Source of the DNA: Halorubrum sp. CSM-61
Lineage (GTDB): Archaea; Halobacteriota; Halobacteria; Halobacteriales; Haloferacaceae
Length of the DNA: 64,000 nucleotides
Direction: 5' to 3'
NCBI RefSeq assembly: GCF_003781945.1
Contig: NZ_RJJW01000001.1
Location: 391,921 to 455,920, forward strand
Numbering within the stretch: position 1 is the stretch's first letter; each line of letters begins with the position of its first letter. The notes under the pieces were generated by a model that had not been told where the DNA came from, did no database searches, and saw only the letters and a program-made list of their open reading frames with translations. The position numbers and the translations under genes were made by a program. Positions 1-64,000 of this stretch are shown here, in pieces.

Positions 1-2
1 AC

Positions 3-1268
3 CCGCTGTTCCACATGCTCCTCGTGGGCGTGACCGGGGCGTTCCTCACCGGCGACCTGTTCAACCTGTTCGTCTGGTTCGAGGTGATGTTGATCGCCAG
101 CTACGTGTTCGTCGCCTTCTACGGCACCGATCGCGCCACCGCGGCGTCGTTCCGGTACCTGGTGATGAACGTGTTCGGAAGCGCGCTGATGCTCATCGCC
201 GTCGGCGGCCTGTACGCCACGACGGGGACGCTCAACATGGCCGACATGGCGCGGCGGCTGGCGGCCCCCGACGCGTACGGCATCGATCCCGCGCCCGTCG
301 TCGGGCTGTCGGCGCTGCTGCTCGCGGTGTTCGCGCTGAAGGCCGGGCTCGTCCCCTTCCAGTTCTGGGTGCCCGGCGCCTACACCGCCGCCCCGACCCC
401 GATAACCGCGATGTTCGCGGGCGTCACGAAGAAGGTCGGCATGTACGCGATCGTCCGCCTCTACTTCACGGTGTTCGCGGCCGCGGCGGTTCCCGTCGAC
501 CTGTTCGGGATGACCGCCGCGTCGCCGCTGGCCTTCCTCGCCCCGGTGCTGGGGGCGATGGGAGCGGCGAGCATCGTCGTCGGCGGGTTCGGTGCCGTCG
601 GTCAGGACCGGCTCGAGGGAGTGTTCGCGTACTCGAGCGTCGGGCAGGTCGGCTTCATCGCGGTTCCCGTCGCTATCGCCGCGGCGGCGGACCCGGCGGG
701 AACGCTCCGCGGGGCCGCCGTCGCCGCCGCGCTCGTGTTCGCGCTCCACCACGCGCTCGCGAAGGGGCTGCTCTTCCTCTCGGTGGGCGCGATCGAGGAC
801 GCGACCGACACGGATCGGCTGCGGGAGCTCGGCGGCCTCGCCGACCGCTCGCCGGTGCTCTCGGGAGCCGTCTTCGTCGGGCTCCTCTCGCTGATGGGTC
901 TCCCGCCGCTGGCCGGGTTCTTCGGGAAGCTCCTCGCCTTCGACGCGGCGGTTCGGGGGCTCGCGTCGGACCCGGGCGTGGCTCCGGCGCTCGCGCTGGT
1001 CGCGCTACTCCTCGGCGCCGTGCTCACGATCCTGTACGCGACGCGGGTGTGGATAGTCGGCTTCTGGGGACGCGAGACGCCGGCGGTCGAGGCCGCGTCC
1101 GTCGATTCGGGACAGGTCGCGGTCCTCGTCGCGCTCGCGGCGGCCGTCGTGCTCGTCGGCGTGGGGTTCGACCCGGTCTACCGGTTCGCCGAGACGGCCG
1201 CGACCGCCGCGCTCGACGGGGAGGCCTACGTCGAGGTCGTGGGTCTAGAGGGGGGTGACGGCGCGTGA
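3..1268 (+). CDS. mnhD: Na+/H+ antiporter subunit D (MnhD/MrpD), 5' partial
   Basis: This is a proton-conducting membrane subunit of the multisubunit Mrp/Mnh monovalent cation/proton antiporter, homologous to complex I subunits NuoL/M/N. The frame is already open at the window edge, so the N-terminus is missing. Many hydrophobic helices are visible, with the family's conserved lysine helix (ALKAGLVPFQFWVPGAYTAA) and the segment ALHHALAKGLLFLSVGAIED. It is followed directly by mnhE, mnhF and mnhG on the same strand, and its stop overlaps the mnhE start by 4 nt. Subunits A-C are presumably to the left. Assignment is secure from sequence and context. Confidence 0.93.
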   Translation, partial: PLFHMLLVGVTGAFLTGDLFNLFVWFEVMLIASYVFVAFYGTDRATAASFRYLVMNVFGSALMLIAVGGLYATTGTLNMADMARRLAAPDAYGIDPAPVVGLSALLLAVFALKAGLVPFQFWVPGAYTAAPTPITAMFAGVTKKVGMYAIVRLYFTVFAAAAVPVDLFGMTAASPLAFLAPVLGAMGAASIVVGGFGAVGQDRLEGVFAYSSVGQVGFIAVPVAIAAAADPAGTLRGAAVAAALVFALHHALAKGLLFLSVGAIEDATDTDRLRELGGLADRSPVLSGAVFVGLLSLMGLPPLAGFFGKLLAFDAAVRGLASDPGVAPALALVALLLGAVLTILYATRVWIVGFWGRETPAVEAASVDSGQVAVLVALAAAVVLVGVGFDPVYRFAETAATAALDGEAYVEVVGLEGGDGA

Positions 1269-1978
1269 CCCGCACCTGGCCGGTCGCCGGATTCCTCTTC
1301 GGCGTCCTCTGGGTGTTCGTGCAGGGACCGCCGCTCGCGCCCGAACCGCTCGTCGGGTCCCTCTTGATCGGGCTCGCGGTCGGCTTCCCCACGGCGTTCG
1401 TCTTCCGGCGCCTGTACGAGGACAACATGGAGCTCCGCCGGTCGGTCCGCGGAGTCCCGTACGCCCTGTTGTACGTGCTGACGTTCGTTCGGGAGGCGAT
1501 CGTCGCCAGCCTCGACGTCACGTACCGCGTGCTCGCGCCCTCCGTGCCGATCGAGTCCGAGGTGATCCTCATCCCGCTGCGCGTGCGGACCGATCTCGGC
1601 GTGACCACCATCGCCAACAGCATCACGATGACCCCCGGGTCGCTCACGCTCGACGTCGACCCCGAAGAGAACGCGCTGTACGTCCACGTCATCGACGGGA
1701 GCGACCCGGACGACATCGTCAGGCCGATCCGCAAGTGGGAGAACTACGCGCTCGTCATCTTCGACGAGGAGCTGTCGCCGAGCGATCCCGTGCCGGATTT
1801 CGCGGTCTACCCGCCCGACCAGACGCATCCCGCGCTCAAGCAGGCCGCTCCGGAGATAGGGAAGGAGACGGAGAGCGAATCACCCGCGGAGGAGACGGAG
1901 AGCGAATCACCCGCGGAGGAGACGGAGAGCGAATCACCCGCGGAGGAGCCAACGGGAGGTGACGGCGATGGCCGCTGA
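1265..1978 (+). CDS. mnhE: Na+/H+ antiporter subunit E (MnhE/MrpE)
   Basis: This small membrane subunit is needed to assemble the Mrp antiporter. The GTG start overlaps the mnhD stop, typical of translational coupling. Hydrophobic N-terminal segments precede the family core (VRTDLGVTTIANSITMTPGS, then LDVDPEENALYVHVID). The acidic tail carries three exact copies of ETESESPAE, encoded by a 27-bp tandem repeat, and looks like a disordered cytoplasmic extension beyond the usual MnhE fold. The end overlaps the start of mnhF. Confidence 0.92.
   Translation: MTRTWPVAGFLFGVLWVFVQGPPLAPEPLVGSLLIGLAVGFPTAFVFRRLYEDNMELRRSVRGVPYALLYVLTFVREAIVASLDVTYRVLAPSVPIESEVILIPLRVRTDLGVTTIANSITMTPGSLTLDVDPEENALYVHVIDGSDPDDIVRPIRKWENYALVIFDEELSPSDPVPDFAVYPPDQTHPALKQAAPEIGKETESESPAEETESESPAEETESESPAEEPTGGDGDGR
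1865..1945 (+). repeat. 27-bp in-frame tandem repeat, three copies
   Basis: Three identical 27-bp units lie head to tail at 1865, 1892 and 1919 and encode ETESESPAE three times at the MnhE C-terminus. Identity at the DNA level implies recent slippage expansion. Confidence 0.95.
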
Positions 1979-2261
1979 AGGGCTCCTGGTACCGGTCATC
2001 GACGCTGCGATCGTCCTCGTGGCGCTTCTGAACCTGCTGTGCGGCTACCGCGCGGTCAAGGGACCGACGATTCCCGACCGCGTGGTCGCGCTGGACGCCA
2101 TCGCGACGAACGTCGTCGCGATCGCCGTCCTGTTCGCGGTCAAGACCGGCCGGGGGCTCTTCGTGCTCGTCAGTCTCGTCCTGGCGATCATCGCGTTCCT
2201 CTCGACGGTCGCGGTTGCGAAGTTCATCACCGAAGGCGACGTCATCGTTACACAGGAGTGA
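1968..2261 (+). CDS. mnhF: Na+/H+ antiporter subunit F (MnhF/MrpF)
   Basis: This is a short three-helix membrane subunit of the Mrp antiporter. The family motif GPTIPDRVVALDAI follows helix 1, and two more hydrophobic helices fill the rest (97 aa). I prefer the ATG at 1968 (MAAEGLL); a GTG three codons upstream is also possible. The start lies inside the end of mnhE, consistent with coupled translation. Confidence 0.92.
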   Translation: MAAEGLLVPVIDAAIVLVALLNLLCGYRAVKGPTIPDRVVALDAIATNVVAIAVLFAVKTGRGLFVLVSLVLAIIAFLSTVAVAKFITEGDVIVTQE

Positions 2262-2336
2262 CCCCACCATGGATTACCAACATCACGGAGAACGGGACGG
2301 GCCGACGGATACGCGGGTTTCGGGAGGGGATCGCCG

Positions 2337-2678
2337 ATGATCGAATCGACCCCGATACGGGCTTGGATCGTCATCGCGTTCGTCGTCGTCGGGACGTTCT
2401 TCCTCACGGTCGGGACGATCGGCCTGTTGCGGCTGCCGAACGTGTACAACCGAATGCACGCGACGAGCAAGCCGGCGACCATCGGAACGGTCGCGATATT
2501 CATCGCGGGGTTCGTCCACTTCGGTCCCGGGGGCGCCGGCCTCTCGTCGCTCATCGGCATCGTCTTCCTGTTCCTGACGGTGCCGACCGGCGCGCACATG
2601 ATCTCGCGGGCGGCAGAGGAGACCGGCGTCCCGTTTCTCGGATCCGTGACGTGGCCGGGGAAGTCCGACGACGAGTGA
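2337..2678 (+). CDS. mnhG: Na+/H+ antiporter subunit G (MnhG/MrpG)
   Basis: This is the last gene of the antiporter operon, a small membrane subunit with about three helices. The family signature TVGTIGLLRLPNVYNRMHA sits near residues 21-40, followed by a glycine-rich helix and ...TVPTGAHMISRAA. The ATG start is preceded by a purine-rich GGGAGGGG ribosome-binding site. It lies 75 nt after mnhF, with no sign of a separate promoter. Confidence 0.92.
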   Translation: MIESTPIRAWIVIAFVVVGTFFLTVGTIGLLRLPNVYNRMHATSKPATIGTVAIFIAGFVHFGPGGAGLSSLIGIVFLFLTVPTGAHMISRAAEETGVPFLGSVTWPGKSDDE

Positions 2679-2779
2679 GGCTCCCGACACTCGTCGACCG
2701 GGTACGACGGACCGTCCAGATAGCCGTCTCACCACCGTGTGAGATATAGAGCCGACGTATTTCCCGGCAGTGACTACTT

Positions 2780-2811
2780 GGCTCTGTTGAAAACTTATCC
2801 TTCAGATGTGT
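2780..2811 (+). repeat. Solo insertion-element end (GGCTCTGTTGAAA type)
   Basis: GGCTCTGTTGAAAACTTATC matches the terminal sequence of elements seen at 31444, 49235 and 56776. No partner inverted end was found nearby, so it is probably a remnant. The family (possibly IS5-like) is inferred. Confidence 0.45.
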
Positions 2812-2851
2812 TTTGTCTGAAACAACCGGTCGGTGAAGACTGCTTTTCGAT

Positions 2852-3293
2852 CGATAGCGGGAGTGAGTATTGCAGATCGGCGTCCGCGCTTTAATATTTA
2901 AAAGCAACCGTGAGTGACGCCGATGATCGCTTTTAAAGCTACAACGCAGTGGCGCGTGCCTGCGAGGCCGCCTCGCGGCCGAGCAGCACGCGCGAGGGAG
3001 TCGCTGGCGGCGACAGCCGCCAGCGACGAGGCTGGGGAGGTGTGAGGCGCGTTGCTGTGCGGGGCGGGACTCAAAGGGGCAGCCGTGAGGGCGGCGCAGG
3101 CGACGTAAGCACCACAGGGAGCGAGTGAAACGAGCGACTGAGGAGCGCAGCAAGCGTGCGCCGCCCTCACGGCTGGGGCTTTGGAAGCCTCCACCGTAGC
3201 ATCGCAGTTCGCTTATAAACAGCCGCTAGCAACGTCACCCGATCACGTATAAAACCTCGATCAACTAACGTGCAATACCTACTCCCGCAATCG
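2852..3293 (+). mobile_element. MITE-like element carrying a structured RNA (copy 1)
   Basis: The 442-bp unit is bounded by 23-bp terminal inverted repeats (2852-2874 and 3271-3293) that differ at three positions. Each begins CGAT(A/T)GCGGGAGT and ends GTATTGCA. It has no transposase and no convincing protein gene. A second copy with the same ends is at 5935-6414. Together they fill most of the 2679-3553 gap between mnhG and the beta-helix gene; 3294-3460 shows nothing recognisable. Confidence 0.7.
2949..3185 (+). ncRNA. Putative structured RNA, copy 1
   Basis: Three hairpins can be drawn. H1 pairs GCGCGTGC and GGCCGC with their complements around 2953-2990. H2 pairs 3000-3011 with 3016-3027 (12 bp, perfect). 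H3 pairs 3080-3098 with 3157-3175 (19 bp, perfect). Conserved strings GGGACTCAAAGGGGC and GGGGCTTTGGA flank H3. The stems differ in sequence between this copy and those at 6028 and 16928, but the pairing is kept. A TATA-like TTTTAAAG is at 2931; the transcript start is uncertain. Confidence 0.6.
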
Positions 3294-3553
3294 TTCGCCG
3301 CAGTCTTCGTATCGACCGCAAGGAGGACGAACAGATCACTCGCTAAGGATTTCGACAGGGCCGGAGACATCGTGTCGCGAGAGGCGGACATCGCAATCGG
3401 AGGGACCGGAAGGCGGCCGATCTGCGGCGATCACGCGACGGCGGGTGAGCGCTCGACGACATCTGACCCCTTACTACGCGCCTTACGAAGTCCCCCGAGC
3501 GCGTCGACGGCGTCATCGGGGACGACAATGACAAGATCGAGGAGCTACCGAGT

Positions 3554-5286
3554 GTGACGGAGAACGGCATCGAGCTCGCCGTCGAAGACGGGAAAGTAGT
3601 CGGAAAGCACACCGATACCGGTGAAACGATCCCCATCGAACTCGGCGAGACGAGCGCAGAACCGCTCACCGCGGGGGAGTCGGGGATCGGACCCGACGCC
3701 GATATCGTCATCGTTTCGCCGGACGACGACTGGCACCGGGCGGTCGGCGACGAGAACGATCCCGTCGAGGACGCGCTCGTCTACGTCCTCCCCGGCGAAC
3801 ACGAGGTCAGGCGGCGCACGCTCGTAACAAGTCACTGCGCGTTCGTCGGCGTCGGCGACGCCACGCTCTCCTACCCGGACGTCCATCAGGCGACGCTGAC
3901 GTCGGACGTCGGCACCGGCGACGTCACCGTCGAGGTGGACGACGCGTCCGAGTTCGAGGTCGGCCGAGGGATCGTCCTCTTCGGGCCGGACCGAGAGGAG
4001 AAGGCCGGGCGAAACACGCACCACACTCACGTCACGGACATCTCCGGGAACGCGCTCGAGCTGAACGAGGCGGTCCGCGGCTCGGCGGCGGAGTTCGACG
4101 AGGGCGACGTCTGCGCGCAGACCCACTCCGCCATCGCGACCCGGATCGACGAGGTGTCCTCGGAGAACATTCACGTCCGGAATCTCACGTTCGACGGCGG
4201 CGGGCGCGACGCGGACGCCCCCGCCGATTTCACGGTCGCGTTCACGTACGTCTTCGGGGACGACGGCGGGTCGGTTCGAGACTGCGTCATGCGGGACTTC
4301 CACTCCGAGGGGATCTCGAACCAGCGCGGGACGTCCAGGGAGCTGCGGAACAACACGGTCCGGAACGTCGCGTACAACGCCCTCCACGTGGGCGTCTGGA
4401 GCGACGGGACGGAGGTCATCGGAAACTGGATCGAGGACTGCGACGGGACCGGGATCTACATCTCCGACGACACCAACCACATGACGATCCAGAGCAACGA
4501 CGTCATCGACTGCAGGGGCAGCCCCTCCCCCGAGGTGCCGTCGGCGTACCAGTCGGCCGTCGGCGGGATCGGCGACTTCGACACGGGGAGCGGGGAAGGC
4601 GGTTCCGGGGGGAACCACGAGAACACGGTGAAGCACAACCACATCGATCTCACGGGGGCCTCCGCCGGTGGGATCGAGGCCCGAAACACGGTGGACAACA
4701 GGTTCGTCGATAATCGGATTCAGATCGGCACCGGGTACGGAATCGAAGCGGACGGCGTGTCCGACTCGGCGATCACGGGGAACAAGATCATGATCGAGGA
4801 CGGAGAACCGGGTGACTACTGTATCCGGACCGCTTCGGCCTGTGAAAACCTGACTATCTCGGGGAACACCCTCCTGTCAGACGAGGGGTCCTCGGGTTGC
4901 ATCCGCGTGGATCTCTCGGAGTCGCTCGTCGCGGACAACGCGCTCTCCGCTCCGGGCAGGTATCCGATGTGGATAGGACGTCGGGCGAGACACGTTGCAA
5001 CAAGTTCAGGGACAACCACGTCGCGGAAGGTACCGGCGTGATCAGCGGGGCCGGTTCGGCGGCGGAAACCGAGTGGGAACTGTCCGGAAACACCTCCGAC
5101 GACGGTGACGACGTCGACCTGCAGAACCCGACTCGCATCCTGATCAACGGCTGGGGGACGAACGCCGGCGACCCGTCGGCCGAAGGCGAGTGGAACGGTC
5201 ACGGCCGGGAAGGCGTCCAAGTCTACGACACGGCCAACGACGATCGGTACCTCTACCGCGGCGGAGACTGGCGCGGTCCGTTCTGA
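3554..5286 (+). pseudogene. Right-handed beta-helix (pectate-lyase-like) protein, frameshifted
   Basis: A repetitive protein rich in N-x-(V/I) turns (for example GNWIEDCDGTGIYISDD, then NHMTIQSNDVIDC) is typical of right-handed parallel beta-helix proteins, often exported carbohydrate-active or surface proteins. The frame is lost near 4960-4985. The continuation (DRTSGETRCNKFRDNHVAEG to GGDWRGPF) is in another frame, so a single-base indel or sequencing error is likely. Upstream of the GTG at 3554 the frame stays open to a stop at 3464 and encodes plausible sequence (KSPERVDGVIGDDND) but no start codon, so the true start may also be damaged. Confidence 0.75.
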
Positions 5287-5389
5287 GCGACGCTACGTCG
5301 GTCAGTCCCATCGGCTCTTTCGAAGCGAAATGGCCGGCCCGAGACCCTTCGCCCACCGGGTCCGCTCTCACTCGTCCTCCGCTTCCGCC

Positions 5390-5899
5390 ATGTATGTCAT
5401 TTTTTACCATGCGGTTCGTGGGATCGGCATGGATCCGACGCAGTACCGCGACGCGGTCGTCGCGAACCGGCGGGAGCACGGCTTCGAGGTCGACGACGAG
5501 TACACGAAGGGGTTCGATCCGGTGTGGGCCACCCGCGAGGACGACCCCTCGGTGGGCGAGTGCGTCGCGCTCGCGACGCTCGTCGACGAGCTGGACCCCG
5601 ATCCCGACGACGTCACCGCGACCGCCGACGAGTTCCGGGACGTGCTCGTCGACCGGGTCGACGACCGGCGGGGGTCGACGACGCCGCTCGGCTACGTCGT
5701 CTTCCCGGTGCCGAACCCCGATCCCTCGGTCGTCGACGCGGCGCGGTCGTACACGGTCGCCCGCCGTCGGACCAACGTCTTCCCGATCGTATACGACTGC
5801 GAGGCGGAGACGCTGCACCGACACGAGGTGCCGCGGTTGAAGGGGCGAGGGATCTACCGCAGACAGGCGGCGGACGCCGAGCGGCTGTTCGATATATAA
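5390..5899 (+). CDS. Hypothetical protein, haloarchaeal
   Basis: A 169-residue acidic protein of unknown function. I chose the ATG at 5390 (MYVIFYHAVRG); a start at 5429 (MDPTQYRDAV) is also possible, and an upstream ATG at 5330 adds a serine-rich stretch that looks untranslated. The composition (DPDPDDVTATADEFRDVLVD) is typical of haloarchaeal proteins, while opposing frames are arginine-rich. It lies alone between the beta-helix gene and the second MITE-like element. Confidence 0.65.
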   Translation: MYVIFYHAVRGIGMDPTQYRDAVVANRREHGFEVDDEYTKGFDPVWATREDDPSVGECVALATLVDELDPDPDDVTATADEFRDVLVDRVDDRRGSTTPLGYVVFPVPNPDPSVVDAARSYTVARRRTNVFPIVYDCEAETLHRHEVPRLKGRGIYRRQAADAERLFDI

Positions 5900-5934
5900 A
5901 CCCGACTGCTCTGTCGGGATCTCGCGCAGGTGAG

Positions 5935-6414
5935 CGATAGCGGGAGTAAGTATTGCAGATCGGTGGCGGCGAGAGAGTATTTAAACAGTCGCGAGCGACG
6001 CCGACGATCGCTTATAAATGGGATGCGGTGGCGCGCCCCGGTGAGCGGCCCTCTGGGCCGCGAACCGACGGTGCGAGGGAGTCGGCGGCGACCAACGGGA
6101 GCCGCCGACGAGGCTGGGGAGGCGTGAGGCGCGGTTGCGGTGCTGTGCGGGGTGGGACTCAAAGGGGCAGTCGCTGTGGGCGGCGCAGGCGACGTAAGCA
6201 CCGCAACGAGGGAGCGAACACCGTGAGCGACCGAGTGAGGAGCGCAGCGAGCGTGCGCCGCCCACAGCGGCTGGGGCTTTGGAGGTCTTCACCGTCGATC
6301 CCAAGAGGTCGTCACCGTATCGACGCCGCTCACTTATAAACAGCCGACAGCAACACCACTCGATCACGTATAAACAACTACTCCACCATATCGATATACC
6401 CACTCCCGCTATCG
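5935..6414 (+). mobile_element. MITE-like element carrying a structured RNA (copy 2)
   Basis: The 480-bp unit has terminal inverted repeats starting CGATAGCGGGAGT at 5935 and, reversed, at 6414. It is the same family as 2852-3293. It contains no protein gene. TATA-like boxes (CTTATAAAT at 6011, and further ones near 6330 and 6370) lie inside. It separates the genes ending at 5899 and 6462. Confidence 0.7.
6028..6283 (+). ncRNA. Putative structured RNA, copy 2
   Basis: Same architecture as copy 1 with changed stem bases. H1 contains GCGGCCC-loop-GGGCCGC. H2 is GTCGGCGGC pairing with GCCGCCGAC. H3 pairs 6168-6187 with 6254-6273, including one G-U type change. GGGACTCAAAGGGGC and GGGGCTTTGGA are conserved. 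A TATA-like CTTATAAAT lies at 6011-6019. Confidence 0.6.
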
Positions 6415-6461
6415 ATCGGCGTCGGTCGAAGACGGAACCGGACTCTCGCGGCGCGCTCGCT

Positions 6462-6905
6462 TCACGCGACGACGAACTGGTTCCAGATCCCCGAGACGAG
6501 GAAGAACAGCGCGTAGTAGGCGGCGTACACCAACACGAGCAGCGAGGCGGCGATCGAGCTCTTCGGGGCCTCGATCGGCATGTCGTTGCGGGCCTCGACG
6601 TTGCGCGCCTCCAGTTCGAACAGGTCGGCGATCAGCATCGTGATCACGATCACCGCGAGGATCGTGCCGCTGACGGGGGAATCGAGGACGAACAGGAACG
6701 ACAGGAGCAGCAGTCCGATGTTCGTGAACGCGTGAGGCGAGTACGGCTCGACGCTGTCGCCGTCGTCCCCCTGTTCGACGTGGTGCCGGTGGGCGATGTG
6801 TCGGGTCGCGAGGTTCGCGACCGCCATCACGAGTATCGCGTACGGCAGCATCGGTCCGACTTCGGACAGCCAGCCGAGCGGAACGAGGAACTGCAGTGGA
6901 TCCAT
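6462..6905 (-). CDS. Haloarchaeal integral membrane protein (DUF7313-like)
   Basis: A 147-residue membrane protein with about four hydrophobic helices, two before and two after a polar histidine-rich loop (RHIAHRHHVEQGDDGDSVEPY). Length and pattern resemble the haloarchaeal DUF7313 family, but this match is from memory. Start chosen at MDPLQFLVPLG; a start six codons upstream would overlap the stop of the NAD-kinase-like gene by 4 nt, suggesting co-transcription. Function unknown. Confidence 0.75.
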   Translation of the reverse strand: MDPLQFLVPLGWLSEVGPMLPYAILVMAVANLATRHIAHRHHVEQGDDGDSVEPYSPHAFTNIGLLLLSFLFVLDSPVSGTILAVIVITMLIADLFELEARNVEARNDMPIEAPKSSIAASLLVLVYAAYYALFFLVSGIWNQFVVA

Positions 6906-6919
6906 ACCGACATATCCGG

Positions 6920-7801
6920 TCACGAGTTATTAGAGTGTTTCCGATCGGCGCGCTCGCGACGACCGCTCGGGGCCGCGAACGCGACCCGATCGACCGCCTC
7001 GATCTCGACGGGGCGGTGCGGCTCGACGGCGCCGCGTCGCTCCCCGTCGACCACGAGCCGGATCGGTTCGCCTTCCCGTTCGACCGTGAGCCGCGCCCGC
7101 TCTCCGGCGATCCACGCGTCCGTGCGGGTGCTGAACGGGGCGATCGGCGCGACCGAGAGCCCGCCGTCGGGCTCCACGAGCGGGCCGCCGGCGGCGTTCG
7201 CGTACCCGTCGCTCCCCAGCGGCGTCGCGACGACGACCCCGTCGGCGCGGAACGACTCGTCCCGGCCGCGGGAGAACTCGACCGCGAACTCCGAGATCCG
7301 CGCCGGCTCGTCCGTGACGAGGGCCGCGTCGAACGCGGCTCTGACCGGCGTGACCCCTCCGCCGCCGACCGCGAGGACCGGATGCGTGACGCGTCTGACC
7401 GTCTCTTCGGCATCCGATCCGCCGAGAAGTCGACGGAGCGCGTCGACGGCGCCGTCGCGGTCGAACGCGAGCCGGCGATCGGAAACCGGGATCACCGTCC
7501 CGTCCGGTCCCGAGACGACCGCGTCGCGGATCGCCTCGTCGCCGACCGCCACGAGGACGGTCGCGTCGGCCACGTCGGAGCGCTCGTCGTCGATCGCGCC
7601 CGCTCCGGCGTTTCCGCTCGGCTCGGCGTTTCCGCTCGGCTCGGCGTTTCCGCTCGGCTCGGCGTTTCCGCTCGGCTCGGCGTTCCCGCTCGCCTTCCCG
7701 GCGCCCGCGAGCCGTCCCCCGGCGTCTCGAACCGTCTCGCGGAGCTCCGACGCGCGCTCGCCGTCGCCGACGACGGCGACCCGGCGTTCCGGCGGTTCCA
7801 T
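6920..7801 (-). CDS. NAD kinase-like protein with degenerate active site
   Basis: The C-terminal half matches the ATP-NAD kinase fold: TPLGSDGYANAAGGP (about residues 191-205) corresponds to the NAD-binding TPTGSTAY...AGGP motif. The GGDGT nucleotide motif of active kinases is not clear; the equivalent segment reads VAVGDEAIRD. A Gly-Asn-Ala-Glu-Pro-Ser repeat of about five units sits near residues 38-62. It may be a divergent kinase or a non-catalytic paralogue. It overlaps or abuts the downstream membrane protein gene. Confidence 0.75.
   Translation of the reverse strand: MEPPERRVAVVGDGERASELRETVRDAGGRLAGAGKASGNAEPSGNAEPSGNAEPSGNAEPSGNAGAGAIDDERSDVADATVLVAVGDEAIRDAVVSGPDGTVIPVSDRRLAFDRDGAVDALRRLLGGSDAEETVRRVTHPVLAVGGGGVTPVRAAFDAALVTDEPARISEFAVEFSRGRDESFRADGVVVATPLGSDGYANAAGGPLVEPDGGLSVAPIAPFSTRTDAWIAGERARLTVEREGEPIRLVVDGERRGAVEPHRPVEIEAVDRVAFAAPSGRRERADRKHSNNS
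7607..7696 (+). repeat. 18-bp in-frame tandem repeat, about five units
   Basis: Units of 18 bp (GGCGTTTCCGCTCGGCTC on the plus strand) start at 7607, 7625, 7643, 7661 and, slightly diverged, 7679. They encode the SGNAEP repeat inside the NAD-kinase-like protein and probably vary in number between strains. Confidence 0.93.
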
Positions 7802-7858
7802 GTCCGGGAGTGCGACCGGCGGGAGTGAAAACCTCCCGGTTCCCGGCGAGCGAGGGAG

Positions 7859-9175
7859 CTAGAACGGCCAGTCGCCGGTGATCTTCATCCCCGTCGCCTT
7901 CCCCTCCCGTTCGAGCGCGGCCGCGATCTCGTCGATCGGCCGCCGCGCGGTCGAGACGTCGTCGCCGGCGAGGTCGACGACCAGTTCGGTCAGGAGGATC
8001 GCCTGCTCGCGGAGGTTCCGCGACTCCAGCTTGTCGAGCGTGTCCGCGCCGGTGTGGCCCCAGCCGCGACCGCGCCCCTCTGTCTCCCCGGAGACCATGT
8101 AGCCGGGGATCCCGCGCTCGACGAACGGCCAGTGGTCGCTGTGGGGGACCAGCTCCTCGCCGAGCGAAATCGGGTGGTCGAACCGGTCGCTCACGCGCTC
8201 GCCGGCCGCCTCCAGCGCGTCGAACCCGTGGTGGTCGAGCCGGAGAGTGCGGCCGAACACGTTGCTGTCGACGTTGACGACGGCCTTGACGCGGTTCGGG
8301 TCGACGTCCGCGGCGAACCGGGAGGAGCCGACGAGTCCCACTTCCTCGGCGCCGAATCCGACGAACCGGACCCGCGTGTCGAGTTCGTCTTCTCGGGCCG
8401 CGAGGGCGGTGGCGACCTCGACGAGGGTCGCGGTGCCAGCGCCGTTGTCCATCGCGCCCTCGGCGAGGTCGTGGGCGTCGACGTGACAGGAGACGACGAG
8501 GTACTCGTCGGTGTCGGGACCGAGGTCGGCGACCGCGTTCCCGCTCGTCGCGTCGGCGGTCTCGCAGTCGACGGCGACGGTGAGGGCTTCGCCCTCGCGC
8601 CGACGCGCGAGGCGCGCGCCGGTCTCCTTCGAGACGCCGACGGCCGGGATCTCGCCGATCGGCGCGTCGGCGGTGCCGACGCTCCCGGTCGGGGGTAAGG
8701 TTCCCTCGACGTGGTTCGCGAAGACGAAGGCCGCGGCGCCGGCCTCGACCGCGTGGTAGTACTTCTCGCGGCGGTGGATGAACCGGTCGACGGAGTCGGG
8801 GGTGTCCGACGAGACCATCACGACCTTCCCCGTCAGATCTCTCTCGAAGTCCTCGGGGACGCCGTACCCCAGATCGACGAACTCGCCGGTCGCCTCGTCG
8901 CTCGGGCTCCGCGGGAGCGCGATGCAGGCGTTTCGGCCGCTCGCGACGGCCTCGTCTCCGCGGCTGATCTCGCTGTCGCCGCGCTCCCAGCCCTGAATCC
9001 CGAACTCCTCGATCCGGGCGTCCCGCGCGCCGGCGTCGGCCAGCGCGTCGCGAGTCAGTTCGAGGCCGGCGCGCTCGCCGTCCGACCCGGCCATGCGGTC
9101 GCCGACGTCGACGAGTGATTCGAGGTGGTCCCAGCCGATGTCGCTCGTGAAGACGTCGCCGATCCAGTCGGTCAT
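7859..9175 (-). CDS. M28 family metallopeptidase (aminopeptidase-like)
   Basis: A 438-residue di-zinc peptidase of the M28 family. Metal ligands are visible in order: HVDAHD, MDNGAGT, GFGAEEVG, NVDSN and SDHWPF. An N-terminal domain and a PA-like insert (about residues 70-190) precede the catalytic half. No signal peptide is apparent, so it is likely cytoplasmic. It is divergent from nothing on its right; the downstream gene on the same strand is 58 nt away. The precise substrate is unknown. Confidence 0.88.
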   Translation of the reverse strand: MTDWIGDVFTSDIGWDHLESLVDVGDRMAGSDGERAGLELTRDALADAGARDARIEEFGIQGWERGDSEISRGDEAVASGRNACIALPRSPSDEATGEFVDLGYGVPEDFERDLTGKVVMVSSDTPDSVDRFIHRREKYYHAVEAGAAAFVFANHVEGTLPPTGSVGTADAPIGEIPAVGVSKETGARLARRREGEALTVAVDCETADATSGNAVADLGPDTDEYLVVSCHVDAHDLAEGAMDNGAGTATLVEVATALAAREDELDTRVRFVGFGAEEVGLVGSSRFAADVDPNRVKAVVNVDSNVFGRTLRLDHHGFDALEAAGERVSDRFDHPISLGEELVPHSDHWPFVERGIPGYMVSGETEGRGRGWGHTGADTLDKLESRNLREQAILLTELVVDLAGDDVSTARRPIDEIAAALEREGKATGMKITGDWPF

Positions 9176-9279
9176 GGGCGTAGGTGTCCGGGATGCGGGT
9201 CAAACATTTCGATGGCGGCGGACCGGGCCGGATCTGGGGGCGCGGCGGGCTGGAGCGGCTCCGCGGTGCGAGGAGGCTC

Positions 9280-9942
9280 CTAGGCGACGGAGACCGCCGG
9301 AACGAGCGCCGCCGCGGCCTCGGCGGCCGCGAACGTCGAGTCGTACGCGTGGTTCAACATGAGGTAGGTGACGACGCCGAGCACGAGCGAGAGGAGCCAC
9401 GCGCTCGCCGCGATCCGGCCGACCCGGCGGTGGGGGGTCTCGTTCCGGAGCTCCGCCTCCGAGTGGGTGAGCCCGAGGACGACCGCGTAGAGGACGACGG
9501 GCACCGCGACGACGGAGAGGACGATGTGAATCGCGAGCATGATGAGGTACGCGGGGTAGACCCAGTCCCACAGGGGGACCCACGCGTACGCCGAGTCGAG
9601 GACGAACTCCCTGGTCCCGCCGCCGGCGACCTTCGGCAGGTACAGCCCGAGGAACACGAGGATGAGGGCGAACGAGGTCGTCATCGCCGTCGCGTGCTTC
9701 TTTACCTCTCCGTTGCGGATCCAGTACCACCCGAGCGAGAGCGTGACGATCGCGACGGTGTTGACGGCGGCGATGGCGTGGGCGAGGAGATCGACGGTGC
9801 CCCGAGTCAGATCGGGGAACAGCGCCTGAAACTGGGGCACGAGGAACACGCCGCCGACCGCGCCGTAGCCGACGACGGTGAGGAGCACGGTGACCGCGCC
9901 GGCTCGCCCTTTGACCCGGTCGCGAACGCTGGCGGTGGACAT
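9280..9942 (-). CDS. DUF420 family membrane protein
   Basis: A 220-residue protein with about six hydrophobic helices. It carries the DUF420 pattern: conserved histidines in HAIAAVNT, KKHATAMTTSF and IHIVLSVVAVPVVLYAV. Family members are linked to haem-copper oxidase assembly in other organisms (established for relatives, inferred here). It is the next gene after glycerol-1-phosphate dehydrogenase on the minus strand. Confidence 0.85.
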   Translation of the reverse strand: MSTASVRDRVKGRAGAVTVLLTVVGYGAVGGVFLVPQFQALFPDLTRGTVDLLAHAIAAVNTVAIVTLSLGWYWIRNGEVKKHATAMTTSFALILVFLGLYLPKVAGGGTREFVLDSAYAWVPLWDWVYPAYLIMLAIHIVLSVVAVPVVLYAVVLGLTHSEAELRNETPHRRVGRIAASAWLLSLVLGVVTYLMLNHAYDSTFAAAEAAAALVPAVSVA

Positions 9943-10044
9943 ACCGGAGGAAGGGAACGGAGCGATAAGTCGGCTTCGGGTGCTCCCGTCCGTCGGGACG
10001 GTCTCCGGTTCGGCTCCCGGGACGGTCCCCGGGTCGGTCCCGGC

Positions 10045-11097
10045 CTACCGATCGATGACGCCCGTCGCGGTCGCGACCTCGATCGCGGCCGCCTCGTTGA
10101 TCCCGCCCTGCAGGATCGTGTACCGGTCGCGGATCTCGTGGGCGCTGGTGAGGGCGGCGATCAGCTCCGCGTCGTCGATCCCGAGCTCGGCGGCGGTCGT
10201 CGGGGCGTCCAGCTCCGCGAGCGCGTCGCGGATCGCGGTCCACTCGCCGTTCTCGCCGCTGTGGAGGTACTCCGTCATGATCGAGGCGACGCCGACCTGA
10301 TGGCCGTGGAGCGCCCGCCCCGGCGCGGTCCGGTCGAGCTGGTGGGAGATGAGGTGCTCCGCGCCCGAGGCGGGCCGCGAGGAGCCCGCGATCGACATCG
10401 CGACGCCGGAGGAGACGAGCGCCTTCACGACCACCCACGCCGACTCCTCTAGCCCGGGCCGGATCATGTCGGCGTTCTCGACGAGCAGCTCCGCGGTCAT
10501 CTCCGAGAGCGCACCCGCGTACTCGCTGTACTCGACGTTTCGCAGCCGGCGGGCGAGCCGCCAGTCCTTCACCGCGGTGTAGTTCGAGATGATGTCGGCA
10601 CAGCCCGCGGTGGTGAGCCGCCACGGGGCCTCCGCGATCAGCGTCGTGTCCGCGACGACCGCGAGGGGCGGGTCGGCCGCGACCGAGTGGCGCGTGTCGC
10701 CCTCGGGGATCGAGGAGCGCCCCGAGACGATCCCGTCGTGGGAGGCGACGGTGGGGACGGAGACGAAGCCGACGCCGAGGTGGTCGGCCGCCATCTTCGC
10801 GATGTCGATCGGCTTCCCGCCGCCTAAGGCGATCAGGTAGCCGGGGTCGACGGCCTCCGCGGTCTCGGTGAGCTCCTCGACGGCCTCGAAGGAGGCCTCC
10901 TCCACGACGGCGGTCGCGGGGTCGTCGAACTGCGCCCGCACCCGGTCGCCGGCGATGTCGTTGGGCGTCGGGCTCGTCACGATCAGCGGTCGCCCCGTGA
11001 GGTATAACTCGCCGACCGCCTCCCCGAGGTCGTCGAGGACGCCGTGGCCCACGAGCACGTTCCGCGGGAGCTTGATCCACGTGGTCTTCTCGAACAT
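10045..11097 (-). CDS. egsA: Glycerol-1-phosphate dehydrogenase [NAD(P)+]
   Basis: It reduces dihydroxyacetone phosphate to sn-glycerol-1-phosphate, the backbone of archaeal membrane lipids. The 350-residue length is normal. Visible signatures are the nucleotide-binding GGGKPIDIAK, SHDGIVSGRSSI, and metal-ligand regions (CADIISNYTAVKDW, GAEHLISHQLDR, ALHGHQVGVASIM). I chose the start MFEKTTWIKLPRNVLVG at 11097; upstream codons encode a non-conserved arginine-rich stretch. Confidence 0.95.
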   Translation of the reverse strand: MFEKTTWIKLPRNVLVGHGVLDDLGEAVGELYLTGRPLIVTSPTPNDIAGDRVRAQFDDPATAVVEEASFEAVEELTETAEAVDPGYLIALGGGKPIDIAKMAADHLGVGFVSVPTVASHDGIVSGRSSIPEGDTRHSVAADPPLAVVADTTLIAEAPWRLTTAGCADIISNYTAVKDWRLARRLRNVEYSEYAGALSEMTAELLVENADMIRPGLEESAWVVVKALVSSGVAMSIAGSSRPASGAEHLISHQLDRTAPGRALHGHQVGVASIMTEYLHSGENGEWTAIRDALAELDAPTTAAELGIDDAELIAALTSAHEIRDRYTILQGGINEAAAIEVATATGVIDR

Positions 11098-11168
11098 ACC
11101 GGGCGGTCGCGCCCGTCGGTGAAAGCCGTTGTCCATGTCGGTCGGAGGGCGGGAGGTCGCCGATCTCG

Positions 11169-11867
11169 CTACGCTCCCAGCGCAGCCAGCGTCGTCGCCG
11201 CGTCGTAGAGGAAGTAGACGCCGAACCCGGCGAGCACGACCGCGGAGCCGACCGCGACGATCGGCGCGAACGTCTCGATCCGGCGCTCGGCGGCGACGAG
11301 CCCGGTCGGGAACCCGGCGACCCAGATCAACACGCCGAGGAAGAACCCGCCGATGAGCGCCGGGGAACCGGTGGCGACGACGAGCGTCCCGGCGAGGTCT
11401 TCGCCGACGATCGGGAGCCGGGCGAGCACGTCGAGCTCGCCGGGGCGGAGGAGGCCGACGCCGATCGTCAGCCAGAACAGCACCTGGTAGGGGTTCGTCA
11501 GCGCCAGCACCAGCGCCTTGCGGAACCCGTTCCCCTCCTCGACGACGGGCTCGCCGCCGGAGGTGGGGCGGAACGACGCCCGCGCGCCGCGGGCCGCGCC
11601 GAGCGCGAAGTACAGCATCAGGACGCCGCCGACCGCGACCATGACGCCCTGCAACAGGGGGAACGACTCGACGACCGCGACGACGCCGACGTACGCGAGG
11701 GCGAAGAAGATCGCGTCGGCGGTCGCGGCGCCGAGGCCGGCCCGGAAGCCGGCGAGGCGACCGCGCAGCACCGCTTCCTCGGCGATCACGGCGTTCATCG
11801 GTTCGGGCGGGGCCGCGAGCGCCAGCCCGAAGACGACGCCGGCGCCGAGCGTTACGAGGAGACTCAC
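11169..11867 (-). CDS. LysE/RhtB-type exporter
   Basis: A six-helix membrane protein of 232 residues. The LysE family start (FGLALAAPPEPMNAVIAEEA) and the motif ALTNPYQVLFWLTIGVG match the superfamily of amino-acid and small-solute exporters. Substrate cannot be told. It stands between egsA and the DtxR-type regulator on the same strand, with gaps suggesting separate transcription. Confidence 0.85.
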   Translation of the reverse strand: MSLLVTLGAGVVFGLALAAPPEPMNAVIAEEAVLRGRLAGFRAGLGAATADAIFFALAYVGVVAVVESFPLLQGVMVAVGGVLMLYFALGAARGARASFRPTSGGEPVVEEGNGFRKALVLALTNPYQVLFWLTIGVGLLRPGELDVLARLPIVGEDLAGTLVVATGSPALIGGFFLGVLIWVAGFPTGLVAAERRIETFAPIVAVGSAVVLAGFGVYFLYDAATTLAALGA

Positions 11868-11996
11868 ACCGTTCGGAAGGGTCGTTTTCGTGAAAAGCCC
11901 CGCGAACGAAAGGTGGGGGTCACGGGCGGGAAACCCGCATCGATGGACGAGTGTGAGCGGTGGAGGTCGGGCGTTGCGGTCGAGCTCGGGTCGCGG

Positions 11997-12656
11997 TCAG
12001 TCCGCGTCCTCGACCCGGATCGAGCGGGCGATCTCGGCCGGGAGGCTCTGCTCGCCGGCCGGCGTCGCCACGGTGACCATCCCGAAGGGCGCGACGTCGA
12101 CGACCTCGATCTCCGTTCCGGGCGTGATCCCGGCGTCGGCGAGGTAGTCCAGCTCGTCCTCGTCGCGGTCGGAGACGCGGACGACGACCACGCGGTCGCC
12201 CTCCTCGCGGTCCGCGAGGCGCGCGCCGCTCCCCTCGTCGACCGGTTCGAGGTCCGCGCTCGGGATCGGGTCGCCGTGGGGGTCGACCGCGGGGTCGCCG
12301 AGCGCCTCGGCCACCCGCCGCTCGAACGCCTCGGAGATGTGGTGTTCCAGGGCGTCGGCCTCCTCGTGGACCTCGCTCCAGTCGTAGTCGAGCCGCTCGG
12401 CGAGGAACGCCTCCAGCAGCCGGTGGTGACGGACGATCTCCAGCGCGACCGCCTCGCCCTCGGCGGTCAGCTCCGCGCCGCGGTACGGCTCGCGCTCGAC
12501 GAGCCCGCGCTCCTCCAGTTTGCCCAGCATGTCGGTGACCGACGGCGAGGTCTTCTCGAGGTACTCCGCGATGGCCGACGTCGAGACGGGCGGGCCCTGC
12601 TCGGACTGGAGGACGTAGATCGCCTTCAGGTAATCCTCCATCACGTCGCTCAGCAT
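11997..12656 (-). CDS. DtxR/SirR-type metal-dependent transcriptional regulator
   Basis: The N-terminal winged helix (MEDYLKAIYVLQ, then STSAIAEYLEKTSPSVTDML) is followed by the dimerisation and metal-binding domain (IVRHHRLLEAFL, ADALEHHISEAFERRV) and a C-terminal FeoA/SH3-like domain. Family members repress metal uptake when Fe2+ or Mn2+ is bound. The 219-residue length is usual. Its targets are not evident from the neighbours. Confidence 0.93.
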   Translation of the reverse strand: MLSDVMEDYLKAIYVLQSEQGPPVSTSAIAEYLEKTSPSVTDMLGKLEERGLVEREPYRGAELTAEGEAVALEIVRHHRLLEAFLAERLDYDWSEVHEEADALEHHISEAFERRVAEALGDPAVDPHGDPIPSADLEPVDEGSGARLADREEGDRVVVVRVSDRDEDELDYLADAGITPGTEIEVVDVAPFGMVTVATPAGEQSLPAEIARSIRVEDAD

Positions 12657-12783
12657 TTATAAGCGATCGCGCGCGGCGGCGGAAATACCTACCGGGAGGC
12701 GGTGCGGCTGCGTCCCCGGCGGCGATTCGGCTGCGTCCCGGAAATCGGTGTGACTGCCGGTTCGCCGCCGGCTCACCGCGAAC

Positions 12784-13578
12784 TCACTCGTCTTGCAGTT
12801 CCGCGTCTCGCAGCGCCTCGTTGAGGTCCTCGCGGACGCGCTCGCCGGTCTCGCGGTCCATCGCGGTGGTGACGATCCGGTTCTCCTGTACGCTGGAGCC
12901 GTCCCGCAGGAGGAGTCTGACGTTCCCGTTGGTCCCGGCGCGCGTCGCCTTCGCGCGCAGGCCCGTCCGGGAGCCGGTGCCGCCGGCGTCGATGGGTCCG
13001 GGGACGATCTTCTTGACGTGAGGGTGTTGCGCGACCGTGCCGACCGCCTTCCGGCCCTTGCGATCGCCGATGAGCGTCGAGTGCGACCCGCCGATCTTCT
13101 CGCGCGGCGGCGTCTCGACGACCTCCAAGGCGCGGTCGCCACGGCGATCGAGCACCCACGAGACGACGGGGCTCGCCTCGCCGTCGGTGTCGCTTCCGGC
13201 GTCGCTCTCTCCGTCCCCTCTTTCGTCCGTCTCCGCCTTCGCGTCGGGCACGCGGTAGAACTCGTGGTGGACCTGCGCGCGCGTCTCGCGGAGCGGCTCG
13301 CGCGCGCCGGCGGCGTAGACGGTGTCGGGCCGCTTCCGGCGGATCTCGTCGGCGACGCGCCCGGCGAAGTTCCGGAGCTGGATCTCGGTCAGCTGCTCGT
13401 CGCTCTCGGGGCGGGTGGTCACGGTCGTCTCGCCGACGACCTCGTCCTCGTCGAGCATCGCGAGCCGGGCGCGGTCCTCGTCGAACTCGACGACGACGGC
13501 GTCGGCGTTGGCGGTGTTGCAGGTGAGACAGTAGTCCCCGGGCTTCCGGAGCGGGGTTCCACACCGCCGGCAGTTCAT
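12784..13578 (-). CDS. DUF2103 metal-binding protein
   Basis: A 264-residue archaeal protein beginning with a zinc ribbon (MNCRRCGTPL...CLTCNT), then an acidic linker and a conserved C-terminal region (GGSHSTLIGDRKGRKAVGT, HPHVKKIVPGPI). This matches the DUF2103 family of predicted metal-binding proteins. I chose the start at 13578 so the zinc ribbon is N-terminal; upstream codons are not conserved-looking. Function unknown. Confidence 0.85.
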   Translation of the reverse strand: MNCRRCGTPLRKPGDYCLTCNTANADAVVVEFDEDRARLAMLDEDEVVGETTVTTRPESDEQLTEIQLRNFAGRVADEIRRKRPDTVYAAGAREPLRETRAQVHHEFYRVPDAKAETDERGDGESDAGSDTDGEASPVVSWVLDRRGDRALEVVETPPREKIGGSHSTLIGDRKGRKAVGTVAQHPHVKKIVPGPIDAGGTGSRTGLRAKATRAGTNGNVRLLLRDGSSVQENRIVTTAMDRETGERVREDLNEALRDAELQDE

Positions 13579-13667
13579 AGCGAACGGTGGGACGTGACGG
13601 GTAAAAGCGCGTCCGTTCGCCGCGTCACAGAGGCAACCCATATAGTGGGGCCGGCCTGAAGAAGAGT

Positions 13668-14414
13668 ATGAATACCGACCGATCCGGGGGGGAGCCTCCG
13701 GACGGGGAGTCGGAGGTCGGGAGCGACGGGGGCGAACCGACCGACTCCGATCCGATCGGCCTCGACTCGGTCGATTCCGATCTGATCGACTCCGAGCCCG
13801 ACGTTCCGGACGGAGACGCCATCGAGGACCGGCTGGCGCGGCTGTTCCGCAGCGGGCGGACGAACGCGCTGGTCGCGTGGTCGATGGTGGCGGTGCTCGC
13901 GGGCGTGTTCGTCGAGAGCCTGCTCGGGTTCGACCTGCTCTCGATGGTCCTCATCGCGGCCATCGCGGCCGTCGTGGTCGCACCGGCAATCTCGGCGCGG
14001 AACCCGCAGGTGATGCTCCCGTGGGAAGTGCTCGGACTCGCGCTGTTGCCGGTGCTCGTGAGCGCGCTCCTCGGCGGAGAGCTCGGGACGTTCGCGACGT
14101 ACCTCGCGATCGCCGCGTTCGCGCTGATCCTCACCGTCGAGTTCCACATGTTCACCTCGCTGCAGGTCACCCACTGGTTCGCCGTCGCGCTCGTCGTCCT
14201 GACGACGCTGGCGACGGCGGCGGCGTGGACGATCCTGCGCTGGAACGCCGATCGGCTGCTCGGGACCGACTTCCTGACGACGAACGAGGCGCTGATGATC
14301 GAGTGGATCTACGTGACGCTGGCCGGGCTCGCCGCGGGGATCCTCTTCGACGCGTACTTCCGGCGGCGCGGAGCCCGGCTCCGCCGTGCGATCGGGCGGG
14401 TGGTGCGCCGATGA
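13668..14414 (+). CDS. Haloarchaeal membrane protein
   Basis: A 248-residue protein: an acidic, low-complexity N-terminus (to about residue 60), then about five hydrophobic helices (LVAWSMVAVLAGVFVESLL, then MVLIAAIAAVVVAPAI and others). The stop overlaps the next gene's ATG (ATGA), so the two are probably translated together. No known function recognised. Confidence 0.78.
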   Translation: MNTDRSGGEPPDGESEVGSDGGEPTDSDPIGLDSVDSDLIDSEPDVPDGDAIEDRLARLFRSGRTNALVAWSMVAVLAGVFVESLLGFDLLSMVLIAAIAAVVVAPAISARNPQVMLPWEVLGLALLPVLVSALLGGELGTFATYLAIAAFALILTVEFHMFTSLQVTHWFAVALVVLTTLATAAAWTILRWNADRLLGTDFLTTNEALMIEWIYVTLAGLAAGILFDAYFRRRGARLRRAIGRVVRR

Positions 14415-15064
14415 GCGTTCGCAGCGCCCTCCGCGCTCGTCCCTCGCTCCGGACGCAGCGCCGACTCACGAGGCTGATGCAGGCCCTCCTCGTCGCCATC
14501 GTCGTCTACGGCGCGGCGTTCGGTCAGCCGAAGGCGATCACCAACGGGGGGCTCGGGCTGTTCGTCACGTTCGTGCCGGCGCTGCTCGAACGCAACTACG
14601 ACATCCCGCTCGACCCGTGGCTCGGCGTCTGGATCACGTCGGCGGTGTTTCTCCACACGCTGGGGTCTGCGTGGTTCTACGCGCAGATCGGGTGGTGGGA
14701 CCACCTGACGCACGCGCTCTCGGCGTCGCTGGTCGCCGGCGCGGGCTACACGACGCTACGCGCGGTCGACCTCCACAGCGATCGGATCCGGATCCCGCCG
14801 CGCTTCGCGTTCGTGTTCATCTTCGTGGTGGTGCTCGCGTTCGGCGTCGTCTGGGAGCTGTTCGAGTTCGCGCTCGACATCGTCGCCGACGAGACGGGGG
14901 TCTCGATGCCGCTGGCCCAGCACGGGCTCGACGACACGGTGCTCGACCTGATGTACAACTCCGTGGGGGCGCTGATCGTGGCGACGTTCGGACAGGCCCA
15001 TCTCTCGGGAGTCGCGGAACGGGTTCGAGAAGGGCTGTACGGGGCGTTAGACGAGCGCTCGTAG
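14411..15064 (+). CDS. Membrane protein, YjdF/DUF2238-like
   Basis: A 217-residue protein with five or six helices. The segment WWDHLTHALSASLVAGAGY and the acidic helix FGVVWELFEFALD recall the DUF2238/YjdF membrane family. Start ATG at 14411 overlaps the upstream stop. Its stop lies 3 nt from the convergent ArsA-type gene. Function unknown; pairing with the upstream membrane protein suggests a joint role. Confidence 0.78.
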   Translation: MSVRSALRARPSLRTQRRLTRLMQALLVAIVVYGAAFGQPKAITNGGLGLFVTFVPALLERNYDIPLDPWLGVWITSAVFLHTLGSAWFYAQIGWWDHLTHALSASLVAGAGYTTLRAVDLHSDRIRIPPRFAFVFIFVVVLAFGVVWELFEFALDIVADETGVSMPLAQHGLDDTVLDLMYNSVGALIVATFGQAHLSGVAERVREGLYGALDERS

Positions 15065-15067
15065 CTC

Positions 15068-16297
15068 TCATCGCAGACACGCGGCCACGACCCGCAGCGC
15101 GGCCTCCCCGCGGACCTCCTTCGCGAGCAGCGGGACGCGCTTCACGTCGCGCCCGCGGAACAGGTCCGTCGCCCGACGCAGTGCCGCCTGCTGGACCTCC
15201 CACCGGCGCGCGCAGAACTCGCAGGTGTCCGGGTTCGGCTCCACGACCCAGTCGGGGTCGATCGCGGGCGCGTTCTCGCCGGTCGCGTCCGATCCGGTCA
15301 CGTCCCCGACGCCCTCCATCACGCGGTTGACGACGAGCGTGTTCACCGGAATCGAGAACTCGTCGAGGCGCGCGACGAGCCGCTCGGACTCGACGACGCT
15401 CATCTCCTCGGGGATCGTCACCACGCGGAAGTCGGTCTTCTCGGGGTCCCGCAGCACGCTCCGGAGGCGCTCGATCCGATCGCGGAGCTCGTCGAGGTCG
15501 GCGGAGGGGTCGGCGTCGTCGTCCCCGCCGCCGAACATCCCCTTGATCCCGTCCATCATCCCGGCAAAGCGGTTGCGGAGCTTCATCACCCGGCCGATCA
15601 TCGAGTCCATGATCTCGGGCAGCTGCAGGAGTCGGAGGGTGTGGCCCGTCGGCGCGGTGTCGACGACGACGCGGTCGAACCGCGGGTCGTCGAGGTACTC
15701 CAGCAGCTGGCGCATCGCGGCCGCCTCGTCGGCGCCGGGCATCGTCCCGCCGAGCAGAGAGCCGAGGCCGGCCTCTTCCCCGTTTTCGACGTCGCCCGCG
15801 GGACCGCCCGCACCGTCCGCGCCGCCCATCATTCCCCCCATCCCGCCCATCGCGTCCCCCATCTCGCCCATCCCGCCGAGGGGGTCGCCATCGGCGCCGA
15901 ACATCCCCTCGTCCATCGCGTCGTCGGGGTCGATCTCGGCGGCGTACAGCGGGATCTCCTCCCGGATGCGCGACGGCTCCGCCGGGATCTCCGTCTCGTA
16001 GGTGTCGGAGAGCGAGTGGGCCGGGTCGGTGGAGACCACCAAGGTGTTCACCCCGCCCGCCGCCGATGCGAGCCCGGTCGCGGCCGCCATCGTCGTCTTC
16101 CCGACGCCGCCCTTCCCGCCGTAGAGGACGTACTCCGGGGCGTCGACGCCTACTGGAAGATCCGTGGCGGCGTCCGTCTCAGTCGGGAGGTCGGGGTCGG
16201 CGTTTTCGGGGTCGCCGTCGGCGTTCCCGTCGCTCTCGTCTCCCTCGGCCTCCGACTCCTCGACGCGATCCACCGGCTCGACGTCGATATCGTCCAT
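15068..16297 (-). CDS. ArsA/Get3 family ATPase
   Basis: The deviant Walker A GGKGGVGKTT (about residues 59-68), the switch STDPAHSLSDTY and DTAPTGHTLRLLQLPEIMD define the ArsA/TRC40/Get3 family, which either energises arsenite export or targets tail-anchored proteins. There is a Gly/Met-rich insert near residues 125-170 (GGMGEMGDAMGGMGGMMGG) and an acidic N-terminus. No arsenite pump gene is adjacent, so a Get3-like role is as likely. One CxxC (CEFCARR) is near the C-terminus. Confidence 0.88.
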   Translation of the reverse strand: MDDIDVEPVDRVEESEAEGDESDGNADGDPENADPDLPTETDAATDLPVGVDAPEYVLYGGKGGVGKTTMAAATGLASAAGGVNTLVVSTDPAHSLSDTYETEIPAEPSRIREEIPLYAAEIDPDDAMDEGMFGADGDPLGGMGEMGDAMGGMGGMMGGADGAGGPAGDVENGEEAGLGSLLGGTMPGADEAAAMRQLLEYLDDPRFDRVVVDTAPTGHTLRLLQLPEIMDSMIGRVMKLRNRFAGMMDGIKGMFGGGDDDADPSADLDELRDRIERLRSVLRDPEKTDFRVVTIPEEMSVVESERLVARLDEFSIPVNTLVVNRVMEGVGDVTGSDATGENAPAIDPDWVVEPNPDTCEFCARRWEVQQAALRRATDLFRGRDVKRVPLLAKEVRGEAALRVVAACLR

Positions 16298-16459
16298 ACC
16301 GGACCGTGGGCGCGGCCCGCTTGTGTACCCGTCGGTACGGATCTGTGAGAGATCGGTGTGGTATCGGGTCGATCGATGGTTCGGGCGAGTGAGTGGAGTG
16401 GAGGGCGGTTGCGGATCGAGCTCCGGTCAGTGCAGGTGAGGCACAGATCGCTCAATACG

Positions 16460-16837
16460 TTATTCCGTCGCTCGATACGCCTGACTGCCACGAACAATTC
16501 CCACTACCGCGAGGAGGGCATACAGAACGGGCATATTTACGAGACCGAGATTCAGATAGCCGAGAACGGTGAACGCAAGTGCGAGAACTCCAACGGCGAT
16601 CATAATGACTGAGTACGCTTTCTGAAGCTTCAAGAGCAGGAACCCACCAGCGACGGCGATTAACGAAAAGAGGCTGCTGAGAACATATGAATCGAGGTAG
16701 ACGGAAACAAAAACCGCTCCGAAGAAAGCAACAACGATGAGTCCCACTCTACAGAGGTTTCTCCGTAACTCCTGATCGATCACGTTGAGAAAGTTATATT
16801 GCGAGGAGAAACAGTTTGTTCTTTTCGTAGTCTCCAT
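16460..16837 (-). CDS. Small membrane protein next to an insertion-element end
   Basis: A 125-residue protein with four predicted helices (VGLIVVAFFGAVFVSVYL and others). Base composition is lower in GC than the genes around it. Its start lies 5 nt from an insertion-element end at 16842-16891, so it may be cargo of a small mobile unit like the one at 49235-49578. No family recognised. Confidence 0.65.
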   Translation of the reverse strand: METTKRTNCFSSQYNFLNVIDQELRRNLCRVGLIVVAFFGAVFVSVYLDSYVLSSLFSLIAVAGGFLLLKLQKAYSVIMIAVGVLALAFTVLGYLNLGLVNMPVLYALLAVVGIVRGSQAYRATE

Positions 16838-16841
16838 CGAC

Positions 16842-16891
16842 CGGCTATTTCAGGCGAGAATATATCTGAGAGATGGGGTTTCAGCAGAGCC
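16842..16891 (+). repeat. Insertion-element right end
   Basis: The stretch from GACCGGCTATTTCAGGCGAG to GGTTTCAGCAGAGCC matches the right ends at 49530-49578 and 57001-57053. No matching left end was found on the other side of the membrane-protein gene. Confidence 0.55.
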
Positions 16892-16927
16892 GATCGACGC
16901 CATCGGTGACTCTGGGGTGAGGATCTT

Positions 16928-17178
16928 CAAAGCCCCAGTCGGGAGGCGGGCGCACGCTCGCTGCGCTCCTCAGTCGTTCGCTCCGCTCACTCCTTGCGGT
17001 GCTTGCGTCGCCTGCGCCCGCCTCCCGACTGCCCCTTTGAGTCCCACCCGCCCGCATCCGCACCGCAGCCTCACACCTCCCCAGCCTCGTCGCTCGCTCG
17101 GGCTCCCTGCGGTCGCCCGCTCGCGACTCCCTCGCGCGTGCAACTCGCGCCCTACGGGCGCTCGTCGGCACGCGCCAC
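16928..17178 (-). ncRNA. Putative structured RNA, copy 3
   Basis: Minus-strand copy of the element at 2949 and 6028, without recognisable terminal inverted repeats. H3 pairs 17013-17031 with 16936-16954 (19 bp, perfect) using a different sequence from copies 1 and 2. H1 contains GCGCCC-loop-GGGCGC. The flanks GGGACTCAAAGGGGC and GGGGCTTTG are conserved. A TTTAAA box lies upstream near 17193. Confidence 0.6.
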
Positions 17179-17225
17179 CGCACATGCATGAGTTTAAAAG
17201 CCGCCTCAAAAACGGTGAACCCGCA

Positions 17226-17747
17226 CTACTCGCCGATATCGTCCCCCTCGCTCCCCGCGCCGTTCCGCACCTTCACCGCGACGCCGCTCTCGAAGGCCTC
17301 GGCCTCGGCGCCGGAGAGTTCCGCTCGCCCGACCGCGAACAGCGCGTCGCCCTCGTCGACGACGAGCACCTCGTCGCCGGGGCGGATCCCGTCGTCGGCC
17401 GCGGTCACGAACTTCGCGAAGGCGTTGCGCCCCTCGCGGACGAACGGCTCGCTCTCCTCGCCGACGACCATCCGGTGCCGCGGGGCCGGAAAGGCCTCGC
17501 GGAGCCGGTTCCCGCCGGCGATCCCGAGGGTGAACCGGCCGTCCGTGCCGTACGAGACGAGCCGGTCGCCCTCCGGGCTGCCGGGGTCGTCGTCCACGTC
17601 GCCGACGATCACCTGTCGGGGGCGGCCGCCGCTCGACCGCCGGAGGGTCAGCGTCTCGTCGGCGGGGAACAGCGCGTCGCCCGCGCCCGCGCCGAACTGG
17701 TAGTCGGCGCCGGTCCGCAGGTCCGCGAGGGCCGCTGCGTCGCTCAT
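17226..17747 (-). CDS. PUA domain-containing protein
   Basis: A 173-residue protein whose C-terminal half reads as a PUA RNA-binding domain (GIRPGDEVLVVDEGDALFAV, then GRAELSGAEAEAF and GVAVKVRNG), as found at the C-terminus of archaeal tRNA-guanine transglycosylases. The N-terminal half (ADYQFGAGAGDALFPADETL) fits the PUA-associated domain of that family. It may be an accessory tRNA-modification protein. Start chosen at 17747 (MSDAAALADLR). It is the last core-type gene before composition changes. Confidence 0.8.
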   Translation of the reverse strand: MSDAAALADLRTGADYQFGAGAGDALFPADETLTLRRSSGGRPRQVIVGDVDDDPGSPEGDRLVSYGTDGRFTLGIAGGNRLREAFPAPRHRMVVGEESEPFVREGRNAFAKFVTAADDGIRPGDEVLVVDEGDALFAVGRAELSGAEAEAFESGVAVKVRNGAGSEGDDIGE

Positions 17748-18425
17748 ACCCCGGCTATCGCGGCCACCCGCAAAGCCGTTGCGACACGGGACGATGCGAA
17801 CGGTCGAGGGAATTGCGGACCGCCGCCGACTCACCCGGACTCGTTCCCGCTCGCGGTGAAGTCAGTCGCGGTCCAGTCGGCGTCGACGCGCCCCCGGCCG
17901 CCTCGTCGTCAACCGGCCGGGGATCGCGGCGGCGGGCTCGGCGCAGAACGGGTTCACGGTCGCGCCGCTCCTTGAAAGCGGAGCCGCGAGGGGAGCCAGC
18001 ACGACGGCGGACTGACCGCGACCGACCTGATCGAGACGACAAGCGTCTCGGTGACAACGGTCGCCGACCGCTCAGCACACCGGAACGGGGCCGAGGAGAC
18101 GATTCGGGAGACGTAATCAGCAAAATAAAATCCGTAAGTTGGTCGGCTTCAATGCTAGAGCCGAACTAAGATCATTCATTAACATCTACTGATTTCAACA
18201 GGCTCACCGCTGTCGTTTTAAACCGTGAATGTTACTGCGAGATTTGTCAGTACCTTTACGTGGCTCTTGCCGCTACGGTTCGCTCCCGTTCTCAGACTAT
18301 AGGTCGTAGCGGTACCGCCGTCATGATATATATTATAAATTTGATCTACTGTGTATCATTAAATTGGTATTTAATAGAACCAAGACCTGCAAAAATAAAA
18401 AGTAGCCCAATAAATTGTCTATTGT
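17748..18425. other. Intergenic boundary between core DNA and island
   Basis: GC-rich sequence to about 18120 has only arginine-rich frames and no convincing gene. From about 18125 the DNA is AT-rich. GATTTCAACAGGCTC near 18191 resembles a mutated end of the GGCTCTGTTGAAATC insertion-element family. An inverted repeat CCGCTACG/CGTAGCGG lies near 18268-18312. No tRNA gene or attachment repeat was found. Confidence 0.5.
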
Positions 18426-18956
18426 ATGGATGTTAGAGATTACCACCATCTCGCCGAGGAGATAGCCCAGCAAGCAGATACTGAAACGCTAGAAACCTAC
18501 GAAGATCGGATTCATTATTATGAAAGTAAGAATTACAGCCAAATACCGATACCAGATGACAATAAATACTATAATGTAGATGATGGGTGGATAGGAGACA
18601 TCACTTTGGATCAGATTATTCATCCACATACTCATTTAATTGATATTCTAGAATTAATGGAGGATGCTCCATTTTTGCTTCTAGATGCTTTCTATGGATG
18701 CTACTTTCTTATTTATGATGGTGAATATGTAACTACCTTTGGAACTGGTCTCCCAGACGAACATAGCACCGAAAAAAAGGAAGAGTTGCTTGAGAAAATT
18801 GAAAATCAATATGGATTCTCTGAGCCAGATTTACTCACATATAATGAATTAGAAAAGCACTATCCAAAAATCACAGATGAAAAAGTAGATATTGAAAATA
18901 GATATCAGATCATAACACTCAGTCGATCACATCGACAGCTGCGTAATCTCGTCTGA
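18426..18956 (+). pseudogene. AT-rich hypothetical gene, 3' end replaced by ISH3
   Basis: An acidic protein of foreign composition (MDVRDYHHLAEEIAQQADTE, then FLLLDAFYGCYFLIYDGEYV) with no family recognised. The insertion sequence begins near 18920, so the last dozen residues (SRSHRQLRNLV) come from the element and the native C-terminus is lost. The sequence beyond the other IS end does not continue it. Confidence 0.6.
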
Positions 18957-20296
18957 TGGCGATGAATCAGATGGAACTGGTCATGGAGCGTCTTCGAAGC
19001 GCTGGTGAGTGTGATCTTCAGGATGGACCGTCGCTGTCGGCGGCGCACTGCCGCCGACGCGACAGTGTCGCCACTCACGACCGCTATCTAAATCGGTGGA
19101 CAGCTACCGGAAGAACCGGTTGTCGAGTGGCTGGTTCGCTGGAATGGACCTACGTACACCAAGCGCTGTCCAAGCGGCCCGCAGCACCATCTCACAGAAC
19201 TCCGTGAACGACCACTGCCAGAGGCGGCGCCCCCCGTGGCGGGGCGCCGCCACGTACTTCCAGTGAAGATACCGCCAGCTGTTCTGGAGCAGCAGGCTCA
19301 CCACAAACATCACCAGCCGTAGCCCAGCGTCCTGAGAACTGGTGAATGCGAGGCTCTGCTTGGCTAATCGGTAGCTCGACTCGATGCCGAAGCGCTTGCT
19401 GTAGTGTTCTCGGGCATCCCGTGGGGTGTCGATAAACGGCGCGTCAGCGGCGTAGCCGTGACGCGCCACCCCGTGTTCGTCGTATCGTCCCTGTTGGTAG
19501 ACGCAGTCGATGAACACAGGGAACGTTACCTTGCCGGCGAGATCGTGTTCGATCTCGCGGCTCCAGCCGCTACTGAGTTCGTCTTGGATCGTTTCACCCC
19601 ACTTGACGATCGGCATCACGTAGGCGTAGTTGTGCGTGGACAACAGCCCAAGACAGGTGCTGTTGTAGAATCCGCGATCGAGATAGACGGCCTTGACGCC
19701 GAGGTCAAGGCCGTCGAGGAGCTCGAGAAACTCACCAAGGACGTCGCTGGTGGTGTCGCCAGCGACAAGCTGGCGCACCGCCAGCGTGTACCGCTTGTTG
19801 CGTACCCGCGCGTACAGCGTCGCGTACGCGTGAAACGTCGTCGTTCCCCGTTTCGCCTGTGAGGAGTACAGCGCTTCCGTTTCGTCTTCATCGCCGTAGT
19901 AGGGGTCGAGGTGGAGGTCTGCACAGACCTCCACCGGTCGATCTGGAAGCGTCTCAAGCGTATCTCGTTGAAGTAGCGTGTCGCCAACCGCCTCAACGGA
20001 GTCAAGTTCGAACTGCTCGGTGAGATGTCCTCGGACGGTGTTGGCGTGTGGCGAGTCCTCGGTCGTTTCGCAGACGTGATTGATCGAGGTCCCGCCGGCG
20101 CTGGCGCCGGCGAGGACCTCGTACAACGTCTCTGTCGTGACCTTGACGTTCTCGTCGAGATCTATCGCAAGCTCTTCGTTGAGGCTGTTGACGACAAAAT
20201 TAAGGAGGTGCTCTTCTTCTATCTCGCTGTCTGCTTCGGTAGCTTCCACACCCTTCCCAAGCAGACACTTTCACTCAAACCCGATGTGATCGACTG
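18920..20296 (-). mobile_element. ISH3-family insertion sequence
   Basis: The element is bounded by 15-bp perfect inverted ends, CAGTCGATCACATCG at 18920 and its complement ending at 20296, enclosing one transposase gene. Length (1377 bp) fits ISH3-type elements. The 5-bp flanks (ACACT and AACCT) do not match, and different broken genes abut each end, so it marks a rearrangement rather than a simple insertion. Confidence 0.8.
19104..20249 (-). CDS. ISH3 family transposase
   Basis: A DDE-type transposase of 381 residues. Catalytic-type segments include VEVCADLHLDPYYGDED, LGVKAVYLDRGFYNS and the C-terminal KRFGIESSYRLAKQSLAFTS, which follow the ISH3 family pattern. The GTG start is at 20249. 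The frame is uninterrupted, so the element may still be active. Confidence 0.88.
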   Translation of the reverse strand: MEATEADSEIEEEHLLNFVVNSLNEELAIDLDENVKVTTETLYEVLAGASAGGTSINHVCETTEDSPHANTVRGHLTEQFELDSVEAVGDTLLQRDTLETLPDRPVEVCADLHLDPYYGDEDETEALYSSQAKRGTTTFHAYATLYARVRNKRYTLAVRQLVAGDTTSDVLGEFLELLDGLDLGVKAVYLDRGFYNSTCLGLLSTHNYAYVMPIVKWGETIQDELSSGWSREIEHDLAGKVTFPVFIDCVYQQGRYDEHGVARHGYAADAPFIDTPRDAREHYSKRFGIESSYRLAKQSLAFTSSQDAGLRLVMFVVSLLLQNSWRYLHWKYVAAPRHGGRRLWQWSFTEFCEMVLRAAWTALGVRRSIPANQPLDNRFFR

Positions 20297-20611
20297 AACC
20301 TAATCCCGCTGTGTCAGCGCTGTCATATTCACGTCCACAAGACGGACGCGACCCCATACAGGCAGTGGCATCGCCAACTCCCGATCGAACACCGAAATGC
20401 GTGGAATGCGCATCATAAGGTGTACTACGAGGGGCCACGGCTCAACAGCGCACAGGCCGAGTGGTTCTACGGCGATAATGAGGGCACGCCACAGAGCGCA
20501 CGATTCCACGATAAAAAGTCGGAATCGCCCGATGAGTCTCACGAAACGACTGAATCCGACACTAACTCGACGTCAGAGACGTCAGAGGATGATGACTCAG
20601 AAATGACATAG
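20297..20611 (+). pseudogene. HNH-endonuclease-like C-terminal fragment
   Basis: The frame is open from the IS end. It starts NLIPLCQRCHIHVHK, the zinc and histidine part of an HNH nuclease, and continues HRNAWNAHHKVYYEGPRLNS, AQAEWFYGDNE and an acidic serine-rich tail to a stop at 20611. The N-terminal part is gone, replaced by ISH3. HNH assignment rests on the CxxC-xxx-H pattern. Confidence 0.6.
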
Positions 20612-20902
20612 CTAGTCGTCGACGAGAGGCTCGGTAACTCCGGTAGCGATCAGGTCCGTCGTGGTGTCAATTCGGATCCCAACTTGGAGACAGTAAGCAT
20701 CAAACACGCTCCAAGCAATGAGGACCAATATCAGATCGGGTTCGTTAGCCGAGACGCCCACGGCTGGTAGCGACTCAAAAAACAGGAACTGGCCAACGCT
20801 GGCGGCCAGTTAGACGTCAGCCCATCACCGATATCGGTATTACTCACTGATGACCAACTGCGTGATGGCCACTCGAGACCCACGGTCACGCTAATTTTTT
20901 AG
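20612..20902 (+). pseudogene. Degenerate reading frame, unknown
   Basis: Directly after the HNH fragment stop and in the same frame, protein-like sequence continues (DERLGNSGSDQVRRGVNSDP, then EDQYQIGFVSRDAHGW), hits one TAG near 20767, and continues to a stop at 20900. It may be a second decayed gene or the end of the first. No family recognised. Confidence 0.3.
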
Positions 20903-20929
20903 AATAGTACTTTCGCCCCGCTTGCCCGA

Positions 20930-20938
20930 AGTATAAGT
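20930..20938 (+). promoter_or_regulatory. Promoter of cassette A (TATA box)
   Basis: The TATA-like TATAAGTCACAGAG begins at 20932, about 27 bp before the GAGGGAGC leader stem. The same box at the same distance occurs in cassettes C (52215-52223, minus) and D (55086-55094, minus), preceded by conserved ACAGTACTTYC-type sequence. Confidence 0.65.
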
Positions 20939-20961
20939 CACAGAGTCTGTAATCTTGGGGT

Positions 20962-21027
20962 GAGGGAGCACAGCTGAGTCGGTCTCACCGACCGAACCAG
21001 CTGTTAAAGAGTATCACACGCTCCCTC
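20962..21027 (+). ncRNA. Structured leader RNA of cassette A
   Basis: The outer stem GAGGGAGC (20962) pairs with GCTCCCTC (21020). An inner hairpin GCTGagTCGGT-loop-ACCGAaccAGC is closed with bases that differ from the other copies but still pair. CACACGCTCCCTCTCCCC is conserved. Located between the promoter and the first zinc-finger gene, it could be an attenuator, a ligand sensor or a separate small RNA. Confidence 0.6.
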
Positions 21028-21059
21028 TCCCCCTGAAAAGAGCTGCCGATTTCGTGAGA

Positions 21060-21227
21060 ATGGCCCCCGATAATCCAGAGACAGTCCGTGGCACCTGCTC
21101 ATTCTGTGGCGATACAGTTACTGGCCGACACGCGATAATCGAGTATGAAACAGATAGCGGTAGACCGGGCGTGTGGGCCGAATGTCCAAGCTGTGGCGAG
21201 GTCGTTGACCCCACCCATGCTCAGTAA
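21060..21227 (+). CDS. Cassette A zinc-finger protein 1 (55 aa)
   Basis: A tiny protein with two CxxC pairs: TCSFCGDTVTGRHAI and WAECPSCGEVVDP. They probably bind one zinc ion. Copies occur at 51929-52093 and 54803-54967. The end overlaps the start of zinc-finger 2 (ATGCTCAGTAA), indicating coupled translation. Function unknown; nucleic-acid or protein binding is inferred from fold type. Confidence 0.75.
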   Translation: MAPDNPETVRGTCSFCGDTVTGRHAIIEYETDSGRPGVWAECPSCGEVVDPTHAQ

Positions 21228-21372
21228 ACAGTTCATCCAGCAGATTGTGAGACTCGATCTACCATCGACAACCCACCACGAGTGCCGTCACTGTGGATAC
21301 AGCGTGGGGAAGGACGTCGATGAATGTCCACAGTGTGGCGCTGACGAGATTGCGGCCTACGACCTCGAGTAA
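21217..21372 (+). CDS. Cassette A zinc-finger protein 2 (51 aa)
   Basis: A rubredoxin-like zinc ribbon: ECRHCGYSV...ECPQCGADEI. It begins MLSKQFIQQIVRL, a probable short helix. It overlaps zinc-finger 1 by 11 nt. Paralogues are at 51781-51936 and 54655-54810, with a fragment at 22567. The conserved length and coupling in every copy support that it is a real gene. Confidence 0.75.
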   Translation: MLSKQFIQQIVRLDLPSTTHHECRHCGYSVGKDVDECPQCGADEIAAYDLE

Positions 21373-21409
21373 TTGCTGGAGCGCTCACAGTTGGTGGAGA
21401 AGTTTAATG

Positions 21410-21457
21410 CCTTATGTAGCATCCGAACGCTAACATGGCATCAATTATTACATAAGG
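21410..21457 (+). promoter_or_regulatory. 48-bp dyad site (copy A)
   Basis: CCTTATGTA at 21410 and TACATAAGG ending at 21457 form 9-bp inverted arms with 30 bp between. The site ends one base before the DUF6788 start codon. The same 48-bp spacing is kept at 22668, 30671, 51695 and 54587. Confidence 0.8.
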
Positions 21458-21458
21458 T

Positions 21459-21804
21459 GTGGAGGAGCCGCCACCACCGACCTCGCTACCCAAGTATCTC
21501 GCAAAAGGCTCCCAAAGCAGGATACGGAGACGCTCCACGAGATACAGAGCTACGTTGGGGTACTCATCGAGTATCGCGACCAGCCACTCGGCACCGATGA
21601 ACTTCCCGAGACAGCTGAATCCGTCAACAAGCCCGACAGTTCAGGAACTGGACCATCGTCAAAGAGAAGATCACCTGTGGCGACGACAGCTGTAAGTGCG
21701 CCAGCGGAGATCGTCAGGATATGCACGGCCCGTATCTCTACCGCTACTATCGTGAGAATGGGACGATGAAATCAGAGTACATCGGGAAGCCCGGAAGTGG
21801 GTAG
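21459..21804 (+). pseudogene. DUF6788 family protein, frameshifted (cassette A)
   Basis: Compared with the intact copy at 22717, one base is missing near codon 17 (the AEGLPKQD region reads KGSQSRI) and another near the GSGTVVKEK region. Both CGDDSCKCASGD and HGPYLYRYYRENGTM remain legible in other frames. The start would be GTG rather than ATG. Confidence 0.8.
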
Positions 21805-21887
21805 TGGTGAGTCGGTCAACGTCGACTAACGAGCATCCCGGGAGAGATACGCTTTTCACTGTACGCACACTTAGACAACGGTATACG

Positions 21888-21989
21888 ATGAACTGGGATA
21901 GTGAGCGAGAAATGGCCAAAGACGTCGAGGAGAACGAGGAACTGTACGAGGCGCTCGCAGACGACGATACCGACGACGACAAAGAGTAA
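21888..21989 (+). CDS. Small acidic protein convergent with Fic
   Basis: A 33-residue frame (MNWDSEREMAKDVEENEELY, then EALADDDTDDDKE) ending exactly one base before the stop of the convergent Fic gene. Its charge is typical of haloarchaeal mini-proteins. A role as antitoxin or inhibitor of the Fic protein is speculation from position only. Confidence 0.4.
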   Translation: MNWDSEREMAKDVEENEELYEALADDDTDDDKE

Positions 21990-22490
21990 TCAGCGATACT
22001 CTTCAGGAAGGACCTCGCCGAAGAACTGAAGCCAGACGCGATACAGCTCGTCCGTTTCATACAATCTGTCGAGATGGATCGGAGGTATCTCTCTTCGAAC
22101 GTCGTGTGACTCAGCTCGCACCCGTTTGACCCGCTCCGTCGACCATTCTCCCGGTTCGATCCCGTTGTCACGGAGCAGCTTTCGCAATGTAACGATCGCA
22201 GTACGGTGGTTCCCATCCGGGAAGAAGTGTTTCCCTACGAGCGCGTGTATCCAGAGCGCGCACTGTTCGGGAAGCGGCCGGTCAGTTGGGAACTCCTCGA
22301 GAACCCGTTCGAGATCGCCGTTTCTCACTCGCCAGATCTCCTTTCGCTGTTCAAGGAACGACTCGTCGTGTGGATTGTCGTAGTGATGGCCGTCTGCTCT
22401 CAGAAATTGTGTATTCCGGAATTTGAAGTTCTCCGGCTCGATCGACGAAAGATCCGTGATACGAGGGGCTGGATCCGTCGAGTCTCCCAT
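21990..22490 (-). CDS. Fic/Doc family protein
   Basis: The Fic core motif is present as HALVGKHFFPDGNHRT (residues 82-97), close to the canonical HPFxxGNGR; the second glycine is replaced by histidine. Fic proteins transfer AMP or phosphate to target proteins and often act as toxins. The length (166 aa) suits a minimal Fic domain. No (S/T)xxxE(G/N) inhibitory helix was identified with confidence. The neighbouring small acidic gene is the only candidate partner. Confidence 0.8.
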   Translation of the reverse strand: MGDSTDPAPRITDLSSIEPENFKFRNTQFLRADGHHYDNPHDESFLEQRKEIWRVRNGDLERVLEEFPTDRPLPEQCALWIHALVGKHFFPDGNHRTAIVTLRKLLRDNGIEPGEWSTERVKRVRAESHDVRREIPPIHLDRLYETDELYRVWLQFFGEVLPEEYR

Positions 22491-22566
22491 TCGTTACACG
22501 CCCCAACTCATTCGATCTACATTACTTGTGGGGGAGACATGCGTATACGGTTCCTCATCAGACCCG

Positions 22567-22629
22567 GTCGATACTGATGAATGCCCACAGGGTAGCTCTC
22601 ACGAGATTGCGACCTACGATCTCGAGTAA
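22567..22629 (+). pseudogene. Zinc-finger 2 fragment of cassette B
   Basis: The last 20 codons of zinc-finger 2 survive (DECPQGSSHEIATYDLE-like), followed by the same spacer as in cassette A. The first part, zinc-finger 1 and the leader are missing, so cassette B is 5'-truncated. Confidence 0.7.
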
Positions 22630-22667
22630 TTGCTGAAGAGCTCACAGTTGGTAAAGCGAGTTCAACT

Positions 22668-22715
22668 CCTTATGTGTCACCCGAGCGCTAAAGTGGGACT
22701 AGTTGTTACATAAGG
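22668..22715 (+). promoter_or_regulatory. 48-bp dyad site (copy B)
   Basis: CCTTATGTG at 22668 and TACATAAGG ending at 22715, one base before the DUF6788 ATG. One arm position differs from the consensus. Confidence 0.8.
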
Positions 22716-22716
22716 T

Positions 22717-23064
22717 ATGGAGGAGCCGTCACCACCCACCTCGCTCCCGAAGTATCTCGCAGAGGGGCTCCCAAAACAGGATACGGAGACACTCCACGAG
22801 ATACGGAACTCCGTCGAGGCGCTCATCGAGTATCGCGACCAATCGGTTGACACCGAGGAGCTTCCCGAGACTGCGGAGCCCGTCGACGAGTCCGATGGCG
22901 CAGGAAGCGGGACCGTCGTCAAAGAGAAGGTCACCTGTGGCGACGATAGCTGTAAGTGCGCCAGCGGAGACCCCGCGGATATACACGGCCCGTATCTCTA
23001 TCGCTACTATCGTGAAAACGGGACGATGAAATCGGAGTACATCGGGAAGCCAGGAAGCGAGTAG
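22717..23064 (+). CDS. DUF6788 family protein (cassette B)
   Basis: A 115-residue protein with a helical N-terminus (TSLPKYLAEGLPKQDTETLH), an acidic middle, and a C-terminal motif KVTCGDDSCKCASGDPADIH-GPYLYRYYR...YIGKPG. This resembles the DUF6788 family, where Cys-x4-Cys-x-Cys may bind metal (inferred). Other copies are at 51346 and 54247, with a broken one at 21459. The gene is always preceded by the 48-bp dyad. Function unknown. Confidence 0.82.
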   Translation: MEEPSPPTSLPKYLAEGLPKQDTETLHEIRNSVEALIEYRDQSVDTEELPETAEPVDESDGAGSGTVVKEKVTCGDDSCKCASGDPADIHGPYLYRYYRENGTMKSEYIGKPGSE

Positions 23065-23128
23065 GGTGGATCAGGATAGTCGGGGTTCCAACGATCCCAG
23101 TCAAATAGACAGTGCCAGTAAAACGACG

Positions 23129-23560
23129 TTACAGCGCTCGTGAGTCGGGTTCGACGATGCTGGCAAACGCGACGTTTGCTTGGACTTGCTCGATCTCGAC
23201 CGACAGCTCATGACCTGGTTGTCCGCCGGGAACGATCACGACGTAGCCGCGTTCAACCTTCGCAATGCCGTCACCTTGATCACCAGTCGTCTCGATCGTC
23301 ACATCGCGGACCTCACCCTCATTTACTGGAGGAACGTCCGATGTTGGAGTTTCCTCTTGTACAATTGATTGGGGTTGGTATTTCTGGGTCTTCTGTTCTT
23401 TCGAAGATTCCGATGTAAGGACGGCAATACGGTACGTTTCGTCGACAGCGAGCGTGTCATGTTCGACTTCATTCGACGGAATGTCCACGACATATGACCC
23501 ATCACGTTCTTCGATTTGAGCACTGAACAGAGAACGAAACGAATCAGGAATTTCAGTCAT
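23129..23560 (-). CDS. TRAM domain-containing protein
   Basis: The C-terminal 70 residues form a TRAM RNA-binding domain: VNEGEVRDVTIETTGDQGDG-IAKVERGYVVIVPGG...EIEQVQANVAFASIV. The N-terminal half (SFRSLFSAQIEERDGSYVVD) is a separate small domain. A paralogue with the same layout lies at 50860, also beside a DUF6788 cassette. TRAM proteins bind RNA and may act as RNA chaperones. It is convergent with cassette B. Confidence 0.88.
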   Translation of the reverse strand: MTEIPDSFRSLFSAQIEERDGSYVVDIPSNEVEHDTLAVDETYRIAVLTSESSKEQKTQKYQPQSIVQEETPTSDVPPVNEGEVRDVTIETTGDQGDGIAKVERGYVVIVPGGQPGHELSVEIEQVQANVAFASIVEPDSRAL

Positions 23561-23639
23561 CGGATGTCAATAGTGTAGGAAGCACAGAGTATCTAAATGT
23601 CCCGTATCAGAATCTTGGAGAGACGGGTACTATTGTGAA

Positions 23640-24168
23640 TGAAGCGATCGTATCTCAGAGGGTCGGACCAGTGTCTACACACCATAGCGTCCGCTGTTCT
23701 CAGAGAGCGGCTAGACAGAACAGCGGACACGGTGGTGTGGCACCCACTAAGTGGTCGATAGCGTGAGGGAGAGAACGGCGGACACGGTGGTGTCCACCAG
23801 TAGTGTACGGCCTAGATCATCAGTGGAAGTACCTAATCTGGAGAAAGAGAACAATAGAGTGGATAGTTAGTATTGTTGAACCCTCCCCCCACAGTGTCCG
23901 CAGTTCTATGCGAACCAAGTGGGAGACTTATTTGTGCTACCTACTAATCATATAGTCTATTCTTGATACTACGGACCAATAGTAATACTATAGTGATAAA
24001 TCTATCTATATTTCAGAGCCAGTATAGAGTGCTTTGATTAAAATTTCTATTAACAGCGGACATAGTGGGGGGAGGGTGTGACAGCATGATATAAATAAGA
24101 AGAGAACGGCGGACACCACGGACGGGGTGGTTTTATAATGGAAGCGATTTATTGATAGACGTACGACG
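23640..24168. other. Replication origin with origin-recognition-box repeats
   Basis: Repeats close to GAACAGCGGACACGGTGGTG occur at 23679-23700 (minus), 23717-23740, 23771-23795, 23881-23907 (minus), 24052-24076 and 24101-24130. The copies at 23881 and 24052 face each other across AT-rich DNA (23908-24050), a typical unwinding region. The orc gene starts at 24169. This is the classic haloarchaeal origin layout; activity is inferred. Confidence 0.8.
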
Positions 24169-25413
24169 ATGGGAATGTTCGAGCGGGACACGGATATTTA
24201 TCGTGACCGGGACGCCCTTCGTGAGGACTACCAACCCGAGCAGCTGGTCGGTCGAGACGAGGAACTCAACACATATCAGACGACCCTACAGCCAGTTATT
24301 AACGGTGAGCAACCGAACAACGTCTTTCTCTACGGTAAGACAGGTGTCGGGAAGACAGCCGCAACGAGATATCTTCTTGATCATCTTCAGTCCGATGCGG
24401 CCGCGTACGACGATATTGATCTCTCGGTGGTTATGCTCAATTGCGACGGCCTGACATCGAGCTATCAGATCGCGACCCGCTTAGTTAACGAGTTTCGGGA
24501 CGACACCGATCAGATCAGCACGACCGGGTATCCACGAGCTGCCGTCTACGATATGCTCTGGAACGAGTTAGACACTAATGGGGGGACAATTCTGATCGTC
24601 CTTGACGAGGTCGATCACATCGAGGATGACTCCATCCTCTATCAGTTGCCGCGAGCTCGAGCGAATGGTAATCTTGAGACAGCCAAGACTGGGATTATTG
24701 GTATCTCGAACGACTTTTCATTTCGTGAGGACCTCTCCCCGAAGGTACGATCTTCACTGTGTGAGGAGGAGATCCACTTTCCTGCTTATGACGCCACAGA
24801 ACTACAGCAGATTCTCCAGCAACGAGCCGATGTCGCGTTTCACAAGGGCGTTCTTGAGGAAGGCGTCATCCGCCTCTGCGCTGCCTATGGGGCAAAGGAT
24901 GCCGGCGACGCTAGGCAATCACTCGACCTACTGATGAAAGCAGGAGATATCGCTCGCGATGACTCTGCTGAACACGTAATCGATGAACACGTTCGTCAGG
25001 GCCGGACATCACTCGAACGGGGGCGAATTCGTGAAGGAATTGGGGGCCTCACCCAGCATGGGCACCTCGTGTTGTATGCCGTGTTGACGCTCGATCGGCA
25101 GGGGAAGACTCCGGTTCGCTCGCGGGATGTTCGACCCCGATATACGAGTATGGCCGAGCGGGCAGGGATCAACCCGCTCGTTACACGCCGGATGCGTGAT
25201 CATCTTAGCGAACTCATTATGCTCGGGATTCTTGATGTCACCGAGCGCAATGAGGGTCGCCGCGGTGGAACCTACCGCGAGTATTCTGTGTCAATGGACC
25301 CAGAGCTAATCATCTCTGCGATGGCTGATACTGTCGAACTCGTTGGAATCCACGAGTCGATAGAGAAGTTGCTTGAGCGGGAATCTACGTCAACCCTCCA
25401 AGACTATCAGTAG
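24169..25413 (+). CDS. orc1: Orc1/Cdc6 family replication initiator
   Basis: An AAA+ initiator of 414 residues. Walker A is LYGKTGVGKTAATRYLL (about 55-71), Walker B is ILIVLDEVDHI, and sensor 1 is IGISNDFSF. The C-terminal winged helix (KTPVRSRDVRPRYTSMAERA, then LITRRMRDHL-like sequence) recognises origin boxes. The origin lies directly upstream, and two more repeat-like sites follow the gene (25435 and 25497). Context suggests the initiator of an integrated plasmid or a secondary chromosomal origin. Confidence 0.92.
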   Translation: MGMFERDTDIYRDRDALREDYQPEQLVGRDEELNTYQTTLQPVINGEQPNNVFLYGKTGVGKTAATRYLLDHLQSDAAAYDDIDLSVVMLNCDGLTSSYQIATRLVNEFRDDTDQISTTGYPRAAVYDMLWNELDTNGGTILIVLDEVDHIEDDSILYQLPRARANGNLETAKTGIIGISNDFSFREDLSPKVRSSLCEEEIHFPAYDATELQQILQQRADVAFHKGVLEEGVIRLCAAYGAKDAGDARQSLDLLMKAGDIARDDSAEHVIDEHVRQGRTSLERGRIREGIGGLTQHGHLVLYAVLTLDRQGKTPVRSRDVRPRYTSMAERAGINPLVTRRMRDHLSELIMLGILDVTERNEGRRGGTYREYSVSMDPELIISAMADTVELVGIHESIEKLLERESTSTLQDYQ

Positions 25414-25803
25414 TTCTTTTCGTGTGTTGGTTTCTCCGGACATCGTGGTGTCCGTTCCGCTCGGAGGCACACTCTCGTATGGATCGGTCGGACGATAACA
25501 GCGGACAGTCCGGTGTGACGGTAGTTGCGTTCGATTGAAATATGAAGATATGACGCCTTGTTGAACGCAAGACAGCGTCGGGGTAAGATCAAATCTACAC
25601 AGTATTATAGCGTTAGAGGCGCTCTTATTAAGAACCGTGAAAAGCGGCCATCTGCGTATACTGGTTTTATACTGAGGAACCAATTAACTGGTCAATATAA
25701 ACCGCCAATGGCGTGAAAAACAGCTGATAGAGTTACTCACTTTCATGTGTCCTGTGTGATCCTATGCAGTCAGAGTTCGATACTCCCGATTCAATAGCGT
25801 ATA
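25414..25803. other. Intergenic, downstream origin-box-like repeats
   Basis: Two sites resembling the origin boxes lie here: TCCGGACATCGTGGTGTCCG near 25435 and AACAGCGGACAGTCCGGTGT at 25497. No credible gene was seen in the rest. Confidence 0.5.
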
Positions 25804-26298
25804 CTATGGAAATTCGCGGCCACAGTCTGGACAGAAGGTTTCGCCGCCATCCAACAGAGAGAGGCACTTAACGCAGAGACGATTGCTTGGACGGGTGGCG
25901 ATATCCTCCAGAAAGTCCATCGCAGTCTGTGACGCAACCCCTGGCCGATAGCCGTTAGCGTACCCCGGCAGTGTTGAGGCCCATTGGACCGTTCCCTCAT
26001 CATCGACTACCGCAACGTTCCCAGCGATATCGAGTTTCCCGTAGCGTTTGAACGCCTCTGACGGTGTCTGGTCGATAGTTTGGTTCAGGGCACGGTTACG
26101 TTTGAGGTCGCGCTCATAGACATCCTCAGGCCTTGAGGACCGTATTTCGCCTGGGAAGTTCGCGATCGTCCCGTGCTGCTCGTCGATCCGGTCGATCTCG
26201 ACAGCGATGCCGTGCGTATCATACAGCGTTCGAAAGAGTCGTAGCGTATGGTCGTGCCATTCTCGGATCTCCGCATCAGCGTAGTAGCGGAGAATCAT
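25804..26298 (-). CDS. Hypothetical protein with C-terminal zinc ribbon
   Basis: A 164-residue protein ending in a zinc ribbon (CVKCLSLLDGGETFCPDCGRE). The N-terminal part (MILRYYADAEIREWHDHTLR-LFRTLYDTHGIAVEIDRID) has a mixed alpha/beta look and may be thioredoxin-like, which I cannot confirm. Its start overlaps the stop of the upstream gene, so the pair forms an operon. Plasmid-type gene near orc1. Confidence 0.7.
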   Translation of the reverse strand: MILRYYADAEIREWHDHTLRLFRTLYDTHGIAVEIDRIDEQHGTIANFPGEIRSSRPEDVYERDLKRNRALNQTIDQTPSEAFKRYGKLDIAGNVAVVDDEGTVQWASTLPGYANGYRPGVASQTAMDFLEDIATRPSNRLCVKCLSLLDGGETFCPDCGREFP

Positions 26299-26654
26299 GT
26301 GTCCTGCTCAGTGTTTTCTGCGGCTGCGATGCGGTCCGAGAGGCTTTGGGCGAGCCACTCGTTGGCGAGTTCGCTCGCACAATCGACCATCTGTTGATGG
26401 CTCATCCCCTCGGTTTCGAATGATTTGTAAACGTGCCATTGTTCCGCGCCTGGATCAAAGACAATCACATGTGTCTTCGCTTTCATATCCAGCAGGAACG
26501 CTTCGATCGTGCTAGGAGACGATCCCGGAAAGCCCATAGCTCCGCGAACTTTTGGATTGTCGGTTTCGCCAATCTGCTTCACGATATCGTCGGTAATGGG
26601 CTGGCTCGGAAGCGACGAGAGAAACGAAGGTGTGGTTTCTAAATCATCGGTCAT
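26295..26654 (-). CDS. Hypothetical protein, first gene of two-gene operon
   Basis: A 119-residue acidic protein (KTHVIVFDPGAEQWHVYKSF) without a recognised family. Its stop overlaps the start of the zinc-ribbon gene by 4 nt. Probably plasmid-derived cargo. Confidence 0.65.
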   Translation of the reverse strand: MTDDLETTPSFLSSLPSQPITDDIVKQIGETDNPKVRGAMGFPGSSPSTIEAFLLDMKAKTHVIVFDPGAEQWHVYKSFETEGMSHQQMVDCASELANEWLAQSLSDRIAAAENTEQDT

Positions 26655-27048
26655 GCGTGGCGATTCGTGGTGAAATATCTTGAATCCGTGGACCTAGTCG
26701 TATCTTCCTGTTATATTTCACCTCCGTCACCGCAACGAAAAAGTGACTACCACCACCCGATGACGAATCTATCGATAATCTCTGTGAACAACCTTAGACA
26801 TTTACTATCGCGCTCTCTCACTACGATAGCCTGTTGCATCTTCAATATCAGTTCGCACGACGTGGCTGGGTAGCCTCAATCCAAGCGGCTGAAGACAAGA
26901 CGTGGCAGATTGACATCCATTTTGCTGATAGCAACGTCCGAAGTATAGCTTGATCCGCCGCTACTGATCAAGATTCAGCGACAAATCGAGCCGCCTGAGA
27001 GCGATGTCTCTCAGGCGGCGACCCTGTGTTTCCGACAGGAGATCGTCG
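26655..27048. other. Intergenic with perfect 12-bp hairpin
   Basis: GCCGCCTGAGAG (26990-27001) pairs perfectly with 27008-27019 around a 6-nt loop, 30 bp beyond the stop of the transposase gene. It could be a terminator or a subterminal structure of the insertion element. The rest shows no gene. Confidence 0.5.
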
Positions 27049-28644
27049 TCAGATCAGCCGACTTGGCGAGCGTATCAGCCCTGGTTTGTCCTGACGTTTC
27101 GCCGTCAGTGAGGCTGCTACCAGTGCTACCGCAGAGAGAACAACGTGGGTTTCGACGTTGTTCTCTTTGCGGGCGCGAACGCGATCGAGGCCGGTAAAGG
27201 ACTTCAGCCGGGAGAAGACGCGCTCGACACCTGCGCGCAGGTGTCGATGCATTCGTTCCTTGATCGCCTGGAAAATGTACGTCTCCTCGACACTGCCAAC
27301 CTCAACGCCGTACTCGGACAGTTGTTTCTGTGGAAGTCGCTCAAGTGCGTCGTATGGACTGTCTATCTCGTCTCCGTGTTTCTTGAACAACCGCTTGATC
27401 TCCTTCTTGATCGCTTTCAGCGGCTTCGATCGGCGTGGGTTGATGACCGTCAGCAACGGGCTTGAGAGCCGTTGCTGACTCTGGTCTCTATTCGCTTGGC
27501 TGTCGAAACCAGCATCAGCCAGCACTGCCTGAATGTCCTCGAAGTCGTAGCGGTCGTCGAACTCCTCGATCAGCGGCGTGAACGCTTTACTGTCGTGCCT
27601 GCTGCCGGTCTCCATCGTGATGGCGACCGGCAGTTCGCTCGCCGCATCAACCACCAAGAACACCTTGTACCCGTAGAATTTTCCCTCGTGATAGCCCCAG
27701 CTAGCTCCTTCGACGTCGCCGTCTTCGATCTCTTCGCGGGTGTTTGCCCAGGCGGCGATGTGCGTTCCATCGATCACGATGAACTCACCAGCGTGATCGT
27801 GTTCAGCGAGTACTTCGCTACACATCGACTGAAGGCAGTCACGGAGTTCCTCGGGTTGGAGCTCATCGAAGGCACGCCAGAGGGATGTCCCGTCGGGGAC
27901 ATCCTCTGGCTTGGTGTAGTCGAGCGCTTCACGAAGGGAGTAATTCCGACGAATACGGCGTTCGAGAGCTTCGAACGAGTCGCCCTCGAACTGCCGCAGG
28001 ACAAGTGCCGCTGCGCGTTCAGGCGGGATGGACTGAATGTCTGAAACGGCTACCGAGAGGAAGGTAGCGAGCAACTCATCGCGGTAGAGGAAGCCGTCGT
28101 CCGCCGGTTCCGGCGGACTGACGGCTGATGGCTGGTCGGTTTCGCGCTGGGAGAGCTGGGCGTCCCGTCGGGACGGCCAGCGGTGGGTGTAGACGGTTGT
28201 CTCATTGATCTCGCTAGCGTGAACCTCCTGGTCATCAGCAAGGGCAGCGAGCGCACGATAACAAGGACGCTCAAGCCGATCGTTTGCCTCAGCGGCAGTA
28301 AGTCCGGAGGGACGGTTGAATGCGAGGTGTTTGAGGGTGGCTTTGGTAGATTCCTTACGGTGGAAGACGGCGATGCCGTCATCCACCTTGGGTCGCCAGA
28401 AGCCGTCATGGGTTGATCGGTGACCAACGACGTGTTTGCTGGCGACGTAGCTACCGTGATGGTTGAGCGAGGTGTAGAAGGGGGCTTGGGAAGCTATCTG
28501 ATCGATATACCACGCTGGCACCTCGGTGCCAGCGCGGAGTTGCTCCTTCGAAGCGACTTCTCCGTGGGTGCGGAGGAACTCACGAACAGCAGTTTTATGA
28601 GAAGTGGCTGTGTTCTCATTCGTGTCGGATCTGGTGCTATACAT
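27049..28644 (-). CDS. DDE transposase (IS4/IS5-superfamily type)
   Basis: A 531-residue transposase with DDE-type segments: EFIVIDGTHIAAWANTREEI, VQAVLADAGFDSQ-like sequence and RAGVERVFSRLKSFTGLDRV, followed by a C-terminal helix (VVLSAVALVAASLTAKRQ). The N-terminal 190 residues include a helix-turn-helix-like region. Element ends could not be located with confidence, so the IS family is uncertain. The frame is intact. Confidence 0.82.
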   Translation of the reverse strand: MYSTRSDTNENTATSHKTAVREFLRTHGEVASKEQLRAGTEVPAWYIDQIASQAPFYTSLNHHGSYVASKHVVGHRSTHDGFWRPKVDDGIAVFHRKESTKATLKHLAFNRPSGLTAAEANDRLERPCYRALAALADDQEVHASEINETTVYTHRWPSRRDAQLSQRETDQPSAVSPPEPADDGFLYRDELLATFLSVAVSDIQSIPPERAAALVLRQFEGDSFEALERRIRRNYSLREALDYTKPEDVPDGTSLWRAFDELQPEELRDCLQSMCSEVLAEHDHAGEFIVIDGTHIAAWANTREEIEDGDVEGASWGYHEGKFYGYKVFLVVDAASELPVAITMETGSRHDSKAFTPLIEEFDDRYDFEDIQAVLADAGFDSQANRDQSQQRLSSPLLTVINPRRSKPLKAIKKEIKRLFKKHGDEIDSPYDALERLPQKQLSEYGVEVGSVEETYIFQAIKERMHRHLRAGVERVFSRLKSFTGLDRVRARKENNVETHVVLSAVALVAASLTAKRQDKPGLIRSPSRLI

Positions 28645-28752
28645 ACCTTTGATCCGACTTCTAGTCTAGTTAAAGTGACTATTTTAGATGATAGTGACTG
28701 ACTTGTGAGATTCCGGAGCTAATTTTGAAACCGTGCAACGGGCTATACGAAT

Positions 28753-29745
28753 ATGTCGTTTCGGGTCAGCTGGCACAATCTCCTTGAGCGGTTAGATGAC
28801 CTCCCGGAAGGAGCGACGCTTCGGACACCACTCTCGAACGACCGGTTTCAGATAACTGGCGTCCAGGAACACCGCGTCATCATCAGATTCTCAGATAGCG
28901 GTGAGTCGCGACCGCTTCAAAAAGACCAGTTCGAGACACTATATCGACGTGTCTCCGACTCTACCGATGGGTTCGACCTCGATCGACTCCCACCCGATGC
29001 GGATCCATACCCGACGGTATTGAGTCTCCATCCACGATTTGAGGTGAACGACGACCGAGGTGTGATCATCGAGACCGAAGCGCCAACCACCTCATTGTTG
29101 CTGGACGAGGGCCCGTCCTCTGACCCTGCTCTAGACGAACGGACAGAACCCGATCTCGACGTCTACGCGGATGCGCTGTTGCTCGTCGACGCGCTGGAAC
29201 GCCACGAGGTTACAGCGCTCGAAGGGGTCGAGACAGGGACGCTCATCGACCTGTATACCTTGCTCTCGGACGTTCAACGGAACGCCAACGACCTCCGCAA
29301 GGAAATCGCAGACACGCTCCTAGACCGACTCCATCACGACCGACCGGTCTCGGGATCGTACGGTTCAGTCCAGCGGACGGCTCGGACGAACCGCTCGCTC
29401 AAAGATGACGAGGAGGTGCTGGACACGCTCGAATCAGCCGGGATCAACCGTGATCGGGTGGTGAGCGTTGATCGCGGGAAGGTTGACGACGCCCTCGAGG
29501 TGACTGATGTCGCTGAAAGCGACGTCTACGAGATTGAAGAAACCGAGTACGTTCGGAAAGCCGAGGTGGACGAAGATCGCAAGGAGACGCGGCTCCAAGG
29601 GCTGAAAGACCAACTTGCGGCGAGCGATGCTGACGATGCCGACCAGCTTCGTGACGAAGTCGAAGAGCTCGAGTCGCGGATCGAGGAACTGACCGAATTC
29701 AAGTCTGGACAGTCGTATCACACGCGCTCGAATGCCGACCGGTGA
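28753..29745 (+). CDS. Hypothetical protein with C-terminal coiled coil
   Basis: A 330-residue very acidic protein. The N-terminus (MSFRVSWHNLLERLDDLPEG) is probably a small globular domain; the C-terminal 60 residues (KETRLQGLKDQLAASDADDA, then LRDEVEELESRIEELTEF) form a coiled coil. The part near residues 200-230 (SYGSVQRTARTNRSLKDDEE) is basic. It is typical of haloarchaeal plasmid genes near orc1. Function unknown. Confidence 0.75.
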   Translation: MSFRVSWHNLLERLDDLPEGATLRTPLSNDRFQITGVQEHRVIIRFSDSGESRPLQKDQFETLYRRVSDSTDGFDLDRLPPDADPYPTVLSLHPRFEVNDDRGVIIETEAPTTSLLLDEGPSSDPALDERTEPDLDVYADALLLVDALERHEVTALEGVETGTLIDLYTLLSDVQRNANDLRKEIADTLLDRLHHDRPVSGSYGSVQRTARTNRSLKDDEEVLDTLESAGINRDRVVSVDRGKVDDALEVTDVAESDVYEIEETEYVRKAEVDEDRKETRLQGLKDQLAASDADDADQLRDEVEELESRIEELTEFKSGQSYHTRSNADR

Positions 29746-29885
29746 GTCGGTTTGACGACGTGACGGGGTGAGACACGCTACGGTCGACGTCGGCCCTAAC
29801 ATGGGTGTTTCTCAACGGTCGAGGCAAGTCCCTCGAGGCTCTCCAGCACAGGGTAGTTTATGTGTCTGATGTGAGAACTGATGAT

Positions 29886-30164
29886 ATGAGTGACCCGGAT
29901 TCTCCAACCGTCTCGGTATCTCTCTCTGGTCGCACGGATATCCCAGCAGTCTTGAATCGAGGTGGCATCGATCACGTGAGTGTCCATGATCACCGACTCC
30001 TTGCTATCTATTACACGGCAATTCTCAATGTGACAACTGGTCCGCATCAGATATCGGATACACAAACACTCGCGGTCGAATGCTGGGAGGATCCAATTCC
30101 ATCTCGTGCTGATGGAAAGTCGTCACAAGATATTCTTCAGGACTTCACCGACGTGTTCGACTGA
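29886..30164 (+). CDS. Small conserved protein, paralogue of 50463 gene
   Basis: A 92-residue protein: VSVSLSGRTDIPAVLNRGGI, then DHVSVHDHRLLAIYYTAILN and a helical tail (SSQDILQDFTDVFD). It aligns along its whole length with the gene at 50463, so it is a real family. No known domain recognised. It lies upstream of a lone 48-bp dyad. Confidence 0.75.
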   Translation: MSDPDSPTVSVSLSGRTDIPAVLNRGGIDHVSVHDHRLLAIYYTAILNVTTGPHQISDTQTLAVECWEDPIPSRADGKSSQDILQDFTDVFD

Positions 30165-30193
30165 AGATAGTGTATACACTGTTCTGTGACTAC

Positions 30194-30472
30194 TCAGTCA
30201 ATGACTCGCTCGCGAGTTACAGCGATGAGTAGCCACAAGAACAGCCACGCGAACAGAAACACGACGAGGAGCCCCGTTGGAGACAGGGCTCCAAGCGGAC
30301 TCATGAGGTCGGCTAACACTGGGAGGGAGAGGAGAAAAATAATTCCAGCCCCCACGCTCCCACCGAGGCACTCAACGAGTGGCCAGACTGCGGTTTCACC
30401 CGTCTCAATGTCGCTATCTGGGTGGTGGTGCGACTCTGCCCCCGCATAGCTTGGTGTGACCATACATACCAC
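30194..30472 (-). CDS. Small two-helix membrane protein
   Basis: A 92-residue protein with two hydrophobic helices (LVECLGGSVGAGIIFLLSLP and GLLVVFLFAWLFLWLLIAVT). Its start is preceded by an AT-rich promoter-like stretch. No family recognised. Confidence 0.6.
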   Translation of the reverse strand: MVCMVTPSYAGAESHHHPDSDIETGETAVWPLVECLGGSVGAGIIFLLSLPVLADLMSPLGALSPTGLLVVFLFAWLFLWLLIAVTRERVID

Positions 30473-30598
30473 CTATCGAAAAATACATATTCGATCGTTA
30501 TAAATCTGGCTCTGAAAGCATCATACAGTGAAAGGGCTCCCTAAGCTGATTTCAGCCCTGAATAAGCCGTACCGCCCTACAACTGGCAACGTGACGAG

Positions 30599-30724
30599 AT
30601 GGACAGACAGACCACGGTCGATGTCGACCGTGACGTGGGCTCAGGATTCACTTGTCAGCGATGCCTGCTGCCTTATGTAACATTTACTGTCCCCTATTCA
30701 CCGGATTTTTACATAAGGTATTGA
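30599..30724 (+). pseudogene. Small zinc-finger-like frame running into a 48-bp dyad
   Basis: The frame reads MDRQTTVDVDRDVGSGFTCQ-RCLL and then enters the 48-bp dyad, ending just after it. This may be the start of a zinc-finger gene interrupted by the dyad, or chance. It lies in the 30473-30878 gap, otherwise without genes. Confidence 0.3.
30671..30718 (+). promoter_or_regulatory. 48-bp dyad site (copy E, lone)
   Basis: CCTTATGTA at 30671 and TACATAAGG ending at 30718, exactly 48 bp as in the cassettes, but the 30-bp centre is unrelated and no DUF6788 gene follows. Confidence 0.75.
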
Positions 30725-30878
30725 TTTACAATACCGATTGAACAAAACCGAAAAACGCCCGTTGCGGGTTTGTCGTGCTACCGAGTGGGAGAATTAGCAC
30801 AATAATCTCGGCCAATCTCATAACGAGTGTTAGCGACAGAAAGAACGATTATAATGAATACACGTTAGCTGTTGGAAT

Positions 30879-31232
30879 ATGAGTGCGTCACAGGGTGAAG
30901 CCGATCTCTCGGAGGACGAACGTGCGGGTCTTGAACTGGTCCGTGAGACAGGTGGGATTCACCAGAGCGACTTTTGGAAAGAGCTAGATGTCTCTTCGCG
31001 AAAAGGGAGCCGACTAGTCGAAGCGCTTGAGAGTGCCGAGCTGATCCAGCGTGAGGAAACGGTGTACGAAGGTCAGCGGACCTACTATCTCGAACCAACA
31101 GCATCTGATCGTGACTTTTCACTGCTGATGGCGGGTGACATGCTCTCGCCATTCATTGGTGAAGAAGAGGTCGATCCGCAGGCAGACGCCTTCTCCCAAT
31201 GGCTGATGAACATCACGTACGAGGAAGAGTGA
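30879..31232 (+). CDS. Winged-helix transcriptional regulator
   Basis: A 117-residue protein with a winged helix at about residues 15-65: GLELVRETGGIHQSDFWKEL, then SSRKGSRLVEALESAELIQR. This is the MarR/ArsR-like arrangement common in haloarchaea. It may regulate neighbouring island genes. TATA-like ATTATAATG lies just upstream of the ATG. Confidence 0.78.
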   Translation: MSASQGEADLSEDERAGLELVRETGGIHQSDFWKELDVSSRKGSRLVEALESAELIQREETVYEGQRTYYLEPTASDRDFSLLMAGDMLSPFIGEEEVDPQADAFSQWLMNITYEEE

Positions 31233-31260
31233 CTCTTTTCTCAAGGGCTTCTGGCGGCCT

Positions 31261-31392
31261 TTAGTCGCCAAATCTCACACTTGTATTGAGGTAGGACTCA
31301 ATATCCTCAATTGGGTGCCCACCTCGGATGAACTGTTTGTAGTCCTCAAACGCGTCGTCGCGACCAGCGGGGAGGATCACGATTTCGGTCAT
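31261..31392 (-). CDS. Small protein, 43 aa
   Basis: MTEIVILPAGRDDAFEDYKQ, then FIRGGHPIEDIESYLNTSVR. Composition is protein-like and the start has an upstream AT-rich stretch. It may be a real mini-gene or the N-terminus of a truncated gene; no family recognised. Confidence 0.4.
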   Translation of the reverse strand: MTEIVILPAGRDDAFEDYKQFIRGGHPIEDIESYLNTSVRFGD

Positions 31393-31443
31393 GCTTGAGT
31401 GGAAATCATTGGTGGGGAGCAAATAGCTGGCTACAACTTCATT

Positions 31444-31475
31444 GACTCTGTTGAAATCCTAAGGAGCTGATAGGA
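31444..31475 (+). repeat. Solo insertion-element end
   Basis: GACTCTGTTGAAATCCTAAG matches the left ends at 49235 and 56776. No partner end was found within the next kilobase. Confidence 0.45.
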
Positions 31476-31624
31476 TTGGTGTTCGAGATACAGAGTATCC
31501 ATTTAGTAGGATTTAAAATGCCTCTATCGCCTGAATTCTGTTTTCATCGAAGCACTCTGTATGATTCTTCGACTCTCTGGTTACGGGACCGTTCAGCTGA
31601 GATGATTCAGTATCTATTAACCCA

Positions 31625-32146
31625 CTAGTCATCTGCTCTGGTCTGAATATGTTCTATCAACTCATCTCTTGTACCAGTTCCAAGGCGTGCAACCCCGCGT
31701 CGTTGATAGAGCAAAACTGTATGATCCTGTTCCAATGATTCAATATTAATTGAATTTAGAGCACTCCGAGATGTCCCGATACACCATATTGAGTTTCGCT
31801 TCGCATTTTTGACTAACCGATCCCAGTTCATCACGATTACTTCCTCGAAAGTGTCGGCTGTAAAGAGTAGGATGACTACGTCCAAGTCTTCGAGCCTAGA
31901 CGAAAGGGAATCTGTAAAGCGATCCACTTCTTTTCTGAAGTCTAATGGTGGAGCTCTTTCGACTTGGCTTTCACCGCGCACGTATCCGTGATCTTCGGAT
32001 AAAATATGGAGTTCGATTTCACAATAGGAAGACAGCGCATCAACAATCGTCTTAACTGAGAGAAATGATCCTCCGAAGTATTTAGAGTAGGTCTTAGCTG
32101 ATTCATTCGTTGTCATTGAACCCTCGGTGAATATCGCGGCTCTCAT
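31625..32146 (-). CDS. Unknown protein at the end of the PglZ/DUF499 operon
   Basis: A 173-residue protein beginning MRAAIFTEGSMTTNESAKTY, with SKYFGGSFLSVKTIVDALSS and a Rossmann-like strand-helix alternation (DLDVVILLFTADTFEEVIVM). No family recognised. It lies 159 nt after the 129-aa gene on the same strand and may be part of the defence operon or its own unit. Confidence 0.65.
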   Translation of the reverse strand: MRAAIFTEGSMTTNESAKTYSKYFGGSFLSVKTIVDALSSYCEIELHILSEDHGYVRGESQVERAPPLDFRKEVDRFTDSLSSRLEDLDVVILLFTADTFEEVIVMNWDRLVKNAKRNSIWCIGTSRSALNSINIESLEQDHTVLLYQRRGVARLGTGTRDELIEHIQTRADD

Positions 32147-32305
32147 TGCGCGTATATTTGAACCCCTTTTTTAAATCAGTTCCCGAATTTCTGGTTGTGG
32201 ATCAGTGATAGAGGGATCAATAAAACATTACAACTTCTGAAATGTAACCCTGATATTCGTCCGTATAGATGCGTAGACATTGATCACGGAGAGATATATG
32301 TGGAC

Positions 32306-32695
32306 TTATTTGCGAGCAACGGAATGAGTCGCAGAAATCGGTTTAGGTTCCTCAACAAAGAGTTGGCCAACGTTCAGATACACGCCACCTTCACTCCGTT
32401 CAATCCTGATACGAAACGCATTATCGTCTACGATCGTTCCTTGTAGGTGGAATTGTACCGCATCCATTGATCGGATTGAACGGGACTTTCGGAGTACCTG
32501 CCGCAGCACTCTGATGATCTCTCCACGTGAATCTTGTGTCGCATTATATAATAAGTCGTCCAAACCTATCACGGTAACTGGACAGTCTACGGTCTGATCT
32601 GCCTCAATTTCTCGGAAGAACTCCAATGCAGTGAGTTCATTATCTGTATCCGAAACCAGTTCAGTCACAATATTATACCCTTGGTGTAGTGTCAT
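32306..32695 (-). CDS. Unknown protein in the PglZ/DUF499/DUF1156 operon
   Basis: A 129-residue protein (VTVIGLDDLLYNATQDSRGE, then IIRVLRQVLRKSRSIRSMDA) that starts 2 nt after the methyltransferase stop, so it is surely co-translated with it. By position it replaces the small DUF3780-type accessory of related systems, but I see no sequence proof. Function unknown. Confidence 0.7.
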   Translation of the reverse strand: MTLHQGYNIVTELVSDTDNELTALEFFREIEADQTVDCPVTVIGLDDLLYNATQDSRGEIIRVLRQVLRKSRSIRSMDAVQFHLQGTIVDDNAFRIRIERSEGGVYLNVGQLFVEEPKPISATHSVARK

Positions 32696-32697
32696 GG

Positions 32698-35235
32698 TTA
32701 GAACTGGCTAAGCCCCATATTCATCACCTGTTCATAACGGTCGTCTCCTGTCACATCAGCCATGAAATCAGCTAATTCTTCCAAGTCTTCACTCTTCCAC
32801 TCCTTCAGATATTCCCTGGTGTTTTGATCCGTCTTATAGAGGTGGTAGAGGAAATGAACTTTATCAATATCCAGCAATTCATTACCTCCCTTCCCGTTAT
32901 TATTTAACTTTGCCTCGATGAATGTAATTCGCTCGTCTGCTGTAACCGGATGTTTCCGATCACGGGATCCCTTCGCTAGTTTCTCGTCTTCCAAATCACC
33001 GACGTTTAGATTCTTAGCAAGAAGTTGCTTGTTGAGGTTATCATATTCTTCCGGGCCGCGCTGTAGAAATGCTGCATATGCCTTAGTAACAGAGTCAGTG
33101 CTTGCTGGGAGGTTAACTGAGCCCTCAAGAACCTGTTCAATAATGGAGTCTACTGTGTCAAGCGCTTCATCGATTCCTGCCTGATCTCCTTCAGAGTAGA
33201 CTTTCGGGAAATGCCGAGAGTAGTAGTACATACACTTTCCACGAAGGATGACGCCAAGGTCGGCCTTTGAGAGATTCTCATGACGTTCTTGCTCTTTGGT
33301 AGCCATCTCCTGTAATTCGAAGAATAGATTTTGTCGAAGTTCAGTAAGTGTGATTTCTTCATCTGACTGTTCCTTATTAGCATAAATGAGGATGTCATAT
33401 TCTGCGTTGTCAAGATCTGATATATGCGTACTGTTGTCTCTATCCGATTGTACAGGATATGCTCCGGTAATTGTAAATCCGCTATTGATGATGGATTCAA
33501 GAATGACTGACCACGCTTCGTTCTCGTTGTGGTGGTACGTGAATACCATTTCACCATCAGGTTTGAGAACTCTGTGACACTCAGAGAAAACGTTAGATAA
33601 TGATTCGATAAAATACTCTTCGTCCTTCCCAACTTGGCTGTTTGCGACAATTTCTCGGGCTTTCGGTGAGAGCTTAGGTTCGAACTCTTCGTACTCAGAT
33701 TGTAGGCACTTCTGTAACCAGACGTAGAAGTAGTCAGCTAATTCCGAGTATTGAACGTTGTCATAGTACGGTGGGTCAGTAATGACATAATCCACACTTT
33801 CATCCTCTAGATCAATTCGCTCAGATGTTTTACAGTAGAGTCCCTGGAGGGAATCCTCATCAACTGACTCATTCAGGATCTCGTGTTTAACGACCTCCCC
33901 GCTTTTTTCATTCTTAATCTTCTCAAACGGCTCGTTACAGTACTTCTTAGCGTCATTTAGCTTTCCGAAGGCGTTTCTGAGGGAACCAAGAGTTCCGTGT
34001 TCGTTGAGGGGGTTGGGTTCAACGGGTTGTGTTTTGGGGACATAGGCGTGGCGTTCGAATACATCTAGTCCCTTTTGATTTCCTACATGCCACCGACAAA
34101 GTTTACAATTGAAATTCAGCATATTGGAGGCTGTGAGAATGAGGAATTCGCGGAGGTTCTGGTCTTCGACTTCCAAAGCACGCTTGAATATTGTGCCGTG
34201 GACAGCGAGCTGACGGTCGGTAAATAATTCGCGGAAGTGCGTGTAGTTGTAATTATGGAGAGATCTCGTCTTGTCACCGTCGGGAATTTGCTGGTCCGGA
34301 ATTACGAGGTCGTTCTGTTCAACCAAGGCTTCCAATTCACTGGCCTTTTCAGCGTCGGTTTTGTCGAATTCTTTGAACCGTTTTTCTCCGTGTGGATCGA
34401 CATATTGTAGGGCATAGTACTCAAATTCTGGTTTCTCATTAAGTCTGTTAAGAGTCTCTTTGATGTCGTGCTTATGCCCGTTACTACAGGTGTATTTACC
34501 GTATCCACTATTCCCATCGTTCGGATCAAATGTAGTATTACAACTGGGACAAGTCTCTTCGTCTTTAACTTCTCTGTTTAATTCGATAATCCGGTTTGAG
34601 CAACTTTGATTAGGACAGTATACAGCTGCGGGAGAGTTTGACTTTTTATACCCTAGTTTGTAATTTTTGAACAATCTGACTTCTTCATTACAGGTTAGAC
34701 AGGGAATTGTCTGTGTTTGGAAAGAATAGAGAATTGGAGATTCTTGTCCAGTGTTAGGATCTATGGTGATGAAATAGTCCCTGAGTTCGCTTTTCACATC
34801 CGATATAAGGGATTCAAATTCTTTCTCAAGTTTCTCTGTATTAACTTCGTCAATTGATTTCTTTGTAATAAACCACGCAACCGGGTTAAGTTCGTATCCG
34901 ATTGTCTCAGCTCCAAGACGATTTAATTCGACGTGCGTAACTCCGCCACCCGTGAATGGATCAAGGATGGTGGTATCGCTATCAATCTTCTCACTATCTG
35001 TGTTTAGATATAGTCCATCATGGTTCCCTGAATCACGTTCTTGGATGATATCGGTGTTTGTCACAGAATCGTCTGTGAGAGCCGCAAGACCAAGGATCCT
35101 AAACGTTGAACCGGGACGGCGTGCCCACCATTTGTGTAAGGAGTAAACCGGACGGTATACGTCGCGGCGGTAGGATTCTTTCTCAGCCAATTTGTCCATC
35201 ATGTCTAACGGTAATTTATCCCAGGTTTCTGTCAT
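32698..35235 (-). CDS. DUF1156-type adenine-specific DNA methyltransferase
   Basis: An 845-residue DNA methyltransferase. The N-terminal DUF1156-like part (YRPVYSLHKWWARRPGSTFR) leads to the SAM motif DPFTGGGVTHVELNRLG near residue 92. Three zinc-ribbon CxxC groups follow (PCLTCNE, CPNQSCSN, CPSCNTTF). The catalytic motif VDYVITDPPYYDNVQYSEL lies near residue 500 and fits N6-adenine chemistry. It sits 2 nt after the PglZ gene. In BREX and related systems such enzymes mark self DNA; here that role is inferred. Confidence 0.87.
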   Translation of the reverse strand: MTETWDKLPLDMMDKLAEKESYRRDVYRPVYSLHKWWARRPGSTFRILGLAALTDDSVTNTDIIQERDSGNHDGLYLNTDSEKIDSDTTILDPFTGGGVTHVELNRLGAETIGYELNPVAWFITKKSIDEVNTEKLEKEFESLISDVKSELRDYFITIDPNTGQESPILYSFQTQTIPCLTCNEEVRLFKNYKLGYKKSNSPAAVYCPNQSCSNRIIELNREVKDEETCPSCNTTFDPNDGNSGYGKYTCSNGHKHDIKETLNRLNEKPEFEYYALQYVDPHGEKRFKEFDKTDAEKASELEALVEQNDLVIPDQQIPDGDKTRSLHNYNYTHFRELFTDRQLAVHGTIFKRALEVEDQNLREFLILTASNMLNFNCKLCRWHVGNQKGLDVFERHAYVPKTQPVEPNPLNEHGTLGSLRNAFGKLNDAKKYCNEPFEKIKNEKSGEVVKHEILNESVDEDSLQGLYCKTSERIDLEDESVDYVITDPPYYDNVQYSELADYFYVWLQKCLQSEYEEFEPKLSPKAREIVANSQVGKDEEYFIESLSNVFSECHRVLKPDGEMVFTYHHNENEAWSVILESIINSGFTITGAYPVQSDRDNSTHISDLDNAEYDILIYANKEQSDEEITLTELRQNLFFELQEMATKEQERHENLSKADLGVILRGKCMYYYSRHFPKVYSEGDQAGIDEALDTVDSIIEQVLEGSVNLPASTDSVTKAYAAFLQRGPEEYDNLNKQLLAKNLNVGDLEDEKLAKGSRDRKHPVTADERITFIEAKLNNNGKGGNELLDIDKVHFLYHLYKTDQNTREYLKEWKSEDLEELADFMADVTGDDRYEQVMNMGLSQF

Positions 35236-35237
35236 AG

Positions 35238-36170
35238 TTAGTTACCTCCAGTCGTATCGATCTGTAGTACTGGCGTTATACACTCGGGAAGACTGAGACC
35301 CCCGTGCATGATTTTCTTTGTCGCCCCGCGTTTCGTCCATTTGTGATGTCCTCTCACGACGTAGTGGCCGCCTGCTCTTTTAATAATATTAGCATTCTCA
35401 AGCACCCGATATGCCTGTCCGTTCCCGATTTCACGGAACCGACTACTGAATTTGCTTGATAACGAGGATTCCTCTTCATCAGATAAGGAGTATGGGGAGT
35501 TCCCGAGGTGATTCACGTAGCCGTGATCGCTCGTAATGAGAAACTCAGAGTGGACACTTTCCTGAATTACGTCTTCAAGAAGACTCTTCACACCTTCGTA
35601 AATCTCCTCTACTTCCTCCATAGAGTAATTCCCTTTCAGAGCACCTTCGAGTCGCTGATCTGGGTGGCGCGTCCACACGAATGCCGGATCTGTACTCGGG
35701 AGCTGTGGGACATCTCGATCGCCGATAAAGCGGAAGTTATCCCGTGACACTGCTGATGGACTCTGTGCGTCGAACCATTCACGGCAAATGAACTGTGTTT
35801 CACTTGGCAACCCCTCGATCGGGGCCCACGTGAACGAGATGTCCCAATCATGTTCAGACTGGAGCTCCTGTTCTAATCGGAACCCTTCACGGAAACTAAG
35901 AGCGTCCATGATCACCCCACACCCATTTTCGATTGATGTTATAGGGTGATCTCCCATCGCATTAATGAGCTCATCGTAGAGATCAGGGTATAGCTTCGTC
36001 AATTCGTATTCTAATAACCGAGTCTGGTACTCTGATTCAGCAAGGTTCCGATCGCTAAGTGCGTCCTCATTCCCCCAAATCCGTCTAAGACACTCAAATA
36101 CCCCGTCAAGAATGTCCTCTTCGTGGAGGAGGGCATTAAATTCCTCTTCGGCGTATAATTCATTACTCAT
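35238..36170 (-). CDS. pglZ: PglZ domain protein (alkaline-phosphatase fold)
   Basis: A 310-residue protein with the PglZ landmarks: CGVIMDALSFREGF (metal-binding Asp, near residue 88), EFLITSDHGYVNH (near 220) and the C-terminal HGGLSLPECITPVL. PglZ proteins are core parts of BREX and Pgl phage defence. The protein is shorter than many PglZs. I chose the start MSNELYAEEEF, which overlaps the ATPase stop by 8 nt; a longer start would overlap by 56 nt. Confidence 0.85.
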   Translation of the reverse strand: MSNELYAEEEFNALLHEEDILDGVFECLRRIWGNEDALSDRNLAESEYQTRLLEYELTKLYPDLYDELINAMGDHPITSIENGCGVIMDALSFREGFRLEQELQSEHDWDISFTWAPIEGLPSETQFICREWFDAQSPSAVSRDNFRFIGDRDVPQLPSTDPAFVWTRHPDQRLEGALKGNYSMEEVEEIYEGVKSLLEDVIQESVHSEFLITSDHGYVNHLGNSPYSLSDEEESSLSSKFSSRFREIGNGQAYRVLENANIIKRAGGHYVVRGHHKWTKRGATKKIMHGGLSLPECITPVLQIDTTGGN

Positions 36171-38967
36171 TCTTGTCCACCTGCATTTTGACCGAGAGTG
36201 ATGCCTTCTTAGGGACATTTAGGTCCCACAGTAGGGCTAGGAACGAACTGTGATCCAAGGGTTCGTCCGGGGTAATCTCGAACGTTTCGTCAAGGCTCAC
36301 CCGCTTATCCAGAGCGTCGGCGTTGATCCCGTATTCACCAAGGTCATCGCTGGTGAGCACCCCCTCAATCGTGATTGTCGCTTCATGGATATCCCACCCC
36401 TGTGTCTCTCGTTCAATTTGATCGATCAGATCTGGTTTATTATCCGCGTCAATCGTCCCCATGACCGGATAGGGACGAATTTTCGGGCCCTCGGGTTTCT
36501 CAAGTCCAAACTCGTCTAAGAGTTGATCAACAGTCGCGCCTTCAACCGACACTTCCCCTTCGACAACGCCTGAAGCATCAAATTCGAACCCACATTCACA
36601 TGATGTGCTTTTCAGCTCTTCTCCGCACTGCGGGCAGCTGAACGCTGTCTTTGGCGTGGCAGTTTTCCCGCTGCCGGAAGTCTCAGTCTCTGTCATAGTC
36701 CCACCTGAGGTCGTCGTCTCAGAGCTACCCTCGATGTCGCTGCCAGAAGTGTCTACGGTGATCGTATTGGTTTCTTCTTCGTCTTTTTCGTTGTCATCTT
36801 TGCTGACGTACTGCTGATGAACAAGGTTTGTGTCGTTTCCAAGGCTCCGGACTCGTTCTTCGAAGTACCCACCAACTTTAATCACACCACCTTGACAAAG
36901 CGACTTGATTGCTTCCTCCAACTCTGACTCTTCTGTAAGCGTTGCGTGTGTAGTCTCTCGGTAGAAGTCATTACGGAGATGTTCATACTGTATCCCACTC
37001 GCACCTTCGTCTTTCACCGCATTCTTGACCTCTGATCGAAGTTGACTGGGATCCGGTTTGACGACGCTAACCGTTGCGTCGTAGAAGTCAACGCCTGGAC
37101 CAGTGGGCAGGGCCTGGGGGAATAGCCCACGTTCTGTCGATGTGTGAACGGTTCCGAACTTGTCTTTGACGCGATCTCGGAGGTTCTGGTAGTTCTGGTC
37201 GTGGATTTCTTCGAACCCTTCGGGTAGGACCTCTTCCTCCCTTTTGAGTTGTTCCCCCGCCACGACTTTTCGGGCGAGTTGCCGAATACCTGTGTTCGAG
37301 TCGATGCCTGCGAGTTTTTCGGGGGTAACCAACACGAGTGTGTTGTTGAACTCACGGTTCTGACCGGTGGTGAGCTCTTCAAACACTTCGTCGTAATTCT
37401 GCTTAGCTGCGAGTGAAACGACGATTTTGAACGTCTTGTTGTCCGGAATATCCTGTTCGGTGTTCACCGGATCGAGTATGTACACGTTGTTTCGGCCATC
37501 GAACAGGTCTTCCTGAATCAGAGACTCTGTCCGATGGATGGCATCATGCTTGTGGATATCCTCGGCTTTCTTTTCGATGCGAGCTGCAGGGTTTTCCTCA
37601 ACATCGAACGCGTATTCACCATTGATTCGGTGGATGTGCCACGCATGTCCGTAGACGTCTTCGGTGAATGTTTGGATGATGCGGTGTGCGTTGATTCCTT
37701 TCCGCATGACACCCATCAGCATCTCACGTTTGTTTGCGCCTTCTTCGCCGGCACGTGCGAGGCTGTGTAGGAGGGTGATGTTAATTAGTTCCTCAATGAA
37801 CTCATCGAATGTCCCGTCGGATTTTTGAAGGCGGTTGTAGTCGTTGATGTACTTCCCGACCAGTTCGTTATCGATATACTGGAACCGATCAGTGTACTTG
37901 TGGACATCAACGTTCCCGGTGAGGATGAGGTCTGTCTCGGAGTAGTTGTCGCTGAGGATTTCTGTGAGGAATCGTAGAAGCCCACGGGCGTCCGAGCTGG
38001 TGCGTTGCTCGGAGTACTTCTCCATTAGGAGTTCTAAGGTGAGCGGATGGAACGGGTAGTACCGTTCAATCCGTCTTTCCATGTCGTGGTAATCCTCCAG
38101 TTCGATCTGATCATTCTGCCGGTAGACATCTGTGTATTCCTTCGCAAGTGAAGACACGCCGTCTACATCTGTTACCTCTCCAATAAGTCGGTGGAGAATA
38201 AATTCGATTTTCTCGTCTCGTCGGGACCCGAGATCGTGTGTGAACGGGTTGGTTCGCTGCGTAATGGCTTGGACGTCTTCGTTTTCGTAGAGGAGGGACA
38301 CGAAGACGCTGAGTCGGGTGTCGTCGCGCCCTGCGGCTTCGAGGAGGTTCTGAAGGAATGCGAGGTTATCATCCCGGTAGTCCTCTCGTTCCATCATCCC
38401 GTACCAGCGTTCGAACTCGTCAAGAAGGACGAGGGCTGGTTCGCCGTCCAGCGTGTCGCGGATTTGATGAACTGTGGGGAGGTCTGTTCCACCGACCCAT
38501 TCGTCGATGCCGAGGTAATCGCCGACAGCTTCGGAGAGACGGTTGTAGTCTTTTTCCAGATTGAACATCTGGAGTGCGGCCGTCTTCGTTTGAGTGGGGA
38601 TATCTGCGTCAATTCCTTGCTGGTCAACCCATGCTTGGCCGAGTTCCGGCGAGTTGAAAAGGTGGTAAATGACAAGCTCAATGTGGCTTTTCCCGCTTCC
38701 GTAGCCACCGCCGACGATCTGTCCCCCCTCGGAGAAGTCAGCGTCACCGTTTAGATTCCGCGCGGTGTTTCTGATGATTGTAGAGAGCGTGTCTGTTGGG
38801 TACGTGATTTCCAGGATACGTTCTGCGTCCTGTTCTGGGGACTCACGATCATCGTAGAGATTGTAGAGACTGACTTCGTCCAGTAACCCGGTAGAGTCAA
38901 TCGTCCCGTCATCTCGAAGGATTTCATCGCTCGGGGTAATTCGTGCGGAGATGGGCGTGTCTGTCAT
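36163..38967 (-). CDS. DUF499/BrxC-like P-loop ATPase
   Basis: A 934-residue ATPase. Walker A is GGGYGSGKSH (86-95), Walker B is PALVLLDEFERWYG, matching DUF499 and BrxC/PglY ATPases of phage-defence systems. A low-complexity Ser/Thr linker (ETTTSGGTMTETETSGSG) precedes a zinc ribbon (CPQCGEELKSTSCECGFEF) and a C-terminal domain. Its start overlaps the stop of the 55-aa gene (ATGA) and its end overlaps pglZ, so the operon is tightly coupled. Confidence 0.85.
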   Translation of the reverse strand: MTDTPISARITPSDEILRDDGTIDSTGLLDEVSLYNLYDDRESPEQDAERILEITYPTDTLSTIIRNTARNLNGDADFSEGGQIVGGGYGSGKSHIELVIYHLFNSPELGQAWVDQQGIDADIPTQTKTAALQMFNLEKDYNRLSEAVGDYLGIDEWVGGTDLPTVHQIRDTLDGEPALVLLDEFERWYGMMEREDYRDDNLAFLQNLLEAAGRDDTRLSVFVSLLYENEDVQAITQRTNPFTHDLGSRRDEKIEFILHRLIGEVTDVDGVSSLAKEYTDVYRQNDQIELEDYHDMERRIERYYPFHPLTLELLMEKYSEQRTSSDARGLLRFLTEILSDNYSETDLILTGNVDVHKYTDRFQYIDNELVGKYINDYNRLQKSDGTFDEFIEELINITLLHSLARAGEEGANKREMLMGVMRKGINAHRIIQTFTEDVYGHAWHIHRINGEYAFDVEENPAARIEKKAEDIHKHDAIHRTESLIQEDLFDGRNNVYILDPVNTEQDIPDNKTFKIVVSLAAKQNYDEVFEELTTGQNREFNNTLVLVTPEKLAGIDSNTGIRQLARKVVAGEQLKREEEVLPEGFEEIHDQNYQNLRDRVKDKFGTVHTSTERGLFPQALPTGPGVDFYDATVSVVKPDPSQLRSEVKNAVKDEGASGIQYEHLRNDFYRETTHATLTEESELEEAIKSLCQGGVIKVGGYFEERVRSLGNDTNLVHQQYVSKDDNEKDEEETNTITVDTSGSDIEGSSETTTSGGTMTETETSGSGKTATPKTAFSCPQCGEELKSTSCECGFEFDASGVVEGEVSVEGATVDQLLDEFGLEKPEGPKIRPYPVMGTIDADNKPDLIDQIERETQGWDIHEATITIEGVLTSDDLGEYGINADALDKRVSLDETFEITPDEPLDHSSFLALLWDLNVPKKASLSVKMQVDKNE

Positions 38968-39131
38968 TCTTTGATTTTCTCCATCAAATCATTCTTGTCA
39001 TCGATCCAGTCAGCACATTCGAGGAGATGGGCGATCGCTTCATCGTAGGTAAGCCCATCTTCGGCTTTGTAGCGTCGAAGATCGTCTCGTGTTAGCTTCT
39101 TAACGCTGATTGATGTCTCGCCGTCCGTCAT
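38964..39131 (-). CDS. 55-aa ribbon-helix-helix-like protein, first gene of defence operon
   Basis: MTDGETSISVKKLTRDDLRR, then YKAEDGLTYDEAIAHLLE. The strand-helix-helix layout with SISVKKLTRDDL resembles RHH antitoxin/repressor proteins. It is the first gene after the promoter and overlaps the ATPase start, so autoregulation of the operon is plausible (inference). Confidence 0.7.
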   Translation of the reverse strand: MTDGETSISVKKLTRDDLRRYKAEDGLTYDEAIAHLLECADWIDDKNDLMEKIKE

Positions 39132-39154
39132 ATTAACTGATTGTTACCACGAAC

Positions 39155-39165
39155 GCGTTATATAG
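39155..39165 (-). promoter_or_regulatory. Promoter of the PglZ/DUF499 operon
   Basis: On the minus strand CTATATAACG lies about 27-34 nt before the ATG at 39131. This spacing predicts a nearly leaderless transcript, common in haloarchaea. Confidence 0.6.
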
Positions 39166-39442
39166 GTTCGGTGGATAGATGATTCTTATAATTTCTATAG
39201 AAATATAGATCTGTGCGTTAAACATCCGGTGAGAGATCGCGTTAGGTATCTCGGAGCCATTCACTCATCAGCAGAGTCCTCGATCCTGTATCGATCTAAG
39301 TTGTCCATTACCCGGTTGATACTTCGGGGAGACACACAGTCGCTTCGCAGCCTTCCACTGTGAGATATTCTCTTTTTAAACGCATTGAGAGAACCGTGCG
39401 AATCTCATCCATCTGGTCACTTGAGACTAACTCACCATCGTC

Positions 39443-39722
39443 TTATTCAAACCTCAACGGTGGCCGACCGGCACGACCAGTTTCCGGTAGTAAACTTCGG
39501 ATGTCCCGAATATCAACTCGGCGTTGTAGCTCCAGCCCGACATCATTGAGTCCATTTAGTATTTTTAAAACTGTATCTACAGTCTCACGATTAATCTCAA
39601 TTCCTTGCGAGATGATATGGACAGTCACGTCCGCATCAACGGCGTTCTTAACGCGGTCAGCGATCAATCCAAGTGAGTCACCCAGTACAGTAAAATCATC
39701 ATCAATGTTATAAAAATTCTAA
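39443..39722 (-). pseudogene. Degenerate small gene
   Basis: The frame reads DSLGLIADRVKNAVDADVTV, then EINRETVDTVLKILNGLNDV and ends RPPLRFE-stop. After the stop the frame continues with protein-like sequence (DDGELVSSDQMDEIRTVLSM). No good start codon was found. It looks like a decayed regulator-type gene. Confidence 0.4.
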
Positions 39723-40001
39723 ATTAATTCGATTGATAAATCCGTTTAGATATACCGCTCCGTGACCGATACGCGCTCTGTATTCATCACGGCCCTAAAA
39801 ACGTGTCCGCGATTGGGGATATAAACATAGCCACCACTCCTTTTCGAAAGTTCACTTTTCGCGTTTCTATACAATCGTGAACTTGGGGTGTATACTACCG
39901 AAGTCGCAACTACGCGCTTGAACAGCCCTATCCAAACGTTTCAGTTCCGGTCCGATCGGGTGCCTTTTTAGGTGATACCGTCGTAGCCGAATACGTGGAA
40001 A

Positions 40002-40237
40002 GCCGGTATCTCCACCCCTAGGCAGGGTCTGTCCGGCTTTTCCACGCAAGCCCGTTCGATGAGTGACGACAACGACCAGTCGGATTCAGATTCTGACAGC
40101 GACGAGGACGAACAAACCCCACTCGACCGGATACGTGAGCTGAAGCTGACGCTGGAGGCGATCAGGACAGCCGCGAAGCTCGTCGAGATGTTGAAGTAGT
40201 GGAGTACGCCAGTTAGCCGGCGTCTCCACCCCTAGGC
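40002..40237 (+). repeat. Pair of 22-bp direct repeats flanking a mini-gene
   Basis: GCCGG(TA/CG)TCTCCACCCCTAGGC occurs at 40002-40023 and 40216-40237, 214 bp apart, with two mismatches. The 46-aa gene lies between. They could be recombination or attachment sites, or part of a duplicated promoter or terminator. Confidence 0.6.
40059..40199 (+). CDS. Small acidic protein, 46 aa
   Basis: MSDDNDQSDSDSDSDEDEQT, then PLDRIRELKLTLEAIRTAAK. An acidic disordered head and an amphipathic helix. Composition is haloarchaeal and the start is clear. Bracketed by direct repeats. Function unknown. Confidence 0.5.
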   Translation: MSDDNDQSDSDSDSDEDEQTPLDRIRELKLTLEAIRTAAKLVEMLK

Positions 40238-40395
40238 GATTGAGATTACCAACGGTATAGTATTAAACGATTTGGCTTGTATCCTCGGAGATTCGGCCTC
40301 TCTCGTACAACCTACGCGCTTCTGTACCACTTCAGGTTTCCACACAAGCCCGAAGCGCCACAAACAATTAGTAAGCCGGCTGATGTTCTGAGAGT

Positions 40396-40503
40396 ATGCT
40401 ACAGTCGAGCTTTGAGGCATTTCAAAATCCTGTGGTATGGCTGGGTTTCGTTCTGCTGGCGATCGCTATCTCGGGAGGCATATACCTCTGGAATAACGAA
40501 TAG
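40396..40503 (+). CDS. Single-pass mini membrane protein, 35 aa
   Basis: MLQSSFEAFQNPVVWLGFVL, then LAIAISGGIYLWNNE. One hydrophobic helix with short polar ends, like small toxin or holin-type peptides, though a function cannot be assigned. Confidence 0.45.
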   Translation: MLQSSFEAFQNPVVWLGFVLLAIAISGGIYLWNNE

Positions 40504-40539
40504 AACTACTATTGGCTGGAGAACTCGCCTAGATAGAGA

Positions 40540-40653
40540 TCATTCCGCTCCAGCAGATTCGGTATTGTTCGCGTAGTCGAGCAGGTTGTCGCGTTGTGTG
40601 TTGAGCTCCTGGTCGCGGGTCGGGACCCCCGCGTAGACGGCTGCGTTTGTCAT
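40540..40653 (-). pseudogene. Serine recombinase (resolvase) N-terminal remnant
   Basis: MTNAAVYAGVPTRDQELNTQ followed by RDNLLDYA matches the resolvase start YARVSTxDQ; the catalytic serine position is proline here. Only 37 codons remain. It indicates that a site-specific recombinase once lay in the island. Confidence 0.6.
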
Positions 40654-40749
40654 GGTGCTGCCCGCATGTCTACCTGAATTAAAACTAAGCCCCTATTCGC
40701 CAGATGAGCGAGAGGGGTGTGCTTCTCGCCACATGAGGTTCACACCAAG

Positions 40750-41304
40750 TTAATTGAGGTATCCTTCGAGGCGTGCCGGGGAAGCCAAGTTCAGTTCTGG
40801 TCCTTTAATTTTGCCGGCCTCTTCGTTTTTTTCGACCCATTCCATAACGTCTCCAATGTCCTCCTCAGGGACGATCAGGACACGCTGGTATGCTTGAGCG
40901 CGGAAATCCGCCAACTGCTTCAGAGCGTGTTTCTCGTCGTTTCGGATACCTTCCCAAGTTTCCACTTCAACGACGAGGTGCTTGGTTAACGGGTCGATCA
41001 CGACAATATCCGGTCGGCCTTCAACTCCGGACACTACACCTGCGGTATTTCCATCCTTGGCCCCGTCCGGATCTATGTGATCCGCGTAGAGTTTTGCGCG
41101 GTCAGAAGACTGTTCTTTAAATTCGTAGAAACTCTTACGCAGGACAGCCTCGTGCTTCTCTTCGTGACCTGAAAGGGCAGCACCGATCGCGGATCCGACC
41201 ACCCCGCCAACCGGACCACCGATGAGGAGGCCAGCTGCTCCTCCAACTCCTGCTCCAGCAAGCTGATCTTTGTCTTTATCGTCCATATTGTAACTAACAC
41301 TCAT
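40750..41304 (-). CDS. PD-(D/E)XK-like protein with glycine-zipper segment
   Basis: A 184-residue protein. Residues about 13-48 are a glycine zipper (AGAGVGGAAGLLIGGPVGGV, then VGSAIGAALSGH), likely membrane-active. The C-terminal part has GRPDIVVIDPLTKHLVVEVE, close to the PD-x-(D/E)xK core with Glu in place of Lys. Glycine zippers fused to nuclease-like domains occur in defence effectors (general knowledge). Activity is inferred. Confidence 0.6.
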   Translation of the reverse strand: MSVSYNMDDKDKDQLAGAGVGGAAGLLIGGPVGGVVGSAIGAALSGHEEKHEAVLRKSFYEFKEQSSDRAKLYADHIDPDGAKDGNTAGVVSGVEGRPDIVVIDPLTKHLVVEVETWEGIRNDEKHALKQLADFRAQAYQRVLIVPEEDIGDVMEWVEKNEEAGKIKGPELNLASPARLEGYLN

Positions 41305-41465
41305 CGATAATTAAATGGATCCGAACCGCAGTGAAAGTTAAAACACACCGTGATAGTCTGGTTCTCCATCACTTCTCGAACAACATTCTCATTACGGCTC
41401 CCCCTATTCACGTAGCATCAAGAAACGCGAGCTTTTACAGCATAATCTGAAAAATTCTGGGTAGT

Positions 41466-41756
41466 ATGACCGAAGATGAGGAACGGATCAAGACACGGGA
41501 AGAGATTCTCTCCGACGCAGAAGAAGAAGCGGACCACAAAGGGAACCAAACGCAACTTCAAACCGTCAACAACTCTCTAATACGGAATCAGACGCAACAA
41601 CAAGTACGACTAGAAAAAGAGCTAGAAGAACTCCGAAGAAGCTTAGAGACGTATACAACTTGGTCAAGGGCACTGACTATTGTTCTAATAGTTCTTGGTG
41701 GACTGTCGCTAGTTATACAAGGTCTGTTCATCGCTGTTCGTCTTGGTATACTCTGA
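41466..41756 (+). CDS. Coiled-coil single-pass membrane protein
   Basis: A 96-residue protein: a charged coiled coil (QQQVRLEKELEELRRSLETY) followed by a C-terminal helix (ALTIVLIVLGGLSLVIQGLF). A TATA-less AT-rich region precedes it. No family recognised. Divergent from the glycine-zipper gene. Confidence 0.6.
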   Translation: MTEDEERIKTREEILSDAEEEADHKGNQTQLQTVNNSLIRNQTQQQVRLEKELEELRRSLETYTTWSRALTIVLIVLGGLSLVIQGLFIAVRLGIL

Positions 41757-41903
41757 CCACAGCTAGGTCATTGACCGCCCGTAACGCCATTAGTTGGCAG
41801 ACACACTCTACTCTTCGATACCTCTACTCCTTCGGTGAGAAGTAACGTAACGAAGGTTACGCGTTCATAGGCCCTATCTACACCTGCTCAAAATTCAGAT
41901 AAG

Positions 41904-43853
41904 TCAATCTAAGACGTCGTCCACGTCGATGTCAAATTCTTCGTAAATGTCACCTATCTTTTCATCAACATTTTCGTGATCATGATCACTCCAGCCTTGA
42001 ATCGAATCTAACTGCTCGATAACCATCTCCCGGGTGATATTCTCGTGATTTGAACTTTCACTCACGATCTCCAAGGAATCTCGAAGCGCGTCCACTACTT
42101 GGAGGGCTAAGTCAGGATAGTCTTCTACTACTGACCGTCCGAGTACCCCCAGCTCGTGAAAGCCACTGAATACATCGTTCTCTACTGCGGTTACCGCACT
42201 ATCACAGTAATGAATAGTCAAGAACATTCCAACATCCTCCACGTCATCCGGGCTGAGACTGCTGATCATTCTTCCCATTCCCCCAAGACCCATGAACGAC
42301 ACTTCAACGCCCTCCTCCATCGCATAGTCATAGATAGTTTTCTGAGTGCTGAGGATGTTTCGAAGCAAAAAACCCTGATACTGTTCGTTCTCGATAGCGA
42401 CTGACTTGCCAACCAAATCTGAGCAAGTCGAGAGTACAGAGGTTACAGGCTTGTCGTATCCTTTGTCAACTGCAGCTGTACAGTACTCCTCAAAAAAAGT
42501 AAGACGATCATATGCAAATGTCATTCTACCCGACATTGCCCAGAGGCGTTTCTCTTGATCCTCCTCAGAGAGGTCATCGATTCTTTCTATTTCGTCTTGA
42601 AACACAGAATGGTGTTCGCTACTAGGCAGGCTCTCGTACTCTGCTTTTGTAATATTCTCTAAGGCATCGTTGTACGTCCGGAAAACAGATTCATACTCCT
42701 TTTCAATAATGTCTCTGCCAATTTGGTTGAAGTGATCAGTAACCGCATCCAATATTCCCGTTTCTCGCATATCGATTAAAAGGTCTAGTACATCGCCAAG
42801 ATTCGAAATATACGAATTCAGGAACTGTGCGTTTTCCGTCTTCAGTATCTCGGTGTAGATCTGCCGCTCCAAATGGAGAAAGTAGCCACTGATCGCATCT
42901 GCTTCATCATCTGATAACGTTGGGTCGTCTTCTTCCTGGCGTCGTCTGATTTCCTCCAAGAACTCCAATTCTTTCGAAAACAAAAGACCAGACCATTCAG
43001 CGAACAGGTAGATGTCGTTGTCCCGAACGGTTCGGATAATAACCTTCTGGATATCGACGAACCGGTCCCGTTCATCAGTACCTCGAATTATACCTTCTCG
43101 ATGTTTCTGTACGATCTCATGGGCAAAATTGTTCGGGATGCTCTCCTTGAGCATCTCCAATTGCGTGTCCGGTTGTAGCTTCCGGATGATGTAAAAGAGA
43201 TAGGCGACGAGATAGAGCAGACACCAGACTAACGTTACAAACGAGTAAAACACGAACCTTCCGGTGAACTCCTCAAGAAACGAGAGGACGAAGATATTGG
43301 CCGCGATTGACAGGGTGTATGAGGCAAGGAGAAGTACAATGAATTTCGAGTACAATACAGACCGAGCGATTCGGGGCGTGAGCCTCTGTGAATAGTGCTC
43401 TAGTCCTAAGAGTGTCAGAGAAATTGTAATCGCGAAAACAGTGGCCAGTATCTGGGTGTTGGTCGTGATGATCGTCCCTGGGTTCTCAAGCGAGTTGATC
43501 AGGAACGAGGGAAATACGAGATGACTGACTGCCCCGAACAGAAATAAAATTCCTCCTCCGTATAGCAGTATTTTCCTCTCAACGTAGATCTGGGCGAGGC
43601 GCCATCGGGTGTGATAGTACCGGCCGAAGATTCTGTCTGCGATAGGTCCACTATTATGTACGCTGTAGGCTAGCAGGCCCAAGACCACTCCTATTGTCAC
43701 TAATATACTGCCGGAGAGCAGTGTCCATGTCCAGGTGAATATATTGAGGAAATCAGAATATGCGTCCATGAGAAGCGCTGAGCCCACAAGAATGAACGCC
43801 ACAGTAGTGACGATTATTTTCTTTTCACCATCCAAAGAGGGGTTAGAGAGCAC
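41904..43853 (-). CDS. Six-helix membrane protein with large soluble domain
   Basis: A 649-residue protein. Six hydrophobic helices lie within residues 12-225 (VTTVAFILVGSALLMDAYSD and others). The remaining 420 residues are acidic, helical and soluble (LQPDTQLEMLKESIPNNFAH onward). The layout resembles DUF2254-like proteins, not confirmed. GTG start at 43853. Position in a defence region suggests an effector or sensor role, but this is inference only. Confidence 0.7.
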   Translation of the reverse strand: MLSNPSLDGEKKIIVTTVAFILVGSALLMDAYSDFLNIFTWTWTLLSGSILVTIGVVLGLLAYSVHNSGPIADRIFGRYYHTRWRLAQIYVERKILLYGGGILFLFGAVSHLVFPSFLINSLENPGTIITTNTQILATVFAITISLTLLGLEHYSQRLTPRIARSVLYSKFIVLLLASYTLSIAANIFVLSFLEEFTGRFVFYSFVTLVWCLLYLVAYLFYIIRKLQPDTQLEMLKESIPNNFAHEIVQKHREGIIRGTDERDRFVDIQKVIIRTVRDNDIYLFAEWSGLLFSKELEFLEEIRRRQEEDDPTLSDDEADAISGYFLHLERQIYTEILKTENAQFLNSYISNLGDVLDLLIDMRETGILDAVTDHFNQIGRDIIEKEYESVFRTYNDALENITKAEYESLPSSEHHSVFQDEIERIDDLSEEDQEKRLWAMSGRMTFAYDRLTFFEEYCTAAVDKGYDKPVTSVLSTCSDLVGKSVAIENEQYQGFLLRNILSTQKTIYDYAMEEGVEVSFMGLGGMGRMISSLSPDDVEDVGMFLTIHYCDSAVTAVENDVFSGFHELGVLGRSVVEDYPDLALQVVDALRDSLEIVSESSNHENITREMVIEQLDSIQGWSDHDHENVDEKIGDIYEEFDIDVDDVLD

Positions 43854-44095
43854 GATTTAGTATGAGTTCAAACCAGATATGCTAATATCTGTCCTTTCTT
43901 TAATTAAGATTTTCCTGAATAATCGCTGAATTGGCGTTGTAGTCTCAATTTCAATATATGATCTCTGAATAGACTTAGAACCGGTTTTGTTCAACATTCG
44001 GACGCACTCCAGGTTTCACCTGCGTCATGACTAGTTTCCGGACAAGTCCACACAGAGCACCTATTAAGCGAAATCGACCTGTCCATGTTAGTACG

Positions 44096-45460
44096 CTACC
44101 AATTAATACCAAAGTGAATCTGTTTCACGTTGGCATACACACCTCGTGTAAAGTCGTTCCAGTCGGCGATCTGAAATCGCTGTGCTGTATATTCGTGTGG
44201 ATCTTCTGGCTGGTCCCAGTCGCGCAGGAAAGCACGTAATCTGGAGTAATTTGAGATAGGGGCGGCACCATCAATACTGAATCTGTTCTCCAAAAGTTCT
44301 CGCTTCCCGTAAAACGGGTTCGCACAAATAGCACCATCAATACTAGCTTCAGATTCAATGTCAAGGTCAACAGTTCTAGTTGTACGCTCCACGAGATCCA
44401 CAGGAATGTCGTCAGGGCTTGGGAGTCCCTGGGTATCGATCTCTACACCCTTCGCTGTGCTGAGTCTCATTTTACTCTGCTCAGAAAACTCAACTAATGG
44501 CCGAACATCAACCGGCTGACCGTCAATTAGGAAGTTCACTGTTAAATGTCGATACCCAGGTTCCGAAGTGAACGGTGCCGCGTAGATGAGTACGCTTGAT
44601 TCAGGGTATTCGACATCAAGATCAGAAATAAGCACCGCTTGATCATGGTCGTACAGTTTTAACTCATAACCAGAGTCCTCTACCTCCAAGTAGCGACTTT
44701 CACGGTTGCGAAGGTTTGCTACGAAGTTCTCATAGCCGCTACCGATCCAAGCCCCGTTTGACTGGTTGATTGTGAAATGGCAGTCCGGTACGGACAGACC
44801 AAATATACCCTCTAATACCGAGAACACGTGTTCCGCACGCGCCTCGGAGATATAATCAAGCTGTGCTACTACCCTGTAGGGGTTATTCGGAAAATAATGT
44901 GGCGTGAATAAACATAATTCAGATATGTGCCCATCAGGGCATTCAATAAAATAATTTGAGGGCTCACCTTCTGAATCGGGGATCCTCAGTAGCCTCTCGT
45001 CGTCATCTTTGGAGTTCCCATGAACTTGATCTCTATAATGAATCTGTACTTCGTGGCCGTTGAGGTATCTCACCTCTGTTTGTCTCCGAACCGGGAATAG
45101 CGGTTCCTCAATTTTCCTATGTTCGTAGCTTAGCAGTTCTTCTGTGGATTCAACTATGATTGCCAGTTGTGACTTCCCGTCGATTTCTAGAATGTCTGTA
45201 GAAAAATCTGGCACAGGCTCCACGACATGACTAAGAACATCAGAGACGGACCGAGCTATCTCATCAGTGGATCCGATATCTTCCAGCTCGCCTGGCCGCC
45301 CATGAGAGTCTTCTCGGACTCCCAGCACAATAGAACCTCCCGCAGCGTTAGACATTGCGGCGATCTCTTTCGCAACCTTACGGGGGGCAGCTTCTTTTGA
45401 TTTGTATTCAATCCTCTCTCCTTCCGGTTTTCCCCTCCTGATTTCCTCTTCCAGATCCAT
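44096..45460 (-). CDS. Schlafen/AlbA_2-domain protein
   Basis: A 454-residue protein whose first 140 residues match the AlbA_2 (Schlafen) fold: GERIEYKSKEAAPRKVAKEI, then AAMSNAAGGSIVLGVRED. AlbA_2 proteins bind nucleic acids or nucleotides, and several act in RNA cleavage or regulation. The C-terminal 300 residues are unknown. Island location is consistent with a defence function. Confidence 0.8.
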   Translation of the reverse strand: MDLEEEIRRGKPEGERIEYKSKEAAPRKVAKEIAAMSNAAGGSIVLGVREDSHGRPGELEDIGSTDEIARSVSDVLSHVVEPVPDFSTDILEIDGKSQLAIIVESTEELLSYEHRKIEEPLFPVRRQTEVRYLNGHEVQIHYRDQVHGNSKDDDERLLRIPDSEGEPSNYFIECPDGHISELCLFTPHYFPNNPYRVVAQLDYISEARAEHVFSVLEGIFGLSVPDCHFTINQSNGAWIGSGYENFVANLRNRESRYLEVEDSGYELKLYDHDQAVLISDLDVEYPESSVLIYAAPFTSEPGYRHLTVNFLIDGQPVDVRPLVEFSEQSKMRLSTAKGVEIDTQGLPSPDDIPVDLVERTTRTVDLDIESEASIDGAICANPFYGKRELLENRFSIDGAAPISNYSRLRAFLRDWDQPEDPHEYTAQRFQIADWNDFTRGVYANVKQIHFGINW

Positions 45461-45594
45461 TGTCGTAGTGCTAGTTCAGATTCAACTTAACATTACGTGC
45501 CAGAGGTGAAACCAGAATTTGAGCCTCAGATACCTCCACAAAAGAATGTCTAAACAGGTAGCCCTGAGGACGACCTGTCTTATACTGATCTCGC

Positions 45595-45614
45595 CATCCG
45601 GAACCATCCGGAAC
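45595..45614 (+). repeat. Origin-box-like direct repeat before broken orc
   Basis: CATCCGGAACCATCCGGAAC, two direct 10-bp units, lies about 45 bp before the broken Orc gene. A near copy (CATCCGGAATCATCAGGAAC) is at 47390 and a single unit at 47350. Confidence 0.55.
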
Positions 45615-45658
45615 ACCCACGGTTTAGCTTATGTACTTCGGCGAGAGTCGTCGATGAT

Positions 45659-46678
45659 TTGATAAGCGACGGAGCGGCGTTCGAAGACGACCACCTTCCA
45701 GACCCGATTGTCGGCCGGAATAGCCACATGAACGAGGTCACCGACACCCTCGCGCCGATCGAAGACGGTCAGCGCGCCGAGAATTGCTTTCTCTTTGGTC
45801 CCTCCGGCGCTGGGAAGACGACCGTCGCGAGGGCCGTCGTTCGCGAGCTCTGCCACGAGGTGCTTGACGTCCCGTACGCCTGCGTGAATTGCTGGTGGAA
45901 CTACACCCGGAACGCCGTCCTCGAACGACTTTCTCGCGACTTCGTCGGCGCCGCAGTCTCACTCTTCGCGTCGATGTCGACCCTACTCGATCGCGTCCAT
46001 CGTGACTTCAACGAGTCGGGTGTGATAATCCTCGACGAGATCGACCAGCTGCGCGAAACCGATCTGCTCTACGACCTCCACGAGTTCCGCGGGCTCTCGT
46101 GAATCGGCATCGCAAACGATGAGGTCGACCTGCTCGCCGACCTCGACGAGCGTGTTCGCTTTCGCATCTCGGTCGGCTACCGGGTCCGGTTCGACCGGTA
46201 CGGCGAGGACACGATCGGGGAGATACTGGATCGACGGGCTCGTGAGGGACTCGGACCGAACGCCGCGAGCGACGAGGTGTTCGAGACGATCGCGCGGCTC
46301 GCCGACGGCGACGCACGCATGGGCATCACGACGCTCTGGGTGGCGGCGCAGAAGGCGAGCAGCAAGGGGCTGTCGAACATCCCGAGGCGACTCGTTGAGG
46401 ACTCGATCTCTGAGGCGGAGCTGGAGAACGCGCGGAAGACGTTCAGCAAGCTCAACCATCATCAGCGCGTACTGTACGGAGTACTCGAAGAGAACGGACC
46501 GCTCATCCAAAAAGAGTTGTACGCGAGATATACGGAGGAACACGATGACCCAGTGACGCTACGATACCTCCGTGAGAACCACCTTCCCAAACTGGAGCAC
46601 TACAATCTCGTCAACATCGAATCCACAAACGGGACGAAGCTGTACACACTGCTGGAACCTCAATTGCTATCTGCCTGA
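45659..46678 (+). pseudogene. Orc1/Cdc6 family ATPase with in-frame stop
   Basis: Walker A is LFGPSGAGKTTVARAVV, Walker B is VIILDEIDQL. The frame stops at TGA 46100-46102 (HEFRGLS-stop-IGIANDEVDL) exactly in sensor 1 and then continues in the same frame to 46678 with the lid and winged helix (HQRVLYGVLEENGPLIQKEL). The start is unclear; the best candidate is TTG 45659. At about 340 codons it is short. A nonsense mutation in a plasmid initiator is likely. Confidence 0.8.
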
Positions 46679-46734
46679 GCGCTTATCGAGGTACCGGTCA
46701 AAAAAGACATCTGTTGACACACCAACGAAAGGAT

Positions 46735-47295
46735 ATGATCGACTACGATTCAGAAGAGGAAGCGGTGATGGTTACCCTACACGAACTTCTGAGTGATCAG
46801 GGTGATGGAGGGTTGCTAACGCCGACGTTGTTCACGATTAGCGATGAACTGGAGACTGAAGAGGAGATGACCAATAGCGAGATCACTGCCATCCTCCGCC
46901 AGCTCCACCGCGACGGACACGTGAAAGCATCCGAAGCATTTCGGCCCCGAAATCACGACCCAATGGTATACATCACTCCAAAGGGCTGGAAAGGACTTAA
47001 TCAACTGGGTAGAGAAATTCCAGATAGTTGGATAGAAGCGCAAGAAGAGATTCTCTCTCTACTATACAACAAAGAATTAAATGAATGGGATGACCCCCGA
47101 TCCAACCTAAATTTATCCTACTCGCAGATTGAGCGACAGGTAGATGTGCCGAAGGGAATATTTGACGTAATTCTCACCTATCTCCTGGAAAACGAGTATA
47201 TTCTTTCTGAAGAACGGGGATACCTGATTAACGAGAAGGGGGCGCAAGCCTACGAAAATGAAACATATACCGGAGAGCCAAGAGGCTTCCAATAG
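46735..47295 (+). CDS. Winged-helix-like hypothetical protein
   Basis: A 186-residue acidic protein with two helix-turn-helix-like parts: MTNSEITAILRQLHRDGHVK near residue 42 and YSQIERQVDVPKGIFDVILT near 125. It follows the broken Orc gene by 57 nt on the same strand. Start ATG at 46735; a TTG seven codons upstream is possible. Target unknown. Confidence 0.65.
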   Translation: MIDYDSEEEAVMVTLHELLSDQGDGGLLTPTLFTISDELETEEEMTNSEITAILRQLHRDGHVKASEAFRPRNHDPMVYITPKGWKGLNQLGREIPDSWIEAQEEILSLLYNKELNEWDDPRSNLNLSYSQIERQVDVPKGIFDVILTYLLENEYILSEERGYLINEKGAQAYENETYTGEPRGFQ

Positions 47296-47389
47296 AGAAC
47301 ATCACTGAAGACTCGTACTTAGTCTGAGCTTGTTAACTATCCCGAACAACATCCGGAACTGACGTAACGGTCACGTCTGGCGATTTGAT

Positions 47390-47409
47390 CATCCGGAATC
47401 ATCAGGAAC
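47390..47409 (+). repeat. Origin-box-like direct repeat, second site
   Basis: CATCCGGAATCATCAGGAAC matches the pair at 45595 with two changes; a further CATCCGGAAC is at 47350. Together they bracket the broken Orc gene and the winged-helix gene. Confidence 0.5.
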
Positions 47410-47452
47410 ACTCTGTGCGACTCTGAAGTACGTCTCCTGACCACCTCAGGGT

Positions 47453-47722
47453 ATGGCCTCGAAGCCACCCGTCCACGGCAGTAGCGCACGTATGAAAGAG
47501 TTCACCGTCGACCTTGTCTCAGAGGGCATCCAGACTGGCACCGGACCGTACAGCGCGAGCGTCGTCGTCAGCGTCGACGCGAACTCCACGCTCCGCATCG
47601 AGATCGAGGCGGCCAACAAACTGAACTGGGAGCTCGACGCTCGGATCGCCGACAGTTCGCTGGAGATCGTCCGCGCGTTCAACGACTGCGACGGCGTTCC
47701 CGACGACGTGATCCCCAACTGA
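47453..47722 (+). CDS. Hypothetical protein, 89 aa
   Basis: MKEFTVDLVSEGIQTGTGPY, then SASVVVSVDANSTLRIEIEA and NKLNWELDARIADSSLEIVR. Alternating hydrophobic strands suggest a small beta-rich protein. The first 13 residues may be untranslated (alternative start 47492). It overlaps the tail of the opposite GIY-YIG frame by about 200 nt; the plus frame has the better protein character there. Confidence 0.55.
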   Translation: MASKPPVHGSSARMKEFTVDLVSEGIQTGTGPYSASVVVSVDANSTLRIEIEAANKLNWELDARIADSSLEIVRAFNDCDGVPDDVIPN

Positions 47723-48097
47723 GTCACACCCGTCGCCGACGGCGTCGGACTCGCTCGACGCCGACGCCGCGGCGAGGTCCTCGCGACTGACGTCCCGGAG
47801 GAGCATGTTGACCGTCTCGGCGAACTCCTGGTACGCGTCCTGGAGGAAGACGAACTTCTCGCTCTGTTTGTCGTAGGCGTACTTCTCGGCGACCGCGTGG
47901 ACGCCGCGTTCGGTGGTGGAAAGGTTCTTGTCAGGGTTCGGCGTCCACATGTCGAGCAGTTCGATGTCGCGGTTGAGCCGGCTGTACTGGCGGAGGGTGT
48001 TGTCGATGTCGGTGGACTTGCCGATCTTGACGTCCATGATTTTGAGCCCGGAGTATTCGAGGTGAGAAATCCGAATCGCATAGACCACTTCCCTCAT
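47519..48097 (-). pseudogene. GIY-YIG (MUG113/T5orf172-like) nuclease, 3' end doubtful
   Basis: From MREVVYAIRISHLEYSGLKI the first 105 codons fit the T5orf172/MUG113 branch of GIY-YIG nucleases (VKIGKSTDIDNTLRQYSRLN). The codons beyond about 47745 are antisense to the 89-aa gene and lack protein character, so the native stop was probably lost or the gene is truncated there. Confidence 0.6.
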
Positions 48098-48679
48098 GGA
48101 CAGGTTTTGAGGGAGTGATCTCTTGACATTAAGGATTGCGAGAAGGTAGTGGTTCTCGCAAAGCCGTGTAAACCCGTACTGGTATAAATAAAATATACCT
48201 ACATGAGAACACGACCAAGGTTGAGCCGTGCGAGTCATAACACACACACACACCCGGCTATCGATAACTGGCCGAGACGCCTGACAGTAGTTCGACGAGT
48301 CGGCAGAGTACGCGGGCAACGAGCGGCTCTACGCGGTACTGTTCGACACGGACTAGGATGTCATAAGCCTGGGTGTGAACGATGACCTCAAGCTGCAAGC
48401 CGATGTCGAGCAGGTGGCTGCGTCGCGGAACCAGCTCTTGGAGGTTGGGGCAGTGCTGGAGGGCATGATCGCAATAAGTGAGAACGGTGAGAGAAGAACT
48501 GCTCGCGCCCCCGATTGCTCACGAACGTCTGTTCAAAACGACGGAATGGGCATACTGGTGGTGCGGCCCGTCATGGACTGAAACGAAGGAACTCTCGAAT
48601 TTCTGCGAGTGTGACAACAATTAAGACGAGTTGAGGAGTCCCTTAATAGAATCCCAAACTGGCTAGCTAACCTTCTGAG
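48098..48679. other. Intergenic stretch with decayed coding traces
   Basis: Short protein-like pieces (EYAGNERLYAVLFDTD near 48300, and DDLKLQADVEQVAASRNQLL near 48380) are separated by stops. They may be remnants of one gene. A (CA)n tract lies near 48241. No intact gene seen. Confidence 0.35.
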
Positions 48680-49171
48680 TCAGCTGACACTCCCAACCAG
48701 TACCCGGAACCAGTCCCGGTGAGAGAAGCCTTGGCCAGTGAATCTTCGATATTTACTGGGGTAGATAGCAGCGACCACATCTGATGGACTCACAGATATA
48801 CCAGCGCCAAACGCCGCAGAAATGATTACAAGCATTAAAAATGGGATCGAATGGAGACTTTCAGCCATCAAAAAAATATCCGTACTAATTAAAAAGCTAG
48901 ATTTATTGATAGAATACACAGATACGATTGTCCATATGATGTGTGGTGATATGCCCGCTATTCGGATCCCATAATTCGGCATCTTTGAGAGGCCATTGAA
49001 TTCTACTGCGTAGGGGTACGGTATTTTATACCAAAATCCATAGAGGACACCCGGATCGCCAGAGAATAATTTGCCTGCGGCCCAGTGTACATACTCGTGA
49101 AAGCACCAACTAAGATATCCTCCAATGATTAAGGCACATATCGTAACGATGAATCTCGATGTGGGTACCAT
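48680..49171 (-). CDS. Membrane-embedded HExxH metalloprotease-like protein
   Basis: A 163-residue AT-rich gene. The motif CFHEYVHWAAGK (HExxH) lies in or next to the first hydrophobic helix, as in site-2-protease-like or DUF3267-type proteins; two or three more helices follow. The second zinc ligand is not obvious, so activity is uncertain. Composition points to transfer. Confidence 0.55.
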   Translation of the reverse strand: MVPTSRFIVTICALIIGGYLSWCFHEYVHWAAGKLFSGDPGVLYGFWYKIPYPYAVEFNGLSKMPNYGIRIAGISPHIIWTIVSVYSINKSSFLISTDIFLMAESLHSIPFLMLVIISAAFGAGISVSPSDVVAAIYPSKYRRFTGQGFSHRDWFRVLVGSVS

Positions 49172-49234
49172 ATTTTATATCTTGTCTTAAGCTTGCTTTG
49201 ACAGAATTAATATCTGACCCACTTGTGAATAGAA

Positions 49235-49578
49235 GGCTCTGTTGAACTCCTTGGAAAGTGATAAATTCTGCCCCGGTTGTAGTCAGTACACCAAACTCAC
49301 TTAACAGCGGGAACTGAATCCGAGATTATGGAATTAGATAGCTCTCTTACATCAATTGATTGGGCTTTAAGCCTGTTTGTGACGGCCATTGTTATTGGAT
49401 GGCAACTCTCCGCTGGCAATTCCTTCAGTTCAAAAATGGCTGGAGCCCTAACTTTCGGTGGTATCGTTCTGGGGGTCTGTCTGTACGTGTCTGAATGGTA
49501 TCGTGAGCGGTAAGCAGCTCTCATTGACCGGATAATTCAGGCGAGAATATGTCTGAAGAAGAGGATTCCAACAGAGCC
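49235..49578 (+). mobile_element. 344-bp element with GGCTCTGTTGAA ends
   Basis: The left end GGCTCTGTTGAACTCC and the right end (reverse GGCTCTGTTGGAATCC) are inverted. No transposase is inside; a 61-aa membrane protein gene is. The right end is very similar to 16842-16891 and 57001-57053. No target duplication was evident. Confidence 0.65.
49328..49513 (+). CDS. Two-helix mini membrane protein in the MITE-like element
   Basis: A 61-residue protein with two hydrophobic helices (WALSLFVTAIVIGWQLSAG and AGALTFGGIVLGVCLYVSEW). It is the only gene of the 344-bp element. The pairing recalls the 125-aa membrane protein next to the end at 16842. Function unknown. Confidence 0.5.
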   Translation: MELDSSLTSIDWALSLFVTAIVIGWQLSAGNSFSSKMAGALTFGGIVLGVCLYVSEWYRER

Positions 49579-49597
49579 GTACTACAGTATATTTGTG

Positions 49598-50046
49598 ATG
49601 TCGTTAGCAGAGGCAGAAGCCACTTACAGAGTGATCGATAATACCGAAATTGACGTACTCCATCACGGCGTCGACACTGACTTGGATCCAAGGAGGGAGC
49701 TAGAGACAACCTCGTTTGAGCAGTCAATAAGCAGCTGGCGGACGCTGAGCGAGAACCAAGCGAGATCACTTCACAAGGCCGAACGCTTGTTCCAAATCAA
49801 CAAGCTGTGGTCAGCTCCCTTTTGACTCAGCTAGAGGTCTTTGAACGGTACATTCGTGCCCAGCAATCGTATCTAGATTCAGCCACTGCAATCGAAGCTG
49901 GAGTACGAGCTTTCGAGCAGTCACGCTTTGATGACGCACAGGGCAATCTACTCGATGCTCGTGACTCGCTATTAATCAGTATTTTTGAGTCGGGCAGATC
50001 CTATCGGTTATGTACGATGGGACTGACATTGGACCAGTATGAAGAA
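49598..50046 (+). pseudogene. Frameshifted hypothetical gene
   Basis: MSLAEAEATYRVIDNTEIDV to LFQINKL is in one frame, then SSLLTQLEVFERYIRAQQSY to TMGLTLDQY in another, switching near 49800. The helical second half (AFEQSRFDDAQGNLLDARDS) looks genuine. A small IS1595-derived element begins at 50047 and cuts the end. Confidence 0.55.
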
Positions 50047-50200
50047 CGCTCTTGTGTAGGACATTGTTGATAGCTTGCTGTCTTGCGATTTCGGTCTATC
50101 CCGGGTGAACTCTATTCGGCTTAGAGAGACGTTCAGATCGGTGGTTGTGGCTACTTGTGAAAATACCGTGACCGTATCAACAATCTCCTACGGAAGAGCG
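50047..50200 (+). mobile_element. 154-bp MITE related to IS1595
   Basis: Its ends CGCTCTTGTGTAGGACATTG and, inverted, CGCTCTTCCGTAGGAGATTG match those of the IS1595 element at 55235-56235. The interior is unrelated and non-coding. No 8-bp target duplication was seen. It fills part of the 50047-50462 gap; the rest holds only a TATA-like TTTTATTTG near 50441, the promoter of the next gene. Confidence 0.65.
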
Positions 50201-50462
50201 AGACCCAATTTCACCCCACGCCTAGACAATACTGGGGATCTTGGAAAGATCCTCTGAGGATAGGCTCAAAATTAACCAACTAACTGGCGCTTCTACTGGT
50301 ATCTGTTGGTTAATCACGTTGACCATCACAGCTAAGCCCGGGAGAGGGCTATCGCACAGCACTCGCTGGGAGACGACAGACCGGCCACGGCAACTGACCA
50401 GATGGTGTATCTGGACCCTGCTCAAGTCGGGTTTTATTTGTAGAATTGACCTATGACTTGGT

Positions 50463-50756
50463 ATGACCGACTCGCCGTCTCCAAGCGTCTCTGTCTCGTT
50501 ATCTGAGTCGACTAACGTTTCTACAGTCTTGGACCGGGCCGGAATTGATTACGTTACCGTTCATGAGCAGCGACTGCTGGCGATCTATCATACCGGAATT
50601 TTCAATGTGACAACCGAACCGGAGTCAGTGTCGAATGCCCGCACGCTTGAGATCGAATGCTGGGAAGCCCCACTCCCGTCTCGTAGTGATGAGCGATCGC
50701 CACAGGAGCTTCTCGAAGACTTTGCGGCCGTATTTGATGCTGGCGATGAGTCCTGA
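50463..50756 (+). CDS. Small conserved protein, paralogue of 29886 gene
   Basis: A 97-residue protein: VSVSLSESTNVSTVLDRAGI, then DYVTVHEQRLLAIYHTGIFN and PQELLEDFAAVFD. It aligns end to end with the gene at 29886. Promoter-like TTTTATTT is 22 nt upstream of the ATG. It precedes a TRAM gene and cassette C, suggesting a conserved module. Function unknown. Confidence 0.75.
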   Translation: MTDSPSPSVSVSLSESTNVSTVLDRAGIDYVTVHEQRLLAIYHTGIFNVTTEPESVSNARTLEIECWEAPLPSRSDERSPQELLEDFAAVFDAGDES

Positions 50757-50859
50757 AATGGTCACTCGAGAACCTTGATCAGACCGACGGTAATCGGTTG
50801 AGAGCACTAGAAACGCTAGAAACAAGTCAGCTGGCACGAGTCAACACAATACGCCATTT

Positions 50860-51297
50860 ATGGACATTTCTGAGACGCTCCAGACACTGTATACTGCGAC
50901 TGTTGTGCAAGACGATGGTACCTATCAAATAACTGTACCAGACCGTGAGATAGCCACCGGGACACTTTCTGAGGGTGAAACATACCGTGTTGCGCTCATA
51001 TCGACATCGACGTCGAATATCGAAGCCACCGACGCGACTGAGGCCACTCAGTCAGCTGACCACGCTGCTCAGCAACACGAATACGACGGCCCGCCTGTCG
51101 AGGAAGGTGAACAGCGAGACGTTGAAATCGAGAACCTCGGTGACCAAGGTGACGGTATCGCGAAAGTCGAGCGCGGCTACGTTGTGATCGTTCCCGAAAC
51201 GAGTGTCGGAGACCGAGTCACCGTCGAGATACAACAGGTGCGTGAGAACGTTGCGTTCGCTGATGTCGTTGATGACACCCTTCGCGGGGAAGTCTAG
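50860..51297 (+). CDS. TRAM domain-containing protein (second copy)
   Basis: A 145-residue protein with a C-terminal TRAM domain (ENLGDQGDGIAKVERGYVVI, then EIQQVRENVAFADVV) and an N-terminal domain like that of the gene at 23129. It faces cassette C tail to tail, as the 23129 copy faces cassette B. Probable RNA-binding protein. Confidence 0.88.
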   Translation: MDISETLQTLYTATVVQDDGTYQITVPDREIATGTLSEGETYRVALISTSTSNIEATDATEATQSADHAAQQHEYDGPPVEEGEQRDVEIENLGDQGDGIAKVERGYVVIVPETSVGDRVTVEIQQVRENVAFADVVDDTLRGEV

Positions 51298-51345
51298 GAC
51301 CGCAGGTTGGCACGAACGGGTGGTTATGGCAAACTTCTCACACCA

Positions 51346-51693
51346 CTACTCACTTTCTGGCTTACCGATGTACTCCGATTTCATCGTCCCGTTTTCACGA
51401 TAGTACCGATAGAGATACGGACCGTGCATATCCGCAGGATCTCCGCTAGCGCACTTACAGCTATCGTCGCCACAGGTGACTTTCTCTTTGACGACGGTCC
51501 CGCTTCCTGCGCCATCGGGATCGTCGACGGGCTCGGCAGCCTCGGGAAGCTCGTCAGTGTCGACCGACTGGTCGCGATATTCGATGAGCGTCTCAATATA
51601 GTTCTGTACCTCCTGGAGTGTCTCCGTATCCTGTTTGGGGAGCCCCTCCGCGAGATACTTCGGGAGCGAGGTAGGTGGTGACGGCTGCTCCAT
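51346..51693 (-). CDS. DUF6788 family protein (cassette C)
   Basis: A 115-residue intact copy, nearly identical to the gene at 22717 (VTCGDDSCKCASGDPADMHG, then PYLYRYYRENGTMKSEYIGK). It is preceded by the 48-bp dyad and zinc-fingers 2 and 1. Cassette C is complete: promoter, leader, both zinc fingers, dyad and DUF6788. Confidence 0.85.
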   Translation of the reverse strand: MEQPSPPTSLPKYLAEGLPKQDTETLQEVQNYIETLIEYRDQSVDTDELPEAAEPVDDPDGAGSGTVVKEKVTCGDDSCKCASGDPADMHGPYLYRYYRENGTMKSEYIGKPESE

Positions 51694-51694
51694 A

Positions 51695-51742
51695 CCTTAT
51701 GTAACAACCGGTGCCATGTTAGCGTTCGGATGCTACATAAGG
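51695..51742 (-). promoter_or_regulatory. 48-bp dyad site (copy C)
   Basis: Read on the minus strand: CCTTATGTA ... TACATAAGG, ending one base before the ATG. The centre (GCATCCGAACGCTAACATGG) is the same as in copy A. Confidence 0.8.
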
Positions 51743-51780
51743 AATTGAACCTTCTCTACCAACCGTGACCACCTCAGCAA

Positions 51781-51936
51781 TTACTCAAGATCGTAGGCAG
51801 CAATTTCGTGAGAGCCACACCGTGGACATTCATCGACGTCCTGCTCCACACTGTACCCACAGTGACGGCACTCGTGGTGCGTTGTCGATGACGGCTCGAG
51901 CCTGACGATCTGCTGGATGAACTGTTTACTAATCAT
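51781..51936 (-). CDS. Cassette C zinc-finger protein 2 (51 aa)
   Basis: MISKQFIQQIVRLEPSSTTH, then ECRHCGYSVEQDVDECPRCG. Start overlaps the zinc-finger 1 stop (ATGATTAG). Rubredoxin-like zinc ribbon as in cassette A. Confidence 0.75.
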   Translation of the reverse strand: MISKQFIQQIVRLEPSSTTHHECRHCGYSVEQDVDECPRCGSHEIAAYDLE

Positions 51937-52093
51937 CGGTGGGGTCGACGATCTCGCCACAGCTGGGGCATTCGGCCCACACGCCTGTGTCGCCGCCAGC
52001 GGTCTCATAGTGGATGATTGCGTGCCGACCCGTGACTGTCTCGCCGCAGAACGAGCAGTCGCCACGGACTGTCTCTAGGTCATCAGGAGTCAT
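51929..52093 (-). CDS. Cassette C zinc-finger protein 1 (54 aa)
   Basis: MTPDDLETVRGDCSFCGETV, then WAECPSCGEIVDPTDD. Two CxxC pairs as in the other copies. It lies 32 nt downstream of the leader hairpin. Confidence 0.75.
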   Translation of the reverse strand: MTPDDLETVRGDCSFCGETVTGRHAIIHYETAGGDTGVWAECPSCGEIVDPTDD

Positions 52094-52125
52094 TCTCACG
52101 AATTCACGGGTTACTTCGAGGGGGA

Positions 52126-52192
52126 GAGGGAGCGTGTGACACTGTTTTGGAGCTGATCCGGTTGTTGAAAACCGGCCCAGCGGTGCTCCCTC
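52126..52192 (-). ncRNA. Structured leader RNA of cassette C
   Basis: GAGGGAGC/GCTCCCTC outer stem; inner hairpin GCTGggCCGGTT-loop-AACCGGatCAGC. The inner pairs differ from cassettes A and D but remain complementary. TATA box at 52215-52223 upstream. Confidence 0.6.
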
Positions 52193-52333
52193 TCCTCAAA
52201 ATTTGAGACTCTGTGACTTATAGTTCGGGCGAGCGGGGCGAAAGTACTGTTCGAGGACAGCAGCGTGATTGCGGGTCGTGAGTAGCTATCGCACGAGAGC
52301 CGCATAGCACACTCCAAGAGCGGTGCGTGGTGA

Positions 52334-52540
52334 CTACGCGCTCGCGGGAGTCCCATCGGCGTCGCCACTATCGATGAGCGGGTAGTCGATGTGGACCTCA
52401 ATGCGGTCGAACGGAACGACGGGTTGAATCGCACCGCTGGGCCCGCCCGCTTCGAGCGTGAGGATGCCCAGTACTTCCAGCTGCTTCAGGTCCGAGTGGA
52501 CGTCGGACCTTTGATCGAGAGCTACTGGGGGTGTCGATAT
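52334..52540 (-). pseudogene. C-terminal fragment of an HVO_A0114-type DNA-binding protein
   Basis: A frame without start reads DVHSDLKQLEVLGILTLEAG, then IQPVVPFDRIEVHIDYPLID, ending at a stop at 52334. This resembles the C-terminus of haloarchaeal HVO_A0114-type winged-helix proteins (from memory). The N-terminus is missing upstream. Confidence 0.55.
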
Positions 52541-52917
52541 ACACCAGCTTGGACTTTTGTCAATTTGTTCTTCTCAACCAGTTGAGAGAGTGCCCGGCTG
52601 ACGCTTGACTTTGGTCGCTCAGTTATCTTGGCAATTTCAGATGTTGTGAGCGTATTCTCATCGCTACGTCGGAAGGTTTCAAGAATATCAATTTCAACCC
52701 GGCTTGCTACGTTTCGAAGCAGATCGTATTCAAACGCCATCCTAGCAAGGGCCTCAATATCGATATATGCCCTATTTACGTCCCCGTTACTGCTGTGCGA
52801 TTTGACACTCAGTAGCCCCACAGATTGTAGTGCTTCTTTCTCCTGGGCAGTGAATGCTCCTTCGCCAATTTCCAGTTCAGTCGTGTCTGATATGGTGTAC
52901 TCTGTAGGCTGGCTCAT
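52522..52917 (-). CDS. Winged-helix transcriptional regulator
   Basis: A 131-residue protein. The C-terminal helix-turn-helix (TLTTSEIAKITERPKSSVSR, then ALSQLVEKNKLTKVQAGVY) is of MarR/TrmB type. I chose the start MSQPTEYTISDTTELEIGEG; a longer frame upstream lacks protein character. It may regulate the upstream or flanking island genes. Confidence 0.7.
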   Translation of the reverse strand: MSQPTEYTISDTTELEIGEGAFTAQEKEALQSVGLLSVKSHSSNGDVNRAYIDIEALARMAFEYDLLRNVASRVEIDILETFRRSDENTLTTSEIAKITERPKSSVSRALSQLVEKNKLTKVQAGVYRHPQ

Positions 52918-53140
52918 CGTATCAAACCTTAATACTTGCTCGGAAAAAGGATTAACGGGTATGTTAATCTTCTTTCCAGCCTTGTATGAGTAATTCCCGT
53001 TTATGTTAGCAACGCTTTTCATTTGGACCGAGTTATGTACACGTGAGGATGCGGGGGAGGCGGTTAGCGTAACGCGCCGCCTCTCCCGGTTAGGATAGTG
53101 AGGTAGTGGCTCACGGTCCGACGACATCCGGTCTTCATAT

Positions 53141-54031
53141 CTACAGTTCCTCCAGTAGATAGGATTGCACAGCGGTGTCGTCGATCTGGCTTACGTGATC
53201 GCGGTACGGATCCCGATTTGTTGGCGACGGATTCATCGGAATTCCTTTTCCCAAAATCCAAGCGAGTACTCGGGAGCGGACGCCCTCTTCGCGAATCGGA
53301 CGAATCGAGTCAAGTTGGTAGGGAACCTCCGCCTGAGGAGCAGGATCTACCCATGATGGGTCGAAATCGAGAACCTGGGGCGGGAGCTCAGGTCGACCAT
53401 TCTCCAACAGATGGGTAAGATGACCAGCAATGTAGTCTGCCGTATTCGTCACGGGATATGTCCGATCAGCCCCCTCCATGAACGTTAACAAAACAGGACA
53501 GATAGACTGCTGAAAACTAGTGTCGAATGCTGAAGGCATCTGTCGCTTTAGCTGGTGAAAATAATTGCTGTGGGCATCTTCACGACCATCATGAAGGAAC
53601 GCCGTTTTGCCACATCCATGGGCAAGGTCTCCCACTTGGAGTGGGTTCGTGATTGATTTTTTTGCAGCTGTAACTGCGCATGTCGCGAGTCCAGTAGCCT
53701 TGTCGGAGCCCTCCCAGAGGATGGCACTCCAAGAGACCGGTAGCGATCGAAGATTCTCGATAAGACCTTGGACCCGCCTAGCACGCTCCTCTACAGAGAC
53801 ATCTCCGTAACGGAGTAGTGACGATGATTTGTGCTTGAACGGCTGGAGGTCATTTTCAATAAGTGCGCGGAGAAGAGAGATATCGTCCTCTCGAGCAGTA
53901 CGAACGGCGACTACAATGGTATATCGCGTGCCTTCTACCGTCGTGGTCGATTCATCAAGACCGATCAAATTCGGAGCGCGCTGCTTCTCACCGTCGCGGA
54001 CCAGCCTGATGTCACGCAGCGGCACACTCAT
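53141..54031 (-). CDS. DUF3800/RNase-H-like hypothetical protein
   Basis: A 296-residue protein. An N-terminal strand with acidic residue (NLIGLDESTTTVEGTRYTIV) and a later TNTADYIAGHLTHLL segment recall the RNase-H-like DUF3800 family, where Asp residues coordinate metal. The match is weak and from memory. Such proteins are common in mobile DNA. It has its own strand context, upstream of the winged-helix gene. Confidence 0.5.
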   Translation of the reverse strand: MSVPLRDIRLVRDGEKQRAPNLIGLDESTTTVEGTRYTIVVAVRTAREDDISLLRALIENDLQPFKHKSSSLLRYGDVSVEERARRVQGLIENLRSLPVSWSAILWEGSDKATGLATCAVTAAKKSITNPLQVGDLAHGCGKTAFLHDGREDAHSNYFHQLKRQMPSAFDTSFQQSICPVLLTFMEGADRTYPVTNTADYIAGHLTHLLENGRPELPPQVLDFDPSWVDPAPQAEVPYQLDSIRPIREEGVRSRVLAWILGKGIPMNPSPTNRDPYRDHVSQIDDTAVQSYLLEEL

Positions 54032-54246
54032 CTGTATATTTCTTGGGAGGTGGTGTCTTGTACGTTCGGATGTTCGAACTTGGCATGCTCTGTTGAATTC
54101 GCAGACGGTGTCGGGATCAGGCTACTCTGTGTTCGGTTCTGGAGCGCTGTCGAGAAAATTCTGTAAAGACATCTTGGCAGAAGAGAATCACTGGAGCGAT
54201 CGATCCAACACATCGACGAAGAAGTCTTGACTGTCTCGATCCATCC

Positions 54247-54585
54247 CTACTCACTTCCCGGTTTGCCGACGTACTCTGATTTCATCGTCCCATTTTCACG
54301 ATAGTAGCGGTAGAGATACGGTCCGTGCATATCTTGGGGGTCTCCGCTGGCACACTTACAGCTGTCGTCGCCACAGGTGACTTTCTCTTTGACGACGGTT
54401 CCGTTGCCCTCACTATCGGGCTTGTCGACGGGGTCGGCTGTCTCGGGAAGTACATCGGTGTCGATCGGCTGGTCACGATACTCGATGAGCGCGCCGACGT
54501 AGTTGTGTATCTCTTGGAGTGTCTCCGTATCCTGTTTCGGGAGCCCCTCTGCGAGATATTTCGGGAGCGAGGTGGGCTGCTCCAT
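54247..54585 (-). CDS. DUF6788 family protein (cassette D)
   Basis: A 112-residue intact copy (VTCGDDSCKCASGDPQDMHG), three residues shorter at the N-terminus than copies B and C. Preceded by the 48-bp dyad. Cassette D is complete. Confidence 0.85.
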   Translation of the reverse strand: MEQPTSLPKYLAEGLPKQDTETLQEIHNYVGALIEYRDQPIDTDVLPETADPVDKPDSEGNGTVVKEKVTCGDDSCKCASGDPQDMHGPYLYRYYRENGTMKSEYVGKPGSE

Positions 54586-54586
54586 A

Positions 54587-54634
54587 CCTTATGTAACAAC
54601 TGATGCCACTTTAGCGCTCGCTTGATACATAAGA
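54587..54634 (-). promoter_or_regulatory. 48-bp dyad site (copy D)
   Basis: Read on the minus strand: TCTTATGTA ... TACATAAGG, exactly 48 bp, with one arm mismatch. Ends one base before the DUF6788 ATG. Confidence 0.8.
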
Positions 54635-54654
54635 AATTGAACGTGCTCCACCAA

Positions 54655-54810
54655 CTACTCAAGATTGTATGTCGCAAGCTCGTGAGAGCCACACTGCGGG
54701 CATTTATCGACGTCCTGCTCCACACTGTATCCACAGTGACGGCATTCGTAGTGGGTTGTCGATGACGGGCTAAGCTTGGCAATCCGCTGAATGAACTGTT
54801 TACTAAGCAT
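54655..54810 (-). CDS. Cassette D zinc-finger protein 2 (51 aa)
   Basis: MLSKQFIQRIAKLSPSSTTH, then ECRHCGYSVEQDVDKCPQCG. Overlaps zinc-finger 1 as in the other copies. Confidence 0.75.
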   Translation of the reverse strand: MLSKQFIQRIAKLSPSSTTHYECRHCGYSVEQDVDKCPQCGSHELATYNLE

Positions 54811-54967
54811 CGGTGGGGTCAACGATCTCGCCACAGCTGGGACATTCGGCCCACACGCCAGGGCCACCGCCAGCAGTCTCATAGTGGATGATCGCATGTC
54901 GTTCAGTGACTGTCTCGCCGCAGAACGAGCAGGCGCCACGGACTATCTCTGAATTATTAGGAGCCAT
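54803..54967 (-). CDS. Cassette D zinc-finger protein 1 (54 aa)
   Basis: MAPNNSEIVRGACSFCGETV, then WAECPSCGEIVDPTDA. The start at 54967 follows the leader by 31 nt; a longer frame exists but crosses the leader hairpin. Confidence 0.75.
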   Translation of the reverse strand: MAPNNSEIVRGACSFCGETVTERHAIIHYETAGGGPGVWAECPSCGEIVDPTDA

Positions 54968-54998
54968 CCTCACGAGTTCACGGGGCTTTTTTAGGGGA

Positions 54999-55064
54999 GA
55001 GGGAGCGTGTGACATCGTTTTAGAGCGGACCCAGTTGTTGAGACTGGCCTCACTCTGCTCCCTC
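54999..55064 (-). ncRNA. Structured leader RNA of cassette D
   Basis: GAGGGAGC/GCTCCCTC outer stem; inner hairpin GAGtgaGGCCAGT-loop-ACTGGgtccgCTC, a third sequence version of the same fold. TATA box GATATAAGTC at 55086-55094 upstream. Confidence 0.6.
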
Positions 55065-55234
55065 ACATCAACTTATGCGCTCTGTGACTTATATCCCGGG
55101 CGAGCGGAGTGGAAGTACTGTTCTAGGACAGCAGCGTGACTGTGGATCGTGCGTACTATTCGCGCAGTTACAGTGACAATCCAAGATCGCCGAGAGTGGT
55201 GAGCCGTATCTTGTAGGCGAGATCGATACTTCGA

Positions 55235-56235
55235 CGCTCTTGTGTAGCACATTGTTGATTTCAGAGAGTGGCTTTGACGGCGTGTTTGAGCGCTTTTCGT
55301 CCGGGTTTGCGGTAGAGTTCTCGTCTGAGTTGGAACGCTCGGAGATACTGTGTGAGGCGATTTTTTGAGATGCCTCGATGCGGCGAGAGCCACCGTCGCG
55401 CCAGCGACGCGTGGCTCTCGCAGGTGTTCACGTGGACCGTCTCGTCGGCGTACTCACCGTCTCCGTGAACGACGTATTCGCGGTCGAATTGCTCATCTTC
55501 ATCAAGCGGATCGTACGCGCAAAATCCGTCGGTATAGATCGTGAGAGGCTCCTGCTGGCGGTCAGCCAGCAGGAGCCGGATCGTCGATTCGTCTGCGGAT
55601 TTCGCCGGCACAACGTACCGTTGCTTGGTGCCACGATCCACGAGAACGAACACGGGCGGTTTGTCTTGATCATACGTTCCGCGCCCGCGTCGAGAGAGGC
55701 CGCGAGAGCGCGACCACTGGTCGCGCTCGCGGCCTTTCAAGCCGGCAGAGACGTAGAACTCGTCAATTTCGACCGGACCACGGAGATCGAGTGACGGCGC
55801 GTCGAGCGCTTCAGCGAAGCGCTCGACACGCCTGTGAATCGTTTTGTAGGTGACCTCGATTTCGCACTGTAACTGCCTGAGACTCGTGTTAAACCGCAAA
55901 AACGCGTAGATCGAAAACAGCCACTTGCGGAGTGCGATCTTCGAGTGAGCGAAGATTGTGCCGGTCTTATCGTTGAACGTGCGGCCGCAATCCTTACAGA
56001 GATACCGCTGAAACTGCCCGTAGCTGCCGTTTCTGACCGTTCGGTCAGAACGGCAGCGAGGACAGGAAACGCCGTCACGCCAGCGAACCTGCTGTAACAG
56101 GTCCGCTGCGACCGATTCCGACCCAAACACATCCAGCGGAATCATTCGTGTCGGACACCGCTGACGCGGTGTCCTTGTCCTCTTCGACTCCACAGCGACA
56201 GCTCAGCAGTATCAACAATCTCCTACAGAAGAGCG
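55235..56235 (-). mobile_element. IS1595-family insertion sequence with intact target duplication
   Basis: A 1001-bp element with inverted ends CGCTCTTGTGTAGCACATTG and CGCTCTTCTGTAGGAGATTG (outer ends). It is flanked by perfect 8-bp duplications TACTTCGA at 55227-55234 and 56236-56243. The duplication size fits IS1595. The intact duplication indicates a direct and fairly recent insertion just downstream of the 56248 regulator gene. Confidence 0.92.
55261..56145 (-). CDS. IS1595 family (ISXO2-like) transposase
   Basis: A 294-residue transposase: an N-terminal zinc ribbon (CPRCRSDRTVRNG...CKDCGRTF), a helical part, then the ISXO2-like catalytic domain (GPVEIDEFYVSAGLKGRERD, TIYTDGFCAYDPL, VNTCESHASLARRWLSPHRG). 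I chose the start MIPLDVFGSES; a start 16 codons upstream is possible. Intact frame. Confidence 0.87.
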   Translation of the reverse strand: MIPLDVFGSESVAADLLQQVRWRDGVSCPRCRSDRTVRNGSYGQFQRYLCKDCGRTFNDKTGTIFAHSKIALRKWLFSIYAFLRFNTSLRQLQCEIEVTYKTIHRRVERFAEALDAPSLDLRGPVEIDEFYVSAGLKGRERDQWSRSRGLSRRGRGTYDQDKPPVFVLVDRGTKQRYVVPAKSADESTIRLLLADRQQEPLTIYTDGFCAYDPLDEDEQFDREYVVHGDGEYADETVHVNTCESHASLARRWLSPHRGISKNRLTQYLRAFQLRRELYRKPGRKALKHAVKATL

Positions 56236-56247
56236 TACTTCGAACTA

Positions 56248-56709
56248 CTACTCTGGGTAGTGGTCTTCGACTTCTGTGACAAGGGCTTCTGCTCGTGCTT
56301 CTACGGTCGGAGAACTCTTCTTATTGGATATCTCTGTCTGCTCAACTAATTCGAGGCTCGGAACGTCCTGCTCCCAGCCCGACTCAGCATAGCTGTCGTC
56401 GGTGGGTGTCACTTCGAAGAGTTTGACAGCTGCGTCAAGCGATCTCAGCCGATTCGTTAACTTATCAACTCGCCATGGCTCGATATAATAAACGCTCTCT
56501 GTCTGTTTGATGAGTCCGTTCTCGACAAGTTGAGCCACCGTGTCTGATACAGTTGCTTTGCTGTGGCCTGTTTGAGCTGCGATTTCTTGTGGTGTGAAGC
56601 CGTACTCGTGGGCTGTTATAAGGAAACTGAGAATCTCATACTCGATCGATTCTGGATTGACCGGGAAGGGCTCGTCAGTAATGAGATCATCGACGGGGAC
56701 AGGCATCAC
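56248..56709 (-). CDS. MarR-like winged-helix regulator
   Basis: A 153-residue protein with a winged helix (EYGFTPQEIAAQTGHSKATV, then SDTVAQLVENGLIKQTESVY) near residues 35-75 and an acidic C-terminus. This resembles regulators that often pair with toxin genes in haloarchaea; a downstream partner, if any, was displaced by the IS1595 element. Confidence 0.72.
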   Translation of the reverse strand: MMPVPVDDLITDEPFPVNPESIEYEILSFLITAHEYGFTPQEIAAQTGHSKATVSDTVAQLVENGLIKQTESVYYIEPWRVDKLTNRLRSLDAAVKLFEVTPTDDSYAESGWEQDVPSLELVEQTEISNKKSSPTVEARAEALVTEVEDHYPE

Positions 56710-56775
56710 ATCATTTGTGTCGCTAACTGATATTACATGTTTCGCAGAAGTGTGTTTTGTGGGTACTGCCTATAT

Positions 56776-57053
56776 GACTCTGTTGAAACCCTCTACAGGA
56801 GACATATCCTGACCTAGTTGCGGTCAACGCAGGGTACATATTTTGCACTCTGGTCAGTAGTGTATTGACACGGGGTTCGTTACAATAACAGCAGTTTCAG
56901 ACGAGGCTTGTTGTAGTGAAGCAGGGAATAGTACACTTGGATGATGATCAGACGCTAGGTCCTGTTAGTATGGCCGATAGCTGAATTCGCACTCTTCAGC
57001 GACCGCCTGTTTAAGATGAGAATATGTCTGAAGAATGGGATTTCAACAAAGCC
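56776..57053 (+). mobile_element. MITE-like element with GACTCTGTTGAAA ends
   Basis: The left end GACTCTGTTGAAACCC and the right end (reverse GGCTTTGTTGAAATCC) are inverted, with inner matches GACATAT. The roughly 280-bp unit has no gene. CTATAT lies directly left and 3 bp right of it, a possible target duplication. Confidence 0.6.
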
Positions 57054-57147
57054 GACTATATCATTTTAATTCATTCAAATTTGACAAGTCTATCAAATGT
57101 AGTAATACAGCCGAAACCCACATCAACCCCGATAGACGCCTCCCGAT

Positions 57148-58467
57148 ATGGCCGCAGCTACGGACAACGACCAGCTCCAAGAGAGTAGTGCCGAATCTGG
57201 CGGAGACTTCTGGCGTCACTCGTTCGAGCAGTTCATCGGGGACCTCCCTGAAGCAGCATTCGTCGTCGACGCCGCCGGCGACATCACCCAGTGGAACACC
57301 GCAACAGCCGATCTGCTTGGCCTCCCAGCAAGCGAAGCCGTCGGGATGAACGCATACGACGTCTTCGGCACTGAAGGCGAAGATGAAACGCTCGCGGAAG
57401 AAGTCCTCCGTACGGGAACTCCCATCCGTGAAGACCAGTTCCGATCCGCAGAGCGACCGGACGGCACGAAAGCACACGCCCGCGCGATCGGGACTCCAAT
57501 CCAGACACCCACTGGCGAGGTCGTTGGCGCAGTCGAGTTGCTCTTCGACGTCACCACCGTCGTCGAACAGCGGGAGACACTCACCGACCTCCAGGAAGAG
57601 CTCTCGGACAATGTCGAGACATCCATGGAACAGCTGGGCGAGTCTACGGCCGAAGTCGCGGATCGCTCGAAGGAGATAACCCAGCTCGTCGACGAGCAAG
57701 CAGCCGAACTCGAAAGTACCCAAGGCGATGTCTCCGGATTCAGCGCGACCGTCGAGGAGATCGCCTCCAGCGCCGAAGAAGTCAGTAACCAAAGCGCGGA
57801 GTCGAGAACCCTCGCCGAAGAGTCCGTCGACACTGCGGGTGAGGTCATCGACCAAGTGGACGACACAGCCGAGAAATCGGCTTCCGTCGCAGACGACGTC
57901 GCGGACCTCAGAGACGAGATCGAAGAAGTCGAAGAGCTCGTCGGCGTGATCAACGATATCGCCGAACAGACGAACATGCTGGCGTTAAACGCCAACATCG
58001 AAGCGGCACGCAGCGACAGTGACGGCTTCGCGGTCGTCGCCGACGAGGTGAAAAACCTCGCGAACCGCTCGCAGGACCAAGCCGACGAGATCGAAGAAAT
58101 CGTCGCGAGGATCAAGGCGAAGGCCTCCAAAACGACCGAAGAGGTCGAAGCAGCCAACGACGAGATCCAGTCTGCGAGAGCCGACATCCAAGGCGTCCTC
58201 GAGAACCAGAAACAGATCCTAACGGCGGTCGAACAGACCGAAAGCGGGATCAGCGAGATCGCGGCCGCAACAGACGAGCAGGCAAGCGTGGCCGAAGAGA
58301 TATCGAGTGCCGTCGACGACGTCTCCGAACGAGCGTTCGTCGTGAATGAGGAAATCGCGGAGATCGCGGACGAAAACGAGAGCCAAACGGAGATGGTCTC
58401 ACGGCTGACCCAGCAGGTCGAGCAGATTGACCGCGAACTGGCGGAGGTCATGGACGCTTCTGTCTGA
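57148..58467 (+). CDS. Soluble PAS-domain methyl-accepting chemotaxis transducer
   Basis: A 439-residue haloarchaeal Htr-type transducer. The PAS domain spans about residues 33-135 (LPEAAFVVDAAGDITQWNTA, then VGAVELLFDVT). The coiled-coil signalling domain follows, with the conserved hairpin tip INDIAEQTNMLALNANIEAA near residues 272-292. No membrane helix is present, so it senses a cytoplasmic cue, perhaps redox or ligand through PAS. It would dock CheA/CheW. No chemotaxis genes adjoin it. Confidence 0.93.
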   Translation: MAAATDNDQLQESSAESGGDFWRHSFEQFIGDLPEAAFVVDAAGDITQWNTATADLLGLPASEAVGMNAYDVFGTEGEDETLAEEVLRTGTPIREDQFRSAERPDGTKAHARAIGTPIQTPTGEVVGAVELLFDVTTVVEQRETLTDLQEELSDNVETSMEQLGESTAEVADRSKEITQLVDEQAAELESTQGDVSGFSATVEEIASSAEEVSNQSAESRTLAEESVDTAGEVIDQVDDTAEKSASVADDVADLRDEIEEVEELVGVINDIAEQTNMLALNANIEAARSDSDGFAVVADEVKNLANRSQDQADEIEEIVARIKAKASKTTEEVEAANDEIQSARADIQGVLENQKQILTAVEQTESGISEIAAATDEQASVAEEISSAVDDVSERAFVVNEEIAEIADENESQTEMVSRLTQQVEQIDRELAEVMDASV

Positions 58468-59651
58468 GATAGGCGTATCGTGATCGGACGGGCGGACAAC
58501 CCCACCCCACGTTTCCGCTCCAAATCTCCAGAGTTTCGACGCTCCAGACTATCTCCCGCAGCCGTGGTTCTGTAGTCCACACACGGGGACCCCCAGTTTG
58601 GAGTGAGGTCCCAAAAGGACGAGAGACGATCCGACCGAGACCATATACTCGGGATCTCAGCAGACCACAGCACGAAGTATATAAAGAGAGTATAACACTA
58701 ACTTCTTTTAAGCCTAAAAGACAACTACAGCACTCTAATTTGAGGTCCGCGATGTCGTCATTTCCTTCGCCGTCCCCGTCGCTTCGCCGCTCCCGTAGTA
58801 TCGCTGTCTCGCTGTTGTCGCCTTCCCACCCCCACCGTCGCGTCACATCTGGTACGGTCACGGTCGCGTCTCCCCGCCCACCCACCCCACACCGCTCACA
58901 TCGCGACCGCGATTCTCGATGTCGTCGACCGCGCCCCACCCCGCACTCTCGCATCGTGATCTGCCCTTCCCTCCTGTCGTCGCCACGCCGCCGCTGTTCG
59001 TCATCGGGTGTCGTGTCGTCTCGGCGGTCCCTCAATGTTGTCGCGCGCTCGGTGGTCCGTTCTTGATGGTGGTCGAGGTCGCTGTGTTGCTTCCTGGTCG
59101 TCGGGCCGACTTCGCTAGTCGTTCGTCTAATCGCCGAGGGTCGTCGCTGGTCGATTCTCACTTCCCATCGCTCGTCGGGTTGTTGCTGCCGGGTCAGTCC
59201 TGCTGGTGGTGTCGTGGCTCGCCTCTGGAGTGCTATCGATCAGCTGGTGGTCCGTCGTCGAGCTCCGGGTCCGGTTCGTCTCTCGGCCGTCGTCAGTCCT
59301 CCGAGTCAAGCTCTCCTGCTACCTCGCAGTCGTTGCTGTCTCGCTTCGTCGCCGACACTGGTCGTGGCTCTTCCGTGGTCCTCTGCGCCGCTCTCCGAGG
59401 GTTCCATCCACTATCATATCTCTGATAGTATTCGCTTTGTCCGCCTCCCGCCTCCCCCACTTTCCCGCCTCCGTTTCTCGGCTCCGTCCCGAACCGTTCG
59501 CTACGCGACTATCCACTGAACTTCATCTCCCCTGAACCCTAATTGTGTGAATTCGGCTGAACGTATTAGACAACCCCAAGTTCGTTAATAGAGTCTATAA
59601 AACTCTCTCGTCGTATGGCTGAACGTATGAGACTGATTTGGCTGGTAGCGG
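58468..59651. other. Pyrimidine-rich stretch without convincing gene
   Basis: From about 58740 to 59530 the plus strand is roughly 70% C+T by eye. Long open frames exist on both strands but all read as arginine- or serine-rich low-complexity sequence, typical of chance frames in GC-rich DNA. A TATA-like TATATAAAG is near 58677. GGCTGAACGTAT(T/G)AGAC occurs twice (about 59551 and 59617). Confidence 0.5.
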
Positions 59652-60144
59652 TTTCATGAACCACCCCCCGCAATCCCGCCGCCTTCCTGTCATTAGATGA
59701 CCTAACAATATAGATATATATTTAATTATGGATACCCCGAATTCCGCTGCCGTCTTGTCATTATAAGATGTTAGCCGGGGGTTGTTGGGTCGAAAATTAC
59801 TTCATGAAGCACCCCACCAATCCCGCTCCCGTCTTGTCATTACGTACTTCATGAAGCATCCCCGCGATCCCGCCCCCGTCTTGTCATTATGCGGGATCGG
59901 CTGCTACTCACAAGATTCACATTTGGTTCATGAAACACCCCCACCAATCCCACTCCAGTCTTGTCATTACGCACTTCATGAAGTACCCCGCTAATCCCGC
60001 TCCCGTCTTGTCATTACGGTGTGTCGACCAACACTTGCCGGATTCAGAATCGCTTCATGAAGGATACCCGGTAATCCCGCTGCCGTCTTGTCATTACGCA
60101 CTTCATGAAGGACTCCCGCAATCCCGGTGCTGTCTTGTGATTAT
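59652..60144 (+). repeat. Eight-unit 44-bp repeat array with alternating 3/35-nt spacers
   Basis: Units start near 59652, 59721 (degenerate), 59800, 59847, 59926, 59974, 60053 and 60101. The consensus begins CTTCATGAAG, has ATCCCGCTCCCGTCTTGTCA in the second half, and ends TTAC. Units are 44-45 bp. Spacers run about 25, 35, 3, 35, 3, 35, 3 nt. The three 35-nt spacers differ in sequence. TTCATGAA is palindromic. No cas gene is near, and unit length breaks the reading frame. Confidence 0.85.
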
Positions 60145-60295
60145 AGTCCAGAATTTCCGCTAGAAGCATATGAGATGTGATAGAATGCCTGGTAGTGGTA
60201 GCAATAACGGGCAAAAGCTGTGGTTGCTGGAAGTGGATTTCTCGTCGAACAGCGATCCGCATTTTGCTTTCTGAAAGTCTTGGCTTGGAGCTGTT

Positions 60296-61812
60296 GAGCC
60301 CGTCTAAGAAAACCGAATCTCGCCCACTCTAATTAGATCACTCATCGCCTCGTTTGAAATGGATCTCTGAGGAAAACGGAGTTCTCTCCAAATCGCCCGA
60401 CCGATTGTACCGAATCGATCAGCCAGCCGACTCCCACCGTGTCCGCCAGAGCTTCAAGAGGTTGTGCGTCGCCGAGAACAGCGACCACTCCGCCGCTGCC
60501 CCGTCTTTCCCACGCAACATGAACCGATCCAACCCACGATTCACGTGCTGACCAAACACCGGCTCCACGCTTTGACCGCGTTTGCGATAGATGTCTCTGC
60601 CCCGTTTCGTCCGCAATTTCCGTTCCATCAGCTCCTTTGGCCCAGCTGAATCGGGAATCGGGCCACGTGGTGGCCCGTTCTCTCGCAGTTCCTTGCGCCG
60701 TTTCCAGCCCTTCGTTGTGGCGATGTACAGCTCCGTCTGCTCATCTTCGAGCGCAGCGTTCGCTTCACTCCAGTAGCCCGCGTCCGCCAGCAGTTTCGAC
60801 GGAGTCTCGTCAATCACCGCCTCGCACTCATCTAGCATCGGTTCGAGTTGCTGTGTGTCGTTGGCGTCGGTCGTGACGTCTTGAGCGACGATCACCTGTG
60901 AGTTACAATCCACCATCGCCTGACCGTTGTAGCCCTGCTTCCAGCCGTCGGAACTTTTCATCGTCTGACTCTCCGGGTCGGTCATGTTCGCCTTGGTATC
61001 CTCGTCGAGTTCGATCTCTTCAGGTGGCGTGGGCTTCCGGCCTCGCAACGTTTCGCCTGACTCCGCTTCTTCCTGTTCTCGCTGACGAATCTTCTCGGCC
61101 TGTTCGTCTTTCTGCTCCTGCTCTATGTCGTCGAGTTTTGCTTTCGCCTCACGCAGCCGTTCCAGACGACTTTCTTTGTCCTGAAGTTCCTCGGGCAGTT
61201 CGTCGCCGCGGTTCTCTGGACCGTACTCTTCGTCCTCTTCTTCATCAACTTCGGCAGCCTCGTCGAGGACTTCCTGAATCTCCGCTTCGATCTGGGCTCT
61301 CGTTCGGTTCTGATCGAGGGCGGCGTCACCCTGGACGCGGCGGCCATCAAGCGCGACTTCGCCCATCTGTGCCATCCCGGCCTGCCGACACAACTGGAGA
61401 ATCTCGACGAAGAGGTGCTTGAAGTCCTGGCGATGATCCTTGCGAAAGTTGCTGATGGTACGAAAGTCGGGCTGTTGGTTCGCGGCGAGAAAACGGAAGG
61501 CGACATCACGTTCGAGCAGGCGGTCGATTTTCCGGGAGCTACGAATACCCTGAGCGTAGGCGAAGACCAGGACTTTGAGCAGCATAACTGGATGAAACTG
61601 CGGTCTGCCCCGGTTCTCGTCGGTTTCCACTGGGTAAAATGGCTCCAGCCGGTCCTGCTCGTCGAGGTAGTCGATAGTGTCGGAGACGAATCGTTCGAGA
61701 CTATCCTCAGCGACCCACTCCGAGAGGTCCTTTGGCAGCAAGTGTTGCTGGTCTTGATCGTATCGGATGAAGTTGGACGTCACGGGTGGAATCTTACGCA
61801 GTAGACGGGTTC
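60296..61812 (-). mobile_element. IS1182-family insertion sequence
   Basis: The ends GAGCCCGTCTA (60296) and, inverted, GAACCCGTCTA (ending 61812) enclose one transposase gene. No target duplication was identified. The surface protein frame ends 4 bp beyond the right end, so the element probably cut that gene. Confidence 0.7.
60419..61783 (-). CDS. IS1182 family transposase
   Basis: A 454-residue DDE transposase: N-terminal LDEQDRLEPFYPVETDENRG and FHPVMLLKVLVFAYAQGIRS, a charged coiled-coil insert near residues 165-245, then catalytic sections (QGYNGQAMVDCNSQVIVAQD, LLADAGYWSEAN, KRGQSVEPVFGQHV). This is the IS1182 arrangement. The frame is intact. Confidence 0.88.
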   Translation of the reverse strand: MTSNFIRYDQDQQHLLPKDLSEWVAEDSLERFVSDTIDYLDEQDRLEPFYPVETDENRGRPQFHPVMLLKVLVFAYAQGIRSSRKIDRLLERDVAFRFLAANQQPDFRTISNFRKDHRQDFKHLFVEILQLCRQAGMAQMGEVALDGRRVQGDAALDQNRTRAQIEAEIQEVLDEAAEVDEEEDEEYGPENRGDELPEELQDKESRLERLREAKAKLDDIEQEQKDEQAEKIRQREQEEAESGETLRGRKPTPPEEIELDEDTKANMTDPESQTMKSSDGWKQGYNGQAMVDCNSQVIVAQDVTTDANDTQQLEPMLDECEAVIDETPSKLLADAGYWSEANAALEDEQTELYIATTKGWKRRKELRENGPPRGPIPDSAGPKELMERKLRTKRGRDIYRKRGQSVEPVFGQHVNRGLDRFMLRGKDGAAAEWSLFSATHNLLKLWRTRWESAG

Positions 61813-61815
61813 TGC

Positions 61816-64000
61816 CTAGTTAATATTTGGGAGAGGTTTCAACTGGAGAGGCCTTCGAGCAGCATGATAGTGGATGTTTTTCGGACAGGCTCCTTCGAGC
61901 TCACTAATCGTCTGACGCAACAGGCGGATCTGCTCTTGCGTATCAGGTTCAGTGCCGTTGTACTGTCTCTCGAGGAGTTCCTGATACCGGTCCTGAAGCC
62001 GCGTGTTTTGATCTTTGATGTTTTCAAGGCGGTCCCGAATTTGAGTCCGTTCCTCCTCGGACGTGTCGAGATATTCGTCGAATTGGTCCGCGAATGAGCT
62101 GTTACTGAAGAGTTCTTCTAAGAACGCAGATTTGTTTTCGAACCGACTCGGATTCATAAACGGTGAGCTGTCCAACTCTACAGCTTTGACCGTGTTGTCC
62201 GAGGAAGGAACCGCAAGATCTCGAGCGCGTGGCGTCACCACGAATGACCCATTATACGTGTCGAGCGCCGCCACTTCGCGAAGGTCCTGTATGGAAGCGT
62301 TCGCCGGGTCATCTATCTGGTACTCTTTTGCGCTCGGTGAGTACGCCTGTACCGCGACCACATTCACGTCCGAAGGCACCTCTGAGAATCCGAACTGGCC
62401 GGATTCACCATTTTCAGTGTACGTGGTCGTAGTGAGTTCCACCACTTTTTCGTCACTCATCAGGTCCGTGATGTACTGAGCTCGATCCGTGAGCTCGTTC
62501 GCGTCAGACTGTAAATCATTAGTGATGGACTGAGTCAGTTCCTCAGGATCTCCAACAGTGACGACGTAACTCACCGAGGAACCTTCAGCACTAACTCGGT
62601 AGAATCCTGGCGGGAGACTTACTCGCGCATAATCGTGGTCGTCAGCGGGCCACTGTGTATTGTACGTGCCAGATGTCGATACTGTTCGCGTGTTTACCAC
62701 GCTCCCAGAGTAATCGAGCTGTTTGATCTGGATGTCAGTATTATCGTCCACAGTGCCGTAGAGACCGTTTTCCAGTCCGTCCTGGACCAATGGGTTCTCG
62801 TTCGGGTCCCAGACAGAGAGGATGACGTCCTCGCCCTCATCAGCCGTTAGTATCGGGTTGGAGAGGTCAGGGCTGTCAGTGTAGCGTTCTAACGCCCAGT
62901 CACCCGGTTCGTGCATCGCCACGTACTTCGCGTCGGAGTTCTGGAACTTGCCGTCTCCCCCGGTGAGCGCCAGGTCAGGGTTCCAACCTATCTGTTCGGG
63001 ATCGAAAGACTGCATTTCATCGCGAATTTCCGCAGCGCGCTCCTCCAACGTCTGAGCGTCGGAGGTGTTGATGTTGCTTTCACGGACACCGTACGCCTCG
63101 ACGACAGTGCCATCGGGAACACCAGTACCATCCGTTGTGACGACGCGCCCTGAGACCGCTGCCGTAGCGTCCAAAGTACCAGCTTCAATATTGTCGACTA
63201 AGACCTCCCGGCTGTTACCGGATGAAGCAGTGTCGGACGCAACGACAAACCGACTGAATCCGCTCGCGGAGCTCTTGAATGCCCAATCATTCGCGATCTG
63301 CTCCCCGTTGAGATAGATGTCGTGAGTCTCGCTGGTCCAATCGATTACGAACTCAACATTGTACGTTGTCTGTTCTGACCAAGTGTGCCCAGTATCCGTA
63401 GCCGTTCCATCGAACCCCTTTACGATTCCAGAGTCCTCGAACTCCACTTGAACGACCTCCTCTCCAGCGTTGGTTTGTAACTGAACTTGACCCTCATCAA
63501 GTTCAGCGCCGGTTTGATTGGTCGCTCGGAAGTCGAAGGAGACACTGGTAACGTTTGATTGGTAATCAGTGGAAGCGTACACGTTCGACGAGCCATCATT
63601 CGATGATAGGGAAGCAGAATGAGAACCACTGATGGAGTTGCTATCGCTGAGTGACAGATTTCCGGTGTCGCCGCTCCAGTCGGGATTCCAACCAGATTCG
63701 TTCACCTGAATGGTTCCGTCTTCAAAGTCTTCCGTAGGGCCTTCCTCGTACGTGACCGTTTCAGATCCCCCGTATCCTACGTCATCGAATGTGGCGGTTC
63801 CGGTTTCACCACTCGTCCGGGTGTCCATCTGCATTTGTATTTTGTCAAACGCAGACGCGCTGTTTTGGAATGAGGCGCCATTCGCCAGCCGGTTTCCATC
63901 TACATACAGATCAAAGGTGTCAGTAGACCAATCGATATTGCGGAACTCAATTATGTACTTCTCGTCAGCTTTGAGATCCATGCCAGTGTCAGTAAACCCG
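61816..64000 (-). CDS. Large surface protein with repeated LamG-like modules, partial
   Basis: At least 727 residues, running off the window at its N-terminal side (the frame continues with GFTDTG before the first ATG). Two similar modules (YIIEFRNIDWSTDTFDLYVD and YNVEFVIDWTSETHDIYLNG) recall concanavalin/LamG-like domains. A carboxypeptidase-like beta domain (VSGRVVTTDGTGVPDGTVVE) and a C-terminal coiled coil (DRLENIKDQNTRLQDRYQEL) follow. The last residues (ACPKNIHYHAARRPLQLKPL) look unnatural and end at the IS1182 boundary, so the C-terminus is probably truncated. Confidence 0.75.
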   Translation of the reverse strand, partial: GFTDTGMDLKADEKYIIEFRNIDWSTDTFDLYVDGNRLANGASFQNSASAFDKIQMQMDTRTSGETGTATFDDVGYGGSETVTYEEGPTEDFEDGTIQVNESGWNPDWSGDTGNLSLSDSNSISGSHSASLSSNDGSSNVYASTDYQSNVTSVSFDFRATNQTGAELDEGQVQLQTNAGEEVVQVEFEDSGIVKGFDGTATDTGHTWSEQTTYNVEFVIDWTSETHDIYLNGEQIANDWAFKSSASGFSRFVVASDTASSGNSREVLVDNIEAGTLDATAAVSGRVVTTDGTGVPDGTVVEAYGVRESNINTSDAQTLEERAAEIRDEMQSFDPEQIGWNPDLALTGGDGKFQNSDAKYVAMHEPGDWALERYTDSPDLSNPILTADEGEDVILSVWDPNENPLVQDGLENGLYGTVDDNTDIQIKQLDYSGSVVNTRTVSTSGTYNTQWPADDHDYARVSLPPGFYRVSAEGSSVSYVVTVGDPEELTQSITNDLQSDANELTDRAQYITDLMSDEKVVELTTTTYTENGESGQFGFSEVPSDVNVVAVQAYSPSAKEYQIDDPANASIQDLREVAALDTYNGSFVVTPRARDLAVPSSDNTVKAVELDSSPFMNPSRFENKSAFLEELFSNSSFADQFDEYLDTSEEERTQIRDRLENIKDQNTRLQDRYQELLERQYNGTEPDTQEQIRLLRQTISELEGACPKNIHYHAARRPLQLKPLPNIN

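Follow-up and report, generated by a model that had tools for sequence, protein, structure and literature searches.

Type-3 BR (BREX-related) systems were described in January 2026 by Rakesh and Krishnan and are present in 569 taxa, of which 134 are archaea. They are made up of an ATPase, a methyltransferase, a helicase, a standalone PglZ and, usually, an iSTAND gene, and the helicase, which is of the BrxHII type, is a core part of the system (PMC12839542). The window analysed here is a stretch of 64,000 nucleotides from the 3.7 Mb haloarchaeal genome of Halorubrum sp. CSM-61. It contains a compact operon that probably represents a pared-down Type-3 BR antiviral system. PADLOC named no complete system at this cassette. 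Searching the main text of the Type-3 BR description gave no mention of helicase-less loci (PMC12839542).

The six open reading frames of the operon region are all present in the ORF listing, on the minus strand (Table 1). The longest frame for PglZ runs from 36218 to 35238 and would encode 326 aa; alignment of its relatives places the conserved start at Met17, position 36170, so that the ATPase and PglZ genes overlap by 8 nt. The leader and ATPase genes overlap by 4 nt, and gaps of 2 nt separate PglZ from the methyltransferase gene and the latter from p129. A preliminary description of this DNA had claimed a tightly coupled operon, and from the leader to p129 this is what is found. The TATA-box-like sequence is a candidate promoter, and would fit a leaderless haloarchaeal transcript. 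The RHH-like leader gene in that description is real, but it was found in only four cassettes among those examined. The Halosimplex cassette (L067) has an orthologue of 55 aa that likewise overlaps the ATPase gene by 4 nt, L041 and L042 each have a short RHH-like ORF ahead of the DUF499 gene, and none was found upstream of the remaining cassettes examined. The leader is probably an autoregulator of the operon and an optional part of it.

Table 1. Features of the cassette and its immediate surroundings, with positions numbered from the first nucleotide of the window.
Feature	Position	Strand	Basis
TATA-box-like cctatataacg	39156..39166	-	Read in the sequence, ~30 nt ahead of the RHH start codon
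RHH-like leader gene, 55 aa	38964..39131	-	RHH_10 E 0.028, below cut-off
DUF499 AAA+ ATPase, 934 aa	36163..38967	-	DUF499 above Pfam cut-off
PglZ, standalone, 310 aa from Met17	35238..36170	-	Start by alignment with relatives
DUF1156 DNA methyltransferase, 845 aa	32698..35235	-	N6_N4_Mtase and DUF1156 matches
p129, 129 aa	32306..32695	-	Profile search, downstream of the methyltransferase
173-aa ORF	31625..32146	-	Starts 159 nt downstream of the p129 gene

The ATPase scores 41.5 bits against DUF499 (Pfam cut-off 23) and has a Walker A motif (GGGYGSGKSH), a Walker B motif (VLLDEFE) and a C-terminal zinc ribbon. It had been labelled a BrxC/DUF499 protein, of which the second half holds and the first does not, the match to HmaC being 3.7e-13 and that to BrxC E 0.019. 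The methyltransferase was correctly named from the start. It scores 26.9 bits against DUF1156 (cut-off 24) and 3.6e-14 against N6_N4_Mtase, matches HmaB at 1.4e-41, and has motif I (DPFTGGG), a Cys-rich insert and motif IV (DPPYYDN) in that order. As a single sequence, PglZ reaches 15.1 bits against the Pfam PglZ family, under the cut-off of 25, and at best 22.4 bits against the NCBIfam BREX PglZ models, under the cut-off of 140. A profile built from 29 relatives matches the BREX PglZ 9nv3 at E 1.5e-7, and also PorX. The AlphaFold2 model (pLDDT 81) resembles PorX with a Z of 16.8 and BREX PglZ with a Z of 14.4, the next-best match being 7.8. The modelled structure thus confirms the PglZ fold, and the original identification of this protein stands.

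With Type-3 BR systems the haloarchaeal cassette shares a DUF499 ATPase, a DUF1156 methyltransferase with a Cys-rich insert, a short standalone PglZ with no fused domains, and a small gene after the methyltransferase. It differs in having no BrxHII-type helicase, in the Thr, Cys or Ser that replaces the second-metal histidine of PglZ, and in p129, which is shorter than the 169-aa gene of relatives L086 and L111 and not significantly similar to it in a profile comparison. Since the ATPase, methyltransferase and PglZ features are present and the helicase is not, the cassette is a variant related to Type-3 BR rather than a full member. The Hma (Type-1 BR, HmaABC) systems share the HmaB-like methyltransferase and the HmaC-like ATPase, whereas the cassette is without the HmaA helicase-nuclease and has PglZ and p129. 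BREX types 1-6 have in common with it the PglZ fold and an AAA+ ATPase plus a methyltransferase, but the ATPase here is DUF499 and not BrxC, the PglZ has no N-terminal domains, and no BrxL, BrxA, PglW or helicase is recognised in the operon. This last point bears out the preliminary description, which had proposed a reduced subtype; the operon is indeed a reduced one of PglZ, ATPase and methyltransferase, although it is closest to Type-3 BR minus the helicase and is not a reduced BREX. The PorX response regulator shares the PglZ domain fold, and differs in its CheY receiver domain, absent from the window PglZ, and in its genomic setting.

Profile searches identified DUF499, PglZ, methyltransferase and p129 genes, with order and strand conserved, at 36 distinct haloarchaeal loci including the window, so the operon is not a chance arrangement. 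The co-occurrence of the ATPase and PglZ elsewhere had been named beforehand as a test, and is consistent across these loci. The Walker A GKSH and the acidic pair of Walker B are present in 36/36, as are DPPY and DPFxGGG of the methyltransferase; the DUF499 gene of L066 is interrupted, the single such gene in a single locus among the 36. Relatives of the PglZ are found in 30 of the 391 sampled genomes of the class and in 22 of 86 genera. About half of these form clade A, with 50-75% identity, and the rest form clade B, at approximately 27-31%; between the two clades PglZ identity is about 27%. There is no constant fifth gene in the cassette neighbourhoods. DNA similarity to the Halosimplex aquaticum copy, in which PglZ is 92% identical, extends in three pieces from 32306 to 39214 and not beyond, which indicates that the exchanged unit is the RHH gene plus the four genes. 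The cassettes are located on plasmids and islands. On viral contigs, 29 stretches matched a pattern and none was confirmed, and a search for the ATPase in phage records gave no match. The interpretation favoured here, with rather modest confidence, is that of a mobile, minimal, RM-like haloarchaeal defence cassette, closest to Type-3 BR without its helicase.

Within haloarchaeal flanks of about 6-10 kb, no comparable BrxHII-type helicase was found using queries that recover the positives; their sole match, with E values from 1e-15 to 1e-17, was an ORF of 446 aa in Haloarcula japonica. None of 16 clade A genomes has an SNF2 match in the cassette locus. There is no Helicase_C match within the window, the nearest on the same contig being more than 120 kb from it. 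Unrelated helicases are found near some cassettes, for example a PbeA-like one in L070 and a PDC-S28-like one in L031. Outside the haloarchaea, where relatives came from a genome scan, a BrxHII-type helicase follows the methyltransferase and a small gene at four loci. In Methanoperedens (L085) the order is DUF499, PglZ, methyltransferase, p126 and a helicase that is a BrxHII match (PDLC02500, 1.3e-125). L111, from the class of L085, and L086, from Kiritimatiellae, have DUF499, PglZ, methyltransferase, the 169-aa gene and helicase; in L086, PglZ is followed by an additional ORF6N/PDC-S05 gene. The fourth, L117, has DUF499, methyltransferase, a 204-aa gene and helicase, and a PglZ signal between DUF499 and the methyltransferase; by eye, its 204-aa gene (14891-15505) is TIR-like. 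Loci L115 and L116 reach contig edges and were left out of the helicase counts. No BrxHII-type helicase is near the ANME-2 cassette (L077). In a FastTree tree of the methyltransferase and DUF499, rooted on L086 and L111, clade B is outside the group formed by clade A, Methanoperedens and ANME-2 (support 1.0), which implies either several losses of the helicase or one loss followed by a regain in Methanoperedens.

It could be argued that the cassette is a complete Type-3 BR system whose helicase is provided in trans, by an SNF2-type host helicase not linked to it, and 21 of 30 whole carrier genomes do contain at least one match to the BrxHI/BrxHII model with an E of 1e-20 or lower. This is unlikely, however, as the other 9 have no match at that threshold. 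In addition, the only strong helicase match in the host genome of the window is a 621-aa protein on another contig; several other carriers have similar proteins of 589-660 aa, and this points to a general SNF2 helicase.

The PorX of F. johnsoniae holds Zn1 via D237, T271, D414 and H415, and Zn2 via D360, H364 and H499 (PMC10951265). The metal site of the haloarchaeal PglZ was assigned from sequence alignment, the model itself holding no metal. Six of the seven metal-site positions, D105, T141, D187, D231, H232 and H305, are invariant in 36/36 haloarchaeal loci. The seventh, position 183, corresponds to the second-metal histidine and is Thr in 20, Cys in 10 and Ser in 6. This position is His in BREX PglZ and in canonical Type-3 BR PglZ, as well as in L086, L111 and L115, and Thr in Methanoperedens L085 and ANME-2 L077; the presence of Thr in these last two as well means that replacement of the histidine is not linked to loss of the helicase. 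When aligned by way of PorX, T141 corresponds to T538, and H305 to H741, in the E. fergusonii BREX PglZ, which is a metal-dependent nuclease; T538A abolished its activity and H741A shifted its activity toward nicking (PMC11974810). These mutants suggest that the members of the window PglZ family may be nickases. With the usual His absent from the second metal site, PglZ may hold one metal tightly and act as a nickase.

The missing helicase and the altered second metal site of PglZ in 36/36 loci would also fit a cassette that had lost its effector function and was kept for DNA modification or as a self-methylating addiction module. This is improbable, given that the six metal-site residues, including the catalytic Thr, are invariant across clades so divergent in PglZ, and that the reading frames are intact, whereas decay would be the expected fate of a dead effector. 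The cassette may have a modification-only or regulatory role. The least credible alternative is a signalling defence in which the substrate of PglZ is not invader DNA but a cyclic or linear oligonucleotide signal: PorX, the closest fold, and BREX PglZ do cleave oligonucleotides (PMC10951265, PMC11974810), but neither a nucleotide cyclase nor a sensor is consistently found next to the cassette, and BREX PglZ cuts dsDNA as well (PMC11974810).

The 129-aa protein had been put forward as a possible accessory. It does belong to the system, but as a constant fourth core gene, since its profile places it downstream of the methyltransferase at all of the haloarchaeal loci, and likewise in ANME-2 and Methanoperedens. 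It occupies the place where Type-3 BR systems have the small iSTAND gene, and is without a Walker A motif. The p129 model has a pLDDT of 89, and the structural neighbours listed are nearly all AAA+ or other P-loop domains, with Z values no higher than 4.6 and so within background; comparison of the sequence with solved structures gave nothing significant. The BrxB structure is absent among these structural matches, which is not evidence against a likeness to BrxB. The 204-aa gene of L117 was left out of the iSTAND comparison. From its position and predicted fold, our guess is that p129 could be a small iSTAND-like partner. In ANME-2 L077, p129 (15620-15996) is interrupted at residue 100 by an in-frame TGA, and ORFs of 400 and 306 aa are present between PglZ and the methyltransferase; this copy may be decaying.

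In a minimal RM-like defence cassette, the DUF1156 methyltransferase would label self DNA by modifying it at a specific site. Assembled on DNA, the DUF499 ATPase and p129 would couple the sensing of unmarked incoming DNA to ATP hydrolysis, and PglZ would be the effector, nicking or cutting unmarked DNA without a dedicated helicase. Where present, the RHH leader may autoregulate the operon. No experiment on any member of the cassette was found in the literature. A more tentative possibility, and a doubtful one at this stage, is that of helicase-independent BREX-related restriction, for which the ATPase, methyltransferase, p129 and a PglZ nickase biased toward one metal would be sufficient, and which would be widespread in haloarchaea, with the helicase lost in more than one lineage. 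The cassette would be a very small PglZ-based system in which the roles of ATPase, methyltransferase and PglZ are testable without a helicase. It would bear on the identity of the effector in BREX-like defence, PglZ being retained where the helicase is gone, and a sharp prediction for biochemistry follows from the altered PglZ metal site.

Among the carriers is Halorubrum lacusprofundi, which has a clade B cassette on plasmid pHLAC01 (L034, 8899-15396). The laboratory strain without pHLAC01 is virus-sensitive, for which the authors favour CRISPR as the cause (PMC10544981). In clade B loci L054, L055, L056, L059 and L081, a gene of approximately 284-290 aa is often found downstream of p129; after the H. 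lacusprofundi cassette this gene is an adenine methylase. The same loci often also have a downstream pair of genes encoding about 450-490 and 840-850 aa, partly broken in L054 and L056.

The suggestion that the 173-aa gene is an accessory of the system did not survive. It is absent even from the Halosimplex copy with the 92% identical PglZ, homology to which ends at 32306, and its eight sampled homologues are all in genomes without a scored cassette. The protein has a weak IcmF-related match, and its small haloarchaeal family is represented in 9 of 243 genomes.

The operon is inside a low-GC, transposase-bearing stretch of the window. GC content drops from approximately 0.70 to 0.51 near position 18000, and is about 0.43-0.58 between 18000 and 64000. 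In this stretch, a Pfam match marks a transposase gene at 27049-28644, and inspection by eye gave further ones at 19104-20249, 55261-56193 and 60419-61783. Roughly 5 kb upstream of the cassette is a Schlafen AlbA_2 protein (44096-45460; PF04326, 2.4e-12); Schlafen-family genes have been linked to BREX and BR loci (PMC12839542). An AAA ATPase frame at 45659-46678 is apparently broken into ORFs 45659-46102 and 46277-46678, and is possibly an Orc1/Cdc6-like gene; an apparently intact one is at 24169-25413. A Fic/DOC-like protein is encoded at 21990-22490, its 23.2 bits being just under the Pfam cut-off of 24.
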